DNA of 64,000 nt from assembly GCF_900182725.1 (NCBI RefSeq), contig NZ_FXTO01000003.1, positions 124,001-188,000 on the forward strand, written 5' to 3'. Positions within the stretch are counted from its first letter, which is position 1. The number at the start of each line of letters is the position of its first letter. This document shows positions 1-64,000 of the stretch, piece by piece. The notes under the pieces are model-generated. The model saw only the letters and a list, made by a program, of their open reading frames with translations, ran no database searches and was not told where the DNA came from. The stretch is from Thalassovita litoralis. GTDB lineage: Bacteria; Pseudomonadota; Alphaproteobacteria; Rhodobacterales; Rhodobacteraceae. Position numbers and translations under genes: made by a program.

Positions 1-565
1 GGGTCATCAGCCGGTTCAATTGCTCTGCCGCGCGGTGGCCGGTTTCGGCCATATCCACATGTGGATAAGTGCGGAACCCCACCAAAACATCGGCGGCATC
101 CACCATCTGTTGCGTGATATTGCCATGCAGGTCCAAAGCGGACGCAATGAACACATCCGGCCCCACCACCTGCCGCACCCGCGCCAGCAATTCGCCTTCG
201 CCATCGTCGACATGTTCGGCAACCATCGCGCCATGCAGGTCCAGAAACACCCCATCCAGCGGCAAGGCGGCGCGGATACCTTCGACGATTTCATCCGTGA
301 TCCGGTCATAGGCGTCGCGCGTCACCGCAGCGGACGGAATGGCCCCGCACCACAGCACCGGCACCATGTCCCAGCCCGCGGCCTCGCCATAGGTGACAGC
401 CCCGCCAATCCCCAGATTGATATCGCGCCCGGCATCAATCAGCCGCTGGCCCCGCGCCAAGGGCATGTAGCCCCCGCCCTGAATGAAACTGTCCATATCC
501 GCCGGACTGGGCGCAAAAGTATTCGTTTCATGCAGAAAACCGGCTAACGCCACTCGCTTCGCCAT
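1..565 (-). CDS. M81 family metallopeptidase (MlrC-like), partial
   Basis: The N-terminal 188 residues of an M81/MlrC-type protein; the C-terminus lies beyond the window start. The start MAKRVALAGFLHETNTF matches the family's usual N-terminus. Two DLHG motifs (DLHGAM and DLHGNI), typical of the metal-binding part of the domain, are visible. The family is named after microcystin-degrading MlrC; most members are uncharacterised amidases or peptidases, so the substrate is unknown. An in-frame ATG 13 codons upstream (position 604) is possible but would add residues before the conserved start. The gene is divergent from the IclR gene, with the operator-like palindrome at 646-666 between them, so IclR control is an inference. 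Confidence 0.85.
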   Translation of the reverse strand, partial: MAKRVALAGFLHETNTFAPSPADMDSFIQGGGYMPLARGQRLIDAGRDINLGIGGAVTYGEAAGWDMVPVLWCGAIPSAAVTRDAYDRITDEIVEGIRAALPLDGVFLDLHGAMVAEHVDDGEGELLARVRQVVGPDVFIASALDLHGNITQQMVDAADVLVGFRTYPHVDMAETGHRAAEQLNRLMT

Positions 566-645
566 AAGACGGCCCACCCCATCGCTTTCGGTCCCCAAAC
601 GCATCCCAAGCTTCCCTAACGGAATGCGCCGCTTTTTCGATTCTT

Positions 646-666
646 CTGTATTGCATTATAATACAG
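646..666. promoter_or_regulatory. Perfect palindrome, candidate IclR-family operator
   Basis: CTGTATT (646-652) and AATACAG (660-666) form a perfect inverted repeat with a 7-base spacer. A consensus TATAAT at 657-662 lies inside it, so a bound protein would cover the -10 element of a promoter reading toward the IclR gene. The site sits between the MlrC-like and IclR genes, which suggests autoregulation and joint control. The regulator assignment is inference. Confidence 0.55.
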
Positions 667-737
667 TTGCATCGTATTTTCAGCGTAGGGGTCGAATTAT
701 CCTCAAGTCAACAGAGATCGAGTAAAACGAGTACAAG

Positions 738-1550
738 ATGTCACGAAATACCCTGCGCGCTGAATCCGGCGTCCGTTATTTAAGCGACGAGCAGCGCGCC
801 GATCCGTTGTTCACCAACTCCATCGCCCGTGCACTTCAGGTTCTGGCCGCATTCCATCAGGCGGACCGCCCGCTTTCGCTCAGCGAAATTGCATCACGCG
901 CCGGGGTGGATCGCAGCGCCGCCCAGCGAATTGTTCATACATTACGCAGCCTTGGTTATATTGCGCGTGATGCCGATGACCGGGGATTCCTGCCCGGTAT
1001 TCGCATTCTGGATCACACGCTGGATTACCTGCGCCTGAATCCCCTGATCCAGAAAGCCACCCCCGTATTATTGGAACTGCGGCGCAACGTGCGCGAACGG
1101 GTTGACCTGTCGTTATTCGATGGGCAGCGCGTGGTTTACACCGCCCGGATGCAAAGCAAGCGGGAAACATTTTACGCCACATTGGTCGGTCATAGCGTCC
1201 CGACCTTCAGCTCCTCTGGGGGGTGGGCGATTCTGGCCCGCCTGCCCCAGGACGAGGCCCGCGACATCATCGAAGCCTCTGACCGCACCCCGTTCACCCC
1301 CCGCACCCTGACGGACACGGATGCCATCATGGAACAAATCCAACTGACCCAACAGCGCGGCTACAGCATCGCCGTTGAACAAATCCTGCTAGGCGAAGTC
1401 GCCCTTGGGGTTGCGATCAACGCCCCAAACGGCCGCCCGCTGGGCGCGATCCATGTGGCCGGATCATTGGCCGAATGGACGCCCGAAGAGTTTGCCAACC
1501 GCGTCGCCCCCCTTGCGTTGGAAGCGGCCCGCGCCATCAACCATTCCTGA
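738..1550 (+). CDS. IclR family transcriptional regulator
   Basis: A 270-residue regulator of usual family length. An N-terminal winged helix-turn-helix (about residues 28-90, with LSLSEIASRAGVDRSAAQRI as recognition region) is followed by the IclR effector-binding domain (about 105-265). IclR proteins usually control catabolic genes and bind a small carboxylate or aromatic ligand. It lies 16 bases upstream of the acylase gene on the same strand and divergent from the MlrC-like gene, so both neighbours are plausible targets. The ribosome-binding site before 738 is weak. Confidence 0.9.
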   Translation: MSRNTLRAESGVRYLSDEQRADPLFTNSIARALQVLAAFHQADRPLSLSEIASRAGVDRSAAQRIVHTLRSLGYIARDADDRGFLPGIRILDHTLDYLRLNPLIQKATPVLLELRRNVRERVDLSLFDGQRVVYTARMQSKRETFYATLVGHSVPTFSSSGGWAILARLPQDEARDIIEASDRTPFTPRTLTDTDAIMEQIQLTQQRGYSIAVEQILLGEVALGVAINAPNGRPLGAIHVAGSLAEWTPEEFANRVAPLALEAARAINHS

Positions 1551-1566
1551 CCCGAAAGGCTTGTCC

Positions 1567-3888
1567 ATGTCCGAATCCATGTCCGAAATCGCCCTTTCCG
1601 GCCTGTCGGCCCCTGTTACCCTGAAAATAGACCGTTGGGGGCTACCGCATATCAAGGCGGAAAATCTGCCCGATCTGTTTTTTGCCCAAGGGTTCAACGC
1701 AGCACGGGACAGGCTGTGGCAGATTGATCTGTGGCGCAAACGCGGGCTGGGGGTGCTGGCGGCGGATTTCGGCCCCGGTTATCTGATGCAGGACCGCGCC
1801 GCGCGGCTGTTTCTGTATCGCGGCGACATGGAACCGGAATGGGCCGCCTATGGCGAGGATGCGGAACTGATCTGCACCGCCTTTGCAAACGGGATCAACG
1901 CCGCTGTGGATCAGGTCTTGGCTGGCACCATGCCGCTGCCACAGGAATTTGCCGCCCTTGGCACCCAACCGGCCCATTGGTCCCCCGAAGATGTGGTGCG
2001 TATCCGCACCCATTGCCTGACGCGGAACGCGGGGTCCGAACTGGCGCGGGCGCAGGTGTTGGCGCTGGCCGATCCAGAAACCGACCTGCTGCGAGCGCCG
2101 CTGAACCCGCCGGTGGATGCTTCCGAATGGGCCGTGAATGCCGGGGGCGATTTGCCCGCCCATGCGCTGTCCGTGTTTGAACTGGCCACCGCGCCCGTCA
2201 CATTCAGCCCCGATCGTCTGGCCGCCACGCTGGAAGACGCCCCGCGCTGGTCCCGCGTCAATCCGGCCAAAACCGTGATCCCGGCCCCATCTATGGAGGG
2301 GTCGAACAACTGGGTCATATCCGGCGACCGCACCGCATCGGGCCGGGCGATCATGGCCAGCGACCCGCACCGCGCCCATGCCGCGCCGTCACTGCGTTAT
2401 ATGGTGCATCTGACCGCCCCCGGTCTGGATGTGATCGGCGCTGGTGAACCCTCCAGCCCCGGCATCATGGCCGGACATAACGGCCACGCGGCCTTTAGCC
2501 TGACGATTTTCTGCGCCGATCAGGAAGATGTCATGGTCTATGACACCGACCCCGCCAATCCGCTGCGCTATCGTTACAAGGACGGCTGGGACCAGATGCA
2601 AACCGTGACCGAATGCTTTGGCGTGCGCGGCCACCCGGATCAGGTGCTTGATCTGCATTTCACCCATCACGGCCCGGTGGTCTGGCAGGACGCGGCCAGA
2701 AACCGGGCGCTGGCGTTGCGCACGGTGTTCACCGATCCCGGCACCGCCCCCTATATGGCCAGCCTGAAAACCATGCGGGCCACCAGTTTCAGCCAGTTTC
2801 GCCAACAGGCCGGAACATGGGGCGCGCCGTCGGTCAATCTGGTTTATGGCGATGTAAACGGTGATTTCGGCTGGCAGGCCGCTGGCTATGTGCCGCGCCG
2901 GGACGGCTGGCGCGGGCTGGTGCCGGTATCGGGCGATGGGCGGTTTGAATGGGCGGGCTACATGACCGCCGATGACCTGCCCCGACTGGACAATCCGGCA
3001 CAGGGCTACGTCCATTCCGCCAATGAAATGAACCTGCCCGCCGAATGGCAAAACGGCCCCGCCGTTGGATTCGAGTGGTTCGAGGATCAGCGCGCCGCCC
3101 AAATCGCTGCCGCCTTGGCCGCGCGGAATGACCACGATGTTCCGGCCTCGACCGCGCTGCAAACCGATACGTTTTCACCCTTTGCCCCGCGTCTGATTGC
3201 GCTTCTGCCGCAGGACGCGCCAGGGGCCGATCTGCTGCGGCTGTGGAATGGCCGGTCTGACGCCGATTCAGCCCCGGCCCTGCTGTACGAGCTGTGGCTG
3301 TCGTCACATCTGCGCCCGGCCCTGCTGGCGCGGATCGCCCCGGACCCCGATTTGCGGCGCTTCCTGATCCCCGGCAATATCCCCGTGGTGACAGACCTGT
3401 TAGAGGGCAAACACCCCACCCTGTCCGCCCGCACCGGGCTGGACGATCCGGCCACCCGCGACGCCCTGCTGCGCGACACGCTGGCCGCCGCCCTGACCGA
3501 CGCAACCGACAGGTTCGGCGCGCCGGAAAACTGGCGCTGGGGGGATCTGCATCACGGCTGGTTCGATCACGCCCTGACCCCGGTCAAACCCGGTTTCGAT
3601 CTGGGACCGTGGCCCAAGGGGGGTGGCAACACGTCAATCATGCTGGCCCATCACGAGGCCAGCGATTACCGGGTGCGGATCGGGGCCTCTGTGCGGATGG
3701 TGATTGATGTGGGCGCGTGGGATAACAGCGTCTGGATCAACGCACCCGGCCAATCCGGGATGCAGGATTCCCCCCACCTACAGGATTTGGCCCCGCTTTG
3801 GGCCAAGGGGGACTATGTGCCGCTGGCCTATTCCGAACAGGCGGTGGACAAGGCGACCGCCGAAACCCTGACCCTGATCCCCGCATAA
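1567..3888 (+). CDS. Penicillin acylase family N-terminal-nucleophile hydrolase
   Basis: A 773-residue protein of the penicillin G acylase/cephalosporin acylase/quorum-quenching acylase family, which cleaves amide bonds. These proteins are precursors that self-cleave so that an internal Ser becomes the N-terminal nucleophile of the beta chain. Here the sequence MEG-SNNWV places that Ser at residue 246, with the usual SNNW motif. No signal peptide is visible, so a cytoplasmic location is likely, unlike many acylases. The start at 1567 follows AAGG at 1556-1559; an in-frame ATG at 1579 is an alternative. It probably shares a transcript with the IclR gene. The true amide substrate cannot be read from sequence. 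Confidence 0.88.
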   Translation: MSESMSEIALSGLSAPVTLKIDRWGLPHIKAENLPDLFFAQGFNAARDRLWQIDLWRKRGLGVLAADFGPGYLMQDRAARLFLYRGDMEPEWAAYGEDAELICTAFANGINAAVDQVLAGTMPLPQEFAALGTQPAHWSPEDVVRIRTHCLTRNAGSELARAQVLALADPETDLLRAPLNPPVDASEWAVNAGGDLPAHALSVFELATAPVTFSPDRLAATLEDAPRWSRVNPAKTVIPAPSMEGSNNWVISGDRTASGRAIMASDPHRAHAAPSLRYMVHLTAPGLDVIGAGEPSSPGIMAGHNGHAAFSLTIFCADQEDVMVYDTDPANPLRYRYKDGWDQMQTVTECFGVRGHPDQVLDLHFTHHGPVVWQDAARNRALALRTVFTDPGTAPYMASLKTMRATSFSQFRQQAGTWGAPSVNLVYGDVNGDFGWQAAGYVPRRDGWRGLVPVSGDGRFEWAGYMTADDLPRLDNPAQGYVHSANEMNLPAEWQNGPAVGFEWFEDQRAAQIAAALAARNDHDVPASTALQTDTFSPFAPRLIALLPQDAPGADLLRLWNGRSDADSAPALLYELWLSSHLRPALLARIAPDPDLRRFLIPGNIPVVTDLLEGKHPTLSARTGLDDPATRDALLRDTLAAALTDATDRFGAPENWRWGDLHHGWFDHALTPVKPGFDLGPWPKGGGNTSIMLAHHEASDYRVRIGASVRMVIDVGAWDNSVWINAPGQSGMQDSPHLQDLAPLWAKGDYVPLAYSEQAVDKATAETLTLIPA

Positions 3889-3895
3889 ACAAAAA

Positions 3896-3921
3896 GGCGG
3901 GCCACTGGCCCGCCCCGTTTT
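3896..3921. terminator. Bidirectional intrinsic terminator
   Basis: GGCGGGCC (3896-3903) and GGCCCGCC (3907-3914) form an 8-bp stem with a 3-base loop, with an A-run before and TTTT after. It lies between the convergent acylase and leuA genes and can serve both. Confidence 0.8.
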
Positions 3922-3937
3922 CCCGGTCTGCGCCGAC

Positions 3938-5725
<1,788 letters not shown>

Positions 5726-5738
5726 TCAAGGCCCTGCC

Positions 5739-5776
5739 AAAAAAATGCCCGCCCGGCGGCGTGAAATTCGGGGGCA
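5739..5776 (-). terminator. Intrinsic terminator or attenuator upstream of leuA
   Basis: Read on the minus strand, TGCC-CCCG pairs with CGGG-cg-GGCA and is followed directly by seven T residues. It lies 3' of the M20 deacylase gene and 5' of leuA on the same strand. The simplest reading is termination of the 10.5-5.9 kb operon; a role as a leuA attenuator cannot be excluded. Confidence 0.6.
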
Positions 5777-5897
5777 GCCAGTACAAACCAGTCGGCAAAA
5801 CGGTATCGGTGGCATCTGCTACTTTACGGCTCACCACCACCGGGACAGACATTAACCCATTGTTAATACACGTTTCGCGTGCGAAACACCCGGCATT

Positions 5898-7040
5898 TTA
5901 TGCGCGAATACTGTCCAACACCCGCGCCAGCATCGCCTGACAGGCGTTCAGTTGCGACAGGGTGATATATTCATCCGGCTTATGCCCCTGCCCCTCCATT
6001 GATCCGGGGCCGCACACCACCGCCGGAATACCCAGAGCGTCGAAAAAACCCGCCTCGGTCCCAAAGGCCACCTTGGTCACGGCATTGCTGTGCGCCCATG
6101 ATTGCGCCAGTTTTGTCACCTCGGCATCTGGTGCGGTATCCAGCCCCGGATAGGATGACCCCGGTATGATTTCAATCCGCGCATCGGGGAACGCCGCGCG
6201 ATACCGCCCAGCCACCTGAGCCGCCGCCGTTTCAATCCAATCCTGCAAATCATCCGGCGCATCCGCCGCCAGATGGCGGAATTCAAACGCCAGCTCGGCC
6301 CGATCCGGCACGATATTCAGCGCAGTCCCACCAGACAGCACGCCCACATGCACCGTGCTATATGGCACACCATAACCCGCATCCCGCGCGCCTTGCGTCG
6401 CAAGATCGCCCTGAATATCGCGCAGCGCCGCCATGAAGTCCCCCGCCAGATGCAGCGCATTCACGAATTGCGGGGCCAGCGCTGAATGCCCGCTTTGCCC
6501 ATGACACACCGCCCGGAACGCCCGCTTGCCCTTATGCCCGATCGCCACCTGCATATCGGTGGGTTCCCCCACAATACAGGCCCGTGGGCGGCCAATCGCA
6601 GGCACCAGCGCGTCAATCATCCGTGCCATCCCGACACAACCGATTTCCTCGTCATAGGAAATTGCCAACTTCAGCGGCTCTTTCAGGGGGCGTTTCGCGG
6701 CGTGATCCGCCGCCACCAGCATCGCCGCCAGAAATCCCTTCATATCCGTGGTGCCGCGCCCATACAGCCGGTTGCCTTCGCGGGTCAGGCGAAACGGATC
6801 GCGGGTCCAGACCTGCCCTGCCACCGGCACCACATCCGTATGCGCCGACAACAGCACCCCGTCCCCCTCGGGGCCGATCTGCGCGAACAGCCCCGCCTTG
6901 TCGCCGCCCGGATCGGTCACGCGGGTGACACGAAACCCCCGCTGGGTCAGGAAATCTTCGATATACCCAATCAGCGGCAGGTTTGATCTGTCGTTGGTGG
7001 TTTCAAACCCAATCAGCCGCTCCAGAATATCCAGTATCAC
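5898..7040 (-). CDS. argE: M20 family deacylase, ArgE-like (acetylornithine deacetylase type)
   Basis: A 380-residue zinc amidohydrolase. Family signatures are LLSAHTDVVPV (metal His and catalytic Asp, about residue 70), GRGTTDMKGF (bridging Asp), YDEEIGCVG (catalytic Glu pair) and the C-terminal GPGSMEGQGHKPDEY with the last metal His. ArgE removes the acetyl group from N2-acetylornithine in arginine synthesis. The gene overlaps the upstream decarboxylase by 4 bases and sits in what looks like a catabolic operon, so it may deacylate another N-acyl amino acid. The ArgE name is by similarity only. Confidence 0.85.
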   Translation of the reverse strand: MILDILERLIGFETTNDRSNLPLIGYIEDFLTQRGFRVTRVTDPGGDKAGLFAQIGPEGDGVLLSAHTDVVPVAGQVWTRDPFRLTREGNRLYGRGTTDMKGFLAAMLVAADHAAKRPLKEPLKLAISYDEEIGCVGMARMIDALVPAIGRPRACIVGEPTDMQVAIGHKGKRAFRAVCHGQSGHSALAPQFVNALHLAGDFMAALRDIQGDLATQGARDAGYGVPYSTVHVGVLSGGTALNIVPDRAELAFEFRHLAADAPDDLQDWIETAAAQVAGRYRAAFPDARIEIIPGSSYPGLDTAPDAEVTKLAQSWAHSNAVTKVAFGTEAGFFDALGIPAVVCGPGSMEGQGHKPDEYITLSQLNACQAMLARVLDSIRA

Positions 7041-8395
7041 ACGTCATCCCCTGTCAGGCTGCCCAACACGCCCAACACCTGCGCCGGGTCGGTTTCCGGG
7101 TTCACGATACACAAGCGGAATACCATTTGTCCCCGCCAGCGTGTCGGCAAACACAACAACGCCCCGGACCGGCGGTTCGCTTCGGCCCATGTTTCCATCT
7201 CTGGCTCGCTCATGCCCGAAGGCCGGAACAGGATCACCGTCAGGTCCGAGGTCAGCAGCAATTCCACCCCCGGCATGGCATCAATCCCCTTTGCGATGTC
7301 CTGCGTGATGGCACGGGTGCGGGCAATCGCCTGCCCATAAGCATCCGTCCCGTGGACCGCCAGCGAATACCACAACGGCAACCCCCGCGCCCGCCGCGTC
7401 AGGTGGATCGCGTAATCCGACGGGTTGAAATGCGCCTTGTCCACCGTATCCAGATATACCGCTTGTTGCCCATGCGCCGCCGCCCCCGCCGCCGCATCCC
7501 GATAGATCAGGGCGCAACTGTCATAGGGCGCAAACAGCCACTTGTGCGGGTCCACGATAAAGCTATGCGCCCATTCAATCCCCTGAAACAGTGGGCGCGC
7601 CGCCGGATCGGCCAGCGCCGCCAAGCCATATGCCCCATCCAGATGCAGCCACAGCCCGAAATCTTCGGCCAGATCGGCCAGCCCCGCAATATCGTCCACC
7701 GCGCCGCAATTAGTGGCCCCGGCGTTGCCCACGATGGCGAAAACCCGCTCTGGCCCGGCCTGTGTCAGGGCCGCCCGCGCGGCGTCACCGCCCATCCGGC
7801 CCTGTGCGTCGGGATCAACCGTGATCACGTCAACGTCCATCACCCGCGCCACGGCCTTGATCGAACTATGCGCTTCGGCGGAACACAGCAGCGCCCAACG
7901 CGCCGGGCGGTCCACCTGCCGCGCCCGCCAGTCGCGGGCCGCATGAAGCGCCGACAGATTGCCCAGCGTGCCACCCGCCACGAACACCCCGCCCGCGCTA
8001 TCCGGCCAACCGGCCAGATCGGACAGCCAACGCAACGCCTGATTTTCCGCGTGGATCGCCCCCGCGCCGCCATCCCAGTTCCCCGCGAAGATTCCCGCGG
8101 CACCAAGCGCCGCATCGAAACTCAGCGCCGCCCGCGACGGGGCGGACGCCACAAAAGACAGGCTGGTCGGATGCCCAAACGGCCGCGTCGACGGCACAAT
8201 CGTATCGGTAAACAGCCGAAATGCCGCGTCGGCCCCTATGCCGCCCGCGGTGATAGAGCCGCCCAAAACCGGGTCCAGCGCGGCAAAGCTTTGCGCCCCG
8301 TGCTTGGGGTCCGGCCCATCGGCAATGCGGGCGCGGGTCCAGTCCAGAATGGTGTCGGTCGCCTGTGGCGCAAATGGAAACGGGGTATCAGTCAT
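7037..8395 (-). CDS. Group II pyridoxal-phosphate-dependent amino-acid decarboxylase
   Basis: A 452-residue decarboxylase of the aromatic-amino-acid/glutamate/diaminobutyrate type. The PLP-binding lysine is in VDPHKWLFAPYD, and the upstream LHLDGAYG supplies the cofactor-contacting Asp. AGGTLGNLSALHAAR is the phosphate-binding loop region. Its substrate cannot be fixed from sequence. It begins 5 bases after the TMADH-like gene and overlaps the M20 deacylase by 4 bases, so the three are almost surely co-translated and act on related compounds. Confidence 0.85.
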   Translation of the reverse strand: MTDTPFPFAPQATDTILDWTRARIADGPDPKHGAQSFAALDPVLGGSITAGGIGADAAFRLFTDTIVPSTRPFGHPTSLSFVASAPSRAALSFDAALGAAGIFAGNWDGGAGAIHAENQALRWLSDLAGWPDSAGGVFVAGGTLGNLSALHAARDWRARQVDRPARWALLCSAEAHSSIKAVARVMDVDVITVDPDAQGRMGGDAARAALTQAGPERVFAIVGNAGATNCGAVDDIAGLADLAEDFGLWLHLDGAYGLAALADPAARPLFQGIEWAHSFIVDPHKWLFAPYDSCALIYRDAAAGAAAHGQQAVYLDTVDKAHFNPSDYAIHLTRRARGLPLWYSLAVHGTDAYGQAIARTRAITQDIAKGIDAMPGVELLLTSDLTVILFRPSGMSEPEMETWAEANRRSGALLCLPTRWRGQMVFRLCIVNPETDPAQVLGVLGSLTGDDV

Positions 8396-8400
8396 CGGTC

Positions 8401-10470
8401 TTAGTCCTGCGCCAGCTCTGCGATTTCGCGCCGGAACGGCAGCGCATCGCCAATATCGTCACCATCCAGTTCACGGGCATAGCGATGCCCGGCATAGGTC
8501 GCCCAAGCAATCGGCCCCGGCGCGTTGGCATCCCCGATGATCTGCACCGTTTTGATCCCCGCATCGGCCCATTCCACCTGCCGGTCCTTCAAGGCGCGAT
8601 ACACGCCGTTGGTTTCGATCCGCGATGACACCAGCACCACCGCATCACAGGCCACGGGCGTCAATTGATCGGTATAGGTGCAATTCGTCACCACATGATC
8701 CGCGCCAATTTCCACCACACCCCGGTTCAGCACGATCTGCACCCCCATCTGTGCCAGACGGCGATGAATCGTATGCTGTTCCAGCGTGTTAACCGTCCAG
8801 TCCGACACATAGGCCGAAGGCGTCACCAGACTGACCAAGGCCCCGTTCGAGGCCAGCAATTCCGCCAGCACCCCACCCATGTAATAATGATCGTCATCAT
8901 AGATCACCACCTTGCCCCCCGGCAGCCGCCCGGCCATCAGATCATCGGGCGTATAGACTGGCATGGCCGCATCGGTGGGAAACGGCACCACATGCTGACG
9001 GCTGACCCCATCGCGCCGCCATTTGGCCCCGGTCGCGATACAGATATTTTCAAATCCGAACTCCAGAATGCTGTCTGCATCCAGTGCGCTGTCGAAATAG
9101 GTTTCCACGTTGGGCTTCTGACCAATCTGATAGGCCCGGTAATCCACCACCCGCCCCCATGCCGACAGGCCCGGCAGCAACCGTTCCCGCGCCACCCGAC
9201 CGCCCAGCGCGGTTCCCGCCTCGGCCAGTGCCACATCATAGCCGCGTTCGGCCAATGCGCGCGTCGCCTCTAGCCCCGCCGGGCCTGCGCCGACCACCAG
9301 CACGCTTTGACTGGTGCCTTTGGCGTTCATTCGTTCAGGATGCCAGCCCTTGCGCCATTCTTCCATAAAGGTAGGGTTCTGGGTGCAACGGCTGATACTC
9401 ATGGTCATGTCGCCGGTGATGCAGATATTGCAGCCGATACATTCGCGGATATCCTCGATCCGGCCTTCGTCGATCTTTTTGGGCAAAAACGGGTCCGCGA
9501 TGGACGGGCGGGCGCAGCCGATGAAGTCCAGCACCCCCTGCCGCACCATCCGCGCCATCACATCGGGGCTGGTGAAACGCCCCACACCAACAATCGGCTT
9601 GCTGGTCAGGTCATGAATGCCCCGCACCAATTGTTCCTGCGCGGCCTCTTCCTTGAACCGTGACGGACCGGAACAATCCTCCCATGTGCCTTGGGCCAAA
9701 TCCCACAGGTCGGGTAAGTCCCGGTTCATTTCGATGAAATCGCGCAGCTCTGCATTGGAAAAGCCCAGATCGCCAATGGTTTCATCCAGACTGACCCGCA
9801 GTGTGATCCCCATGCTGTCGCCCACCGCATCGCGCATATCCGCGATCACCTCGTTTACGAAGCGGGCGCGATTTTCCAGACTGCCGCCATATTCATCGCT
9901 GCGCTGGTTGGTGGCGCGGCTTAGGAAATGCTGGAAAATCCCGAACCCATGCGCCCCATACAGGCAAATCAGATCGAACCCCGCCCGTTTCGACCGCTGT
10001 GCCGCGTTCACGAACCACCGGCGCAAGTCGCGGATATCCTGCTTATCCAGCGCCCGCGCCTGCACCGGATCGTTGGTAAAGGTGCGGATCGGCATGGCCG
10101 ACACCGCCATTGGGACTTCCTTGGTATACAGGTTCGGCCCGTTGATCCCGGAATAGGCAAGCTGGATGCCCGCCAGCGCCCCGTGTTCTTTCATCTTTCC
10201 GGCCATTTTGCCCAGCATGGGAATGTCTTTGTCCTCCCACAGGCGTAATTCGATGAAAGGCGCGATTTCCGAACTGTGGTGCATTTCCGTTTGTTCGGTA
10301 AAAATCACCCCCCAGCCGCCTTCGGCTTTGATCCCACGCATGGCCGCTGCGGCGGACGGGTCGCGATAGCCACCGCCATTGCAATGCGGCACCTGATAAA
10401 AGCGGTTCTTGGCCGTCACCGGGCCGATCTGCATGGGTTCAAACAAAACATCGTAGCGAGGGTCGCGCAA
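8401..10470 (-). CDS. Trimethylamine-dehydrogenase-like iron-sulfur flavoprotein (N-demethylase type)
   Basis: A 689-residue protein aligning end to end with trimethylamine dehydrogenase and relatives (dimethylglycine DgcA, N-methylproline demethylase StcD). An N-terminal FMN TIM barrel contains FYQVPHC, where Cys30 sits at the position of the Cys that covalently binds FMN in TMADH. CIGCNIC followed by a further Cys (about 342-361) would hold a 4Fe-4S cluster. The C-terminal half has two dinucleotide-binding folds beginning VLVVGAGPAGLEA. From remembered alignment, TMADH Tyr60 and Trp355 of the substrate bowl are replaced here, while the WD of the Trp264-Asp267 region is kept, so the amine is probably not trimethylamine. 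First gene of a three-gene operon. Confidence 0.85.
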   Translation of the reverse strand: MRDPRYDVLFEPMQIGPVTAKNRFYQVPHCNGGGYRDPSAAAAMRGIKAEGGWGVIFTEQTEMHHSSEIAPFIELRLWEDKDIPMLGKMAGKMKEHGALAGIQLAYSGINGPNLYTKEVPMAVSAMPIRTFTNDPVQARALDKQDIRDLRRWFVNAAQRSKRAGFDLICLYGAHGFGIFQHFLSRATNQRSDEYGGSLENRARFVNEVIADMRDAVGDSMGITLRVSLDETIGDLGFSNAELRDFIEMNRDLPDLWDLAQGTWEDCSGPSRFKEEAAQEQLVRGIHDLTSKPIVGVGRFTSPDVMARMVRQGVLDFIGCARPSIADPFLPKKIDEGRIEDIRECIGCNICITGDMTMSISRCTQNPTFMEEWRKGWHPERMNAKGTSQSVLVVGAGPAGLEATRALAERGYDVALAEAGTALGGRVARERLLPGLSAWGRVVDYRAYQIGQKPNVETYFDSALDADSILEFGFENICIATGAKWRRDGVSRQHVVPFPTDAAMPVYTPDDLMAGRLPGGKVVIYDDDHYYMGGVLAELLASNGALVSLVTPSAYVSDWTVNTLEQHTIHRRLAQMGVQIVLNRGVVEIGADHVVTNCTYTDQLTPVACDAVVLVSSRIETNGVYRALKDRQVEWADAGIKTVQIIGDANAPGPIAWATYAGHRYARELDGDDIGDALPFRREIAELAQD

Positions 10471-10557
10471 TTTCAGGCTCCGTCAGGTCAAAGGAAGGGG
10501 TCGGATCAGGATACGACCCGCGCCCGAAACCGAAAGACAAGCCTGCGAAAGCGTTGA

Positions 10558-11523
10558 TTAGGGGCAGGCTAAGCCGTCCCTTGCATCGGCACTGGCGTCC
10601 ACCCGGCCCAGACCCGGCAAATCCCCCCGCGCCACTGCCGCCCGGCTGTGCTGAAGAAAGGCGCGGACCGCGTTGGATTTATCCGCATCGCGCGGCATCA
10701 AAAGCCCCATCTTCATCGCCCGCACTGGTCCCGTCATCGGAATGAATTGCAACGGTTTGCCATCCGGTGACAGGCTGTTCAGCGGGCGCACATTGGCGAT
10801 GGAATAGCCATAGCCATTCGCCACCAGACTGCGCATCACCGCCATATCGCGCGTGCGTTCGGCAATCCGCGGCTTGGTTCCGGTTCCGGCAAAGAACGAC
10901 AGGAAATAATCCGCGCTCAGCGGCAGGTCCAGCAGCACCATCGGATGATCCCGCAAATCGGCCACCGAAACCCCGGCCCGACCGGCCAGCGGGTGTGCCT
11001 CATTCACCAACACGAAAGGCGGTAATTCCACCAGCGGGGCGAATTGCAGATCGGCGGGAACCTCCAGATCATAGGTCAGCGCTACGTCGATTTCCGACCG
11101 GCGCAGCCCGCTGATGATATCCGCTTGGTTCAATTCATATTGGCGCAGCCGTACATCGGGGTAATCCGCCTCGAAACTGCGGCGCAGCGCAGGCAGCACC
11201 ATTTGCGCGAATGTCACCAGACAGCCCACCGACATCGGACCCCGGACAGACCCGGAAATATCCCCGGCAATATCCATCAAAAGCCCCGCCTCGCGCAGGA
11301 CCACACGGGCCTGTTCCAGCATTTGCCGCCCGCCCTGCGTCAGCGATAGCCCCTGTGCGTGTTGGCGCACGAAAAGCGGCAGGCCGAATTCCTGTTCCAA
11401 CTGGGTGATGGCCGCAGAAATCGACGGCGAGGACACATTGATCCGTTCCGATGCCTTGGCGATACTGCCGGTATCACCAACAGCCACGAAATATTCAAGC
11501 TGCCGGAGCGTATATCTCAGCAT
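10558..11523 (-). CDS. LysR family transcriptional regulator
   Basis: A 321-residue regulator. The start at 11523 (MLRYTLRQLEYFVAV) places the winged helix-turn-helix at residues 1-60 as usual; the longer open frame upstream has no homologous look. The substrate-binding domain spans about 90-300. It lies on the same strand between the DUF1028 gene and the TMADH-like gene (87-base gap), so it probably controls the whole 5.9-14.2 kb catabolic block. Possible binding sites are the palindromes at 12835-12870. Confidence 0.88.
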   Translation of the reverse strand: MLRYTLRQLEYFVAVGDTGSIAKASERINVSSPSISAAITQLEQEFGLPLFVRQHAQGLSLTQGGRQMLEQARVVLREAGLLMDIAGDISGSVRGPMSVGCLVTFAQMVLPALRRSFEADYPDVRLRQYELNQADIISGLRRSEIDVALTYDLEVPADLQFAPLVELPPFVLVNEAHPLAGRAGVSVADLRDHPMVLLDLPLSADYFLSFFAGTGTKPRIAERTRDMAVMRSLVANGYGYSIANVRPLNSLSPDGKPLQFIPMTGPVRAMKMGLLMPRDADKSNAVRAFLQHSRAAVARGDLPGLGRVDASADARDGLACP

Positions 11524-11652
11524 CTGGGGGCCTTGTCCTGTCGCGTTGACCCCAGCATTGACCGCGATCCCCGCAGGTTTCAAGGGCGGGCACCGATTTG
11601 TGGGCCGCCCCGAAACCCGTTGCGTATTTTCACCGCGCGGCACAATCCCGGC

Positions 11653-12327
11653 TTATTCGTCCCCCGGCACGCCATAAGACGGCGCTTCGCGCGGATCCAG
11701 CGCCCGCTGAATATAGGCGTCCAACTGCGGTTTATAGATGTCCCACGCGGTCGCTATCGCCTCGATCGGGCAATCTTCGGTCCAGTCACAGCGCAGATCG
11801 GCCACAGGCCAGGCCACCCGGTCCACCAGCATCATACCCGCCGAATGCACCGGACCGGCCTCGCCCCCGGCGGCCAGACCGGCCCGCATGGCCGCGATCA
11901 GCCGGTCGCCCAGATGCCCCCGCGCTGTCACGAACCCATCCACGATGGCCTGCGGCACGCCGTCATTCGCCAGCAAATTCCCGCCCGAGGCCACGTTATC
12001 CCCCTGCGCCTGCGTCCAGATGCCCAGACTGTTCGGCCCGGAATGAATGGCGGTTCCGCCCTGCGCGTCCACGGCCAACACCTGCCGATATTCGATGAAA
12101 CTGCCGCGCTTTTGCACCTCGGCCACGGCTTCGGCGGCGCTTAGCCCGTCTTGCATCAAATCCAGCGCCAGCGGACCCAGCCGGGGATCGGTCACGTTTT
12201 GCGAGGCCACAGCCCCCACCCCGGCCCGCGCATAGGCGCAGCGCGCCGCAACTGCCGGTGACGACGATGAAATCGCCACCCCAAACATGCCGGTTTCCGC
12301 GCAGCGCGCCACAAGCGAAAATGTCAT
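11653..12327 (-). CDS. DUF1028 family Ntn-type hydrolase
   Basis: A 224-residue protein matching the DUF1028 family from MTFSLVARCAETGMFGVAISS through GVGAVASQNVTDPRLGP to the GGNLLAN region. The fold is predicted to be of the Ntn-hydrolase type, and some members are linked to nucleobase or amino-acid breakdown, but no activity can be assigned. It begins 4 bases after the RidA-type gene, which indicates translational linkage. Confidence 0.85.
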   Translation of the reverse strand: MTFSLVARCAETGMFGVAISSSSPAVAARCAYARAGVGAVASQNVTDPRLGPLALDLMQDGLSAAEAVAEVQKRGSFIEYRQVLAVDAQGGTAIHSGPNSLGIWTQAQGDNVASGGNLLANDGVPQAIVDGFVTARGHLGDRLIAAMRAGLAAGGEAGPVHSAGMMLVDRVAWPVADLRCDWTEDCPIEAIATAWDIYKPQLDAYIQRALDPREAPSYGVPGDE

Positions 12328-12331
12328 GGGC

Positions 12332-12748
12332 TTACTCCGGGATTACAGCGGTGGCGTCGATTTCCACCAGCCATTCGGGCCGCGCCAAGGCCTGCACCAC
12401 CAGCCCCGTCGAAACCGGGTACACGCCTTTGATATATTCGCCCATCGTGCGATAGACCGCCTCGCGGTGGCGGACGTCGGTGATATAGACCACCACCTTT
12501 ACCAGATGTTCCATATCGCCGCCCGCTTCTTCGATCAGTTGGCGGATGTTTTGCATGACCTTGTGGGTCTGCTCCACCGGATCGTGGCTGTCGATATTCA
12601 CCGCATCGTCCAGATTTTGCGGGCATTGCCCCCGCATCCAGACGGTTTTGCCGCCCTGTGTGACCACGGCCTGACACAGATCGTTGTCCAGCTTCTGTTC
12701 GGGATAGGTGTCTTTGGTGTTGAATTTGCGAATGCGGGTATGGGCCAT
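12332..12748 (-). CDS. RidA family protein
   Basis: A 138-residue YjgF/YER057c/UK114-family protein. RidA proteins hydrolyse reactive enamine/imine intermediates released by PLP and flavin enzymes; others in the family are specialised deaminases. The C-terminal segment RPEWLVEIDATAVIPE carries the conserved Glu. The start at 12748 (MAHTRIRKF) was chosen because the much longer open frame lies antisense to the monooxygenase. A RidA-like function fits an operon with imine-forming amine oxidation. Confidence 0.88.
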   Translation of the reverse strand: MAHTRIRKFNTKDTYPEQKLDNDLCQAVVTQGGKTVWMRGQCPQNLDDAVNIDSHDPVEQTHKVMQNIRQLIEEAGGDMEHLVKVVVYITDVRHREAVYRTMGEYIKGVYPVSTGLVVQALARPEWLVEIDATAVIPE

Positions 12749-12834
12749 TGGGGTCTCCGGCGATGGATGGGCAGATTTGGTCAGGATTTCATACCTGCCT
12801 GCCCGGATGAAAGAACGGACTGGCTTATTGCTGA

Positions 12835-12870
12835 TTAGGCCGGGCCTAAGCGTATCCCAACATGGCTTAG
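12835..12870. promoter_or_regulatory. Palindromes in the RidA/monooxygenase divergent promoter
   Basis: TTAGGCC-G-GGCCTAA (12835-12849) is a perfect 15-base palindrome. CTAAGC (12846-12851) and GCTTAG (12865-12870) form an overlapping, wider inverted repeat. They lie in the 228-base gap between divergent genes of one block, so they are candidate operators, most simply for the nearby LysR protein. Confidence 0.5.
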
Positions 12871-12976
12871 TCATACCCCAAGCAATGCTTTCGCAAATCA
12901 TGCTTTCCGGGGTCGGACCCGCGCTTTTAGGGTGGGCGGATGACCCTGACAGACATAGCCCGAAAGGACCCCACGA

Positions 12977-14260
12977 ATGGCCCCCACGAAAATTGATACG
13001 CTGGTTGTCGGCGCCGGACAGGCCGGTATCGCCATGAGCGAACACCTGTCCCGCAACGGGGTGGCGCATGTCGTGCTGGAACGCGACCGGATCGCGGAAC
13101 GCTGGCGGTCTGAACGCTGGGATTCGCTGGTGGCGAATGGCCCGGCATGGCACGATCGGTTCCCCGGCATGGAATTTCCCAACTGCGGCCCCGATGATTT
13201 CGTCGCTAAAGACTCCGTGGCCGATTATTTCGTGGACTACGCCAAAATGATCGACGCCCCGGTAAAATGCGGCGTCACTGTGCAAAGCGTGGTCAAGAAC
13301 GAAGGGGCCGAGGGCTTTCGCGTCACCACCAGCGAGGGGGACTATGACGCGCTGAACGTGGTGGCCGCGACCGGGCCTTTTCAGGTGCCGGTGATCCCGC
13401 CGATGATCCCCGACAGCGTTGGCATCCCGCAAATGCACTCGGCCGCGTATCGCAACCCCGATCAACTGCCCGAAGGGGCGGTGCTGGTGGTGGGGGCCGG
13501 ATCGTCCGGCGTTCAGATCGCGGATGAATTGCTGCGGGCGGGCAAAACGGTTTACCTGTCGGTCGGGCCACATGACCGCCCCCCGCGCAGCTATCGCGGG
13601 CGGGATTTCGTGTGGTGGCTGGGTGTGCTGGGCAAATGGAACGCCGCCACCCCGCCGCAAGGGGCCGAACATGTCACGATTTCCGTCAGCGGCGCACATG
13701 GCGGGCATACGGTGGATTTCCGGCAACTGGCCGAACGCGGCATGAAACTGGTCGGGCGTACCGAAAGCTATGACAACGGCACCCTGCATTTCGCCGATGA
13801 TCTGGCCGATAATATCAACGCGGGCGATGCGAATTACCTGTCCGTTCTGGACGAGGCAGACGCCTATATCGCCCGCAACGGGCTGGACCTGCCCGAAGAA
13901 CCCGCCGCCCGCCGGATCGGCCCGGACCCCGATTGCATGACCCATCCGCTGCGTGAACTGGATTTGGCACAGGCTGGGGTTGGCGTGATCCTGTGGGCCA
14001 CCGGATTTGCACAGGACTATAGCTGGCTGCAACTGGACGTGTTCGACGACAACGGAAAGCCCAGACACCAGCGCGGCGTATCACCTGAACCGGGCATTTT
14101 CTTTTTGGGGCTGCCGTGGCAATCACGGCGCGGGTCGTCGTTCATCTGGGGGGTGTGGCACGATGCCAAACATGTGGCCGATCAGATCGTCACCACGCGC
14201 GGCTATATGGAATATCACGTAGCCGCCGGAACCGGGGCACAGGGCACATCCGCCGCCTGA
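12977..14260 (+). CDS. Flavin-containing monooxygenase (CzcO/FMO type)
   Basis: A 427-residue FAD/NADPH oxidoreductase. The FAD-binding motif VVGAGQAGIA is at residues 10-19 and the NADPH-binding motif VVGAGSSGVQ at about 173-182. ATGF near residue 346 is the conserved FMO-type motif. Such enzymes oxygenate N, S or carbonyl carbon of small substrates. Divergent from the RidA/DUF1028 genes, it may be the first oxidative step of the same pathway, but the substrate is unknown. The start follows an AAAGGA Shine-Dalgarno sequence. Confidence 0.87.
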   Translation: MAPTKIDTLVVGAGQAGIAMSEHLSRNGVAHVVLERDRIAERWRSERWDSLVANGPAWHDRFPGMEFPNCGPDDFVAKDSVADYFVDYAKMIDAPVKCGVTVQSVVKNEGAEGFRVTTSEGDYDALNVVAATGPFQVPVIPPMIPDSVGIPQMHSAAYRNPDQLPEGAVLVVGAGSSGVQIADELLRAGKTVYLSVGPHDRPPRSYRGRDFVWWLGVLGKWNAATPPQGAEHVTISVSGAHGGHTVDFRQLAERGMKLVGRTESYDNGTLHFADDLADNINAGDANYLSVLDEADAYIARNGLDLPEEPAARRIGPDPDCMTHPLRELDLAQAGVGVILWATGFAQDYSWLQLDVFDDNGKPRHQRGVSPEPGIFFLGLPWQSRRGSSFIWGVWHDAKHVADQIVTTRGYMEYHVAAGTGAQGTSAA

Positions 14261-14293
14261 TATGCGCCCCTGTTTCCGGGCGTTTGGTTCCAT

Positions 14294-14325
14294 ATCAACG
14301 GGCCGCCAGAATACGGCCCGTTGAT
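14294..14325. terminator. Terminator hairpin between convergent genes
   Basis: ATCAACGGGCCG (14294-14305) and CGGCCCGTTGAT (14314-14325) form a perfect 12-bp stem with an 8-base loop. It separates the monooxygenase gene from the convergent outer-membrane protein gene. No long T-run follows. Confidence 0.7.
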
Positions 14326-14343
14326 CCGTTTACGATCAAGCGA

Positions 14344-15261
14344 TCAGAACACACCCAGCAAGGTCGACGTCAGGGTCGAATGACGCCCTTCGGCAACAGA
14401 GCTGGCCAGACTGTTCAGCGGTGCCTTGGTGCCTGCGGCGCCCAGCGGCAGGCTCAGCCCGACGCGGATGGTATCCAGATCTTCATCGAACAGACCGTCC
14501 ACGCTGAGCGAGGTGCGGGCCAGTTCCATCGTCAGCAGCACAGGCCGCCCGGAAATATCGAAGCGGTAGCCCGCCCCCAACCCAACCGAGGTTGCATCAA
14601 GGCTGTCGCCCATAACATCCAGCGACGCCATATCCAGACCGCCGAAAACCATCCAGCGATCATTCAGCATATGGGTTGCCGACAAACCAATTGCAGTCAG
14701 ATCGACATCGGGAATGCCTGCCCCCGACAGGCGCGACAGTCCCGCCCGCAGCGTCATGTTGGTCCGATCAGATACCGCAAAAGACATGCGCAGCCCTGCG
14801 TCTTTCAGGTCCAGACCAGCGGGCATTTCCGGGTCGGTTTCCGATTTCCCGGCATACAGCTCCACCGCGACGCGGTCCGTTTTATAGCCCATCGTCAGAC
14901 CGAAGGAACGCATCGAAATATCTTCGTTGATAATCGTCAGTTCCATCGCAGATTTTTCGGCATATGCCCCCAGCGACCAGTGATTGCCAAAGGCATAGCT
15001 GGCTTCCAGATCATAGGTGGACATCTGAAGCTGCCCCGGCAGACCGTCAGTGTCATGGTTCGACAGGCCAACGCCGCCGCTCAGGCTGAAACCGTTGGCA
15101 AAATTCGCGGACCCGGCGAAATCCAGCGTGGCACCGCTTAGATCGTCGCTCAGGCCGGGAATATCCGTCGAGCTGTAGCCCAGTGTCAGCATCCCGCTCA
15201 TTTCCTGTGCGGATGCAGCGGCAGGAAGCATTGCCGCGATGAGTGCAATCATTTTTTTCAT
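14344..15261 (-). CDS. Putative outer-membrane beta-barrel protein
   Basis: A 305-residue exported protein. The N-terminus MKKMIALIAAMLPAAASAQE is a signal peptide with cleavage likely after ASA. The rest is made of alternating short polar/hydrophobic strands with Gly and aromatic residues (for example SLGAYAEKS, VGLGAGYRF), and the last residue is Phe, typical of BAM-recognised outer-membrane proteins. The later part shows a porin-like repeat pattern, but no named family was recognised. A single-gene unit with its own terminator. Confidence 0.7.
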   Translation of the reverse strand: MKKMIALIAAMLPAAASAQEMSGMLTLGYSSTDIPGLSDDLSGATLDFAGSANFANGFSLSGGVGLSNHDTDGLPGQLQMSTYDLEASYAFGNHWSLGAYAEKSAMELTIINEDISMRSFGLTMGYKTDRVAVELYAGKSETDPEMPAGLDLKDAGLRMSFAVSDRTNMTLRAGLSRLSGAGIPDVDLTAIGLSATHMLNDRWMVFGGLDMASLDVMGDSLDATSVGLGAGYRFDISGRPVLLTMELARTSLSVDGLFDEDLDTIRVGLSLPLGAAGTKAPLNSLASSVAEGRHSTLTSTLLGVF

Positions 15262-15375
15262 TGTGGTTCTCCAAGACTATATTCCAAACGGAATACCTTC
15301 TCGAGAGCTACAACCTGTGGGTGCGCGACCTCAAATGTGCATAGGAACCAATGCCCTATCCTTTGAAACGGTGAC

Positions 15376-15834
15376 TTAGGGGCCACAAGTTCCGTGATCT
15401 TTCATCGCCTGTTGTAAATCGTCCAACGCATCAGAATTCACAGCCCCGATCCAACCGACCAGCCAGTTTAACGCATCGCCCGGTATTTCCGTGATAAAGC
15501 TGCGGCTTTCCGGGTTGATGCCGGACAATTCCGACAGGACATTAGCCATCCGCACCACGGCGTAATCCGCATCATTCCCGACCAGATAGGCGCAGGCCAC
15601 CTGTGTCACGGCCGGATCAAGCGCGCTTTTCTTCATCAAATGGCGGCGTATATCTGCCGGGTCCAGGCTGGACAGGGACACAGACCGGAAATCAATCAGA
15701 ACAGGCCGCCCCACGGTTTCAGGCGGTATCTTTTCTGAATTTGTCTGAAGCGAAATCAGTTCCTCAAGGGTAAATGGGTCAGCGGCGCGGATAAAATGCA
15801 ATCCAAGCGCGTCGAAATAGCGATGATACAGCAC
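15376..15834 (-). CDS. Hypothetical protein, possibly STAS/SpoIIAA-like
   Basis: A 152-residue soluble protein without signal peptide or membrane segment. The pattern PVLIDFRSVSLSSL, then ACAYLVGNDADYAVVRMA, recalls the small STAS-like (SpoIIAA-like) alpha/beta proteins seen near regulators, but this is a weak resemblance. It stands alone downstream of a 376-base gene-free stretch and 114 bases from the outer-membrane protein gene. Function unknown. Confidence 0.55.
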   Translation of the reverse strand: MLYHRYFDALGLHFIRAADPFTLEELISLQTNSEKIPPETVGRPVLIDFRSVSLSSLDPADIRRHLMKKSALDPAVTQVACAYLVGNDADYAVVRMANVLSELSGINPESRSFITEIPGDALNWLVGWIGAVNSDALDDLQQAMKDHGTCGP

Positions 15835-16210
15835 GTTGGGCTGCTCCTGAAATCGGGGCCAGAAAAATAAAGCGGCCGTTCATTTGGAAACCAAAAACAA
15901 CAATGCGGACAGGATTGCGGTCTTCGGATTTAAATTCCACCCGTAAAGACCTGCATCCCTTCCAGAAAGGCACTTGCCCATAGCTTTGGCAGAAGCCTTC
16001 CCTAACGGCAACCGATGACTTGCAATCTGTGCCGGGACTTTCCCTTTACATTCAGGGCGGTGCATGTTGTGCTTAGGGCGCAGCCCGGAGCATTGACGCC
16101 TAATCAGGGGAATACATCCGGGAAATCAGCCATGCGGGCTGGTGACTGGCCGTGAACCCGAAGATCCGCGGTCCGAAAAGTCGAAAAGATCTGGGAGGGA
16201 AACCCCTACA
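15835..16210. other. Gene-free stretch upstream of the betaine transporter
   Basis: A 376-base interval between the divergent hypothetical gene and the betaine-binding protein gene. Only short shadow frames are present. A TTGACG at 16093-16098 could be a -35 element for the transporter, but no convincing -10 lies 16-18 bases further on. A strong GGGAGGG Shine-Dalgarno sequence ends the stretch at 16193-16199. No repeat or RNA gene was seen. Confidence 0.5.
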
Positions 16211-17218
16211 ATGTCTCACATTCTCAAAGGTGCAATTGGCGCCGGCCTTTTGGTATTCGCAGCAAACCAAGGTTTAGCACAAGATTGCGGTGAAATCTCG
16301 ATCGCGGAAATGGATTGGGCGTCAGCGGAACTGATGGCCAATGTCGACTCGATCATTCTGAGCGAAGGGTATGGCTGCGACGTGGAACTGGTCCCCGGTG
16401 CGACCACCACCACCTTTGCGTCCATGTCCGAAAAGGGACAGCCCGACGTGGCCCCCGAACTGTGGATCAACGCGGTGCGCGACATGCTGATGGCCGCACA
16501 GGCCGAAGGCACGCTTGTCACCCTGAACGATGGCCCGATCACCGATCTGGGCGAAGGCTGGTGGCTGACCCCTGAATTTGCCGCCAAACACCCCGAACTG
16601 GACACCGTGGAAAAGGTGCTGGCGCATCCTGAACTGTTCCCCTACGCCGAGGACGAAAGCAAAGGCGCCTTTGTCGGCTGTCCGGCGGGCTGGGGCTGCC
16701 AGTTGGTGAACGCCAACCTGTTCCGCGCCTTTGACATGGAAGCAAAGGGCTGGGTTCTGGTTGATCCCGGTTCGGCTGCGGGTCTGGACGGGTCGATGTC
16801 CAAAGCGGTGGAACGCAGCGAGCCCTGGTTCGGATATTACTGGTCGCCCACGTCGATGATCGGCAAATACAACATGGTCAAACTGCCGTTCGAGGCCGAA
16901 TGGGCCGGGCGGGACAACTGGGACGGCTGTATTGCACTGGCCGAACAGGATTGCGCCGACCCCAAGCCGACCTCGTGGACCGTGTCCGAGGTGAACACCG
17001 TCGTCACCGACGATTTCATCGGCAAGGCCGGACCCGCGCAGGACTATTTCAAAAAGCGCGTGTTCCCCGGTGCCATCATGAACAACATGCTGGTCTTCAT
17101 GAGCGAAAATCAGGCCACGGGCGAAGATGCTGCTTATGAGTTCCTTGCGACCCAAGAAGATGTCTGGACCAAGTGGGTTCCGGCGGATGTTGCCGCCAAA
17201 GTGCGCGACGCGCTTTGA
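16211..17218 (+). CDS. proX: Glycine/proline betaine ABC transporter, periplasmic binding protein
   Basis: A 335-residue OpuAC/ProX-family binding protein. The start at 16211 gives a clean signal peptide, MSHILKGAIGAGLLVFAANQ, with cleavage after GLA; the longer frame upstream does not, and the strong Shine-Dalgarno sequence at 16193-16199 agrees. Family features include the early TTTFASMSEKGQPDVAPELW and several Trp/Tyr-rich segments (GWWLTPEF, WFGYYWSP) that usually form the aromatic cage for quaternary ammonium. It is the first gene of a proX-proW-proV operon next to the ectoine genes, so osmoprotectant uptake is the likely role. Confidence 0.87.
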   Translation: MSHILKGAIGAGLLVFAANQGLAQDCGEISIAEMDWASAELMANVDSIILSEGYGCDVELVPGATTTTFASMSEKGQPDVAPELWINAVRDMLMAAQAEGTLVTLNDGPITDLGEGWWLTPEFAAKHPELDTVEKVLAHPELFPYAEDESKGAFVGCPAGWGCQLVNANLFRAFDMEAKGWVLVDPGSAAGLDGSMSKAVERSEPWFGYYWSPTSMIGKYNMVKLPFEAEWAGRDNWDGCIALAEQDCADPKPTSWTVSEVNTVVTDDFIGKAGPAQDYFKKRVFPGAIMNNMLVFMSENQATGEDAAYEFLATQEDVWTKWVPADVAAKVRDAL

Positions 17219-17234
17219 CCCTGTGATCCCATCA

Positions 17235-17264
17235 GAAGGGCCCGGTCACGAAGCCGGGCCCTTC
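17235..17264 (+). terminator. Hairpin between binding-protein and permease genes
   Basis: GAAGGGCCCGG (17235-17245) and CCGGGCCCTTC (17254-17264) form a perfect 11-bp stem with an 8-base loop. No T-run follows. It lies within the operon, so it more likely stabilises the binding-protein mRNA or causes partial termination than ends the transcript. Confidence 0.65.
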
Positions 17265-17291
17265 GTCTATCTGTAAAGGCAGGACAAACTC

Positions 17292-18179
17292 ATGGATTTT
17301 CTATTGGAGTTTCCGTCACTGGGCCGATCGGACCTGAGCGCATTGCGCCGGGGCATCGACGGCACATTCCGCGAATTCACCCGCGCCTGGGGGGAATCGA
17401 TTGAAAACTTTTTCGACCCGCTGCTGGCGTTCCTTGTCTGGTTTGAAAAGCTGCTGCAAGCGACCCCGTGGCCCATCATCATCCTGATCCTTGCCGGGCT
17501 GGCATGGGCCGGGTCGCGGTCATGGAAGATCACGCTGGGCAGTGTGGTCGCCTTTGTCGTCATCGGCTTTCTGGGCATGTGGGAGGACACGATGTCCACC
17601 CTTGCAATCATATCGGTTGCCACATTCCTGTGTATTCTGGTGGGTATCCCGCTGGGCATTCTGATGGCGCGGTTTGACCGGGCGCAGGCAATCATCACCC
17701 CCATTCTGGACGTGATGCAAACCATCCCCAGCTTCGTTTATCTGATCCCCGTGGTGATGCTGCTGGGCATCGGCAAGGTGCCGGGGCTGCTGGCCGTGTG
17801 CATTTATGCGCTGCCGCCGCTGGTGCGTCTGACCAATCTGGGCATCCGTCTGGTGGACAAAAGCGTGATGGAGGCCGCCGAGGCCTTTGGCGCATCGAAC
17901 AAGGAAAAGCTGTTCGGCGTACAAATCCCGCTGGCGCTGCCCAATATTTTTGCCGGGATCAACCAGACGATCATGATGGCGCTGTCGATGGTGGTGATCG
18001 CCTCGATGATCGGTGTGCAGGGTTTGGGCGTGCCGGTGCTGCGGGCGATTTCCAATCAATATCTGGCGCTGGGTCTGATGAACGGTCTGGCCATCGTGGC
18101 GCTGGCGATCATCTTTGACCGGGTCAGCCAAACCTATGGCAAACGCCTGCAATCCTATCGGGAGGCCGGGCATGGCTGA
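17292..18179 (+). CDS. proW: Glycine/proline betaine ABC transporter, permease
   Basis: A 295-residue inner-membrane permease of the ProW/OpuAB type. After a soluble N-terminal about 60 residues come six to seven hydrophobic segments. The motif EAAEAFGASNKEKLFGVQIP (about 196-215) is the cytoplasmic EAA loop that docks onto the ATPase. Its last 8 bases overlap the start of proV. Works with the binding protein and ATPase to import betaines. Confidence 0.92.
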   Translation: MDFLLEFPSLGRSDLSALRRGIDGTFREFTRAWGESIENFFDPLLAFLVWFEKLLQATPWPIIILILAGLAWAGSRSWKITLGSVVAFVVIGFLGMWEDTMSTLAIISVATFLCILVGIPLGILMARFDRAQAIITPILDVMQTIPSFVYLIPVVMLLGIGKVPGLLAVCIYALPPLVRLTNLGIRLVDKSVMEAAEAFGASNKEKLFGVQIPLALPNIFAGINQTIMMALSMVVIASMIGVQGLGVPVLRAISNQYLALGLMNGLAIVALAIIFDRVSQTYGKRLQSYREAGHG

Positions 18180-19194
18180 CGACACCAAGATTTCCATCCG
18201 CAACCTGTACAAGATTTTCGGCGACAATCCGCAAACGGCGCTGAAACAGGTCCATGGCGGCATGGGCAAGGACGAACTGCTGGACAAGACCGGGCATGTG
18301 CTGGGCCTGAATGACATTTCGTTGGATATTCCCGCGAACAAGCTACAGGTCATCATGGGCCTGTCCGGGTCGGGCAAATCCACGCTGATCCGTCACCTGA
18401 ACCGCCTGATCGAACCCACTGCGGGCGAAATCTGGATTGATGGCGATGACGTGATGGCGATGGGACCAAACCAGTTGCGTGATCTGCGCCGGTTCAAGAT
18501 GTCGATGGTGTTCCAGAACTTTGCCCTGCTGCCGCATCGCAAGGTGTTGGAAAATGTCATCTATGGGCTGGGCATTCAGGGCGTGGACGAATCCGAGGCC
18601 ACGAAACGCGCCGCGCATTGGCTGGACCGTGTCGGATTGGCCGGGTACGAGGATTACTATCCCGGTCAGCTATCCGGCGGGATGCAACAGCGTGTGGGGC
18701 TGGCCCGCGCGCTGGCCACCGATGCCGATATCCTGCTGATGGACGAGGCGTTTTCGGCGCTGGACCCGCTGATCCGCACGGATATGCAATCCATCCTGCT
18801 GGAACTGCAACAAGAGCTGAACAAAACCATCGTGTTCATCACGCATGATCTGGACGAGGCCATGCGGATTGGCGACACCATCGCCATTCTGCGGGATGGG
18901 TGTCTGGTGCAATCTGGTGACGGGCAAGACATCGTTCTGCGCCCGGCGGATGATTACATTGCGGAATTCACCCGCGAAATCAATCGCAGCAAGGTGATCC
19001 GCATTCGCGCCCTGCAACGGCCGATTGCCGGGGATGCCCCTGTGGGTGAACCGCTGCCATCCTCGACTGTGCTGGCGGATGCGCTGGAAAAACTGGTCGC
19101 GGCCCCTGCGCAGGCGCTGCCTGTGGCGGATAAATCCGGCAAGGTTGTGGGTCAGGTGCATCTGAATGATGCGGTCAAGGCGCTGCACGCCTGA
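18172..19194 (+). CDS. proV: Glycine/proline betaine ABC transporter, ATP-binding protein
   Basis: A 340-residue ATPase. Walker A GLSGSGKST, signature LSGGMQQRVGLARAL, Walker B ILLMDEAFSALD and the switch His in FITHDLDEA are intact. The last about 70 residues resemble a reduced CBS-type region, used in related transporters for osmotic or ionic gating. The start at 18172 overlaps the proW stop by 8 bases; an upstream frame extension is not needed. Confidence 0.92.
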   Translation: MADDTKISIRNLYKIFGDNPQTALKQVHGGMGKDELLDKTGHVLGLNDISLDIPANKLQVIMGLSGSGKSTLIRHLNRLIEPTAGEIWIDGDDVMAMGPNQLRDLRRFKMSMVFQNFALLPHRKVLENVIYGLGIQGVDESEATKRAAHWLDRVGLAGYEDYYPGQLSGGMQQRVGLARALATDADILLMDEAFSALDPLIRTDMQSILLELQQELNKTIVFITHDLDEAMRIGDTIAILRDGCLVQSGDGQDIVLRPADDYIAEFTREINRSKVIRIRALQRPIAGDAPVGEPLPSSTVLADALEKLVAAPAQALPVADKSGKVVGQVHLNDAVKALHA

Positions 19195-19216
19195 TCCCAG
19201 CCCAGCACACCAACAC

Positions 19217-19245
19217 AAAAGGCGGCGCTAAATGCGCCGCCTTTT
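19217..19245. terminator. Bidirectional terminator between proV and ask
   Basis: AAAAGGCGGCGC (19217-19228) and GCGCCGCCTTTT (19234-19245) form a perfect 12-bp stem with loop TAAAT. The terminal A and T runs allow termination from both directions, fitting the convergent operons. Confidence 0.9.
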
Positions 19246-19263
19246 ATTGTTTATGCAAGCTGA

Positions 19264-20697
19264 TCAGGCCGCTTTGTCCAATGCAGACGTTTCGACATCA
19301 GCCGCCACAAATTCCGCATGTAGCGCCTTGATCACCGGGGCCAGATCGTCGCGTTCCAAAATGAACTGCACATCCACATTACGCGGCCCCTGCGATGCGC
19401 CCAGCGCCGCCAGCCCATTCGCGGCAATCGCCTGCAATCCGCGTGTCAGCACCGCCAGCCCCGTCAGATCGCGCCCAATAGCCGAAGCCATCGCCAGCGG
19501 ACGAGCCGAGATTTCCGCCGTGGGATACAGGCGCGTCAGATCCTTTTCCACCCGGCGCATCACCTTTAGCGAAGCGTCCAGATAATGCGTGATCGTATTC
19601 GCGTTCGACGTCTTCGACACGATCCGCACGTTATGGCGGGTCAGCACCTCCAGAATGGCGGCGTCATAGCCTTTGACCCCCACCATGTCCTGCTCAAACA
19701 GTTCCAGCGCGACAATATCCAGCCCCGTCACCATTTCCACCGCCGGTTCCGTTGCGGGCTGATCGTCGATCAACGTACCGGGATCGTCAGGTTCAAAGGC
19801 ATTGGTCACACGCAGGGGCACATCCGCCTGACGCAGCATTTTTGCCGCGCGAGGGTGGATCGCTTCCATCCCCATATTCGACATCTGATCAGCCACGTCA
19901 TAGTTGGTATGGCCCAGCTTGCGCACAGCGCCCTGCCCCACCAGATTGGGATCAGCCGACGACAGGTGAAATTCCTTGTGGATGATCGCCTCGCGGGCGC
20001 TGATCAACGCCGCCAGACGCGAAAACGTCACCTCGGAATAGCCCCGGTCAAATTCCCGCATCAGCCCTTCGGCACATTGGGCATAGCCCGTGACAATCGG
20101 CATTTCCTGCTGGGGGTCCACGTCCTGCATGGCGCGGGTGATCCGGTCGTCCAGCGAAATATCGCCTTCGTCCCGCCAGCCCGACAGGTCCACGAACCGG
20201 GCATTCACCCCGGCGCGTTGCAGCATCAGCGTGGTCACAAAGGCCGAATGCGCCTCGCCCAGACCAGACAGCAATTCACGGATTTGCAGCATATGTTCTG
20301 ACAGCCGGAAATGGCCGTAGCTGCACAGGCGTTGCAGGTCGATCAGGCAATTACGCGCGCCGTCGATCCGTTCCGCCACAAAGGCCCGCGCCTGTTCAAC
20401 ATCCGCCGGATGATCCAGCACAGCGGCATGGGCCGTTTCCATCGCGGCCTCAACACGGGTCAACGCGTCATGCCAGCCGTGGCCGGTATCGGCGTTGGCA
20501 AATTGCGCATAGACCCCCGGTTCGCCGGTCTTTTTATGTTCCAGCAACAGGTTGGTGATGCCACCAAAGGCCGACACCACGAACACACGGCCATAAAGAT
20601 CGGCCCCCTGACGCCCGCCGATGAACAGCGTATCCCGCAGTTCACCGACACGGGACATCGACGTGCCCCCGATTTTTTCAACAGTATGATGGGTCAT
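19264..20697 (-). CDS. ask: Aspartate kinase of the ectoine cluster (Ask_Ect)
   Basis: A 477-residue aspartokinase that phosphorylates aspartate to feed aspartate semialdehyde into ectoine synthesis. The N-terminus VEKIGGTSMSRVGELRDTL is the kinase phosphate-binding region in the Ask_Ect form, and a C-terminal ACT-like region (about 320-470) follows. It is the last gene of ectABC-ask, 14 bases after ectC. Cluster-specific kinases of this type are thought to escape feedback control by lysine and threonine, securing precursor supply under salt stress. Confidence 0.93.
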   Translation of the reverse strand: MTHHTVEKIGGTSMSRVGELRDTLFIGGRQGADLYGRVFVVSAFGGITNLLLEHKKTGEPGVYAQFANADTGHGWHDALTRVEAAMETAHAAVLDHPADVEQARAFVAERIDGARNCLIDLQRLCSYGHFRLSEHMLQIRELLSGLGEAHSAFVTTLMLQRAGVNARFVDLSGWRDEGDISLDDRITRAMQDVDPQQEMPIVTGYAQCAEGLMREFDRGYSEVTFSRLAALISAREAIIHKEFHLSSADPNLVGQGAVRKLGHTNYDVADQMSNMGMEAIHPRAAKMLRQADVPLRVTNAFEPDDPGTLIDDQPATEPAVEMVTGLDIVALELFEQDMVGVKGYDAAILEVLTRHNVRIVSKTSNANTITHYLDASLKVMRRVEKDLTRLYPTAEISARPLAMASAIGRDLTGLAVLTRGLQAIAANGLAALGASQGPRNVDVQFILERDDLAPVIKALHAEFVAADVETSALDKAA

Positions 20698-20711
20698 GTT
20701 TGCCCTTTCGG

Positions 20712-21107
20712 TCAGTCGGCAAGCTCCTCTGCCGGGGCATAGGAACCGTCCTCGCGGTGGACTTCCTTGCCCGTCACCGGCGGATTAAAGCAGCAAGCCA
20801 TGTGCAGTTCTTCCTCGGCGCGCAGAATATGTTTGTCGTGCAGGTTCAGCGCATACATCACGCCGGGCTTGATCGCGTGGGTTTCCCCCGTGGCCAGATC
20901 GGTGATCGAGCCCTTGCCCTTCATGCAGTAAACGCTTTCGAAATGGTGCTTATAGTGAAAGGTATGTTCCGAACCCGCCTCTAGCACCGTGATATGGAAC
21001 GAAAACCCCATCCCGTCATCGGCCAGCAGCATCCGGGTCGAGGTCCATCGCGCATCGGCCACATGGCGGTCTGTTTTCTTTAGCTCGTTAAAATCGCGTA
21101 CAATCAT
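20712..21107 (-). CDS. ectC: L-ectoine synthase
   Basis: A 131-residue cupin enzyme that cyclises N-gamma-acetyl-diaminobutyrate to ectoine. It begins MIVRDFNELKKTDRHV, as EctC proteins do. The metal and substrate region HYKHHFESVYCMKGKGSI (about 50-70) and LNLHDKHILRAEEELHMACCFNPP (split by the conserved His and Cys) are typical. It starts 5 bases after ectB. Confidence 0.96.
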   Translation of the reverse strand: MIVRDFNELKKTDRHVADARWTSTRMLLADDGMGFSFHITVLEAGSEHTFHYKHHFESVYCMKGKGSITDLATGETHAIKPGVMYALNLHDKHILRAEEELHMACCFNPPVTGKEVHREDGSYAPAEELAD

Positions 21108-21112
21108 TTGCG

Positions 21113-22399
21113 TTACTCCGCTGCAAGTTTCAGTTCACCCAGCACATCGCGGGCGGCTTGTGTCAGAATGTCGAACCCTTCGCGGAACAGGCTGGCCGGG
21201 GTGGTCAGCGGCGCAAGGATTTTGACAACCTCATCATTCGGGCCAGAGGTTTCGATCACCAGCCCCATCTCATAGGCGCGGGCGCAGATACGCGCCGCCA
21301 GTTCCCCGGACCCAACATCAACCCCCTGCATCAGACCCCGCCCTTTCAGGACAGCCCCCGGCACCAGATCGGCAATGTCCGACAGCGCCGTTGTCAGCAG
21401 CATGGATTTTTCCGCCAGTTCCCGCTGGAACGCATCCGTGGCCCAGAATTTTTCAATCGCGGCGCGGGCCGTAACAAAAGCGTGGGTGTTCCCCCGGAAC
21501 GTGCCGTTATGTTCAGCAGGCCCAAACACGTCATGCTGCGGGCGCACCAGCATCAACGCCATCGGCAGGCCGAAGCCCGAGATGGATTTTGCCATCGTCA
21601 CGATGTCGGGCTGAACGTCCATTTCCTCGAATGAAAAGAACGTGCCGGTGCGGCCACAGCCCGCCTGAATATCGTCAATGATCAGCAAGGCACCGTGTTT
21701 ATGGGCGATGTCCTGCATCTTGCGCACCCAATCGGCCGAGGCGGCGTTCAGCCCGCCCTCGCCCTGCACGGTTTCAAACAGGATGGCGGCGGGGGCGTCG
21801 ATCCCGCCCGATGGGTCGCCCAGCATCTGATCCAGCAACGCCGCGCTGTCCACACCTTCGGCATAGCCATCAAAGGGCATCCGGGTCACGCCTGCCTTGT
21901 CCATTGCGGCGCCACCCCGGTGATAACCGTTGCCCGTGGCAGCCAAGGCGCCCATCGTGACCCCGTGGAACCCATTTGTGAACGCGATGATATTCGTGCG
22001 GCCCGTCACCTTGCGGGCCAGTTTCATCGCCGCTTCCACCGCATTCGCGCCGGTGGGTCCTGTGAACATCACCTTATGATCCATATGGCGCGGCTTCAGG
22101 ATGTGATCCTCGAACGCCGTCAGAAACGCGCCTTTGGCCCCGGTGTGCAGATCCAGCCCATGCGCCAGCCCGTCGCTGGCGATATGATCTATCAGCGCCG
22201 CTTTCAGATCGGGATCGTTATGGCCATAATTGAGTGACGAACAGCCCGCCAGAAAATCAATGAAACGGTTGCCATCGGCATCGAACAATTCGGACCCGCG
22301 GGCGGTATCGAAAACCGCAGGCATCCCACGGCAATAGGACCGCGCCTTGCTTTCGCGGCGCGTAAAGATAGACGTATTCTGTACCATGTCGTTGGGCAT
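21113..22399 (-). CDS. ectB: Diaminobutyrate--2-oxoglutarate transaminase
   Basis: A 428-residue class III PLP aminotransferase that converts aspartate semialdehyde and glutamate to 2,4-diaminobutyrate. GPTGANAVEAAMKLAR is the PLP-phosphate region, LLIIDDIQAGCGRTG holds the cofactor Asp, and the PLP Lys lies in TMAKSISGFGLPMA. Length and sequence match EctB. Second gene of the ectoine operon. Confidence 0.96.
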   Translation of the reverse strand: MPNDMVQNTSIFTRRESKARSYCRGMPAVFDTARGSELFDADGNRFIDFLAGCSSLNYGHNDPDLKAALIDHIASDGLAHGLDLHTGAKGAFLTAFEDHILKPRHMDHKVMFTGPTGANAVEAAMKLARKVTGRTNIIAFTNGFHGVTMGALAATGNGYHRGGAAMDKAGVTRMPFDGYAEGVDSAALLDQMLGDPSGGIDAPAAILFETVQGEGGLNAASADWVRKMQDIAHKHGALLIIDDIQAGCGRTGTFFSFEEMDVQPDIVTMAKSISGFGLPMALMLVRPQHDVFGPAEHNGTFRGNTHAFVTARAAIEKFWATDAFQRELAEKSMLLTTALSDIADLVPGAVLKGRGLMQGVDVGSGELAARICARAYEMGLVIETSGPNDEVVKILAPLTTPASLFREGFDILTQAARDVLGELKLAAE

Positions 22400-22441
22400 G
22401 GGGTGTCCTTTCGGAAAAATCGGGAATGTATCGGGCGATGC

Positions 22442-22993
22442 TCAGGCGGCGCGTTTCAGCGCGTCATGTTCCTGCGGCAGCGTGATCGTCACCATATGTT
22501 CAGTGTCGTGCTGCCCGTCAAAATGGGCATCGCGGGTGAAATGGGGCGCGTCGGACAGATCGCCGCCAATCGACCGGGCAAAGCTGCGAAACAGCCCCCA
22601 AGAGGCATCGTTGTCCTTGGTGATCGTGGTTTTCAACGCGCGCGCCCCATCGGTTTCAGCGCGGTTGATCAGGTCAAACAGCATGGCCTTCCCCAGCCCC
22701 AGACCCCGCGCTTTTGGGCTGACAGCCACCTGCCAGACGAAAAACGCATCGTCATTCGGAATCATATGCCCGGAAATCCAGCCCAGAATGTCGCCATCCA
22801 CTTCGGCGACAACGCAGGTATCGCGGAAATGATCGGCCTGAATAAGGTTACAGTACATGGAATTTTCATCCAGCGGCTTACACGCGCGGATCAGTTCCCA
22901 GATTGCCGCCCCGTCCTGCGCGGTTGGCTTGCGCAGCCGGGGCGCACGCGTTCGGGGACCAGATGTATCTTCCTTGACCATATCCTTGGGCAT
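22442..22993 (-). CDS. ectA: L-2,4-diaminobutyrate acetyltransferase
   Basis: A 183-residue GNAT acetyltransferase that makes N-gamma-acetyl-2,4-diaminobutyrate from acetyl-CoA. The core FRKPTAQDGAAIWELI-like start and the acetyl-CoA loop VSPKARGLGLGKAM are evident, and CKPLDENSMYCNLIQ is characteristic of EctA. First gene of ectABC-ask, with a GGAG Shine-Dalgarno sequence just before 22993 and an AT-rich promoter region upstream. Confidence 0.95.
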   Translation of the reverse strand: MPKDMVKEDTSGPRTRAPRLRKPTAQDGAAIWELIRACKPLDENSMYCNLIQADHFRDTCVVAEVDGDILGWISGHMIPNDDAFFVWQVAVSPKARGLGLGKAMLFDLINRAETDGARALKTTITKDNDASWGLFRSFARSIGGDLSDAPHFTRDAHFDGQHDTEHMVTITLPQEHDALKRAA

Positions 22994-23021
22994 ATTGCTT
23001 CTCCAATTTTTATTCGCAACA

Positions 23022-23065
23022 CTAAGTATATCATCAGGATAAAAATTTCAACACGCTAAGTAAAT
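23022..23065. promoter_or_regulatory. Direct repeats in the ectA/ectR promoter, candidate EctR sites
   Basis: CTAAGTATAT (23022-23031) and CTAAGTAAAT (23056-23065) are near-identical direct repeats 34 bases apart, about three helical turns. The first overlaps the -10 and the second lies upstream of the -35 of the putative ectA promoter. They are candidate binding sites for the divergent MarR regulator; binding itself is inference. Confidence 0.45.
23025..23051 (-). promoter_or_regulatory. Putative ectA promoter
   Basis: On the minus strand TTGAAA (23051-23046) is followed after 15 bases by TATACT (23030-23025), in an unusually AT-rich 217-base gap. It is a plausible sigma70-type promoter with a short spacer, 31 bases before the ectA start codon. 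Confidence 0.45.
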
Positions 23066-23210
23066 TTATCCGAATTTAGCGCATTTACGCTGCAACTATG
23101 GATATTAAGGCAGTATTTACTTCGCAATCCCCTTCAAAATCGCTACACAACACAAAGCATATTTTCACAGTTGGTCAAAATACTTCGCGGATTGAAGGAT
23201 CACCCCGATC

Positions 23211-23744
23211 ATGCAAGGATGGGCGGCCATGACTGACCAGCCTTCTGACACCCAGCGCCATCGCACCGATGACAGCCTGATTGCCTTGCGCCGCATTCTG
23301 CGGGCAACGGAACAATATTCGCGCGAACTGGCGCAGGCCGCCGGGCTGACGCCCGCGCAATTGCGGGTGTTGCAAATCACCGCAACGCGCGGCGGATCGA
23401 CCACACCCAAGGACATGGCCACGCAAATGCGGGTCAGTCAGGCGACGGTCACGGCGCTGGTGGATAAACTGGTGGCACGCGGCATGGTGCAGCGGCAGCG
23501 ATCGGAAACCGACCGGCGGCAAACCAATGTGGTAATCACCCCCGATGGCTGGGACGCAGTCAAAGACGCTCCCGACGCGCTGCAACAGCGTTATGTCCGG
23601 GCATTTGAAAAGCTGAAGGATTGGGAACAGGCGCAGCTTTTGGCGTCACTGGAACGGGTCGCCGCCATGCTGGACGCCGGGGATATTGATGCCTCGCCGG
23701 TGCTGACCACCGGCGAAATCACCCCACCGGGCAAACCGGGGTAA
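23211..23744 (+). CDS. ectR: MarR family regulator of ectoine genes (EctR-like)
   Basis: A 177-residue winged-helix regulator. The MarR helix-turn-helix TPKDMATQMRVSQATVTALV and the wing RSETDRRQTNVVITPDG are clear (about residues 60-110). Divergent placement next to ectA is that of EctR, which represses ect genes at low salt in methylotrophs. An in-frame ATG at 23229 (MTDQPS) with AGGA before it is an equally possible start. Its stop codon abuts that of the convergent LysR gene with no base between. Confidence 0.85.
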   Translation: MQGWAAMTDQPSDTQRHRTDDSLIALRRILRATEQYSRELAQAAGLTPAQLRVLQITATRGGSTTPKDMATQMRVSQATVTALVDKLVARGMVQRQRSETDRRQTNVVITPDGWDAVKDAPDALQQRYVRAFEKLKDWEQAQLLASLERVAAMLDAGDIDASPVLTTGEITPPGKPG

Positions 23745-24665
23745 TCAGCCCGCCCCAGCCTCTTTCGTCAGGATGCGATTGGCGGCGGCTGCGATTTGCG
23801 CCCGCAACCAAACATGGGGCGCGGAAACATGGGTGCGGGCCGTCCAATACAGATCAATGCTGATCTCTGCCAAAAAGGGACAATCCCGGATCACCACCTG
23901 CGCCCCAAAGCTTTCGGCAATCCGGCGCGGAACCGTGGCAATCATATCTGTGCCAACCAGAATATCCGGTAGGTTTGCGGGGCTTGGCACCTCCATCACG
24001 GCGTTTGGGTAATGGCCTTGAGCTTCCATCACCACCAGAAACCGCGACCGGAACGACCCGCCGTAATTCACCACCACCTGCGGCGCGGCCACAAATGTAT
24101 CCACATCCTGCACCGTCCGCGCCAGCGGGTTGGCGGGGTCCATGATGCAAACGTAATCCTCGGGCAGCAGACCGCGCCTGAAAAAGCTGGGTTCCTCAAG
24201 CCGGATCGGCCCGATCAGCATGTCGCTGTCACCACGCATCAGTTGTTCCTTGCCCCGCACTGTGGATGAAATGATGCGGATCGCCATCCCCGGCGCTTTT
24301 TGCCGAAGGGTTCGCATGACCTTGGGGATCAGGGTGACACGCTCGTAATAATTGCAGCTTATCCCGATCTCCAGCTTGGCCACAGCCGGATCGAACTGAC
24401 GCGGGGCGGTCAGCGCCTCGAACCTGTCCAGCATGGCGCTGGTTTGGGCCACCACTTCCTCGCAGCGGTCGGTTGGCACGATCCCCGCCCCCTGCCGCAC
24501 AAATAGCGGATCGCCGAACGCGTCGCGCAGGCGGGCCATCGTGTAGCTGACGGTGGATTGCGTCACCCCCAGGCTTTCCGCCGTTCGGGAAAAGCTGCCA
24601 TGCCCATGCACCAGCCGCAAAACCCGCAGGGCCGAAAAATCCAGCGCAAAAGGATCAGTTGCCAT
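23745..24665 (-). CDS. LysR family transcriptional regulator
   Basis: A 306-residue regulator. The helix-turn-helix lies at about residues 10-65 (SFSRTAESLGVTQSTVSYTM), and the effector domain resembles NodD/PcpR-type members (LRDAFGDPLFVRQGAGIVPT). The start at 24665 (MATDPFALDFSALRVL) gives the standard domain layout; upstream in-frame residues are shadow. It is divergent from the cytochrome P450 gene and likely controls it through the palindrome at 24677-24691. Confidence 0.88.
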   Translation of the reverse strand: MATDPFALDFSALRVLRLVHGHGSFSRTAESLGVTQSTVSYTMARLRDAFGDPLFVRQGAGIVPTDRCEEVVAQTSAMLDRFEALTAPRQFDPAVAKLEIGISCNYYERVTLIPKVMRTLRQKAPGMAIRIISSTVRGKEQLMRGDSDMLIGPIRLEEPSFFRRGLLPEDYVCIMDPANPLARTVQDVDTFVAAPQVVVNYGGSFRSRFLVVMEAQGHYPNAVMEVPSPANLPDILVGTDMIATVPRRIAESFGAQVVIRDCPFLAEISIDLYWTARTHVSAPHVWLRAQIAAAANRILTKEAGAG

Positions 24666-24676
24666 TTCAAACCCAT

Positions 24677-24691
24677 ATCGAATATTTCGAT
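24677..24691. promoter_or_regulatory. Perfect palindrome, LysR-type T-N11-A site
   Basis: ATCGAA-TAT-TTCGAT is a perfect 15-base palindrome with the T-N11-A spacing of LysR sites. It lies 12 bases from the LysR start codon and 86 bases before the P450 start, a typical place for autorepression and target activation. Confidence 0.6.
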
Positions 24692-24776
24692 TTGGTTTAT
24701 CAAATCCATCAGATTGCCCAATGTCAAACCCGCCGCTACGCTGCCCCCCACATTTGCGACTTTGGGAGGAGGAGCG

Positions 24777-25967
24777 ATGACAACGGATGTGATGTCCAAC
24801 GTGCCGGTGGACGACCGGATCACGATCGCGGAACTGACAGCAGACCCTTATTCGATTTACCGCAAATTGCGGGCTGAAACCCCCGTGCTGCGGATCAACA
24901 GCATCAATCGGATCATGCTGACCAAGGCGGCGGATACCAAACACGTCAAGGACAACTGGGAACTGTTCAGCTCGGACGATCCGCTGACCCCGATGAAACG
25001 CGCCTTTCTGGCCCATACCCTTATGCGCAAGGATGGCGAGGCGCATAAACGCGAACGCAACGCGATGGCCCCGGCCTTTTCACCCCGCAATATCAAAGGC
25101 TGCTGGAACGAGATTTATACGCAGGTCGCCAAGGATTATGTGGGCCGCCTGCCCCGTGGCGAAACCGTGGATTTGTTCAGCGGGCTGGCCGCCCCCTATG
25201 CGGCGCGCTGCCTGACCTATCTGCTGGGCATCCCCGAAGCATCCGATGCGGATATGATGCGCTGGTCGCAAACGCTGATCGACGGGGCGGGGAATTTCGG
25301 CAATGTGCCGGAACTCTTTGAACGCTCGGACGCGGCCAATGCGGAAATGGATGCGCTGTTTGATACCTGCGTGGCACGGGTCAAAGCGGACCCCGATCAA
25401 TCCGCCCTGTCGGTCATGGTCAATGCCGACGATCCGATTGAACGCAGCCAGATTTATTCCAACGTCAAAATCGCCATTGGCGGCGGTATCAACGAACCAC
25501 GCGATGCGCTGCTGACCATTCTGTATGGGCTGTTCACCAATCCCGATCAACTGGACGCCTGCAAGGCAGATGCCCTGTGGGACGCCGCGTTCGAGGAAGG
25601 CGTGCGCTGGGTCGCGCCGATTCAGGCCAGTTCGCGGCTGGTGATGCAGGACACCGAAATCCGGGGCCACGCCATTGCCAAGGGCGAGGTGGTAATGACC
25701 GTTCAGGCGTCTGCCTGTCACGACGAAGATCTGTACGACAGGCCCGAGGAGTATAACATCTTCCGCCCGAAAACGCCGCATCAGGCCTTTGGGAACGGGC
25801 CGCATTTCTGCCAGGGCACCCATATCGCGCGGCGGATGCTGGCGCAGATCGTGCTGCCGATGCTGTTTGACCGCTTCCCGAACATGACGCTGCCCGACCC
25901 GGCGCAGGTCAAATTCTGGGGCTTTGGCTTCCGTGGGCCGCTTAGCCTGCCGGTCACGCTGAACTGA
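24777..25967 (+). CDS. Cytochrome P450
   Basis: A 396-residue soluble P450. The heme-binding loop AFGNGPHFCQG holds the axial Cys345, and the K-helix ExxR is EEGVR (about 279-283). The I-helix reads GGGINEPRD (235-243): the usual acid-Thr oxygen-activation pair is replaced by Glu240-Pro241, which is uncommon. The start at 24777 follows GGAGGAG. It lies 76 bases before a TRAP binding protein gene and divergent from a LysR gene; no ferredoxin or ferredoxin reductase gene is adjacent, so electron partners come from elsewhere. Substrate unknown. Confidence 0.92.
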   Translation: MTTDVMSNVPVDDRITIAELTADPYSIYRKLRAETPVLRINSINRIMLTKAADTKHVKDNWELFSSDDPLTPMKRAFLAHTLMRKDGEAHKRERNAMAPAFSPRNIKGCWNEIYTQVAKDYVGRLPRGETVDLFSGLAAPYAARCLTYLLGIPEASDADMMRWSQTLIDGAGNFGNVPELFERSDAANAEMDALFDTCVARVKADPDQSALSVMVNADDPIERSQIYSNVKIAIGGGINEPRDALLTILYGLFTNPDQLDACKADALWDAAFEEGVRWVAPIQASSRLVMQDTEIRGHAIAKGEVVMTVQASACHDEDLYDRPEEYNIFRPKTPHQAFGNGPHFCQGTHIARRMLAQIVLPMLFDRFPNMTLPDPAQVKFWGFGFRGPLSLPVTLN

Positions 25968-26042
25968 TCCAAAACCCGGACAGGCGACCCGCCTTTCCAA
26001 CACAACAAAACATAAAAACACGCGCCAACAGGGAGAAACGCG

Positions 26043-27080
26043 ATGAAACGTCGTACAATCATGAAAACCATGGCTGCTGCTGTGCTGGCCTCGGGGCTGG
26101 CACCGGGGCTGGCCGCCGCGCAAGAGGTCACGCTGCGGCTGCACCAATTCCTGCCGCCGCCCGCCACGGTGCCGAAACACATCATCAAACCCTGGGCCGC
26201 CCGGATCGAAGAAGCCACCGGCGGCAAGGTAAAGTTTGAACATTACGACGCAATGGCGCTGGGGGGTAAACCGCCGGAACTGATGGATCAGGCCATTGAT
26301 GGCGTCGCCGATGTGATCATGACGGTGGTGGGCTATACCCCCGGACGGTTCCCAAAAACCGAAGTGTTTGAACTGCCCTTTATGATGACGAACCCCGTGG
26401 CCACCGCCAAGGCGTTTCAGGAACTGGTGGAAACCGATCTTCAGGACGGCGAATACAAAGACGTCAAGGTGCTGGGCGCGTGGGTGCATGGCCCCGGCGT
26501 GATCCATGCCGACCGCCCCATCGAAACCGTCGAGGACATGGAAGGCCTGAAAGTGCGCGGCCCGACCCGCGTGATCAATGATATGCTCAAGGAACTGGGG
26601 GCCACCCCCATCGGGATGCCCCTGCCCGCCATCCCCGAAGCCCTGTCCAAGGGCGTTGTCGGCGGCACGGTGATCCCGTGGGAAGTCACCCCAGCCATCA
26701 AACTGGCCGAACTGGTGCATAACCACACCGAATTTACCGGGGACGAAGCCCTGTATACCGCCACCATCGTCATGGTGATGAACAAGGACAGCTATGCCAA
26801 GCTGCCCGATGACATCCGCGCCGCGATTGATGCGGAATCGGGGCAGAAACTGGCGGAATTCGCGGCTCAGGTGATGTGGGATCACGACAAACCGGGCCGC
26901 GACATTGCGGTAAAAGCGGGCAACACCATCATCCAGCTTTCCCCGGAACAAGTGGAGCGCTTCAAGGCCGCCTCGCAGCCCGTGATTGATCGCTGGGTGG
27001 CCGAAATGGACGCCAAGGGGATCGACGGCAAGGCCCTGATCGCGCAGGCCAAGGCACTGATCAAAAAACACGGCGGCTAA
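26043..27080 (+). CDS. TRAP transporter solute-binding protein (DctP family)
   Basis: A 345-residue exported binding protein. The signal peptide carries KRRTIMK, a possible twin-arginine motif, and ends at LAAA-QE. DctP features include ETVEDMEGLKVRGPTRVINDMLKELGA, with the Arg that usually grips the substrate carboxylate. It probably brings an organic acid. The small and large membrane subunits (DctQ, DctM) are not adjacent, so it must share a permease encoded elsewhere. Co-transcription with the P450 gene is likely (76-base gap), suggesting that it delivers the P450 substrate. Confidence 0.9.
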   Translation: MKRRTIMKTMAAAVLASGLAPGLAAAQEVTLRLHQFLPPPATVPKHIIKPWAARIEEATGGKVKFEHYDAMALGGKPPELMDQAIDGVADVIMTVVGYTPGRFPKTEVFELPFMMTNPVATAKAFQELVETDLQDGEYKDVKVLGAWVHGPGVIHADRPIETVEDMEGLKVRGPTRVINDMLKELGATPIGMPLPAIPEALSKGVVGGTVIPWEVTPAIKLAELVHNHTEFTGDEALYTATIVMVMNKDSYAKLPDDIRAAIDAESGQKLAEFAAQVMWDHDKPGRDIAVKAGNTIIQLSPEQVERFKAASQPVIDRWVAEMDAKGIDGKALIAQAKALIKKHGG

Positions 27081-27100
27081 ACATACCCTGAAACATGAAC

Positions 27101-27131
27101 ATCGCCGGTCCCGCTTTGGTCCGGCGATTTT
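27101..27131 (+). terminator. Intrinsic terminator after the TRAP gene
   Basis: ATCGCCGG (27101-27108) pairs with CCGGCGAT (27121-27128), followed by TTT. Ends the P450-TRAP unit. Confidence 0.75.
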
Positions 27132-27225
27132 CCGTTCCGGGCGTAACGTAACGGCATCTGCCCCCTGCCCGCGCCCCACGGTTTTCGGCTATGCAGGGCA
27201 AAACACTGATACATCCGGAGCGCCC

Positions 27226-27669
27226 ATGACTCATCCAACCCGCACCCGCCGCGCGGATTACGCCGATTTTTACCAAATCCAGACCCGCTGGATGGACAAC
27301 GATATGTATGGCCACATGAATAACGTGGTGCATTATTCGCTGTTCGATACGGCGGTGAACGGCTGGCTGATTGCCAAGGGCGCATTGGATCCGATGCGCA
27401 GCGACAGCTATGGGCTGGTGGTGGAAACCGGCTGTAAATACTATGCCGAAATGGGATTTCCCGATCTGGTCACAGCGGGCATTCGGATTACCAAACTGGG
27501 GTCATCGTCCGTTCGGTACGAGGTGGGACTGTTCCGCAACGACGCGGACGAAGCCGCCGCCGAAGGGTTCTTTGTCCATGTTTATGTAAACCAGGACAGC
27601 CACCGCCCCACCCCGATCGAAGGGGAAAGGCGGGCCATTCTGGAAACCTTGCTGGTCGATCAGTCCTGA
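27226..27669 (+). CDS. Acyl-CoA thioesterase, hotdog fold (YbgC/FadM type)
   Basis: A 147-residue single-hotdog protein. RWMDNDMYGHMNNVVHYSLFD (split by the conserved Asp and His) is the catalytic helix region of 4-hydroxybenzoyl-CoA-type thioesterases. It would hydrolyse an acyl-CoA in the cytoplasm; chain specificity is unknown. Its last bases overlap the convergent DUF2842 gene by 10. Confidence 0.85.
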   Translation: MTHPTRTRRADYADFYQIQTRWMDNDMYGHMNNVVHYSLFDTAVNGWLIAKGALDPMRSDSYGLVVETGCKYYAEMGFPDLVTAGIRITKLGSSSVRYEVGLFRNDADEAAAEGFFVHVYVNQDSHRPTPIEGERRAILETLLVDQS

Positions 27670-27899
27670 TCGGCGGGGTCTTGCGGGGCATCGGGGTCGG
27701 CCTGACCGACCCCTTTGAAGATGAACTTGAAGGGCAACGCCCACAAGAAACCCAACCCCACATAGATCAACAGCTCGACCGGGATCGAAGGCCGGTCCAG
27801 CATGTTCACAATCGTCACTGCCACCACGATATAGGCGGGCATCCCGACCAGCAGGATCAGCATTGCCAGACGGCGGCGGGTTTTATACGCCAGCGACAT
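27660..27899 (-). CDS. DUF2842 family small membrane protein
   Basis: A 79-residue protein with two predicted transmembrane helices (LAMLILLVGMPAYIVVAVTI and LIYVGLGFLWALPFKFIF) and an acidic tail. The sequence fits DUF2842, an alphaproteobacterial family of unknown role often next to purA. Its start codon shares one base with the purA stop (TGATG), indicating translational coupling. Confidence 0.8.
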   Translation of the reverse strand: MSLAYKTRRRLAMLILLVGMPAYIVVAVTIVNMLDRPSIPVELLIYVGLGFLWALPFKFIFKGVGQADPDAPQDPADQD

Positions 27900-29194
27900 C
27901 AGTCCGCGAACGGATCGGTGACAAGGATCGTGTCGTCCCGTTCAGGGCTGGTGGACAGCAACGCCACCGGACATTCGATCAGCTCTTCCACGCGCTTGAC
28001 GTATTTGATCGCGTTGGCAGGCAGATCGGCCCAGCTCCGGGCGCCTTCGGTGGATTCGGACCAGCCGGGCATTTCCTCGTAAATGGGTTTGCAGCGGGCC
28101 TGTTGGTCGGCGGCGGTGGGCAGGTAATCCATGCGCTGACCGTCCAGATCGTAGCCAACGCAGATTTTCAGGGTTTCAAACCCGTCCAGCACGTCCAGTT
28201 TGGTCAGCGAAATGCCGTTGATCCCGGAAATCGCACAGGTCTGACGCACCAGCGCCGCATCGAACCAGCCACAGCGGCGCTTGCGCCCGGTGGTGGTGCC
28301 AAATTCATGGCCACGCGTCCCCAGACGTTCGCCATCGGCATCGTCCAGCTCGGTCGGGAACGGCCCTTCGCCCACACGGGTGGTATAGGCTTTGACGATC
28401 CCCAGCACGTAATCAATGGACCCCGGCCCGATCCCCACGCCCGTCGCGGCCTGACCGGCAATCACGTTGGACGAGGTCACAAACGGGTATGTCCCGAAAT
28501 CAATATCCAGCAGCGACCCCTGCGCCCCTTCAAACAGGATACGCTTCCCGGCTTTGCGCTTTTCGTTCAGCACTTTCCACACCGGGGCCGCATAGGGCAG
28601 GATTTCCGTGGCGATCTGTTTCAACTGGGCAATCAGCCCGGCGCGGTCCACCTCGGCGATCCCCAGACCTTTGCGCAGCGGATCATGGTGCTGCAAGGCG
28701 CGGTCAACGCGGGCTTCCAGCGTGGCATCGTCTGCCAGATCGGCCACACGAATGGCACGGCGGCCCACTTTATCTTCGTAGCACGGGCCAATGCCGCGGC
28801 CAGTGGTGCCGATCTTGGTGCCCTTGCTGGCGGCTTCTTCGCGGGCGCGGTCCAGTTCGCCGTGGAACGGCAGAATCAGCGGCGTATTTTCCGCGATCAT
28901 CAGGGTTTCAGGGGTGATTTCCACGCCCTGCGCACGGATCGTTTCGATTTCTTGCAGCAGGTGCCACGGGTCCAGCACCACGCCGTTGCCGATCACCGAC
29001 AGCTTGCCGCCGCGCACCACACCCGAAGGCAGCGCGTGCAGTTTGTAGACCTTGCTATCAATAACCAGCGTGTGGCCGGCATTATGGCCGCCCTGAAACC
29101 GCGCGATCACATCAGCGCGTTCGGACAGCCAGTCCACGATCTTGCCTTTACCCTCATCGCCCCACTGGGCGCCGACGACGACGACATTTGCCAT
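27899..29194 (-). CDS. purA: Adenylosuccinate synthase
   Basis: Makes adenylosuccinate from IMP, aspartate and GTP, the first AMP-specific step. The 431-residue protein begins [20 protein letters not shown], with the GDEGKGK GTP loop and catalytic Asp, and continues with GGHNAGHT (catalytic His) and GTTGRGIGP. The start at 29194 is preferred over 29221, which would add nine unconserved residues. Confidence 0.97.
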
Positions 29195-29350
29195 TGCTGG
29201 TCCTCTTTTAATGCGGATCAAACCCGCGCCCGTATATAGGGCAGTTCATCCCAGCGAAACCGGAAATTCATCGCAGGGCTGGACAGCGGCATCGGTTTGC
29301 GTAATCCATACAGGCGCATATTTGGAATTTTAGCAGTATCAGGGCTTGTT

Positions 29351-29746
29351 ATGGGCTTTTTTCTTCGTTGGCTGGTGGCCTTCATCCTGTTGTCCGCAAC
29401 GTTCAACCCTACGAACTGGAATTATGCCAAATGGGCCAGCCTGCACTTTCAGGATCAGTTGCCCATGACCGTATTGCTGGGGCTGCTGCTTTTGGTGGGA
29501 TATATCATATACTTACGCGCGACGCTGCGTTCCATTGGGGCGTTTGGCATGTTTCTGATCATGGCCATTCTGGGGGCGTTGCTGTGGGTGCTGTATGATT
29601 ATGGCCTGCTGAACATTCATAACCAGAAAATGAACACATGGCTGGGGCTGTTCGCGCTGTCCATCGTGCTGGGCGTCGGCCTGAGCTGGAGCCTGATCCG
29701 GCGCCGCCTGTCCGGGCAGGCCGATATTGACGATGTAGACGAATAA
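29351..29746 (+). CDS. Conserved integral membrane protein, DUF6524-like
   Basis: A 131-residue protein with about four transmembrane helices and a charged tail. The N-terminus MGFFLRWLVAFILLSATFNP and the following NWNYAKW resemble an alphaproteobacterial family of unknown function (DUF6524). The start at 29351 fits this; an ATG at 29297 would add 18 residues with another hydrophobic stretch. Divergent from purA. Confidence 0.7.
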   Translation: MGFFLRWLVAFILLSATFNPTNWNYAKWASLHFQDQLPMTVLLGLLLLVGYIIYLRATLRSIGAFGMFLIMAILGALLWVLYDYGLLNIHNQKMNTWLGLFALSIVLGVGLSWSLIRRRLSGQADIDDVDE

Positions 29747-29964
29747 ACCCCCGCCTAAGCCCCCCGGCCAAATCCGCACGCCATTCCCGAAAACGACTCG
29801 GCCCGGCGCTGTGCGAGAAATCGGTAAACCAGCCTCGACACCCGCCCGATCCGGTGGAATATACGTCTGGATCAGAATTGAATCGTCACGCCCCGGAAAG
29901 TCGGGTTGCGGGCGGAACCTCTTTTGCCTAAATAGGCGCGGACAGAACTCTCAGGCAGGCTGCA

Positions 29965-30324
29965 ATGGAAAACGTTGTTCTCATCATCCACCTTCTTCTG
30001 GCGCTGGCGCTGATCGGCATCGTGCTTCTGCAACGCTCGGAAGGCGGCGGTCTTGGGATGGGCGGCGGCGGTGCGGTTTCCAGCCGCGCGGCAGCAACCG
30101 CCTTGGGCAAAGTGACTTGGATTCTGGCAGGGGCATTTATTGTCACCTCGCTGGCACTGACCATCATTGCTGCTGAAAAATCAGCGGGTAGCTCGGTTCT
30201 GGATCGCGTGGGCGGTTCCGCCCCGGTTGCAGAAGACACCCAGACCGAACCGGCACAGCCCGGCAACGCTTTGCTGCCGCCGTCGTCGAATGACAGCGGA
30301 CCGTTGACGCCCCGCGCGGACTAA
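29965..30324 (+). CDS. secG: Protein translocase subunit SecG
   Basis: A 119-residue inner-membrane component of the SecYEG channel. Two helices (VVLIIHLLLALALIGIVLLQ and WILAGAFIVTSLALTIIAAE) flank the conserved loop RSEGGGLGMGGGG with the following SSRAAATALGKVTW. The Pro/Ser-rich tail is longer than in enterobacteria but usual in alphaproteobacteria. Followed by a terminator, then pyrG. Confidence 0.93.
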   Translation: MENVVLIIHLLLALALIGIVLLQRSEGGGLGMGGGGAVSSRAAATALGKVTWILAGAFIVTSLALTIIAAEKSAGSSVLDRVGGSAPVAEDTQTEPAQPGNALLPPSSNDSGPLTPRAD

Positions 30325-30347
30325 CCACAACAGCTTGTTTTTTAGCG

Positions 30348-30376
30348 GATGGCCGCAACTGCATCTTGCGGCCATC
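30348..30376 (+). terminator. Terminator hairpin after secG
   Basis: GATGGCCGCAA (30348-30358) and TTGCGGCCATC (30366-30376) form an 11-bp stem with a 7-base loop. The following bases are only weakly T-rich. Confidence 0.7.
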
Positions 30377-30490
30377 TTGCGTATTCTATGCGAATCTAGT
30401 ATGGCTCAAGTCCCGTGGTGCTGCGGTTTTTAAACCGTTGGGGCTAAGCTTTTGGCAGGGATGCCAGACGGAAACACGGGAGTAGCCGGA

Positions 30491-32134
30491 ATGGCGCGTT
30501 ATATCTTCATCACTGGCGGCGTTGTGTCCTCTCTGGGCAAGGGTCTGGCTTCGGCGGCGCTGGGGGCGTTGTTGCAGGCACGGGGATTTTCGGTGCGTCT
30601 GCGCAAGCTGGACCCCTATCTGAACGTCGACCCCGGCACGATGAGCCCCTTTGAACATGGCGAAGTGTTCGTGACCGATGACGGCGCGGAAACCGATCTG
30701 GATCTGGGCCATTACGAACGCTTCACCGGCGTACCTGCGCGCAAGACCGACTCGGTCAGTTCGGGACGAATCTATTCCAACGTGTTGGAAAAGGAACGTC
30801 GCGGCGATTATCTGGGCAAAACCATTCAGGTCGTTCCCCACGTCACCAATGAAATCAAGGATTTCCTGGCCGTTGGCGATGACGAGGTGGATTTCATGCT
30901 GTGTGAAATCGGCGGCACCGTGGGCGACATCGAAGGCCTGCCCTTCTTTGAAGCCATCCGCCAGTTCAGCCATGACAAACCGCGCGGCGAATGTATCTTC
31001 ATGCACCTGACGCTGTTGCCGTATCTGGCGGCGTCGGGCGAATTGAAAACCAAACCGACCCAGCACAGCGTCAAGGAATTGCAATCCATCGGGATCGCGC
31101 CCGATGTGCTGGTGTGCCGTAGCGAACAGCCGATCCCGGAAAAAGAACGCGAAAAAATCGCCCTGTTCTGTAACGTCCGCAAAGAAGCGGTGATTGCCGC
31201 CTACGATCTGAATTCGATCTACGAAGCGCCGCTGGCCTATCACCGCGAAGGGCTGGATCAGGCGGTTCTGGATGCGTTCAACATTTCCCCCGCCCCGCGC
31301 CCCGATCTGTCCAAATGGGAAGACGTGGCAGACCGTATTCACAACACTGATGGCGAAGTCAAAGTGGCCATCGTGGGCAAATACGTCCAGTTGGAAGATG
31401 CCTATAAGTCAATCAAAGAAGCGTTGACCCACGGCGGCATGGCCAGCCGGGTCAAGGTAAAGGTCGAATGGGTCGATTCGGAAACCTTCGATAAGGAAGA
31501 CCCAGCCCCCTATCTGGAAGGGTTCCACGCCATTTTGGTTCCCGGCGGCTTTGGCGAACGCGGGACCGAAGGCAAAATCAAAGCGGCGGAATTCGCCCGC
31601 ACCCGGAAAATCCCCTATCTGGGGATTTGTTTGGGGATGCAGATGGCTGTCATCGAAGCCGCCCGCAACGTTGCCGGGATCGAAACCGCCGGGTCCGAGG
31701 AATTTGACCACGAGGCCGGAAACAAGCGGTTTGAACCCGTGGTGTATCACCTGAAAGAATGGGTGCAGGGCAACGCCAAGGTACAGCGTAAGGCCAACGA
31801 TGCCAAAGGCGGCACAATGCGTCTGGGCGCCTATGATGCGGTACTAACCGAAGGATCGCGCGTGGCGCAGGTCTATGGCGGCACCGCCATCGAAGAACGC
31901 CACCGTCACCGCTACGAGGTGGACATCAAATACCGCGAAAAGCTGGAAAGCTGCGGGCTGGTGTTTTCTGGCATGTCCCCCGATGGGCGTTTGCCGGAAA
32001 TCGTGGAATGGCAGGACCATCCGTGGTTCATCGGCGTACAATATCACCCCGAATTGAAATCCAAACCCTTTGATCCGCATCCGCTGTTCAAGGATTTCAT
32101 CCGGGCTGCCGTGGAAAATTCCCGTCTGGTTTGA
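30491..32134 (+). CDS. pyrG: CTP synthase
   Basis: Converts UTP to CTP with ATP and glutamine. The 547-residue protein begins [20 protein letters not shown], the amidoligase nucleotide loop, and has the C-terminal glutamine amidotransferase domain with the catalytic Cys in [11 protein letters not shown] and His-Glu in QYHPELKS. The start at 30491 matches all CTP synthases; the 13 codons upstream are not conserved. Its own promoter region follows the secG terminator. Confidence 0.97.
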
Positions 32135-32160
32135 TCACTAGAACGGAAATACAAATCGAA

Positions 32161-32187
32161 AAACGGGGCCAGATGGCCCCGTTTTTG
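32161..32187 (+). terminator. Intrinsic terminator after pyrG
   Basis: AAACGGGGCC (32161-32170) and GGCCCCGTTT (32175-32184) form a 10-bp stem with loop AGAT, followed by more T residues. Confidence 0.9.
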
Positions 32188-32209
32188 TTTTCTCAGACTT
32201 GTGGGGACT

Positions 32210-32728
32210 TCACCCCCACAACGGTTCCATCAGCATCCGCAGAAACGCGGGGCGTGAATCTTTTTGCGGGGTCATCACAATGGTGCGCAAACCATTGTCC
32301 GAAATGGCCTCGAACTTGCGCTCATCGAACACCCAGCGTCCCTGCGTCCCACGCGCGCGATCCCGGCGCTGTGCGTCAATCCAACCCTGTGCCTCGGCCC
32401 GGACGGAGGCCAGCCCGATTTCAGGATTGGGCAGGTAGAAGCCGCAGCAAATCTTGCGATACAGACACTCCAGCATCGAAAAGCGGGCGCTGTCCCGCAA
32501 GGGAACATCCTCTTTGGCCATGTGGTTGAAATCCTGCGGGCGCCCGTTCAGAAATACCTGAACCGCCGTTGCCAGATCTAACCCGACCTTGGACATCAAC
32601 CGGCCCAGCACGCGCATATCCCCGCTGTCCCAATCAAATTCTATCGCTGCCCGCGCCACCGCAGACAGGTCATCCTTTGACGCAACCGCCAGCGCCCCGT
32701 CCCAGTCTTGTTCATACATTCGGTTCAT
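32210..32728 (-). CDS. Hypothetical protein, DUF4274-like
   Basis: A 172-residue soluble protein. The segment ARAAIEFDWDSGDMRVLGRL followed by LDLATAVQVF resembles the short DUF4274 domain, whose role is unknown. The start at 32728 is supported by AGGAG about 7 bases upstream. Divergent from the TerB-fold pair. Confidence 0.6.
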   Translation of the reverse strand: MNRMYEQDWDGALAVASKDDLSAVARAAIEFDWDSGDMRVLGRLMSKVGLDLATAVQVFLNGRPQDFNHMAKEDVPLRDSARFSMLECLYRKICCGFYLPNPEIGLASVRAEAQGWIDAQRRDRARGTQGRWVFDERKFEAISDNGLRTIVMTPQKDSRPAFLRMLMEPLWG

Positions 32729-32914
32729 GGCCGAACTCCTGCTGGAGATACTATTCCCTAGGTTGTAATTAGGATTGATGGACAGAATGCGGGCAAAATG
32801 TGGCCGATCAAAGGCACCCCCGCTGTCGCTGCACCGCAACAAAACCGGGCGAAATGTTTGCCTGAGATGTGTTTTTCTTTTTGCAAGAATCACTTCGCCG
32901 CGTAATTTCCTTGT

Positions 32915-33367
32915 ATGTTTGCACATCTGTTTCGATCAGCCAAAGGCAGCAAAGACAAAGACTTACCAGAACCAGACGAAAAACTGGCCCTGGGAACGCT
33001 GCTGGTGCGCGTGGCAAAATCCGATCGGAATTATAACCTTCAGGAAATTCAGCGAATCGACCGGATATTTTCGCAAATGTTCGGGCTGAACCCCGTTGCG
33101 GCGGCCAAAATGCGGGCCACCTGCGAAAAGCTGGACCAACACGCGCCGCATATAGATGTGTTTTCTGAAATGATCCGCGAAGGCGTGGATTTCGATGAGC
33201 GCCTCGCCGCGCTGGAGGCCATGTGGCAGGTTGCCTTGGCCGATGGGCATGAAAAACCCGAAGAACTGGATGTGGTGGACCGCGCTCGACATGCGCTTGG
33301 CCTGTCCGAAGCCGATAACCTTCACGCGCGGGTCAATGCGTTGCGGGTGACGGGGGATGCTCCCTGA
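32915..33367 (+). CDS. TerB-fold family protein, copy 1
   Basis: A 150-residue all-alpha protein of the TerB family (about residues 25-140), with the acidic metal-site pattern in VRVAKSDRNYNLQEIQRID and later LADGHEKPEELDVVDRA. The family includes a tellurite-resistance protein, but there are no other ter genes here, so that role is not supported. It pairs with a paralogue 42 bases downstream. Confidence 0.78.
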   Translation: MFAHLFRSAKGSKDKDLPEPDEKLALGTLLVRVAKSDRNYNLQEIQRIDRIFSQMFGLNPVAAAKMRATCEKLDQHAPHIDVFSEMIREGVDFDERLAALEAMWQVALADGHEKPEELDVVDRARHALGLSEADNLHARVNALRVTGDAP

Positions 33368-33409
33368 TAAGTGATTGGCGCGGGGCGGAAATACCCTTAT
33401 ATCCGCCCT

Positions 33410-33850
33410 ATGTTTGCTGATTTTCTAAAACGGCTGGTTCAGCCCTCTCCTGCTCGTTTACCCGATGCCGATGCGCGGCTGGCGCTGAGCGCGCTACTAG
33501 TGCGTGTCGCCCGATCCGATGGGCATTTCGATGCCAATGAACGGGCGCGCATTCTGGCCATATTGTCCACCCGCTATGGGTTGGATCAGACCGGGGCGGC
33601 GACGCTGTTGGCCGATGCGGAACAATTGGAAAGCGAAGCCCCGGATACTGTGCGGTTCACCCGCGCGATCAAAGACGCCGTGGCCTATGAGGACCGCGCC
33701 GCCGTCATCGAAGCGCTGTGGCAGGTCGTGCTGGCCGATGGCAACCGCGACGACGCAGAAGACGCGCTTTTGCGGCTGGTGGCGAATCTGCTGGGCATCA
33801 ATGACCGCGACAGCGCCCTGATCCGGCAACGTGTCGAAAGCCGGGGATAA
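33410..33850 (+). CDS. TerB-fold family protein, copy 2
   Basis: A 146-residue paralogue of the preceding protein. Both share LLVRVA-SD near residue 35 and EA-WQV-LADG near residue 100. The acidic pattern is more complete here (SDGHFDANERARI). The start at 33410 (MFADFLKRLV) mirrors the start of copy 1 (MFAHLF), which supports both choices and a tandem duplication. Confidence 0.78.
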   Translation: MFADFLKRLVQPSPARLPDADARLALSALLVRVARSDGHFDANERARILAILSTRYGLDQTGAATLLADAEQLESEAPDTVRFTRAIKDAVAYEDRAAVIEALWQVVLADGNRDDAEDALLRLVANLLGINDRDSALIRQRVESRG

Positions 33851-33978
33851 GGCTACGAATTCGTCAAAGGCTGGGCATTTAGCCATTGACCACGGGTAAA
33901 CTGTATCGTTTTCCCGCGCATTTCGGCGCTTTGTACGTTGCGTCACGGCAAAATTTACTCCCTACTACCGGGCTAAAG

Positions 33979-34782
33979 ATGGATAACAAAAAGACCGGGG
34001 CGGACGTGTCCGACAAAGAACCAGTCATTGAAATTCGGGGGCTTCACAAAGCCTATGGGTCGCTGGAAGTTCTGAAGGGCGTGGATATCACCGCCCATCG
34101 GGGCGATGTGGTGTCGTTGATCGGATCTTCGGGGTCCGGCAAATCCACGATTCTGCGCTGTGCAAATCTGCTGGAAGACAGCCAACAGGGTGACATCCTG
34201 TTCAAAGGCGAACCCGTCACATGGAAAGGCACCGGCCACGGGCGGCACCCCGCCGACCCGAAGCAAGTGCTACGCATCCGCACCAATCTGTCGATGGTGT
34301 TTCAACAGTTCAATCTGTGGGCGCATATGACCATCCTGCAAAATGTGATGGAAGCCCCCCTGACCGTTCTGGGCCGTGACCGGGCCGAGGTGGAAAAAGC
34401 CGCCCGCGCCTATCTGGACAAGGTGGGGATCGGGGATAAATGCGATGTCTACCCGGCGCAATTGTCGGGTGGGCAGCAGCAACGCGCCGCCATCGCACGG
34501 GCGCTGTGCATGGAACCGCAGGCCATTCTGTTCGACGAACCCACCAGCGCGCTGGACCCCGAACTGGAACAAGAAGTGGTCAAGGTCATCAAAGACCTTG
34601 CTGCCGAAGGCCGCACCATGCTGATCGTGACACATGACATGAAAATGGCGCATGATGTCAGCGATCACGTCGTTTTCCTGCATCAGGGACGCATCGAAGA
34701 AGAAGGTGCGCCCGAAACGCTGTTTGGCAATCCTCAAACCGAACGGCTGCAACAATTCCTGTCGGTCACCTCGCACCTGTAA
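33979..34782 (+). CDS. Polar amino-acid/opine-type ABC transporter, ATP-binding protein
   Basis: A 267-residue HisP/GlnQ-type ATPase. Walker A GSSGSGKST, signature LSGGQQQRAAIARAL, Walker B AILFDEPTSALD and HDMKMAHDV are intact. First gene of an ATPase, binding protein, permease, permease operon that leads into the gamma-glutamyl genes. The start at 33979 is the first ATG before conserved residues; the ribosome-binding site is weak. Confidence 0.92.
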   Translation: MDNKKTGADVSDKEPVIEIRGLHKAYGSLEVLKGVDITAHRGDVVSLIGSSGSGKSTILRCANLLEDSQQGDILFKGEPVTWKGTGHGRHPADPKQVLRIRTNLSMVFQQFNLWAHMTILQNVMEAPLTVLGRDRAEVEKAARAYLDKVGIGDKCDVYPAQLSGGQQQRAAIARALCMEPQAILFDEPTSALDPELEQEVVKVIKDLAAEGRTMLIVTHDMKMAHDVSDHVVFLHQGRIEEEGAPETLFGNPQTERLQQFLSVTSHL

Positions 34783-34824
34783 GGTGACTGCCGGGAAACA
34801 CGTTCAACATCACGGGAGTGAACC

Positions 34825-35538
34825 ATGAAAAAACTGATCCTGACCACCACCGCGCTGGCGCTGACCGCGGGCATGGCCTTGGCCGATACTGTGCGTCTGG
34901 GGACCGAGGGCGCCTACCCTCCGTATAACTTCATCAACGATGCCGGTCAGGTTGACGGGTTCGAGCGTGAACTGGGTGACGAGCTGTGCAAACGCGCCAG
35001 CCTGACCTGTGAATGGGTCACGAACGAATGGGATTCGATCATCCCGAACCTTGTGTCCGGCAACTATGACGCCATCATCGCGGGCATGTCGATCACCGAT
35101 GAGCGCAAGGAAAAAATCGACTTTACCCAGCCCTATACCCTGCCTGACCCGTCCGCCTATGTCGCGCTGAGCGCAGATGTTGATCTGACGAATGCCGTGA
35201 TCGCGGCACAGGCCAACACCATTCAGGCGTCTTTCGTGGCGGCTGCGGGTGCGCAACTGGTGGAATTCGCCACTGCGGATGAGGCACTGGCCGCTGTTGT
35301 GAACGGCGAAGCGGATGCCGTTCTGGCGGACAAAGCCAGCCTGGTGGATCAGGTCACATCGAATGACCAACTGGTTTTCCTTGAAAAAGAAGAACTGATC
35401 GGTGGCGGGATCGGCATGGGCCTGCGCAAATCCGATGCCGAACTGCGCGGCCAATTCGACGCGGCGATCCAGTCGATGAAGGATGACGGCACGCTGAACG
35501 CGCTGATCACCAAATGGGAAATCGGCGCCACCTTCTAA
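34825..35538 (+). CDS. Polar amino-acid-type ABC transporter, periplasmic binding protein
   Basis: A 237-residue HisJ/ArgT-family (family 3) binding protein. The signal peptide MKKLILTTTALALTAGMALA is followed by LGTEGAYPPYNFINDAGQVDGF, the family's typical start. The ligand is not determined; basic amino acids, opines or polyamine-like compounds would fit the downstream genes. Confidence 0.9.
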   Translation: MKKLILTTTALALTAGMALADTVRLGTEGAYPPYNFINDAGQVDGFERELGDELCKRASLTCEWVTNEWDSIIPNLVSGNYDAIIAGMSITDERKEKIDFTQPYTLPDPSAYVALSADVDLTNAVIAAQANTIQASFVAAAGAQLVEFATADEALAAVVNGEADAVLADKASLVDQVTSNDQLVFLEKEELIGGGIGMGLRKSDAELRGQFDAAIQSMKDDGTLNALITKWEIGATF

Positions 35539-35561
35539 GGTTGCCTTTCGTGAAACCGGCG

Positions 35562-35578
35562 GGGGCGTAGCACGCCCC
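35562..35578 (+). terminator. Hairpin between binding-protein and permease genes
   Basis: GGGGCG (35562-35567) and CGCCCC (35573-35578) form a stem with loop TAGCA and no T-run. As in the betaine operon, it probably protects the binding-protein mRNA. Confidence 0.5.
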
Positions 35579-35598
35579 TGCCCCATTGGGACCGCGCG

Positions 35599-36483
35599 AT
35601 GTTTCCCTACTGCACTGACCCTTCGACGTTAGAGGGGCTAAGCTGGCTTAGCTGCTACCTGACGACCAGCAAACACATGATGCTGTTCTATTCGTTGGGA
35701 ACGGTGTTGCTGTTGCTGGCAATCACGGCCCCAACGGCGCTGGCCTTTGGGTTTCTGGGGGCAACATCGGCCAAGTCGCATTTTGCGCCGCTGCGTTGGA
35801 TCGGAAAGACCTATATCGCCATCGTGCGGGGTGTGCCGGACATCGCGTTCTTCCTGTTCTTTGTCATCGCGCTGGACCAGCTCTTTGAATGGGTCCGGCA
35901 TGAAATCAAATGCCCCGACTGGGATCAGCCGATCCGGCAGGGCAATGATTTCGTGGTCTGTGCCGCTGCCAAACTGCCGCTGGGCGATGCGCCGCAATGG
36001 GTGCACGAAGTTTACGGGTTTTCGCTGGCGGTGCTGACCTTTGCCATCGTGTTCGGGGCTTTTGCGGCCAATGTGCTGTTCGGGGCCATGCGGGCCGTCC
36101 CCCATGCGCAGATGGAAACCGCCTATGCCTATGGCATGTCAAAACGTCAGGCATTCTGGCGCGTTTTGGTGCCGCAAATGTGGGTTTATGCCCTGCCCGG
36201 CCTGTCAAACCTGTGGATGGTGCTGATCAAGGCCACGCCGCTGCTGTTCCTGCTGGGGGTCGAAGACATCGTATATTGGGCGCGGGAACTGGGGGCATCA
36301 AAAACCCCACGCTTTACCGACTATCCCCACCCGGATTGGCGGATGTGGTATTTCCTTGGCCTGCTGGTGTTTTACCTGCTGTTCACCAGATTGTCTGAAA
36401 TCGTGCTGGAAAAAATCATGCGCCGCCTGTCCCACGGACAGGCCACCGCCGCAGGCGAAGCCATGCGGAGGGCTGACGCATGA
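35599..36483 (+). CDS. Polar amino-acid-type ABC transporter, permease 1
   Basis: A 294-residue inner-membrane permease of the HisQ/HisM type, with about five to six helices. TYIAIVRGVPDIAFFLFF is the conserved entry region, and METAYAYGMSKRQAFWRVLV is the EAA loop. A soluble insert of about 45 residues (CPDWDQPIRQGNDFVVCAAA and following) between the helices is larger than in HisQ. Overlaps permease 2 by 4 bases. Confidence 0.88.
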   Translation: MFPYCTDPSTLEGLSWLSCYLTTSKHMMLFYSLGTVLLLLAITAPTALAFGFLGATSAKSHFAPLRWIGKTYIAIVRGVPDIAFFLFFVIALDQLFEWVRHEIKCPDWDQPIRQGNDFVVCAAAKLPLGDAPQWVHEVYGFSLAVLTFAIVFGAFAANVLFGAMRAVPHAQMETAYAYGMSKRQAFWRVLVPQMWVYALPGLSNLWMVLIKATPLLFLLGVEDIVYWARELGASKTPRFTDYPHPDWRMWYFLGLLVFYLLFTRLSEIVLEKIMRRLSHGQATAAGEAMRRADA

Positions 36484-37286
36484 GCTGCTGGCAAACCATA
36501 CAGGATTACGGCCTGCGTTCGATCGGAATCGGGGAACGGTTACTGCCGAAAACCGATTTTACCCTGTGCCATCAGGTCACGCTGATCGGATCGGGGATGC
36601 TGTGGAATATCTATTTCGGAATTGTGGCGCTGCTGGCCGGGTTCTTTTTGGCGAATGCCTTGGCCGTTGCGAAAAACTCGGGGTCGGCGTGGTTTCGTAA
36701 ACCTGCGGAATGGTTCATCTTTGTCTTTCGCGGCTCGCCGTTGTTTATCCAGTTCTTCTTTGGCTATTTCCTGTTTTTGTCGCTGAAAAAGCTGGTCCCC
36801 GCCGCAGCCCCGTTCACCGATGCGTGGCTGGGGGCGCTGGTGGTGCTGTTTTTCAACACCGCCGCCTATTCCGCTGAAATCTTCTATGGCGCGCTGCGCA
36901 CGGTCCCCAAGGGCGAATCCGAAGCTGCCGATGCCTATGGGTTCAGCGGATGGAAAAAATTCCGCCGGATCATCTGGCCCACCTCTATGCGGCTGGCGTG
37001 GCCCGCCTATACGAACGAGGCGATTTTCCTGTTTCACGCAACGACGCTGGTGTTCTTTTCCGGCTTCCCCGCATGGCGACAAGAAGGCGATGCACTGTAT
37101 TACGCCAGCTATTTTGCGGAAAAAACATTCAATCCTTTTATCCCCTATCCGATCCTTGCGGGATATTTCATCCTGTTGACGCTGATCGTTGTGGGAGTGT
37201 TCGGATTGATCAACAAACGGCTGAACCGCCACCTGCCGCAGGAACATCGTCGTAAAATCCGCTTGCGTCTGCGACTGATCCGGTAG
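36480..37286 (+). CDS. Polar amino-acid-type ABC transporter, permease 2
   Basis: A 268-residue partner permease. FVFRGSPLFIQFFFGYF is the family's conserved region, and SEAADAYGFSGWKKFRRIIW the EAA loop. It forms the membrane channel with permease 1. The gene ends 1 base before the start of the palindromes at 37288. Confidence 0.9.
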   Translation: MSCWQTIQDYGLRSIGIGERLLPKTDFTLCHQVTLIGSGMLWNIYFGIVALLAGFFLANALAVAKNSGSAWFRKPAEWFIFVFRGSPLFIQFFFGYFLFLSLKKLVPAAAPFTDAWLGALVVLFFNTAAYSAEIFYGALRTVPKGESEAADAYGFSGWKKFRRIIWPTSMRLAWPAYTNEAIFLFHATTLVFFSGFPAWRQEGDALYYASYFAEKTFNPFIPYPILAGYFILLTLIVVGVFGLINKRLNRHLPQEHRRKIRLRLRLIR

Positions 37287-37287
37287 T

Positions 37288-37306
37288 ATCAAATATTTGA
37301 TCAAAT
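37288..37306. promoter_or_regulatory. Overlapping palindromes upstream of the first ligase gene
   Basis: ATCAAATATTTGAT (37288-37301) and ATTTGATCAAAT (37295-37306) are overlapping perfect palindromes. A further ATTTGATC half-site occurs near 37370. They lie in an AT-rich gap between the permease and ligase genes, so they may be an operator giving the catabolic genes their own control. The binding protein is unknown. Confidence 0.45.
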
Positions 37307-37472
37307 TATTCAGATGCCGGTAACTACCTTTAACACTGGTACAGTTACAGCCACTTTCTGACGCATAAGATTTGATCATATATAAACAAACAGGGACCAA
37401 GGGCATGGCCCCGGCACGTATGTGACGCAGTTTACACTTGCGTCTGGCCTGCGGGGACGGCCTCATCAAGTG

Positions 37473-38813
37473 ATGATGATGAAGAATTGGCTAAGAAAGC
37501 ACCCAGAGGTGCGCACGATCCGCGTGGCCGCAGCAGACCTGAACGGTCAACCGCGTGGCAAACGCGTCCCCACCCGTTTTGCCGATAAGGTGGTCGAAGA
37601 CGGTACGCGGTTTCCGCTGTCCGTCCTGAATCTGGACATCTGGGGCGAAGATATTGATGACAGCCCGCTGGTTTTCGACAGTGGCGATGCCGATGGCGTT
37701 CTGAAACCCACCGAACGGGGGTTCATGCCGATGCCGTGGCTGGAAGCCCCCACCGCATTGTTGCCGATCTGGATGTTCCGCGAAGATGGCCGCCCCTATG
37801 ACGGCGACCCGCGCCATGCGCTGCGGTCGGTCGTGGAACGGTTCAAGGCACTGGGCCTGACCCCGGTTGTGGCGATGGAAATGGAATTTTTCCTGATCGA
37901 CGATTCGGGCCGCAACCTTCAGGTGCCGGTCAGCCCGCGATCCGGCAAACGCCGCAAGGCCGCTGAAACCCTGTCCATCCGGGCGCTGGATGCGTTCGAT
38001 ACCTTCTTTACCGATCTGTATGACGCCTGCGAAGAAATGGACATTCCCGCCGACACCGCCATTTCCGAGGCTGGGCTGGGGCAGTTTGAAATCAACCTGA
38101 TGCACTGCGACGACGCCCTGCGCGCCGCCGATGACGCATGGTTGTTCAAGATGCTGGTCAAGGGGATGGCCCGCAAACACGGGTTTGCCGCGTCTTTCAT
38201 GGCCAAACCTTATGAGGATTACGCCGGGTCTGGCCTGCACACCCATTTTTCGCTGATCGACAAGGACGGCAAAAACGTCTTTGACGATGGCGGCCCGAAA
38301 GGCACCGATATGCTGCGTCATGCGGTGGCGGGCTGTATGCGGGCAATGCATGACAGCACGCTGATCTTTGCCCCCCATTGGAACAGCTATGACCGGATGG
38401 TGCCCGGCGCCCACGCCCCGACCGGGATTTGCTGGGCCTATGAAAACCGCACCTCGGCCATTCGTATTCCATCGGGCAGCCACAAGGCGCGGCGGCTGGA
38501 ACATCGCGTGGCGGGCGGCGACGTGAACCCCTATCTGTTGCTGGCGGCCATTCTGGGCGCGGCACTGACCGGGATCGAAGATCAGCTTGAACCGCCTGCC
38601 CCGATCACCGGCAATGCCTATGCGCTGGACCTGCCCCGCATCCCGGACACATGGGGCGTTGCCATTGATGCGTTTGACAACAGCGACATCATGAAACGCA
38701 TTTTCAGCCCGGAAATGATCCGTAACTTTGTTCTGACCAAACGGCAGGAACTGTTCTACATGGATGAACTGACCCCGGATGAACGGGTTGTCATTTACCT
38801 TGATACGGTCTGA
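37473..38813 (+). CDS. Glutamine-synthetase-family gamma-glutamyl-amine ligase, copy 1
   Basis: A ligase of about 446 residues, related to gamma-glutamylputrescine synthetase PuuA. MEMEFFLID and GQFEINLMH hold the metal Glu residues, GSGLHTHFSL is the glutamate/ATP loop, and ENRTSAIRIPSG the Arg-containing ATP region. Several starts are possible (ATG at 37473, 37476 or 37479, or GTG at 37422); none has a strong ribosome-binding site. It would join glutamate to an imported amine. A hairpin follows it. Confidence 0.82.
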   Translation: MMMKNWLRKHPEVRTIRVAAADLNGQPRGKRVPTRFADKVVEDGTRFPLSVLNLDIWGEDIDDSPLVFDSGDADGVLKPTERGFMPMPWLEAPTALLPIWMFREDGRPYDGDPRHALRSVVERFKALGLTPVVAMEMEFFLIDDSGRNLQVPVSPRSGKRRKAAETLSIRALDAFDTFFTDLYDACEEMDIPADTAISEAGLGQFEINLMHCDDALRAADDAWLFKMLVKGMARKHGFAASFMAKPYEDYAGSGLHTHFSLIDKDGKNVFDDGGPKGTDMLRHAVAGCMRAMHDSTLIFAPHWNSYDRMVPGAHAPTGICWAYENRTSAIRIPSGSHKARRLEHRVAGGDVNPYLLLAAILGAALTGIEDQLEPPAPITGNAYALDLPRIPDTWGVAIDAFDNSDIMKRIFSPEMIRNFVLTKRQELFYMDELTPDERVVIYLDTV

Positions 38814-38821
38814 TGAATTTC

Positions 38822-38843
38822 GGGGGCCGGGCGACCGGCCTCC
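38822..38843 (+). terminator. Hairpin after the first ligase gene
   Basis: GGGGGCCGG (38822-38830) and CCGGCCTCC (38835-38843) pair, with one G-T pair, around loop GCGA and are followed by a short T-rich stretch. Could be a partial terminator inside the cluster. Confidence 0.5.
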
Positions 38844-38900
38844 TCTTGTCGGGTGATTATGACGCGACTAGATTCAAGCTATCAACGCAACTGGTGATTT

Positions 38901-39581
38901 ATGAAAATCGGCATACTGCAAACCGGCTATGCGCCGGACCCCGTGATTGAAACCTCGGGCGATTACCCGGCCATGTTCGCCCGCCTGCTGGATGGGCATG
39001 GCTTTGATTTCCACACATGGGAGGTGGTGGACAACCAGTTTCCCGACGGCCCGGACGACGCCGATGCCTGGCTGATCACTGGATCACGCCACGGCGTTTA
39101 CGAGGATCACCCGTGGATCGCCCCGCTGGAATCCCTGATCCGCGCCATCCGTGACAGCGGCAAACCGCTGGTCGGCGTGTGTTTCGGCCACCAGATCATC
39201 GCACAGGCATTGGGTGGCAAGGTCGAAAAATTTCGGGGTGGCTGGGCGACCGGGCGGCAGGATTACGACATGGGCGGGCAACCGCTGCGCCTGAACGCAT
39301 GGCATCAGGATCAAGTGGTGCAACGCCCCGAAGGGGCGCAGGTTCTGGCCTCGAACGGCTTTTGCGAAAACGCGATGCTGGCCTATGGCGATCAAATCCT
39401 GACCATCCAGCCCCACCCCGAATTTACCAGTACCGTGATCGAAGGGCTGCTGAACCACCGCGCCAAAGATGTTGTGCCGGACGACCTGATTGCCCGCGCC
39501 ACCGAAAACCTGACGCAACCTGTGGACAATGCCGACCTTGGACAAACAATGGCCGCTGTCCTGAAAGGGGAAAAAATATGA
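38901..39581 (+). CDS. Class I glutamine amidotransferase-like hydrolase
   Basis: A 226-residue triad hydrolase. The nucleophile Cys94 is in GVCFGHQ, and the His-Glu pair in QPHPEF. No synthase domain is attached. In Puu-type pathways such a protein (PuuD) cleaves gamma-glutamyl-GABA to free the product and glutamate, which is the probable role here. Overlaps the second ligase by 4 bases (ATGA). Confidence 0.82.
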   Translation: MKIGILQTGYAPDPVIETSGDYPAMFARLLDGHGFDFHTWEVVDNQFPDGPDDADAWLITGSRHGVYEDHPWIAPLESLIRAIRDSGKPLVGVCFGHQIIAQALGGKVEKFRGGWATGRQDYDMGGQPLRLNAWHQDQVVQRPEGAQVLASNGFCENAMLAYGDQILTIQPHPEFTSTVIEGLLNHRAKDVVPDDLIARATENLTQPVDNADLGQTMAAVLKGEKI

Positions 39582-40936
39582 CCGATTGGATCAACAGCAT
39601 CCCCGAAGCCGCGCAGGCCTATCTGGCCGAACGGCGGCTGGACGAGGTGGAATGTATCATTTCCGACCTGCCCGGCATTGCCCGAGGTAAGGCCGTACCA
39701 GCCGGGAAATTCGACAAGCAGGAATACTTCCACCTGCCGGATTCGATCTTTTACCAAACCATTACGGGCGACTGGGGCGAAGCTGCGGGCGACGAGGGCT
39801 TTATCGAGCGCGACATGATCCTGCGCCCCGATATGTCCACCGCCACCGCCGCACCGTGGACCGGCGACTGGACGCTTCAGGTGATCCACGACGCCTATGA
39901 CCGCAAGGGCCGCCCGATCCCCTATGCGCCGCGCAACGTGCTGAAACGTATTGTGGACTTGTACCGCGCTCAGGGCTGGGAACCTGTGGTGGCCCCGGAA
40001 ATGGAATTCTATCTGGTGGCCCGCAATCTGGACCCGGCCAAACAGATCGAACCGATGATGGGGCGCTCTGGCCGTCCTGCGGCAGCGCGACAGGCCTATT
40101 CGATGTCGGCGGTCGATGAATTCGGCCCGGTGATCGACGACATTTATGACTTCGCCGAGGCGATGGGGCTGGAAATTGACGGTATCACGCAGGAAGGCGG
40201 GGCCGGACAGTTGGAAATCAACCTGCGCCACGGCAACCCGGTGAAGCTGGCGGACGAAGTGTTTTACTTCAAACGCCTGATCCGCGAAGCTGCATTGCGC
40301 CACAATTGTTTCGCCACCTTCATGGCCAAACCCATCGCGGATGAACCCGGCAGCGCGATGCACATCCACCATTCGATCATCGACATGGAGGATGGCACCA
40401 ACCTGTTTTCCGGCCCGCAAGGTGGTGAAACCGATGCGTTTTTCCACTTTATCGCCGGGTTGCAGAACCACCTGCCGTCTGCCATCGCGATGCTGGCGCC
40501 CTATGTGAATTCGTACCGCCGCTATGTCCGTGACCATGCCGCGCCGATCAATCTGGAATGGGGCCGCGACAACCGCACCACGGGCATTCGCGTACCGCTG
40601 TCCGGCCCTGCATCGCGCCGGGTGGAAAACCGGCTGGCGGGGATGGATTGCAACCCCTATCTGGGGATCGCAGCATCGCTGGCCTGTGGCTATCTGGGCC
40701 TGATGGAAGAAAAACGCCCAGAAAAGCAATTCAAGGGGGACGCCTATGACGGGGAAGAGGACGTGCCGCGCGTGTTGGGGCAAGCCTTGGATATTTTCGA
40801 CGACGCCAAGCAGTTGCACGAGCTGATCCACCCCGATTTCGCGCGGGTCTATTCGATCGTCAAACGCACGGAATACGAAGAATTCCTGCAAGTGATCAGC
40901 CCGTGGGAACGCGAACACCTGTTGCTGAACGTCTGA
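39578..40936 (+). CDS. Glutamine-synthetase-family gamma-glutamyl-amine ligase, copy 2
   Basis: A 452-residue PuuA-like ligase, distinct from copy 1. PEMEFYLVA, GQLEINLRH, GSAMHIHHSI and RDNRTTGIRVP are the corresponding active-site segments, all apparently intact. The start at 39578 follows a GAAAGGGG Shine-Dalgarno sequence. Having two different ligases beside one amidase suggests two amine substrates, or two steps on a diamine or polyamine. Confidence 0.85.
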   Translation: MTDWINSIPEAAQAYLAERRLDEVECIISDLPGIARGKAVPAGKFDKQEYFHLPDSIFYQTITGDWGEAAGDEGFIERDMILRPDMSTATAAPWTGDWTLQVIHDAYDRKGRPIPYAPRNVLKRIVDLYRAQGWEPVVAPEMEFYLVARNLDPAKQIEPMMGRSGRPAAARQAYSMSAVDEFGPVIDDIYDFAEAMGLEIDGITQEGGAGQLEINLRHGNPVKLADEVFYFKRLIREAALRHNCFATFMAKPIADEPGSAMHIHHSIIDMEDGTNLFSGPQGGETDAFFHFIAGLQNHLPSAIAMLAPYVNSYRRYVRDHAAPINLEWGRDNRTTGIRVPLSGPASRRVENRLAGMDCNPYLGIAASLACGYLGLMEEKRPEKQFKGDAYDGEEDVPRVLGQALDIFDDAKQLHELIHPDFARVYSIVKRTEYEEFLQVISPWEREHLLLNV

Positions 40937-40945
40937 CCAAACGGG

Positions 40946-41031
40946 GCCGCCTGACGGCGGCTCTGGATATCTCGCGCCTTACGGCGCGCGGGGTCTCAGG
41001 GGGCGTTGCCCCCTTTTGGCCTGACGGCCAA
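40946..41031. repeat. Four tandem short hairpins (REP-like element)
   Basis: Four stem-loops in 86 bases: GCCGCC/GGCGGC (40946-40961), CGCGCC/GGCGCG (40973-40988), GGGGGC/GCCCCC (40999-41013) and TTGGCC/GGCCAA (41016-41031). Three have 4-base loops of TGAC or TTAC. This array between two genes of one cluster looks like an interspersed palindromic repeat unit. Confidence 0.65.
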
Positions 41032-41072
41032 TTCACCCCCAGAGTATTGATAATCAAAAAGAAAGGGTGCTG

Positions 41073-42377
41073 ATGGACCTGCTTTATTCCAATGACACGC
41101 GCGGGCAATATCCCGACAGTTGGTATGCCGCGACCGCCAATGCCCTGCCGCCGTTCGAGATGCTCAAGGGCGAGGTGACAGCCGATGTCTGCGTGATTGG
41201 GGGTGGATATACCGGGCTATCGGCGGCGCTGCATCTGGCCGAAGCGGGGCTGGACGTGGTGCTGCTGGAGGCCCATCGCGTTGGGTTCGGCGCATCGGGG
41301 CGTAATGGCGGGCAATTGGGCAGCGGTCAGCGTCAGGATCAGGAAGTTCTGGAAAAAATGGTGGGGCGGGATGCGGCCCACCAGCTTTGGGATCTGGGCG
41401 AAGAGGCCAAGGATCTGGTCAAAGGGTTAATTTCAAAGCACGCAATTGACTGTCACCTGCGGCCCGGCATCGCGTGGACCGGGTTCAACGGGGCGGACGT
41501 CCGGCATTTGCATGACTATGTCGATCTGATGCAGCGCGATTATGGCTATGACGACATCAGCGCCCTGTCAGCGCAGGAATGCGCGGAAATTTGCCCCTCG
41601 CCCGCCTATAAGGGGGGACTGCTGGATATGGGGGCCGCGCATTTGCACCCGTTGAATTTTGCGCTGGGACTGGCCGGAGCCGCCACCAAAGCCGGGGCGC
41701 GCATTTTTGAAAAGACCCATGTGCATCAGGTGGTTGAAGGCAGTCCAAATGTCGTCCGCACGGATCAGGGACAGGTGCGGGCCACCCATGTCATTCTGGC
41801 CTGCAATGGCTATCTGGGTGGGTTGAACCGCAAGGTTGCCGCGCGGGTCATGCCCATCAACAATTATGTGGTGGCCACAGAACCCTTGGAGGACATGGGC
41901 AAAACCGTGCTGGCGCGTGACATTGCCATCGCCGATACGAAATTCGTGGTGAATTATTTCCGAATGTCCCATGACGGGCGATTGTTGTTTGGCGGCGGTG
42001 AAAGCTATGGCTATCGCTTCCCCAAGGATATTGCCACCAAGGTGCGCAAACCGATGCTGGAAATTTTCCCGCATCTTCGGGATGTACGGATCGACTATGC
42101 CTGGGGCGGCACGCTGGGGATCACGATGAAGCGGCTGCCCTATCTGGCGCGTGTGGGCAAAACGGCGCTGTCGGCCTCGGGCTATTCGGGGCATGGCGTA
42201 GGCACCGCTGTTCATGCCGGGATGCTGATGGCAAAGGCCGTTCAGGGCGACAGCGAAGGGTTTGATATCATGTCAAAAATCCCGACCATTGCTTTTCCGG
42301 GGGGCACGGCGTTCCGTACCCCGCTGCTGACGCTGGCGATGACGTGGTACGCGATGCGGGACCGGCTGGGGGTGTAA
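41073..42377 (+). CDS. FAD-dependent amine oxidase (gamma-glutamylputrescine oxidase type)
   Basis: A 434-residue DAO-family flavoenzyme. VCVIGGGYTGLSAALHLAEA is the FAD-binding fold, and GFGASGRNGGQLGSGQ matches PuuB/OrdL proteins. These oxidise a gamma-glutamylated amine to the aldehyde, ammonia and H2O2. ATG at 41073 with GAAAGGG 5 bases upstream is preferred over GTG at 41067. It completes the ligase, oxidase, amidase set; the aldehyde dehydrogenase expected in between is not in this cluster. Confidence 0.88.
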   Translation: MDLLYSNDTRGQYPDSWYAATANALPPFEMLKGEVTADVCVIGGGYTGLSAALHLAEAGLDVVLLEAHRVGFGASGRNGGQLGSGQRQDQEVLEKMVGRDAAHQLWDLGEEAKDLVKGLISKHAIDCHLRPGIAWTGFNGADVRHLHDYVDLMQRDYGYDDISALSAQECAEICPSPAYKGGLLDMGAAHLHPLNFALGLAGAATKAGARIFEKTHVHQVVEGSPNVVRTDQGQVRATHVILACNGYLGGLNRKVAARVMPINNYVVATEPLEDMGKTVLARDIAIADTKFVVNYFRMSHDGRLLFGGGESYGYRFPKDIATKVRKPMLEIFPHLRDVRIDYAWGGTLGITMKRLPYLARVGKTALSASGYSGHGVGTAVHAGMLMAKAVQGDSEGFDIMSKIPTIAFPGGTAFRTPLLTLAMTWYAMRDRLGV

Positions 42378-42483
42378 TCCGCCAAAACCCCCGCTGATTA
42401 CCCCCCACGTCATCGGAAATTCATTTGGTCTTTGCTCAAATTTCCTTTAGAAATCTTGAAAAGATAATTCAGGAAATCCGAAA

Positions 42484-43698
42484 ATGACGCTACCGCCGAA
42501 TGTTTATGACGCCGAACCGATCCCCGAAACCGCACGGGCCGAGATTGAACGTCTGCTGCAATCCGGCGATCTGTTCCGCTATACCGCGCCGGAAAATGCG
42601 CCGGTGACATTGTTGGAACGCGATTTTGCGGCGTTCATGGGCGTGAAATACGCACTGGCGGTATCCAGTTGTTCAGCCGCGCTGTTCCTGTCGCTCAAGG
42701 CGCTGGGGTTGCCGCGCGGGGCGCGGGTGCTGATCCCGGCCTTTACCTTTGCGGCGGTGCCGTCATCCATCGTTCATGCCGATTGCGTGCCGGTTCTGGC
42801 CGAGGTGAGCGAGAATTATCGCCTGAATATCGACGATTTCGCCGCCAAGCTGGATGACAATATCGACGCGGTGATCATCAGCCATATGCGCGGCCATACC
42901 TCGGATATGGATGCGATCATGGCGCTGTGTCAGGCGCGGAATATTCCGGTGATCGAGGACGCGGCCCATTCGCTGGGCACCACATGGCATGGGCAGAAAA
43001 TCGGCACGATTGGCGATGTGGGCTGTTTTTCGTTCCAAAGCTACAAATTGCTGAACGCGGGCGAAGGCGGGGTTTTGATCACCAATGACCCCGATATTGT
43101 GGCCCGTGCCGTGATCATGTCCGGTGCTTATGAGCATAACTGGAAAAAGCACCATGCCCAGACGGGCGAGGACGCCCAAGCCCTGACCGAGGCTTTTGGC
43201 CGCTGGCAGAACCAGTTACCGCTGTACAATCTGCGTCTGAACAACCTGTCAGCGGCCATTGTCCGGTCGCAATTGGACGAGGTGGCCCGACGCGTCAGTG
43301 ACGGGCGGCGCAATCATGATTATGTAGCGGCCCGGCTGAATGAATCACCGTGGATTCAGGTGCCCGAGAAGCTGGACCCCGAAGACCGCGCCCCGGATTC
43401 GATCCAGTTCAATCTGGTTGGCATGAACGAGGACGAGGTCCGCGCCTTTGAAGGGGCCGCCGCAAAGCACGGTGTCAAGGTGCAGATATTCGGGCTTAGC
43501 ACTGATAACGCGCGGGCCTTCTGGAACTGGCAATTCATGGATATGATCCCCGACTTGCCCGAAACCCGCGCCATGCTGATGAAAGCCTGCGATGCCCGGT
43601 TGCCTGCGCGGCTGCAACTGCCGGAACTGGACCTGATAGCCGATGCCCTGATCCGTGCAGCACAGGATGTTATGGGCAATCTGCGCGCCTATGGCTAA
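42484..43698 (+). CDS. DegT/DnrJ/EryC1/StrS family PLP aminotransferase
   Basis: A 404-residue fold-type I enzyme. SSCSAALFLSL is the cofactor phosphate loop, VIEDAAHSLGTTW contains the Asp, and FSFQSYKLLNAGEGG the PLP Lys. Family members usually aminate keto-sugar nucleotides, yet no nucleotide-sugar genes are nearby. Placed 106 bases after the FAD oxidase on the same strand, it may act on an amine or aldehyde from that pathway. Confidence 0.87.
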   Translation: MTLPPNVYDAEPIPETARAEIERLLQSGDLFRYTAPENAPVTLLERDFAAFMGVKYALAVSSCSAALFLSLKALGLPRGARVLIPAFTFAAVPSSIVHADCVPVLAEVSENYRLNIDDFAAKLDDNIDAVIISHMRGHTSDMDAIMALCQARNIPVIEDAAHSLGTTWHGQKIGTIGDVGCFSFQSYKLLNAGEGGVLITNDPDIVARAVIMSGAYEHNWKKHHAQTGEDAQALTEAFGRWQNQLPLYNLRLNNLSAAIVRSQLDEVARRVSDGRRNHDYVAARLNESPWIQVPEKLDPEDRAPDSIQFNLVGMNEDEVRAFEGAAAKHGVKVQIFGLSTDNARAFWNWQFMDMIPDLPETRAMLMKACDARLPARLQLPELDLIADALIRAAQDVMGNLRAYG

Positions 43699-43768
43699 GG
43701 CCTGTCCCGCTTGACCCAGTGGCACGACCCGGCGCAGGGTTGTGCTAGTCACAGGCAGGAGAGCGGGC

Positions 43769-44674
43769 ATGACAGATTACAGCGCAGGCGCGGCATGGAT
43801 GAACGGGAAAATCATGCCGATCGGTCAGGCATCCATCGGGGTGCTGGACTGGGGGCTGACCCATAGCGATGTGACCTATGACGTGGTGCCAGTCTGGCGC
43901 GGCGGCTTCTTTCGGCTGGATGATTATCTGGATCGCTTCATGACCTCGATGGCGGAATTGCGTCTGGAACCGGGGATTGACCGGGCGGGTATACGTGCGG
44001 CGCTGGTGCAGATGGTTGCGGCATCCGGCCTGCGCGATGCCTATGTGGCTATGGTCTGTTCGCGCGGCGCCCCCATTGTGCCGGGAACGCGGGACCCACG
44101 GTACTGCGCCAATCATTTCTTTGCGTGGTGTGTGCCATATGTGAACATCATCCCCCCTGAACGTGTGGCCGAAGGTGTATCCGTCTATATTCCCGATGAT
44201 ATTCACCGCATCCCCGAAGATTCCGTTAACCCGCGCGCGAAAAATTACCATTGGGGGGATTTCACACAGGGGTTATTCGCCGCCAAGGATCGGGATTTCG
44301 ATACGGTTTTACTGACCGATCACGCCGGAAACGTGACCGAAGGGCCGGGATTTAACGCCTTTATCATCAAGGGAAACCGGGTTGTGACCTCGGATCATGG
44401 GGTTTTGCACGGGCTGACCCGGCGCACGGCGATTGAAATGTGTCAGGTCGAAGGGTTCACCGTGGAAACCCGCCCCCTGCCCTTGACCGAATTTCTGGAA
44501 GCGGACGAGGTATTCCTGACCACCTCATCGGGTGGGGTGATGCCTGTCGCACGGGTGAACGATAGGCTGTTCGGGAACGGTGCGCCGGGGCCGCAAGGCA
44601 TGGCCCTGCGCGACACCTATTTCCGGTGGATGGAGCGCGAAGATTTCCGCGACGACATCCCCTATGACTCCTAA
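43769..44674 (+). CDS. Class IV PLP aminotransferase (D-amino-acid/branched-chain type)
   Basis: A 301-residue fold-type IV enzyme. The PLP Lys lies in NPRAKNYHWGDF, and EGPGFNAFII holds the conserved Glu region (TEGPGFN). The start at 43769 follows CAGGAG. Substrate choice among D-alanine-type, branched-chain-type and aminodeoxychorismate-lyase-type cannot be made from sequence. Last plus-strand gene before the convergent liv operon. Confidence 0.86.
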   Translation: MTDYSAGAAWMNGKIMPIGQASIGVLDWGLTHSDVTYDVVPVWRGGFFRLDDYLDRFMTSMAELRLEPGIDRAGIRAALVQMVAASGLRDAYVAMVCSRGAPIVPGTRDPRYCANHFFAWCVPYVNIIPPERVAEGVSVYIPDDIHRIPEDSVNPRAKNYHWGDFTQGLFAAKDRDFDTVLLTDHAGNVTEGPGFNAFIIKGNRVVTSDHGVLHGLTRRTAIEMCQVEGFTVETRPLPLTEFLEADEVFLTTSSGGVMPVARVNDRLFGNGAPGPQGMALRDTYFRWMEREDFRDDIPYDS

Positions 44675-44749
44675 AACGGCCCCTCGCAGGATTGATCGAA
44701 TAAGCCACCATCAAAGCGATGCGCTGGTATCTGCCCCTGAGGGGGACGA

Positions 44750-45469
44750 TCAGATTGCAAGATAACGGTTGGTGATTTCCTGATTGGCGCGCAATTCCTG
44801 AATCGTGCCGACATAAACAATCTGCCCTTTGTCGATCACCACAGCGTCTTCGGACAGGCCCAGACAGAAGTGCATGTTCTGTTCGGCCAGAATGATCGTG
44901 ACGCCGGTGCTGCGCAAACTGCGGATAAGCCTGCCGATTTCCTGCACGATGATCGGTGCCAGCCCTTCGGAGGGTTCATCCAGCAGGATCAGATCAGGGT
45001 TCCCCATCAGGCACCGGGCCATCGACAGCAATTGCTGTTCGCCACCGGACATCATTCCGGCCTTGCGCCCGCGCATCCCCGCAAGGATCGGAAAAGCGTC
45101 ATAGATGGTGTCTATGGTCCAGTCGGTTTGTCCGTCCGGTCCCGGTTTGGCGGCAATGCGCAGATTGTCATCCACCGTATGTTGCGGGAAAATCTGCCGG
45201 TCTTCGGGGACCAGCCCGATACCATGCCGGGCCACGGTATGAGGCTGGCGGCCATTCAGCCGGTCATCGCCATAGTGGATGGACCCGCTGCGCACCGGGG
45301 TTACGCCCATGATCGCCTTCATCGTCGTAGTTTTGCCGGCGCCATTGCGCCCCAGTAGCGCCAGCGTCCGGCCCTTGCGCACACCAAAGGACATATCAAA
45401 CAGGATATGAGAGGCACCGTAGAATACGTTTACCTTATCCAGAACAAGCTGGTTTTGCGTGTCGGTCAT
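44750..45469 (-). CDS. livF: Branched-chain amino-acid-type ABC transporter, ATPase LivF
   Basis: A 239-residue ATPase. Walker A GRNGAGKTT, signature MSGGEQQLLSMAR and Walker B LILLDEPSEGLAP are typical of LivF. Last gene of the SDR-livKHMGF operon; overlaps livG by 4 bases. Confidence 0.92.
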   Translation of the reverse strand: MTDTQNQLVLDKVNVFYGASHILFDMSFGVRKGRTLALLGRNGAGKTTTMKAIMGVTPVRSGSIHYGDDRLNGRQPHTVARHGIGLVPEDRQIFPQHTVDDNLRIAAKPGPDGQTDWTIDTIYDAFPILAGMRGRKAGMMSGGEQQLLSMARCLMGNPDLILLDEPSEGLAPIIVQEIGRLIRSLRSTGVTIILAEQNMHFCLGLSEDAVVIDKGQIVYVGTIQELRANQEITNRYLAI

Positions 45470-46227
45470 ACCGCGTCCTTTACCGTATCGGTTTCTGAAC
45501 CAAGATAGGCTTTGATCACTTCGGGATTGCCGCGGATTTCATGGGCCTTGCCCGAGGCCAGCACGGCCCCGTATCGCAAGACGTGGATGATTTCGGCGGT
45601 TTTGAACACCAGATCAATATCGTGTTCGATAAAAATCAGCGTCATGTTCCGGCTTTTCCACAGGTGTTTCACCGTGTCCATCATCTGCCATCGTTCCTCT
45701 GGCCCCATGCCTGCGGCGGGTTCGTCCAGCAGCAAAACCTTTGGGTTCAGCGCCAGCGCCAAACCGACATCCAGCAGCTTCTGATCGCCGTGGGAAATTT
45801 CCCCCGACAGGCTACGGGCTACGGGTTCCATCCCCAGAAGCGCCAGTAATTCTTCGGTCTGGTGGCGGACATTGAGGGGGGGAAAGGCGCTATGCAGTTG
45901 GAACGCAGTGCGATTATGTGCGCTGACGGCGGTAGCCAATGCCTCTTCTACTGTCATGGAGGGGAAGATGCTGGCGACCTGAAAGGCCCGCCCGATCCCC
46001 TTGCGGACGATGGCCGCCGGTTTAAGACCTGAAATGTTTTCGCCGTCGAACATGATCCGCCCACTGGTGGGCACCAGATGGCCAGTGATCTGGTTAAACA
46101 GCGTGGTTTTGCCCGCGCCATTCGGCCCGATGATCGCACTGAGCGACCCTGCGGGGAAATCAAGCGTGACATCATCGGTGGCGGTCAGCCCGCCGAACTT
46201 TTTCACCAGATGATCAAGATGCAGCAT
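45466..46227 (-). CDS. livG: Branched-chain amino-acid-type ABC transporter, ATPase LivG
   Basis: A 253-residue ATPase. Walker A GPNGAGKTT and Walker B VLLLDEPAAGMGPEE are clear; the signature loop reads LSGEISHGDQKLLDVGLALA, the usual LivG variant. Overlaps livM by 14 bases and livF by 4 bases. Pairs with LivF to power the importer. Confidence 0.92.
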   Translation of the reverse strand: MLHLDHLVKKFGGLTATDDVTLDFPAGSLSAIIGPNGAGKTTLFNQITGHLVPTSGRIMFDGENISGLKPAAIVRKGIGRAFQVASIFPSMTVEEALATAVSAHNRTAFQLHSAFPPLNVRHQTEELLALLGMEPVARSLSGEISHGDQKLLDVGLALALNPKVLLLDEPAAGMGPEERWQMMDTVKHLWKSRNMTLIFIEHDIDLVFKTAEIIHVLRYGAVLASGKAHEIRGNPEVIKAYLGSETDTVKDAV

Positions 46228-47266
46228 CTTTCGTCCCCTTTGCTGTCTTGGTCAGTGCCTGCGATGTGATTTGATCCCCTGAGGTGCCGCGTTTGCGGCG
46301 CGTGGCGCGCACGTCCAGAATCCAATCCAGAATGCCCCGCCGCAACACCAGCACCACGAACAGGATGGCAATGCCTTTGGCCAGATCCGTGTGGGTGGTG
46401 TAGATCAGCGTGATGTCATTGATGGCCCGCATCACGACGACGCCCAGAAGCGGTCCATAGAAACTGTGCAATCCGCCCAGCATGATCATGAAGATCGCTT
46501 CGCCGGATACGGCCCAGCCCGCCCATTCCGGGTAGGCCGCCGAGGTGAAGATCGCCAGAATAACCCCGCCCAGCCCAGCAATCATGCCTGCGATGGTAAA
46601 GGCTGCGACTTTGACCCGGTAGGTATTGATCCCCAGGAACGCCGTGCGGGTTTCATTGTCCCGCACCATACGCAGCGTAGCCCCAAAAGAGCTGAGCGTT
46701 ACCAACCGGATCACCAGCAGCCCGGCCATGAATAAAAAGGCCGAGAAGACATAGCGGTCTTTGACCTCGACCAGATTGAGGCCTAGGAATTCGGGGCGTG
46801 GGATACCACCAGTCAGGCCCTGATCGCCGCCAGTATATTGCACCAGCCCCTGAATGGCCGACACTAACAACATCTGAAAGGCCAGCGTCAGGAAGGCAAA
46901 GTAGATTTCGGACAGACGGGCGCAGATCAGCCCGACGAAAAGCGCGAACCCCCCGGTGCCCAGCAGGGCGACAAGTGTGGCGATCGGAACCGCCCAGCCA
47001 CCAAGGGCCGCCACGACGCCATCCGCCTGTAGCAACATCCCGAAGATATACCCGCCCGAGGCAAAATAGGCAGCATGGCCGAAAGACACCAGACCCGTGT
47101 AACCCACCAGAAGGTGCAGCGACATAACCAGCAGACCGGATGCGAACAGCCCGGTCATCGTGTCCAGCAACCATGTACCGGGATAGATCACGCCGATCAG
47201 GATCAACACCGCCAGACCGATCACGGCCATCAGGCTGGTGCGTGCGAAAATACGCGTGGAATTCAT
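46214..47266 (-). CDS. livM: Branched-chain amino-acid-type ABC transporter, permease LivM
   Basis: A 350-residue inner-membrane permease with about nine hydrophobic segments. GYTGLVSFGHAAYFASGGYI and AGLGGVILAI are LivM-type conserved regions. The C-terminal tail is basic. Forms the channel with LivH; overlaps livH by 4 bases. Confidence 0.9.
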   Translation of the reverse strand: MNSTRIFARTSLMAVIGLAVLILIGVIYPGTWLLDTMTGLFASGLLVMSLHLLVGYTGLVSFGHAAYFASGGYIFGMLLQADGVVAALGGWAVPIATLVALLGTGGFALFVGLICARLSEIYFAFLTLAFQMLLVSAIQGLVQYTGGDQGLTGGIPRPEFLGLNLVEVKDRYVFSAFLFMAGLLVIRLVTLSSFGATLRMVRDNETRTAFLGINTYRVKVAAFTIAGMIAGLGGVILAIFTSAAYPEWAGWAVSGEAIFMIMLGGLHSFYGPLLGVVVMRAINDITLIYTTHTDLAKGIAILFVVLVLRRGILDWILDVRATRRKRGTSGDQITSQALTKTAKGTKDAAS

Positions 47267-48177
47267 CGACCTGCCCTTTCACCCAAAAGGCCCTGCGGCC
47301 GGAAAACCAGAATGACCACCATCATCAGGAACATCGCGCCATCCACGAAAAGCGGGAACCCAAGGCTGCCAAAGGCGCGGGTGAAGCCCAGCAGCAGCGC
47401 CGCCAGAAGAGCGCCGGGGATGGACCCCATACCGCCGATCACCGTGACGATGAAACTTTCGATCAGGATGGACAGACCCATGCCGGGGGTCAGCGACCGG
47501 ACCGGGGCAGCCAACGCGCCTGCCATCCCCGCCAACCCGCACCCCAAACCGAACAGGGTGGCGAAATAGATCGGCACACGGATACCCAGTACCGAAACCA
47601 TCGTCGGGTTTGCGGCGGCGGCGCGGACGATTTTGCCAAAGCGGCTATAGCGGATCAGGATCAGGCTCAGCACGGCCACCATCAGCGCCGTTCCGGCAAG
47701 GAACAGATAAAAGGGCGGAACCACGCCTCCGGCAATGCGCCACGGCCGGACGCGGAATTCATCTGGCACACCCATTGCCAGATATTCCGACCCCCAGATG
47801 ATTTTCACCGCATCGTCGCAAATCAGTACGAAGGCATAGCAGACCAACAACTGCATCAGCAGGTTTTCCTTGTACACCCGGCTGATGGCTGAGCGTTCGA
47901 ACAAAACACCCACTATGGCGGCGGCAATGGTGCCGACCAGCACAGCAACATAGTAGTTCCCGGTCACGCCATAGGTGGAATAGGCAACATAGGCACCGAT
48001 CATGTAAAACGCGCCATGGGCGAAATTCACCACATGCAGCACGCCAAAAATCAGCGTCACCCCCGAGGCGACCAGAAACAGCAACATGCCGATAATCACC
48101 CCGGTGGCGGATTGCGTCACCAGACAGGCCGAGTTGCTGAAGCAGTTTGACAACGCACCGAGATCGAGCATTTGCAA
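47263..48177 (-). CDS. livH: Branched-chain amino-acid-type ABC transporter, permease LivH
   Basis: A 304-residue inner-membrane permease. FGVLHVVNFAHGAFYMIGAY and GLAGMAGALAAP are LivH signatures. Follows livK by 64 bases. Confidence 0.9.
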   Translation of the reverse strand: MQMLDLGALSNCFSNSACLVTQSATGVIIGMLLFLVASGVTLIFGVLHVVNFAHGAFYMIGAYVAYSTYGVTGNYYVAVLVGTIAAAIVGVLFERSAISRVYKENLLMQLLVCYAFVLICDDAVKIIWGSEYLAMGVPDEFRVRPWRIAGGVVPPFYLFLAGTALMVAVLSLILIRYSRFGKIVRAAAANPTMVSVLGIRVPIYFATLFGLGCGLAGMAGALAAPVRSLTPGMGLSILIESFIVTVIGGMGSIPGALLAALLLGFTRAFGSLGFPLFVDGAMFLMMVVILVFRPQGLLGERAGR

Positions 48178-48241
48178 TCGCTTTCTTAACTGTCAGGAAG
48201 ATCTAGACGGACGGGATCCCCGCCCGCCTAGGGAACCACGG

Positions 48242-49501
48242 TCAGAGGAAGCTGTTACGCTTTTTCCAGTCCGTTTCGTAATCCACGATCACGTCCCACG
48301 CCGTGGGTTCGAAACCAGTCAGATACGGCGGTTGTGGTACGGTTTGGCCATAACCAATCGCGTAGTCGACCAATGTGTTATCGGCCTCGCGCATTGTGAC
48401 AGTGCCGTTGACGCCAAAGGGGCTGTCGATGGTACGCCCACGGGTGGCGTCGGCCAGTTTCTGATAATCGGTATCGCCGCCGGTGTCTTTCAGCGCGTTC
48501 AGAACGAATTGCGCCCCGGTGTAGGTTTGCCATGCCCAGTTGGTAGGCAACTGGCCGGATTTACGGAATTCGGTATTCCAGTTCTCATTGGCTTCGACAT
48601 CGGGAATGTCCTTGTGATAGCGATTGCCCGAATGAATGCCGCCCGGCAGGTTCTTGATTGCCTCCAGAACCGGCACGTCGCCCATGTTCACGGCCACTGT
48701 CTGGAACTGGTCGAACAGACCATACAGGCTGGCCTGATCGAAGAACGCCACCAGATCGCCGCCCCACAGGCAGGAATACAGCGCATCAGGTGCGACGTTC
48801 AAAAGGTTGGTGATGTTTTCCGTGTAATCCGGCTGGAAGATTTTCGGCCATGTTTCCCCGACCAGCTTTACCTCGGGGGCAAAGACGGCCAGGAATTCCA
48901 TGAATTCGCTGGTCGTGGATCGACCATAGGCATAGTCCGGCGAACAGGTGGCCCAGCGGGTCGCCCCGGCCTTGGCCAGATTCGCCGCGTAAAGCCCCCC
49001 GGAAATCGCATCATGAATCCCCTGACGGGCCGACCGGAACACCCAAGGGGCACGGTTGGCCGGGTCTGCCGTCAACGACGAGGTTTCCGAGATCGTGTGC
49101 ATACAATAGGTTTTGGTATCGCGGACCACTTCATGCACGGCAAAGGTTCCGCCCGAGGCTTCGCCGTTCAGGATGAACGCACAACCATCACTGCTGAGCA
49201 GGTCGCGCGTGACCTTCGCAGCCTCGTCCGGTTTACCCTTGCTGTCGCGGATCACCAGTTCCACCATGCGCCCGTCAATACCGCCAGCGGCGTTGAACGC
49301 GTCCACGGCCATTTTCGCGCCGACAGATGCCGTTTCGCCCAGGATCGCCACCCGCCCGGACAGGATTGTAGGCATACCGATCTTGATCGGGCTGCCGGCT
49401 GCGCGCAGCACCGTGGGGCTGGCCAGCGTTGTCACACCTGCTGCCCCTGCCGCGACCATAAAGTCGCGTCTGGACAGCCCATTTTGCTTCGTCGTTTTCA
49501 T
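48242..49501 (-). CDS. livK: Branched-chain amino-acid-type ABC transporter, binding protein
   Basis: A 419-residue periplasmic binding protein of the LivJ/LivK/AmiC type. The start at 49501 gives MKTTKQNGLSRRDFMVAAGA, a twin-arginine (Tat) signal, so it is exported folded. Family features are IKIGMPTILSGRVAILGE and GIDGRMVELVIRDSKGKP. The ligand may be an amide, aromatic acid or amino acid; the neighbouring SDR and MmgE/PrpD genes argue against plain leucine uptake. Confidence 0.88.
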   Translation of the reverse strand: MKTTKQNGLSRRDFMVAAGAAGVTTLASPTVLRAAGSPIKIGMPTILSGRVAILGETASVGAKMAVDAFNAAGGIDGRMVELVIRDSKGKPDEAAKVTRDLLSSDGCAFILNGEASGGTFAVHEVVRDTKTYCMHTISETSSLTADPANRAPWVFRSARQGIHDAISGGLYAANLAKAGATRWATCSPDYAYGRSTTSEFMEFLAVFAPEVKLVGETWPKIFQPDYTENITNLLNVAPDALYSCLWGGDLVAFFDQASLYGLFDQFQTVAVNMGDVPVLEAIKNLPGGIHSGNRYHKDIPDVEANENWNTEFRKSGQLPTNWAWQTYTGAQFVLNALKDTGGDTDYQKLADATRGRTIDSPFGVNGTVTMREADNTLVDYAIGYGQTVPQPPYLTGFEPTAWDVIVDYETDWKKRNSFL

Positions 49502-49590
49502 CTCACTCCTCCCTTGAGACAATGCCAGATCAGGCAAATTCCGAGATGCACCGCGCCCGTGAACAGGGGGCAGTGACGCATATGTTCACA

Positions 49591-50367
49591 TCAGTGGGAC
49601 CGCACTCCGCCATAAGGCGCCCACGACCCGACATGATAGAAACCGGCATCCACAGCCATCGACACGCCCGTCACCGCCGACGCATCGCGCGACAGCAAAA
49701 ATGCCGCGACAGTGCCGATTTCGGACGGTTCGACCATGCGGCCAAGCGTGGAGTTTTCATTCATCAGGCTGATGTCGCGGTGGCCCAAATCAATCTGGAC
49801 CTGAAGCGCAGGTGTGCGGGTATACCCCGGTTCGATCGCATTCACGCGCAGCCCCGCCCTGCCCCATTCCGCCGCCAGACCACCAATCAGATTGGTTACG
49901 GCGGCCTTGCCCGGCCCATAGGCGTGTAACGGCGTCGAACGCCGCGCCGTGATCGAACTGAGCGCGACCAAGCTGCCAGCCCGGCGGGGCAGCATGTATT
50001 TTGCCATTTCGCGCAGGGACAGGAACGTGCCGCGGAAATTCACCTGATAAATCTGGTCGAACACCTGCATATCCGTTTCCGAAGGCGGTTTGGGCGTCTG
50101 GACGATTCCCGCTGACGTAATCCCCCCCACCATCGGCCCCATATCGGTTTCGACCTGTGCGAAAGCGTCAGCGACGCTTTGTTCATCGGCCACATCGACA
50201 TGGATCGCCGTGCCGCCCAGACGGGTGGCCACCTCCTGCGCCTGTTCTATGTTGCGGTCCAGAATGGCGACCCGCGCCCCTCGTGCGGCCAGAACCTCGG
50301 CGCAGGCGGCACCGATACCGCTTGCGCCCCCCGTGATTGCAATCACTGCATCCGCAAATTCCGACAT
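49591..50367 (-). CDS. SDR family oxidoreductase A
   Basis: A 258-residue short-chain dehydrogenase. The NAD(P) motif TGGASGIG is at about residues 11-18, the catalytic Tyr-Lys in YGPGKAA, and the Ser in SSITARR. The C-terminus ends GSWAPYGGVR, as in SDR B at 62330. The start at 50367 (MSEFADAV) follows a GAGGAGGAAG sequence. First gene of the operon that continues into livKHMGF, 89 bases downstream. Confidence 0.88.
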   Translation of the reverse strand: MSEFADAVIAITGGASGIGAACAEVLAARGARVAILDRNIEQAQEVATRLGGTAIHVDVADEQSVADAFAQVETDMGPMVGGITSAGIVQTPKPPSETDMQVFDQIYQVNFRGTFLSLREMAKYMLPRRAGSLVALSSITARRSTPLHAYGPGKAAVTNLIGGLAAEWGRAGLRVNAIEPGYTRTPALQVQIDLGHRDISLMNENSTLGRMVEPSEIGTVAAFLLSRDASAVTGVSMAVDAGFYHVGSWAPYGGVRSH

Positions 50368-50406
50368 GGCTTCCTCCTCGCCTTGCTGGTGCCAAGATGG
50401 CATATA

Positions 50407-50457
50407 TGAATCATGAGTCAATTATGAATTGTGATTCAGTCATCATTTTTATTGACG
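50407..50457. promoter_or_regulatory. Divergent promoter A with TGAAT-N4-ATTCA operator
   Basis: TGAATTGTGATTCA (50425-50438) is an inverted repeat of TGAAT and ATTCA with a 4-base spacer. A degenerate copy, TGAATCATGAGTCA, lies at 50407-50420. After 13 bases comes TTGACG (50452-50457), a -35 for the MmgE/PrpD gene, inside CATTTTTATTGAC (50444-50456). The same box, spacing and 13-base word recur at 63178-63210. Confidence 0.65.
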
Positions 50458-50507
50458 GTGCCGTTCTGTACCCGCAACCTGACATCAGTCATCAAGGGAG
50501 AGAGACA

Positions 50508-51863
50508 ATGACGGTCGCCGAAGAACTTGGGCGTTTCGTGGCCCGGCTGAATCGCGAAACCATCCCCGATCTGGTCTGGCAAAAAGCGCAAACCTGCCTG
50601 TTGAATGGCTACGGGATCGCTATGGCGGGCCTTGCCACCCCCTATGAACCAGTGGCGCGGGCTGCCGCCAATGCCATGTATCCGGGGGGCGGCGCGGCCA
50701 CCTTTCTGGGCAATGGCGAGCGTGGCAATATCACGGGTGCCGTGATGGCCAATGCGGCGCTGTTCCACGGGCGCGGACAGGAAGATACCTGCGGCGCGGC
50801 ACATCTGGGGGCGGTCATTATCCCGCTGCTGATGGCGCTGATCGAAAGCGGCCACGGCGACATCGACGACCTGATTCCGGCGCTGGTGGCCGGGTACGAA
50901 GTGGGCGGCCTGTTCGAGGAAGTGCTGGCTGGCGATACCACGCCCAAGGGGCTGCGGGCGACCACGCTGTATGGTGCCGGGGCGGCGGCCGCGGCCACCG
51001 CACGGCTGTTCCATATGGATGCGGAACGGATATGTGCAGCGCTTGGCAATGCTGTGTCCTTTTCCGGCGGTTTGCTGCAAACCTTTGCCGAAGGGACCGA
51101 CGAATGGCGGTATCAGGTGGGGGTCACGGCGCAGGCGGGCTGGGCGGCGACCGAACTGGCCCGTGCCGGTTCCGTCAGCATCACGCAGGCTTATGAAGGA
51201 GCCAAAGGGTTGGCGCAGGCCTTTGCCGGGCGGGCGCTGGATGCGGATATGGTGATTGGCAAGATCGGGCAAGACTGGCAAACGCTGCGTGTGGCGTTCA
51301 AACCCTTCCCTGTTTGCGCGTTCAACCAAACCCCGGTGACGGCAGCACTGGATTTGCGCGACCGGATTGCCGGACGCCGCATTGACCGCGCAACGGTCTG
51401 GATGAATCCCTATGAATGTGGCTATGCCGGGATGGACAGCAAAGGCCCGTTTTCGACGATTGGCGGTACGCTGATGAGCATTCCGTTCTGTATTACCCAA
51501 ACCCTGCTGCGCGGTGCGCCGTCGATGGCCATGATGACCGAATATGACGACGCCGAAATCAACGCGCTTGTGGCCCGGATTGATCTGGATGCCGATGCGG
51601 CAGTCCCAACGCTGTGCTGCCGGATCCTGGTCCATCTGGACGATGGCGAAGTGATTGATGAAATCTGCAACATGTCCGCTGCGGATTACGCCTATCGGTT
51701 CGAGGAAATGCGGGATCGGCTGATCCGTACCAATGCGCAGGAGAATGTATCTGCTGGCTGTGTGGATGCACTGGCCCGTTTCGCAGCAGACCCGACCAAA
51801 GCCGGGCTTGGGCCATTGTACGATGCCTTTGCCACGGCACGGGGCGAAATTCGGCGGCAATAG
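50508..51863 (+). CDS. MmgE/PrpD family protein
   Basis: A 451-residue protein of the 2-methylcitrate dehydratase/cis-aconitate decarboxylase/iminodisuccinate epimerase superfamily. The conserved N-terminal helical domain contains HGRGQEDTCGAAHLGAVIIP (substrate and catalytic region), and a middle section VAFKPFPVCAFNQTPV carries the KPFP motif. The start at 50508 follows AGGGAG. Its acid substrate is unknown; it is divergent from SDR A and the liv-type importer. Confidence 0.85.
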   Translation: MTVAEELGRFVARLNRETIPDLVWQKAQTCLLNGYGIAMAGLATPYEPVARAAANAMYPGGGAATFLGNGERGNITGAVMANAALFHGRGQEDTCGAAHLGAVIIPLLMALIESGHGDIDDLIPALVAGYEVGGLFEEVLAGDTTPKGLRATTLYGAGAAAAATARLFHMDAERICAALGNAVSFSGGLLQTFAEGTDEWRYQVGVTAQAGWAATELARAGSVSITQAYEGAKGLAQAFAGRALDADMVIGKIGQDWQTLRVAFKPFPVCAFNQTPVTAALDLRDRIAGRRIDRATVWMNPYECGYAGMDSKGPFSTIGGTLMSIPFCITQTLLRGAPSMAMMTEYDDAEINALVARIDLDADAAVPTLCCRILVHLDDGEVIDEICNMSAADYAYRFEEMRDRLIRTNAQENVSAGCVDALARFAADPTKAGLGPLYDAFATARGEIRRQ

Positions 51864-51874
51864 CGCACGGGGAC

Positions 51875-51904
51875 CGGCCCGTCGTCCAATCAGGGGACGG
51901 GCCG
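51875..51904. terminator. Terminator hairpin between convergent operons
   Basis: CGGCCCGTC (51875-51883) and GACGGGCCG (51896-51904) form a perfect 9-bp stem with a 12-base loop between the MmgE/PrpD gene and the RbsA-type ATPase gene. No T-run follows. Confidence 0.6.
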
Positions 51905-51981
51905 ATCTGATGCAAGATACGGGTGGTCGCTCGCTTGTGTCTGTCTGAAACAACATGTGCGGCGCGACCCGTTCCATGAGC

Positions 51982-53475
51982 CTAATGCACCGCAGCGTAC
52001 ATCAGTTTTTCTTCGGTCGCGTCCAAAGGCGAAAATTCTTCGACGATCTTGCCCTGCCGCGCCACAAGCAAACGATCTGATAGCTGCATCACCTCGGGCA
52101 GGTAAGAGGAGATGACAACCACCGCCCGCCCTTCGTCTGCCAGTTGGTTGATGATGTTGTGAATTTCGGCAATCGCCCCCACATCGACGCCACGGGTGGG
52201 TTCATCAAAGATAATCAGTTCGGGTTCCTGCACCAGCGATTTAGCGATCACCGCCTTTTGCTGGTTGCCACCGGACAGTTCGATGACATTGGCATTTTGC
52301 GTTACAGATTTGACCTGAAGCGCCTTCACCCATTTTTCTCCCAGCTCGTCCATCTTGGATTTTCGCAACCAAAACCGCGCCAGTTGAGCTTTGCCCATCA
52401 GGCCCGCGAACACGTTCTGCTTGATCGACATGGTTTCAAAGAACCCTTCGATTTTCCGGTCTTCGGTGACATAGGCAATGCCATCCCGAACCCCCTGCGC
52501 GGGAACCAGATAGCGCACGGGTTTCCCCTTCAGGATCACCTCTCCGCCGTTGCGGTAGTTGCGCTTGATCACACCGGACACCACCTTGAAGGTTTCGGTG
52601 CGGCCCGATCCGACCAATCCGAATATCCCCGTCACCTGCCCCTTGAAAACGGAAAGAGAGTTGTTTTTGACCACGCCGCCAACGCGCAGATTTTCAATGC
52701 TCAGGATGCGTTCCCCGGCAGGTCTGATTTTGGTTTTCCGGTTTTCATAAAGTTCCTGCGTCAGTTCCCGCCCAACCATCGACTGCACGATCCGGTCACG
52801 GTTGAAACTGCTGGTCTTGTCCGTCACCACATGCCTGCCGTCCCGCAGAATGGTGATCCGGTCAGAGATTTCCAGCGCCTCTTCTAAAGCGTGGGAAATG
52901 AAGATCACGGCCACGCTGTGACTTTTGAGGGTTTCGACCAGATTGAAGAAATGGCGCTTTTCTTCGGGGGTCAGGGTGGCTGTGGGTTCGTCGAACACGA
53001 TTACCCGCGCCTCCAGAAGCATCGCGCGGGCGATTTCGACCATCTGTTTTTGGGCCGCGCCAAGCGAAGCGACAATCTGGGTGGGGTCCACATCGAAGCT
53101 GAGCGACTGCATAAACTGCTGCGCGGTGATGTTGGTGCCACGGATGCGGTTGAAGAATTTTTCATTCCCAAGAAACAGGTTCTGCGCGACCGTCATGGAC
53201 GGCACCAGACTGGTTTCCTGAAACACCATGGCGATGCCCAGCTCTACCGCTTCGGCCGGGGTTCGGATGTTGATTTCATCCCCGTTCAGCAAAATCTGAC
53301 CCGAAGTAGGATGCACCACCCCAGCCATCATTTTTGTCAGGGTCGATTTCCCGGCGCCGTTTTCCCCCAGAATGGCGTGAACCTCGCCGGGGTGAAGATC
53401 GAAATCCACCTCGGAAACGGCGGCGGCCTTCCCGTAAAGTTTGGTGATTTTTCGCATTTCCAGAACGGGTTTCAT
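51982..53475 (-). CDS. Sugar-type ABC transporter, dual ATPase (RbsA/MglA family)
   Basis: A 497-residue protein of two fused ATPase domains. The first has Walker A GENGAGKST and Walker B VIVFDEPTATLTPEE; the second has the usual degenerate P-loop GLVGSGRTE but keeps LSGGNQQKAVIAKSL and LIIFDEPTRGVD. Last gene of the seven-gene operon, overlapping the propeller gene by 4 bases. It powers the two permeases encoded upstream. Confidence 0.93.
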   Translation of the reverse strand: MKPVLEMRKITKLYGKAAAVSEVDFDLHPGEVHAILGENGAGKSTLTKMMAGVVHPTSGQILLNGDEINIRTPAEAVELGIAMVFQETSLVPSMTVAQNLFLGNEKFFNRIRGTNITAQQFMQSLSFDVDPTQIVASLGAAQKQMVEIARAMLLEARVIVFDEPTATLTPEEKRHFFNLVETLKSHSVAVIFISHALEEALEISDRITILRDGRHVVTDKTSSFNRDRIVQSMVGRELTQELYENRKTKIRPAGERILSIENLRVGGVVKNNSLSVFKGQVTGIFGLVGSGRTETFKVVSGVIKRNYRNGGEVILKGKPVRYLVPAQGVRDGIAYVTEDRKIEGFFETMSIKQNVFAGLMGKAQLARFWLRKSKMDELGEKWVKALQVKSVTQNANVIELSGGNQQKAVIAKSLVQEPELIIFDEPTRGVDVGAIAEIHNIINQLADEGRAVVVISSYLPEVMQLSDRLLVARQGKIVEEFSPLDATEEKLMYAAVH

Positions 53476-54581
53476 TGTGCCGCACCTCCCAGCAGGGTCG
53501 TTTCAACGGTGTGAACGGACAGTTTCAGGATGCGACCGCTGCCTTTGGACAGGGCGTAAAGCGTATCACCATCCTGTACCGTAGCGCAGATGCCGTGATT
53601 TCGGCCGCCTACCCGGCTGTGCATCGAATAAAGCGGCACCAGATTGGCATCGAACCGGACCACAAGCCCATAGGACCGGGGCGGAGCCCAGGGTTTCAGA
53701 ACCCCCATCTGTTTCACCCCACCGCCTTGTAACGGTTCCAGAAAGTCCTGCCCGGACCCGAAACTGGGCGAAATCCAGTAGGCGGGTTCGATGGTGGCCA
53801 TCATTTCTTGCCGGAAATCATGTTCTTTCAGGACGAATTCAACAAGCTGGGTGCGACTGCAAAACAGGCTGAGCCAGAATCCACCCCCCTGTGCCAGTGA
53901 CATACGACTGGGATACCCAGCCAGACGATCCACCGCAGGTTTCTTCTTGCCCGTCACAGATGTCAGGCAGTGTTTCCAGCTTTCCGATACAAGAATGCCG
54001 GTTTCCGTGCTGTCATAGGCTCCGAATGCATAGGCCATGCCAGAGGCCAGCACCGTGGCATCACCGCTGGCCGGATCAATCCGGATCAGGCGCGCACCGC
54101 TGTTTTTGCCCATCAGATCCCACGCCCAGTCATCCACCCCGTGCCGGTCCGAACCATCGCATACCAGCAGCCCGCCATCGGGCTGGCGGTAGATCGCAGT
54201 CACCGCGACCAATTTCCGGCCCTTTACCGTGTCGACCACCCGTTCATCGGCGCTGCCGGGCGCCAGCACGATCCGGTCCCCCAGACCGACCACCGGGCGA
54301 CCGTCTGCCATAAAGGCCAAGGCGGAAATCACACGGTCAAACGTCATGGTTTCCGTCAAAGCCCCGTCTTTCGACAGTGCGTACAATGTGTTGGCAGAGG
54401 CGGTGAAAATCTGGCCGTCGTCGCGGCGGGCCAAATCGTTCAGCCCCGGCTGTTCGACCAGAATTTCCGCCTCTTCCAGCAGGTTGTTCGGTTTCAATGC
54501 GCCGTCAAAGACCGGCACGGACAGGCTTTTGCTGCGGGTGTTTCCGAACGACCCGATCCAGTTCATCAGATTATCCAACAT
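53472..54581 (-). CDS. Stand-alone beta-propeller protein, strictosidine-synthase/SMP-30-like, degenerate
   Basis: A 369-residue protein without signal peptide. It follows the same blade pattern as the C-terminal half of the fusion protein encoded upstream: FGAYDSTETGILVSESWKHC, then LAGYPSRMSLAQGGGFWLSL. Where the fusion has the family motif GYPDNI, this protein has GYPSRM, so the Asn used as metal ligand in SMP-30-type lactonases is lost. It may be a ligand-binding or regulatory partner. The start at 54581 overlaps the fusion gene by 11 bases; the upstream extension is inside that gene. Confidence 0.75.
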   Translation of the reverse strand: MLDNLMNWIGSFGNTRSKSLSVPVFDGALKPNNLLEEAEILVEQPGLNDLARRDDGQIFTASANTLYALSKDGALTETMTFDRVISALAFMADGRPVVGLGDRIVLAPGSADERVVDTVKGRKLVAVTAIYRQPDGGLLVCDGSDRHGVDDWAWDLMGKNSGARLIRIDPASGDATVLASGMAYAFGAYDSTETGILVSESWKHCLTSVTGKKKPAVDRLAGYPSRMSLAQGGGFWLSLFCSRTQLVEFVLKEHDFRQEMMATIEPAYWISPSFGSGQDFLEPLQGGGVKQMGVLKPWAPPRSYGLVVRFDANLVPLYSMHSRVGGRNHGICATVQDGDTLYALSKGSGRILKLSVHTVETTLLGGAAQ

Positions 54582-56697
54582 GGTATTTCCCACTCGAAAC
54601 ATAGGTTTCGTCCGCGTCATCAAGCTTGAGCCGCCCAATCCGGTTGTTGGTGATGCCACCGATATACAGATAGCCCTTGTGTTCGCGCATGGAGGTGATC
54701 ATCGGGTGGTTGATGCCCTGACGATCCCAAAGCACGTCCAGAATTTCCCCGGCTTCGTTGAATTTGACGATGCAGCCAATGTTGATATTCGGGGCCAGCC
54801 ATTCATCGCCGGGCAGTTGTTTGGACATCCTGCGGCGGAAACCGGGTTTGCGCATGGACAGGTCGAACACCTGACTGCGCATCCCCATGATGGCCAACCA
54901 GTAATTCCCGTCCGACGCGCGGTTGATATTGTCGGGGTAGCCGGGCAGGTTCGGGATCACCATTTCGACCTTGCCCTTCTTCGGACCTTCGAACCAATAG
55001 CGTTTGATGGTGCAATTCCAGCTTTCGGCAAACAGGATGGATTGCTTATCCGAGGCGACAACGATCCCGTTGGGGAAGATCAGGTTACGCAGAACGGTCG
55101 TGGTTTTGTTCTGCTTGGGATCATACATGATGATCCGACCGTTCCCCCGGCCTTCCAGCGCGTCGGTTGGCCATTCGTGCATTTCATAGCGTACCGTCGC
55201 TTCGGAAAACAGGATGCGGCCATCCGGCAGAATATCCAGATCGTCGGCCAGACGCAGGCGGCTGTCATCAATAATGGACAAGAAGTGCCGGTTGGTTTCG
55301 TCCGTGACAAGTTCAACTTTGCGATCGCGTGTGACGCGGTACAGGCCCATGCCACCAACACAGACATACAGGTTATACTCCGCGTCAAATGTCATCCCCA
55401 GCGGTTGCCCGCCAATTCGGGCGTAGACCTCGTGTCGTTTGTAATCGGGTGCGAAAAAGCGGATGATGTCGCCGTGGCGGCTGCCGCAATACAGGTTGTC
55501 GTCTTCGTCCAGAACGACATCTTCGGGGGCTTCGACCTGCCCCAGCCCGATGATTTCCACATCATGCAGTCTTTCGTTCGGGGCGTAATCCGAATCCGGG
55601 CTGGTGGCGTCTTTGGACAGTCCGGGCAGTTCCAGCAAGGCAGGGCTAACATAGAGTTCCTGTACAGCCTTATGGCGGTTCTTGAACCAGCGGATGTCCA
55701 GCGTGGCGGCCAGAAGCAGAATGGTGGCCAGAATGATCCGGGACGTACCTGCGGGCGTCGCCATGCGCAACAGACCATTGGTAATCAGCAGGATGATCAG
55801 CGTGCCAAGGATCGCTTTCATGACCGATCCCTTGCCGCCGCCAAGCCGGATACCCCCCAGAATGGCCGCTGTCAGAACGGTGATTTCCAGCCCCTTGCCG
55901 GTATCGGCGCCGGGGCTGGCCAACCGCGCGGCATAAAAGATTGCCGAGGCCGCAGTCAGCACCCCCGAAGCGACATAGGACAGGGCGACGATCCGGTTCA
56001 CCGGCAACCCGGTGTTATAGGCCGAACGGCGATTGCCCCCTACGGCCAGCAACCACCAGCCATAGCGCAGACGGGTCAGGAAAATATGCGTGAAAATGGC
56101 AAGAATACCAAATGCCCAGACCACTGTCGGGATCGACAGGATGGCCCCGTATCCCATCCGGTCCCAGGCCGGTGAGTCGGGAAAATTCGATGAAATGGCC
56201 ACCGCGACCTTTACGTTCAGCAGATCATGGATGGCTTTGAACACGATCAACGTGACCATCGTGGTCAAAAAGGCCCGCATTCGGAAATATCCAATCAGGA
56301 TACCGTTGATCGCCCCAAGCGCCGCCCCCAGAAGCAAGGTCACGGACACAGCCCCGATCAGCGGCATTTGCCAGACATGCATACAATACAGCACCAGCAA
56401 ATTGCACAGCGCAAAAATCGAAGCGACACTAAGGTCAATGCCGCCCACAATCAGCACCAGCGAAATCCCCAGCACGACAAAGCCCAGTTCCGCAGCCTGC
56501 CGGAAGTTATCAGACAGGTTGTTGGCGGAAATGAAGTTGTCGATCTGGGCGCTGAAGAAAACAATGGTGAAAATCAGCACGATCAATGGAACTGCCGTTT
56601 CCATCCACGGCTTTTGCAGGATCTCTCCGAAGATGTGATCCGGCCAGTACTTATAGCGTAATTTCTTCAAGGTCTGTGACATCGTCGGGTCCGTCAA
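54571..56697 (-). CDS. ABC permease fused to a strictosidine-synthase/SMP-30-like beta-propeller
   Basis: A 708-residue two-domain protein in one open frame. Residues about 1-340 are an RbsC-type permease with some eight to ten membrane helices, including GGIDLSVASIFALCNLLVLY and GGIRLGGGKGSVMKAILGT. Residues about 365-708 are a soluble propeller with APEDVVLDEDDNLY, LADDLDILPDGRILFSEATV, FPNGIVVASDKQSILFAESW and LPGYPDNINRASDGNYWLAI, the Str_synth pattern. Normal RbsC proteins stop near residue 330. If the C-terminus of the permease is cytoplasmic, as in RbsC, the propeller would face incoming substrate and might open a lactone. Overlaps the next propeller gene by 11 bases. Confidence 0.85.
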   Translation of the reverse strand: MTDPTMSQTLKKLRYKYWPDHIFGEILQKPWMETAVPLIVLIFTIVFFSAQIDNFISANNLSDNFRQAAELGFVVLGISLVLIVGGIDLSVASIFALCNLLVLYCMHVWQMPLIGAVSVTLLLGAALGAINGILIGYFRMRAFLTTMVTLIVFKAIHDLLNVKVAVAISSNFPDSPAWDRMGYGAILSIPTVVWAFGILAIFTHIFLTRLRYGWWLLAVGGNRRSAYNTGLPVNRIVALSYVASGVLTAASAIFYAARLASPGADTGKGLEITVLTAAILGGIRLGGGKGSVMKAILGTLIILLITNGLLRMATPAGTSRIILATILLLAATLDIRWFKNRHKAVQELYVSPALLELPGLSKDATSPDSDYAPNERLHDVEIIGLGQVEAPEDVVLDEDDNLYCGSRHGDIIRFFAPDYKRHEVYARIGGQPLGMTFDAEYNLYVCVGGMGLYRVTRDRKVELVTDETNRHFLSIIDDSRLRLADDLDILPDGRILFSEATVRYEMHEWPTDALEGRGNGRIIMYDPKQNKTTTVLRNLIFPNGIVVASDKQSILFAESWNCTIKRYWFEGPKKGKVEMVIPNLPGYPDNINRASDGNYWLAIMGMRSQVFDLSMRKPGFRRRMSKQLPGDEWLAPNINIGCIVKFNEAGEILDVLWDRQGINHPMITSMREHKGYLYIGGITNNRIGRLKLDDADETYVSSGKYHVG

Positions 56698-56771
56698 ACT
56701 GGGGCCGCTGGGATCAGGCCGCGTGATCCGGCACCGTATTCCACGGTGCCAGACACAATCCTGAGGGCATT

Positions 56772-57785
56772 TTACTTGATGCTTTCGAGCGTCCAGCAGG
56801 ATTGCTGGTCCACGTTATCGGCGGTGAATTCGATCAGTGGCGTGTACAGGATCGTCTTGGTCGAACCGACCTCGTTCTTGTCCTGCAATGCTGCAAGGAT
56901 CAGATCGTTCAGGTCGCGCGCCTGTCCCGGAACATCGTAGCTGACATAGTGCTGCCACAGGTTTTCACGGATACCCTTGCACGACAATTCGCCGCCACCG
57001 CCCGAGGTCGAAACAAACACATCGTTGGTTTTACCCGCTTCGGCCAGTGCCGCCGCTGTTCCAATGTCCGTGTTGTCCCAGACCCCCAGAATTCCGCAAA
57101 GATCCGGATGCTGTTGCAGAACCACTTGCGTGATCGACTTTGCCTTGGCGGATTCATAAGCGCCGGTCGACTGAACGCTGACCACCTGAATCTTATCATT
57201 TCCATTCAGGACATTTTCATAGCCATGCAGCATGTAGGCGGAAAACGGGCTGGTCGGCGGACCGGCCAGGATCAGAACCTTACCGGATTTACCTTCACCA
57301 GTGCAGTGGTTCACGACCGCATTGGCCTGAGTTTCACCGATTTCAACCACATCCGCCCCAACAAAGCCGGTGGTCAGGATGTTGGTTTTCATGTTGAGCT
57401 GAAGTACGTGAATCCCGGCATCTTCGGCTCGTTTCAGAAGTCGGGCATAGGATTGCACATCAGGGTTCTGCACCACCAGCACATCGGGCTTTTCCGAAAT
57501 CAGCGATGTGATGGTTTGGGCACCGGCGGCAGTGTTGAAGTTCGAATTGCGAACCTCGTATTTATACCCCAGCTTTTCGGCCTGCCGGGCCATCATTTTC
57601 GACCAGCCCTCGGTCAGATCAAGCCCCATGAAAACCGGCACGAAAACGACGCTGCGGTCTTTCAGACTGGCATATAGCGCATCGCGGGCCGGGTCGTTGA
57701 TGCTTTGCTGTGCCACGGCGGAACCGCCGATTGCGAATGACAGCAGAGTCACGGCCGTCATCGCGGCTTTGGTAAATAGTTTCAT
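56772..57785 (-). CDS. Sugar-type ABC transporter, periplasmic binding protein (RbsB family)
   Basis: A 337-residue binding protein. The signal peptide MKLFTKAAMTAVTLLSFAIG is followed by SAVAQQ; the mature part has the RbsB/LacI-like fold (VVFVPVFMGLDLTEGWSKMM, then EKPDVLVVQNPDVQSYARLL). A sugar, polyol or sugar-like lactone is a reasonable ligand type, but the identity is open. Lies between the two permease genes. Confidence 0.9.
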   Translation of the reverse strand: MKLFTKAAMTAVTLLSFAIGGSAVAQQSINDPARDALYASLKDRSVVFVPVFMGLDLTEGWSKMMARQAEKLGYKYEVRNSNFNTAAGAQTITSLISEKPDVLVVQNPDVQSYARLLKRAEDAGIHVLQLNMKTNILTTGFVGADVVEIGETQANAVVNHCTGEGKSGKVLILAGPPTSPFSAYMLHGYENVLNGNDKIQVVSVQSTGAYESAKAKSITQVVLQQHPDLCGILGVWDNTDIGTAAALAEAGKTNDVFVSTSGGGGELSCKGIRENLWQHYVSYDVPGQARDLNDLILAALQDKNEVGSTKTILYTPLIEFTADNVDQQSCWTLESIK

Positions 57786-57836
57786 GTTTTCCTCCCATTT
57801 GTTTTCGGAACGTTTTGTTCCGGGCCGTAAGTCAGT

Positions 57837-58820
57837 TCAGATATCCCCTTGCTTCGCGGTCTCCTCGTTGCGGGGGTTCAGGATGCTGTCGGTCATCAGC
57901 GCGGCCAGCAACACCATCCCCCGGACCAGATTCTGCCCTTCAAAGGAAACGTTCATGATCGTCATGCCATTGATGATCGTGCCGATCAGCAAAGTGCCGA
58001 TAATCACGTTCCAGACCCCGCCGCGCCCGCCGGACAGGCCAATACCGCCCAGCACGACGACTAGGATCACGTCGTAAATCCATGTCAGGTTGAAAATCCG
58101 CGTATCCATGTTTGCCGAGGACGCGGCCAGAACCAGCCCGGCGAACAGGGCAATTACCGAGGCCATCACATATTGCAGAATAATGATCGGGCGCACCCGC
58201 ACCCCAGTGATCCGTGCCGCCAGCAGGTTGTCCCCGAGGGCATAGATGAAGAACCCCATTCGGGTCTTTTTCAGAAAGATATGGACGACAAGCGCCGCCG
58301 CCAGAAAGGCAAGGATCGAATAGGGAATGCCCAGAATGACCCCGCGTCCGATCCATGAAATCGAATCCAATGCGGGGGGCCATGCCACGATGTCATATTC
58401 GAACAGCCCGCTTTGGCCGATCCCAGCGATCCCGATGCCCACTGCCAGCGTGGCGAACAAAGCGGGGATTTCCGCATAGGCCACCAGAACGCCATTCAGC
58501 ACGCCGGTCGCGATTGCAAAGGCCAGCCCGGCCAGTATTGCCAGAACCGGCGGATATCCGGCCCCCGCAAGGGTCATCACCCAAGCCGCGGGAACCGCCA
58601 GCGTTGCGATCATCGACAGGTCGATCCCGCGCCCGATCACGACGATGGCCATGCCCAATCCCAGAATGCCCAGAACGGAAACCGATCTGACCAGCGTGAG
58701 GATATTCCCCGCCGATATAAACCCCGGCAGAAATACCGCGAATGACAGGAAAATCAGAATAAACAGTATCAGGACAATGATCTGCTGATCCAGTTTTCGG
58801 CCACGTAAGAGGTTGAGCAT
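57837..58820 (-). CDS. Sugar-type ABC transporter, permease (RbsC family)
   Basis: A 327-residue inner-membrane permease. LGMAIVVIGRGIDLSMIATL and LGGIGLSGGRGGVWNVIIGT are the RbsC-type conserved segments. It has normal length and no added domain, so it probably pairs with the fused permease as a heterodimer. Confidence 0.9.
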   Translation of the reverse strand: MLNLLRGRKLDQQIIVLILFILIFLSFAVFLPGFISAGNILTLVRSVSVLGILGLGMAIVVIGRGIDLSMIATLAVPAAWVMTLAGAGYPPVLAILAGLAFAIATGVLNGVLVAYAEIPALFATLAVGIGIAGIGQSGLFEYDIVAWPPALDSISWIGRGVILGIPYSILAFLAAALVVHIFLKKTRMGFFIYALGDNLLAARITGVRVRPIIILQYVMASVIALFAGLVLAASSANMDTRIFNLTWIYDVILVVVLGGIGLSGGRGGVWNVIIGTLLIGTIINGMTIMNVSFEGQNLVRGMVLLAALMTDSILNPRNEETAKQGDI

Positions 58821-58892
58821 GGTTCGATCCTGTTTCTGGGGCTGGACGGGCTGATGTCTGTCAGCCCGCGGTCACTGTTGGAGCGGACGGGG

Positions 58893-59642
58893 TCAGACCC
58901 CGCGCCCGCCGTCCACTTCAAGGGCAACACCCGTGATGAATTCGGCGTCATCCGAACTCAGGTACAGCGCGGCCCCGGCCACATCAGACGGCCGGGCCAT
59001 GCGGCCCAGTGGGATTGTCGCCAGGAACGCCGTGCGATTTTCGGGGGTATTGGCCATCCCCATGAAATCTTCGGTCAGGCCGGTATCCCCCAGCACCGGG
59101 CAAATCGCGTTTACCCGGATCTTATCGGGGGCCAGTTCGACCGCGATGCCCTTGGACAGGTTGGTCGCCGCCGCCTTGGAACCGTTATACCAGACCAGTC
59201 CGGGGCGCGGACGCAGCGCCCCAATCGAGGCCACGTTCAGAATGACCCCACCGCCCTGCCTGCGCATCACGGGCACTACGGCCTTGGTGGCCAGATAAAT
59301 CGCCTTAACGTTGACATCGTAAATACGGTCAAAGGTTTTTTCGTCGACTTCCAGCATCGAACCGTTGCGGCTGGTGTAGCCTGCGTTGTTGATCAGGATG
59401 TCCAGACGGCCAAATTTGGTTTCGGCTAGGTCAATCATTGCCTGAACATCGGCCTGCACGGTCACATCTGTCTGGATGGCAACGGCGGCATCGCCGATTT
59501 CGTCCGCGACACGTTTGGCCCCTGCGCCATTGATGTCAGCGACCACGACCTTTGCGCCCTCCTGCGCAAATCGTTTGGCGATCCCTTCACCGAAGCCGGA
59601 CCCTGCACCCGTAATCACTGCAACTTTCCCCGGAATACGCAT
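58893..59642 (-). CDS. SDR family oxidoreductase C (glucose/ribitol dehydrogenase type)
   Basis: A 249-residue short-chain dehydrogenase. TGAGSGFGEG is the NAD(P) motif, NNAGYTS the structural motif, and YNGSKAA the catalytic Tyr-Lys. The C-terminus ITGVALEVDGGRGV is typical. Likely oxidises the imported sugar-like alcohol ahead of the propeller lactonase. Fifteen bases after the aldehyde dehydrogenase gene. Confidence 0.9.
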   Translation of the reverse strand: MRIPGKVAVITGAGSGFGEGIAKRFAQEGAKVVVADINGAGAKRVADEIGDAAVAIQTDVTVQADVQAMIDLAETKFGRLDILINNAGYTSRNGSMLEVDEKTFDRIYDVNVKAIYLATKAVVPVMRRQGGGVILNVASIGALRPRPGLVWYNGSKAAATNLSKGIAVELAPDKIRVNAICPVLGDTGLTEDFMGMANTPENRTAFLATIPLGRMARPSDVAGAALYLSSDDAEFITGVALEVDGGRGV

Positions 59643-59657
59643 TCCCGCTCCCTTTCA

Positions 59658-61097
59658 TTAGTCGTGTTTGAGGACAATCGTTTTGGTCACAGTGAATTCG
59701 TGCATGGCCTGAAAGCCCTTTTCACGCCCGTGACCGCTGTGTTTGACACCGCCAAAGGGCAATTCCACCCCGCCGCCAGCGCCGTAATTGTTGATAAAAA
59801 CCTGACCGCAGCGCAGCTTCTTGGCGACACGCATCTGCCGCGCCCCGCTATTGGTCCAGATCCCGGCAATCAGGCCGAATTCCGTATCGTTAGCGATGCG
59901 GATCGCGTCTTCTTCGTCGTCGAAGGGGATCGCAGCCAGAACCGGGCCGAACACTTCTTTACGGGCCAGATCGCTGGTTTCGGGGACCGGGCCGAACAAG
60001 GCGGGGGCGACATAATACCCCGTTCCCGGTGCGTCAGCATCCAGCGTGGCCTGCGCCAGACAAGGAACATTGGTTGCCTTGGCTTGGGTCAGGAAATGTT
60101 TCACGCGATCCTGCTGTTTGGCGCTGATCAGCGGGCCACAATGCAAGTCTTTTTCATGCGATCCGGCACGCAATCCGTTGATCCGTTCGGCCAGCGCCGC
60201 TGTCACCGTCTCGAAAATGTTGCGCTGGATCAGAACCCGGCTGCCTGCCGAACAGGTTTGTCCGCCGTTTTGAATGATAGCCGCAACGACCACCGGCAGA
60301 GCCTCGTCCAGATCGGCGTCATCGAACAGGATTTGCGGGGATTTCCCGCCCAGTTCCAGCACACAGGCCCGATGATGCTGGGCCGAAGCGACCTGCACCA
60401 AGGTTCCCACCTCTGGCGAGCCGGTAAAGGAAATGAAATCCACATCGGGATGCGCTGTCAAGGCGGCCCCGGCGGTTTCGCCATATCCCGTGACCAGATT
60501 CAATGCACCGGGGGGCAGCCCGGCCTCGTGTGCCAGTTCCGTGAGACGGACGCAGCTTAAGCAAGCTTCTTCGGCGGGTTTCAGAACTGCCGCGTTTCCA
60601 GTAGCCAATGCAGGCCCCAAGGTGCGCCCGAACATCTGAGCCGGATAATTCCACGGAATGATATGACCAGTCACACCACGGGGTTCGCGAATAACCGAAA
60701 CGAAATATTCGTTCAGATAGGGGATCGTTTCCCCATGCAGCTTATCTGCCGCGCCGCCGTAGAATTCAAAATACCGGGCGCAGGCGGCAATATCGGCCCG
60801 CGCCTGTGACATCGGCTTGCCGGTATCGCGTGCTTCGATCTGGGTCAGCTCGTCCGCGTGTTTCAGGATCAACGCGCTGAGCCGGGACAGAACCCTGCCG
60901 CGCTCGGACGGGATAGTTGCCCCCCAAGCTCCCGCCAGACTGGCTCGTGCAGCCCGGACCGCCAGATCAATATCGGCGGCTTGTCCATCCGCAATACAGG
61001 AAAACACCTGACCGTCGCTGGGCGCGACCACATCAATGGTTCCACCCTTTTCGGCGGCACGCCAAATGCCGTCGATACATATCTTTCCCGCAGTCAT
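59658..61097 (-). CDS. NAD(P)-dependent aldehyde dehydrogenase
   Basis: A 479-residue ALDH-superfamily enzyme. The catalytic Glu is in VLELGGKSPQ and the catalytic Cys in GGQTCSAGSR; IPWNYPAQMFGR and FTGSPEVGT are the cofactor segments. First gene of the operon running to 51982. It would oxidise an aldehyde formed from the imported compound to the acid. Divergent from the LysR gene. Confidence 0.93.
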   Translation of the reverse strand: MTAGKICIDGIWRAAEKGGTIDVVAPSDGQVFSCIADGQAADIDLAVRAARASLAGAWGATIPSERGRVLSRLSALILKHADELTQIEARDTGKPMSQARADIAACARYFEFYGGAADKLHGETIPYLNEYFVSVIREPRGVTGHIIPWNYPAQMFGRTLGPALATGNAAVLKPAEEACLSCVRLTELAHEAGLPPGALNLVTGYGETAGAALTAHPDVDFISFTGSPEVGTLVQVASAQHHRACVLELGGKSPQILFDDADLDEALPVVVAAIIQNGGQTCSAGSRVLIQRNIFETVTAALAERINGLRAGSHEKDLHCGPLISAKQQDRVKHFLTQAKATNVPCLAQATLDADAPGTGYYVAPALFGPVPETSDLARKEVFGPVLAAIPFDDEEDAIRIANDTEFGLIAGIWTNSGARQMRVAKKLRCGQVFINNYGAGGGVELPFGGVKHSGHGREKGFQAMHEFTVTKTIVLKHD

Positions 61098-61165
61098 TTC
61101 TCCCCCCTGCAGTGCTGACGGCCGGTTATCGACAGCCGTCTGAGGGAAAGGCTATTGACGGTCTC

Positions 61166-61182
61166 AGTATGCGTCTAATACT
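61166..61182. promoter_or_regulatory. Inverted repeat in the ALDH/LysR divergent promoter
   Basis: AGTAT (61166-61170) and ATACT (61178-61182) flank a 7-base spacer, containing a T-N11-A pattern of the LysR type. It is the best candidate for the binding site of the adjacent LysR protein and hence for control of the seven-gene operon. Confidence 0.4.
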
Positions 61183-61261
61183 CATTTCTTATTCATGTCA
61201 TGCTTTTTCGGCATGGATGAGTGAAGGCACTGGCCTTCATGAAACGTGAGGAAGATGACGA

Positions 61262-62203
61262 ATGAACCTGAATCTTACCCATTTGATCAACTTTATTCAG
61301 GTCGTCGAATGGGGGAACGTTTCGAAGGCCGCGACCTATCTGAATATCGCGCAACCGGCGCTGAGCCGCCAAATTCAGTCGCTTGAAGCGACTCTGAATA
61401 CCAAGCTGTTACGCCGTCAAAACTGGGGGGTGGAACCGACGGAAGATGGCAGGATTCTTCTGGAACATGCCCGGCGTATCCAGAAGGAATGTCTTTCGGT
61501 ACATGAAAGCGTGCGATCGAACAGGGACAGCCCGGTCGGGTCGGTTTATCTGGGCGTACCTGCGGCCTATGCAATCACATTGGTGCCGCCGCTGCTGCAA
61601 AGAATGCAGGTGCTGTATCCCAACATCAAAATTCACATCGTCGAAGCCTTCAGCGGGACGATCTATGAATGGTTGGTCAGCGGGCGGCTTGATCTGGCGG
61701 TTCTGTATCATTCCAAAGAACACACAGTCAAAGAATCGACCCCGTTTTTCGTGGAAGAACTGATCGGGTTGACCGCGCCCGGTATGTTCCCGGACATGAC
61801 CGAACTGACCCTTGCGGATCTTGCCGATCAAGAGATTATCGCCCCGTGGCGTCCGCACCTATTGCGGTTGGTCCTGGATGAAAAATTCATCGAACTTGGG
61901 AAACTTTTCACGCCTAAGATCGAATTGGATTCAATGCCATGTATGATTGAAATGGCGCGGCGGGGTGACGGTATCGTGATCTTACCCCCATCCTGCGTGT
62001 TCCGGGAATTGTCCGAAGGGCAGCTCCGGGGCATTCCCCTGATGCCGAATGTCAAATTGTCGACGGCATTGGGAAAAACGCCCGAACGTCAACCTACGCG
62101 GGCAATGAATATTCTGACCAATGTGTTACGGGATCTGGTTGTTGAACTGGCCCCGCAAAAGGGGTGGAACGTTGTCGGGTCAGAAGACAACACTCCTACA
62201 TAG
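61262..62203 (+). CDS. LysR family transcriptional regulator
   Basis: A 313-residue regulator with the helix-turn-helix at about residues 5-62 (GNVSKAATYLNIAQPALSRQ) and an effector domain like the Nac/CbL-type subgroup (GVPAAYAITLVPPLLQRMQV). The Shine-Dalgarno sequence GAGGAAG precedes the start. The divergent position suggests control of the aldehyde dehydrogenase to RbsA operon by a pathway intermediate. Confidence 0.9.
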   Translation: MNLNLTHLINFIQVVEWGNVSKAATYLNIAQPALSRQIQSLEATLNTKLLRRQNWGVEPTEDGRILLEHARRIQKECLSVHESVRSNRDSPVGSVYLGVPAAYAITLVPPLLQRMQVLYPNIKIHIVEAFSGTIYEWLVSGRLDLAVLYHSKEHTVKESTPFFVEELIGLTAPGMFPDMTELTLADLADQEIIAPWRPHLLRLVLDEKFIELGKLFTPKIELDSMPCMIEMARRGDGIVILPPSCVFRELSEGQLRGIPLMPNVKLSTALGKTPERQPTRAMNILTNVLRDLVVELAPQKGWNVVGSEDNTPT

Positions 62204-62329
62204 GCATCTAAGTGATCTTCGATCGCATTGGAGTTTTCAAGAATAGTAAGGGGTTCGCCCATACCGTTCTCATGGCCAGTCGTGCGCGTCAGATTAGCCT
62301 GACTGGCCAGAAAATGCGCGCCTTGACGC

Positions 62330-63115
62330 TCAAGGTGTGTCTGTCAATGGCTCACGCAGTCCCCCATAGGCTGCCCAGTCCCCGGCCACCAGATAGCCTG
62401 CATCGACCGGAAGCACCGCCCCCGTGATCCCGGAAGCGGCGGGGCTGGCCAGAAAGCCAATGGCGGCGGCGATTTCCTGCGGCGCCACCAGACGACCCAA
62501 TGCAGCGGCGGCCTCTAGCCGGGAGGCCCGAAGCGCCCCGGCGGACAGGCCACGATCCAGCGCGGGGGTTTCGGTAAAGCCCGGCGCGACGCAATTCACC
62601 CGCACCCCGCCCGGCCCCCATTCGGCCGCCAGCCCCTTGGACAGGTGGGCAATCGCGGCCTTGGCGGGGCCGTAGCCATGCAGCGGCCCCGTCCCCAGCC
62701 CGGCAACCGAGGCGATGGTGACAATCGCGCCTTGCCGCCGTTTGACCATCCGCCCGCCGAAGCTGCGGCAACAGGCATAGGTGCCGCGCAGATGCACCGC
62801 GATCATACGATCCCATTCGCCCCAGCTCAGGACCTCGGGGCGCAGGGTGCGTTGCAGAATGCCCGCGCAGGTCACAAGGATCGTGGGCGGGGTGTGCGCT
62901 TCCAGCAATTCGGCCAGCGATTCTATGGCGGTCTCATCGGTCACATCAGCCTTGTGGAAAGCTGCGCCGATGCGGGCGGCGGCCTGATCCGCCCCGTCAG
63001 CCAGATCCAGAATCGTGACCTGCGCCCCCTGCCCGCGCAGCAATTGCGCCGTTGCCAAACCGATGCCGCTACCGCCGCCGGTGATCACCGCATGTTGCCC
63101 CGTCATATCCGCCAT
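62330..63115 (-). CDS. SDR family oxidoreductase B
   Basis: A 261-residue short-chain dehydrogenase and close relative of SDR A. TGGGSGIG is the NAD(P) motif and YGPAKAA the catalytic Tyr-Lys; both proteins share GLAAEWG-xxG-xRVN and the C-terminal AYGGLR/PYGGVR end. The start at 63115 (MADMTGQH) or 63106 (MTGQH) is possible. Divergent from the E1-alpha gene, in the same arrangement as SDR A with the MmgE/PrpD gene. Confidence 0.88.
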   Translation of the reverse strand: MADMTGQHAVITGGGSGIGLATAQLLRGQGAQVTILDLADGADQAAARIGAAFHKADVTDETAIESLAELLEAHTPPTILVTCAGILQRTLRPEVLSWGEWDRMIAVHLRGTYACCRSFGGRMVKRRQGAIVTIASVAGLGTGPLHGYGPAKAAIAHLSKGLAAEWGPGGVRVNCVAPGFTETPALDRGLSAGALRASRLEAAAALGRLVAPQEIAAAIGFLASPAASGITGAVLPVDAGYLVAGDWAAYGGLREPLTDTP

Positions 63116-63177
63116 ATCCGCCCCCTGTTCTGTGCTGCGGGCAGGATACACCTGCGCCGGGATTTTTCAATATTGAA

Positions 63178-63210
63178 TGAATTATGATTCATTAGTCATT
63201 TTTATTGACA
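63178..63210. promoter_or_regulatory. Divergent promoter B with TGAAT-N4-ATTCA operator
   Basis: TGAATTATGATTCA (63178-63191) is the same inverted repeat as at 50425. After exactly 13 bases comes TTGACA (63205-63210), a consensus -35 element, preceded by the identical word CATTTTTATTGAC (63197-63209). The -35 ends 47 bases before the E1-alpha start codon, close to the 50 bases at promoter A. Confidence 0.65.
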
Positions 63211-63257
63211 CCCCCGCCCGCCATTGGCAGGATCGGCGCAATCGAAGGAGACTCGTC

Positions 63258-64000
63258 ATGAAATTGGATGAGCTGGCGGCGCTGTATCGCCAGATGCTGT
63301 TGATCCGCCGCGCCGAGGAGCGGCTGCAAAAACTGTTCGCGGACGGGCTGGTGCCCGGTTTCCTACACCTATCCATCGGGCAAGAGGCGGTGCCGGTGGG
63401 CGTGTCCCATGCGTTGACGGACCGCGACACCGTATCGTCAAACCACCGGGGACATGGGCATACGCTGGCCAAAGGGGTGGATCTGAACGGGTTCTTCGCG
63501 GAAATCCTGGGCAAGGCGACGGGCCTGTGCAAGGGGCGTGGCGGGTCGATGCACGTAGCGGATCTGAGCAAGGGCATGTTGGGCGCCAACGGGATCGTGG
63601 GCGCGGGCCTACCGATCACCACAGGCAGCGCACTGGCACATAAAATTCAGGGGCAGGGCCATATTGCCGTGGTCTATTTCGGGGACGGGGCGCTGGCCGA
63701 AGGCGTGCTGCACGAATGCCTGAACATGGCCGCGCTGTGGGATTTGCCGATCCTGTTCGTATGTGAAAACAACGGCTGGTCCGAATTCAGCCCGACCGAT
63801 CGGCAATTGGCAACCAGCTTGGACAAGCTGGCCAAGGCGTTCGGCATCACTTACCGGGCGGTGGATGGCAATGTAGTGGCGGATGTGGTGGCTGAATCCG
63901 GGCGGCTGGTGAAAGCCATGCGCAAATCCCCTGCCCCGGCGATTCTGGAATGTCACACAACGCGGGTGCGCGGCCATTTTGAAGGCGACCGGCAGGATTA
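63258..64000 (+). CDS. 2-oxo-acid/acetoin dehydrogenase E1 component, alpha subunit, partial
   Basis: The first 247 residues of a thiamine-diphosphate enzyme subunit; the C-terminus lies beyond the window end. The start MKLDELAALYRQMLLIRRAE is typical. The TPP motif runs from GDGALAEGV to CENNGW, and HRGHGHTLAKGVD with GRGGSMHVAD are conserved substrate and cofactor segments. A strong GAAGGAG precedes 63258. Further E1-beta, E2 and E3 genes would be expected downstream. Pyruvate, acetoin and branched-chain 2-oxo acids are all possible substrates; the catabolic setting favours acetoin or a related product. Confidence 0.9.
   Translation, partial: MKLDELAALYRQMLLIRRAEERLQKLFADGLVPGFLHLSIGQEAVPVGVSHALTDRDTVSSNHRGHGHTLAKGVDLNGFFAEILGKATGLCKGRGGSMHVADLSKGMLGANGIVGAGLPITTGSALAHKIQGQGHIAVVYFGDGALAEGVLHECLNMAALWDLPILFVCENNGWSEFSPTDRQLATSLDKLAKAFGITYRAVDGNVVADVVAESGRLVKAMRKSPAPAILECHTTRVRGHFEGDRQD

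Follow-up and report, generated by a model that had tools for sequence, protein, structure and literature searches.

A CUT2-type permease fused to a strictosidine-synthase-like propeller in a constant five-gene importer cassette

Introduction

CUT2 importers (RbsABC, AraFGH, XylFGH; TC 3.A.1.2) combine BPD_transp_2 permeases, a twin ATPase and a Peripla_BP_4 binding protein, all of which recur in the cassette described here; the NCBIfam ribose and arabinose permease models also match here, far below their cut-offs. To our knowledge, it is rare for the permease of an ABC importer to carry an enzyme-like domain, and a literature text search aimed at a permease-propeller fusion found no description of one.

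SMP-30/gluconolactonase/LRE lactonases (SMP30, Caulobacter xylonolactonase, RPA3624, Drp35) have in common with the propeller of this fusion the propeller fold, the SGL profile and, as matched by sequence, the E-(D/N)-N-D order of presumed metal ligands. Paraoxonase, an arylesterase, is characterised by a His115-His134 dyad. STR1 and TGW6 share the Str_synth and SSL_N profiles with the fused propeller and are its best PDB sequence and fold matches. In the available text of its report, TGW6 hydrolyses IAA-glucose and is described as being without a calcium site (PMC10958001), so metal is not necessarily required for hydrolysis in this family. The Deinococcus radiodurans Cu/Zn-SOD-lactonase is likewise a natural fusion of a propeller to an unrelated protein with the same ligand order; the available text gives the ligands of its calcium lactonase domain as E200, N290, N339 and D381 (PMC12362111).

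Results

The window is a stretch of 64,000 nucleotides of Thalassovita litoralis. On its minus strand, the frame at 54571-56697 is uninterrupted and encodes 708 aa if counted from a TTG; the likely start is the ATG at 56682, which gives 703 aa and has an equivalent in the homologues L006 and L008, where it is the first codon. The fusion gene is laid out as follows:

54571..56682, minus strand: fusion gene, CUT2 permease, linker and propeller; 703 aa from ATG 56682, alternative TTG 56697
55699..56682, minus strand: permease half, residues 1-328, BPD_transp_2, ten predicted helices
55525..55698, minus strand: linker, residues 329-386, of near-fixed length, conserved around D329, W332, K334, N335, Y344 and P347
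54574..55524, minus strand: propeller half, residues 387-703

In 708-aa numbering, Pfam places BPD_transp_2 on residues 65-330 (E 3.5e-30), SSL_N on residues 370-414, Str_synth on residues 485-571 (E 3.8e-19; 69.1 bits against a cut-off of 25) and SGL on residues 398-605 (E 5.6e-12; 46.2 bits against 26.3), the first two also above their gathering scores. The Arylesterase profile is borderline at 21.4 bits against 21.3, and no single stretch passes alone. The permease half is of the RbsC/CUT2 type and the fused propeller of the strictosidine-synthase-like/SMP-30 type. The original prediction of a permease and a propeller in one frame, with FPNG and GYPDN motifs in the propeller, is therefore borne out by the open frame, by the Pfam domains of both halves and by the presence of both motifs; it had missed the neighbouring second propeller, the cassette of five genes and the propeller-only public naming. 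Of 15 plasmid records in which one place covers 80% or more of the query, 10 name the protein by its propeller only. This hides the permease half, and the public annotation is corrected here.

To be counted as fused, a relative had to have a single ORF that reached at least from residue 60 to residue 680 of the window's fusion protein. Across Alpha-, Beta- and Gammaproteobacteria, we found both halves in one ORF in 62 further distinct sequences; L086 (identical to L090), L017 and L116 (cut at contig ends) and L105 were omitted from the resulting 63-row alignment. The stretch from W332 to E387 has 56 residues in 48 of the 63 sequences and 53-55 in the other 15. Against L006 and L008, dN/dS is 0.06-0.08 for both the permease and the propeller half, with dS near saturation. 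No split cassette was seen among half-only relatives viewed with about 1.5 kb flanks (15 loci: L002, L035-L048) or 20 kb (L126, L127). The fusion is real and old. The original prediction had named as possible refutations a sequencing error at the junction and homologues that are always two separate proteins; the 62 other fused sequences dispose of both. That the joined frame is an artefact of sequencing error or of chance read-through of two genes could appeal to L105, whose permease and propeller parts lie in different frames; however, the 62 other one-ORF sequences, the conserved linker and purifying selection on both halves make this explanation extremely improbable.

The fused propeller contains four presumed metal ligands, assigned by matching sequences:

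55522..55524, minus strand: E387, presumed metal ligand, 63/63
55243..55245, minus strand: D480, presumed metal ligand, D in 48 and N in 15
55069..55071, minus strand: N538 of FPNG, presumed metal ligand, 63/63
54931..54933, minus strand: D584 of GYPDN, presumed metal ligand, 63/63

Position 480 thus carries D in place of the usual N in most sequences, and D481, N585 and H659, adjacent to the ligand pattern, are invariant in all 63. The putative order of E, D or N, N and D matches E200, N290, N339 and D381 as given in the available text on DrSOD. Strictosidine synthases and TGW6 come first among the fold matches of the structural model, then luciferin-regenerating enzyme and the RPA3624 lactonase (Foldseek against 8djf: TM 0.79 by target length, E 3.8e-10), with PON1, SMP-30, Drp35, xylonolactonase and DFPase further on. 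Among solved structures, TGW6 is the closest by sequence (8kg3; E 4.7e-27 with the profile). Aligned with the catalytic Glu309 of STR1 is T663 or its neighbour, not Glu, and T663 is Thr in 63/63; strictosidine synthase activity is rejected because this Glu is absent. All four ligand positions are also kept in the transporter-free propeller relatives L126 and L127, which lie among genes for hydrolases, thioesterases and dehydrogenases; no counterpart of H659 was matched in them.

We found that the fusion gene lies within a cassette of permease A, binding protein, fusion, second propeller (prop2) and twin ATPase. Around the fusion, the window contains:

50436..51863, plus strand: MmgE/PrpD family protein, convergent with the ATPase gene
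51982..53475, minus strand: twin ABC ATPase, RbsA/XylG type, 4-nt overlap with the prop2 stop
53472..54581, minus strand: prop2, second, degenerate propeller, 369 aa, start overlapping the fusion stop by 11 nt
56772..57785, minus strand: periplasmic sugar-type binding protein, Peripla_BP_4 (E 1.4e-39)
57837..58820, minus strand: permease A, BPD_transp_2 (E 1.9e-27), presumed partner of the fusion's permease half
58893..59642, minus strand: SDR dehydrogenase, recurring beside the closest relatives
59658..61097, minus strand: aldehyde dehydrogenase, recurring beside the closest relatives
61262..62203, plus strand: LysR regulator, divergent from the operon

The five-gene arrangement is present at 58/58 places with sufficient flanking DNA on both sides, and its members have diverged in concert (matrix correlations of 0.83-0.93 across 55 loci, 0/500 permutations). 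The ATPase matches ABC_tran with two stretches in Pfam. Prop2 has no match in Pfam or NCBIfam; hhalign identifies it as a homologue of the fused propeller (probability 100, E 9.5e-42), the presumed metal ligands of which were not found in it. Prop2 is a diverged paralogue without the presumed metal site. The kept ligand pattern of the one propeller and its loss in the other are, like the fusion and the cassette, computational observations.

Genes flanking the cassette vary from clade to clade, so no single substrate fits all, and one substrate for the whole family is unsupported. The L112 cassette adjoins a separate SMP-30 gene, and the fused propeller could therefore do something else. In four genomes, a degradative HMG-CoA reductase (TIGR00532) adjoins the cassette, and three of these loci also have HMG-CoA lyase, so import of mevalonate or its lactone is probable for these copies. 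Shinella sp. HZN7 is one bacterium with a reductase-type operon. The substrate of the pathway at the reductase loci forms a lactone. Because the ring of mevalonolactone opens in water by itself, an enzyme is not an absolute requirement. A profile search for TIGR00532 found no match in the window's genome, and mevalonate as substrate of the window's own operon is unsupported. Across a family sample of 295 genomes, we found the reductase in 32, the fusion in 16 and both in two (G222 and G273), with the two adjacent only in G273 (one of 33 reductase places lies beside a cassette). Co-occurrence at the genome level is about what chance gives, not higher, and the reductase is rejected as a general cassette marker (2/16 fusion genomes versus 32/295 overall). 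At 20 fetched reductase loci, there were TRAP transporter matches at seven and a cassette at none.

Ten helices were placed by hand in the permease half from a low-confidence model plus hydropathy, with K+R of 18.1 in predicted inner loops versus 2.1 in outer loops. Ten is the commonest predicted helix number in the CUT2 family (8/17) in the available text of PMC3654945. A sequence search of solved structures gave no match for permease A (E up to 1) and none for the permease half, where the best E of 0.55 was to an antibody chain. The fused propeller is predicted to lie on the cytoplasmic side; the original prediction had made processing at the channel mouth conditional on this location, which now stands as a topology prediction from the hand-set helices and their charge bias.

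Discussion

We propose, with a probability of roughly 0.48, that the cassette is an ABC importer with a tethered cytoplasmic metal-dependent hydrolase, most likely for a small lactone of a hydroxy acid, plus a pseudo-enzyme partner. The binding protein would hand the solute to a heterodimer formed by permease A with the fusion, which would move it with power from the twin ATPase; the propeller on its near-fixed-length linker would open the solute at the inner mouth, and this opening would trap it and supply the neighbouring dehydrogenases. Prop2, free and degenerate, would be the constant non-catalytic partner of the fused propeller. Hydrolase activity, the lactone substrate, the permease heterodimer and the pairing of the two propellers are what we infer. 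We counted in favour the constancy and co-divergence of the cassette, the ligand pattern and its loss in prop2, the fold matches, the topology prediction, the HMG-CoA reductase neighbours and the transporter-free relatives L126 and L127. Counted against were D at 480, TGW6 described without a calcium site, clade-varying neighbours, chance-level reductase co-occurrence, the lack of the reductase in the window's genome, the 20 reductase loci without a cassette, the self-opening of mevalonolactone, the separate SMP-30 of L112, H659 unmatched in L126 and L127, and the low-confidence permease model. A bolder claim, which we regard as unlikely but worth stating, is that this is a new uptake machine, a heterodimeric importer with a built-in metal-dependent propeller hydrolysing its cargo at the inner mouth, paired with a dedicated pseudo-enzyme propeller and serving several unrelated catabolic operons as a portable unit for substrates of the lactone-forming kind, mevalonolactone among them.

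The propeller pair may instead be regulatory, a cytoplasmic sensor of metal or ligand that gates the importer with prop2 as partner. C-terminal domains of some ABC importers gate transport, a constant cassette and near-constant linker length suit an allosteric domain, the propellers stay while neighbouring pathways change, and one of the two is degenerate. However, the ligand pattern (except for D/N at 480) is invariant in 63 sequences together with D481, N585 and H659, which goes beyond scaffold needs, and the transporter-free relatives keep the four ligand positions; we consider a purely regulatory pair rather unlikely. The best solved sequence match and the sugar-type binding protein would also suit a different hydrolase from the strictosidine-synthase-like family, such as a TGW6-like ester or glucose-ester hydrolase, given the reported action of TGW6 on IAA-glucose. 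Such a non-lactonase enzyme seems improbable, since TGW6 is described without a calcium site in the available text (PMC10958001) but the fused propeller keeps the pattern of its ligands, and nothing at the HMG-CoA reductase loci requires a glycoside step.

If the propeller of the proposed tethered hydrolase is catalytic, the cassette offers an example, open to testing, of uptake that is coupled to metabolic trapping. Recurrence of the five-gene arrangement in other Proteobacteria suggests that some food molecules may be processed by the cell during membrane passage, and for a few cassette copies there is a substrate lead in mevalonate or mevalonolactone.

The locus differs from related systems as follows. 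Unlike CUT2 importers, the cassette encodes two non-identical permeases, of which one carries a propeller, plus a degenerate propeller protein, in a constant gene order. Unlike SMP-30/LRE lactonases, the fused propeller is tethered to a permease and has D rather than N as presumed second ligand in 48/63, and it is nearer in sequence to strictosidine-synthase-like proteins than to those lactonases. Unlike STR1, it has Thr (63/63) aligned with the catalytic Glu309. Unlike TGW6, described without a site in the available text, it appears to keep the metal-site pattern. In the available text on the Deinococcus radiodurans fusion, the partner is superoxide dismutase (PMC12362111); here it is a transporter, in a constant operon that carries a degenerate second propeller.

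A permease and a propeller share one reading frame

The original prediction held that one frame encodes both an RbsC-type permease and a lactonase-like propeller, and we found that the frame is indeed open over its whole length and that Pfam domains of both halves (BPD_transp_2, SSL_N, Str_synth and SGL) each exceed the gathering score. Three features of the window are considered here:

54571–56697, minus strand: the fusion gene
54229–56175, plus strand: an open frame of 648 residues antisense to the fusion, which resembles a shadow frame of coding sequence
47263–49537: past the MmgE/PrpD and SDR genes, a second ABC transporter, whose LivH/UrtB-like permease and Peripla_BP_6 binding protein are of the branched-chain type

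Translation from a TTG start gives 708 aa; the ATG at 56682, the equivalent start in the homologues at loci L006 and L008, gives 703 aa, and residue numbers throughout are those of the 703-aa version. In the window, the same-strand gene order is aldehyde dehydrogenase, SDR, permease A, binding protein, fusion, a second propeller (prop2, 369 aa) and a twin ATPase. A LysR gene is divergent from this operon and the MmgE/PrpD gene is convergent with the ATPase gene. The fusion stop overlaps the prop2 start by 11 nt, and the prop2 stop overlaps the ATPase start by 4 nt.

The junction between the two halves is closely kept. Across 63 sequences, the W332–E387 spacing is 56 residues in 48 and 53–55 in the other 15; Y344 and P347 are found in all 63, and D329, W332, K334 and N335 in 62. 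Compared with L006 and L008, dN/dS is 0.06–0.08 for the permease and propeller halves and 0.15–0.17 for the linker stretch 329–380, figures that are rough because dS is near saturation.

The fusion lies in a conserved five-gene cassette

Searching for other proteins that cover both halves, we found 62 distinct rows besides the window with a single ORF across both (L086, equal in sequence to L090, as well as L017, L116 and L105 were excluded). In the family sample, with at most three candidates scored per genome, 16 of 295 genomes carry near-full-length fusions, the window's own included; 232 give at least one hit with E 1e-20 or better, and the hits among those listed are mostly to one half. 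Matches were found in 10 of 385 genomes of the class sample (that of G658 is truncated where the contig ends) and in 14 of 398 of the phylum sample (11 fusions and 3 to one half only). Among 72,556 plasmid records, 15 match 80% or more of the query at one place, and a genome-contig scan gave 14 loci, including Roseovarius, Mesorhizobium, Paraburkholderia and Variovorax (one, L017, is cut by the contig start). A Pantoea plasmid carries the fusion, which adds the Gammaproteobacteria.

By tblastn, there are 65 fusion places in 64 larger loci. At all 58 places whose flanks reach 2.3 kb or more upstream and 2.8 kb or more downstream, permease A and the binding protein lie upstream and prop2 and the ATPase downstream, on the same strand. 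Distances between fusions correlate with those of the four other components (r 0.83–0.93, reached by 0 of 500 permutations). This covers the 55 loci in which each of the five ORFs exceeded its score limit, after prior exclusion of L087, L090, L101, L105 and L108. Median identity is lowest for the binding protein (0.385) and prop2 (0.395), followed by permease A (0.484), the fusion (0.538) and the ATPase (0.628). Because the components diverge together and the binding protein and prop2 are least conserved, the data suit a module that moves as one unit while its cargo changes.

The 58 places include two with interrupted frames. In L105, the third fusion place of genome G009 (~8440–10529), the permease and propeller parts are in different frames, through either a broken copy or an assembly error; in L101 (G003), the prop2 match at 11095–12098 is in two pieces in different frames. 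On the Shinella sp. HZN7 plasmid pShin-09 (L087, 12001–13365), fusion and permease A lie fragmented where the record ends, in several pieces; this is probably a decayed cassette copy. L076 (G987) appears to have another kind of CUT2 fusion, in which a single frame of ~815–850 residues would join an ATPase to a related permease (42% identity).

Predicted placement and presumed active sites of the propellers

In an AlphaFold2 model built with 14 sequences, pLDDT of the propeller half is mostly 75–93 with some low stretches, and the permease half is of low confidence (whole-chain mean pLDDT 64.2, pTM 0.53). From this low-confidence model and hydropathy we placed ten helices in the permease half by hand; K+R in the predicted loops is 18.1 inner versus 2.1 outer (sums of per-loop means). 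Both ends would be cytoplasmic. A cytoplasmic propeller, on which the proposed processing at the channel mouth had been made conditional, is thus favoured at the level of prediction only. The topology of RbsC was determined by experiment. Among CUT2 permeases, ten is the commonest predicted helix number (8 of 17; PMC3654945).

No signal peptide was seen by eye in prop2. Two free relatives of the fused propeller (L126 and L127, 37–40% identity) have a hydrophobic segment at the N-terminus and may lie on the opposite membrane side from the fused propeller. They lie beside genes for an alpha/beta hydrolase, a thioesterase and an alcohol dehydrogenase (Pfam was run on L126 alone).

Foldseek matched the fused propeller model best to strictosidine synthases and rice TGW6, and next to luciferin-regenerating enzyme, RPA3624 lactonase, PON1, SMP-30, Drp35, xylonolactonase and DFPase. 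The fused propeller differs from strictosidine synthase in lacking its catalytic Glu (which we take to be Glu309, with its motif): a Thr aligns there in 63 of 63 fusion sequences. E387, D388, D481, N538, D584, N585 and H659 are invariant in the 63; at position 480, 48 have D and 15 have N. One report places the calcium site of the lactonase domain of DrSOD, the Deinococcus radiodurans Cu/Zn-SOD, at E200, N290, N339 and D381 (PMC12362111), and by alignment the fused propeller would have the E, N/D, N, D ligand order in common with it. TGW6, the nearest solved structure by sequence, is an IAA-glucose hydrolase in which the calcium site is reportedly missing (PMC10958001).

Pfam and NCBIfam gave no match to prop2 at E 0.001. 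Its model is a propeller (pLDDT 79.6, pTM 0.81) with strictosidine synthases as fold matches, and its alignment to the fused propeller extends over 310 columns (probability 100, E 9.5e-42). Among 62 rows including the window, prop2 has A, G, S or C at the D584 position and V, I, P, A or L at the D480 position in all 62, R at N585 in 58, and D (45) or E (12) at E387; the N538 position is mixed, with N kept in 6. Its own H329 and K296 are found in 62 of 62. In prop2, the presumed metal site is gone while the fold and other motifs are kept.

Neighbouring genes and candidate cargo

In the tree, the window belongs to a clade of 13 rows; the flanks of two of them (L007, L010) are too short. Among the other 11, with genes labelled by their similarity to annotated plasmid genes, 9 have an SDR nearby and 7 an aldehyde dehydrogenase, and L009 and L014 have neither; several are also near MmgE/PrpD, CoA-ester lyase, CaiB CoA-transferase or acyl-CoA dehydrogenase. 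We infer that these neighbours are compatible with a route in which a hydroxy acid, released from a lactone or ester, would be oxidised to a dicarboxylate, activated and cleaved. Among genes directly upstream of the cassette on the same strand, 8 of 38 are SDR; directly downstream, 6 of 33 are of the carboxymuconolactone decarboxylase family and 4 of 33 aminotransferase class IV. Directly upstream of the cassette, L112 has a separate SMP-30/gluconolactonase gene (13404–14381; PF08450, E 4.3e-51) and L091 a flavin monooxygenase-like gene (4938–6740), a type of enzyme able to form lactones or esters.

In L049, L093, L108 and L121, the cassette adjoins a gene for degradative HMG-CoA reductase (TIGR00532, each above the cut-off), and HMG-CoA lyase is also there in the last three. 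Reductase, cassette and lyase follow one another on the same strand in L108. The reductase of L049 lies directly next to permease A; that of L121 is separated from permease A by a CaiB gene, and its lyase is encoded on the opposite strand. In L093, the intervening ORF is an opposite-strand one. L108 (G630) has a tandem pair of cassettes, one only between reductase and lyase. In the tree, one well-supported group has L049 and one copy of L108 as sisters, a separate well-supported group of seven includes L093 (nearest placing weak), and L121 is weakly placed (86/44). The link therefore has two separate origins at least, and perhaps a third.

The results speak against mevalonate as a rule for the cassette. 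Of the 295 genomes in the family sample, 32 carry the reductase and 16 the fusion; both occur together in two (adjacent in G273, on different contigs in G222), which is about chance. The cassette was near the reductase in 0 of 20 fetched reductase loci (~9 kb each side where available), TRAP transporter hits were found in 7 of these, and the window's genome has no degradative HMG-CoA reductase. According to PMC13064465, the lactone formed by mevalonate opens again in water, and there is therefore no strict need of an enzyme for that step.

Favoured account and comparison with known systems

Taken together, these data lead us to favour an importer with a built-in putative hydrolase, whose substrate may be a lactone, and a presumed pseudo-enzyme partner, an account to which we give slightly less than an even chance (about 0.48); it is slightly weakened because reductase co-occurrence is no higher than chance. 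Its main rival is that the propeller pair is regulatory.

The component parts are known families. A literature search aimed at the fusion, with most subscription papers outside its reach, found no published description of it. One published natural fusion, DrSOD, joins a propeller lactonase to a different enzyme (PMC12362111).
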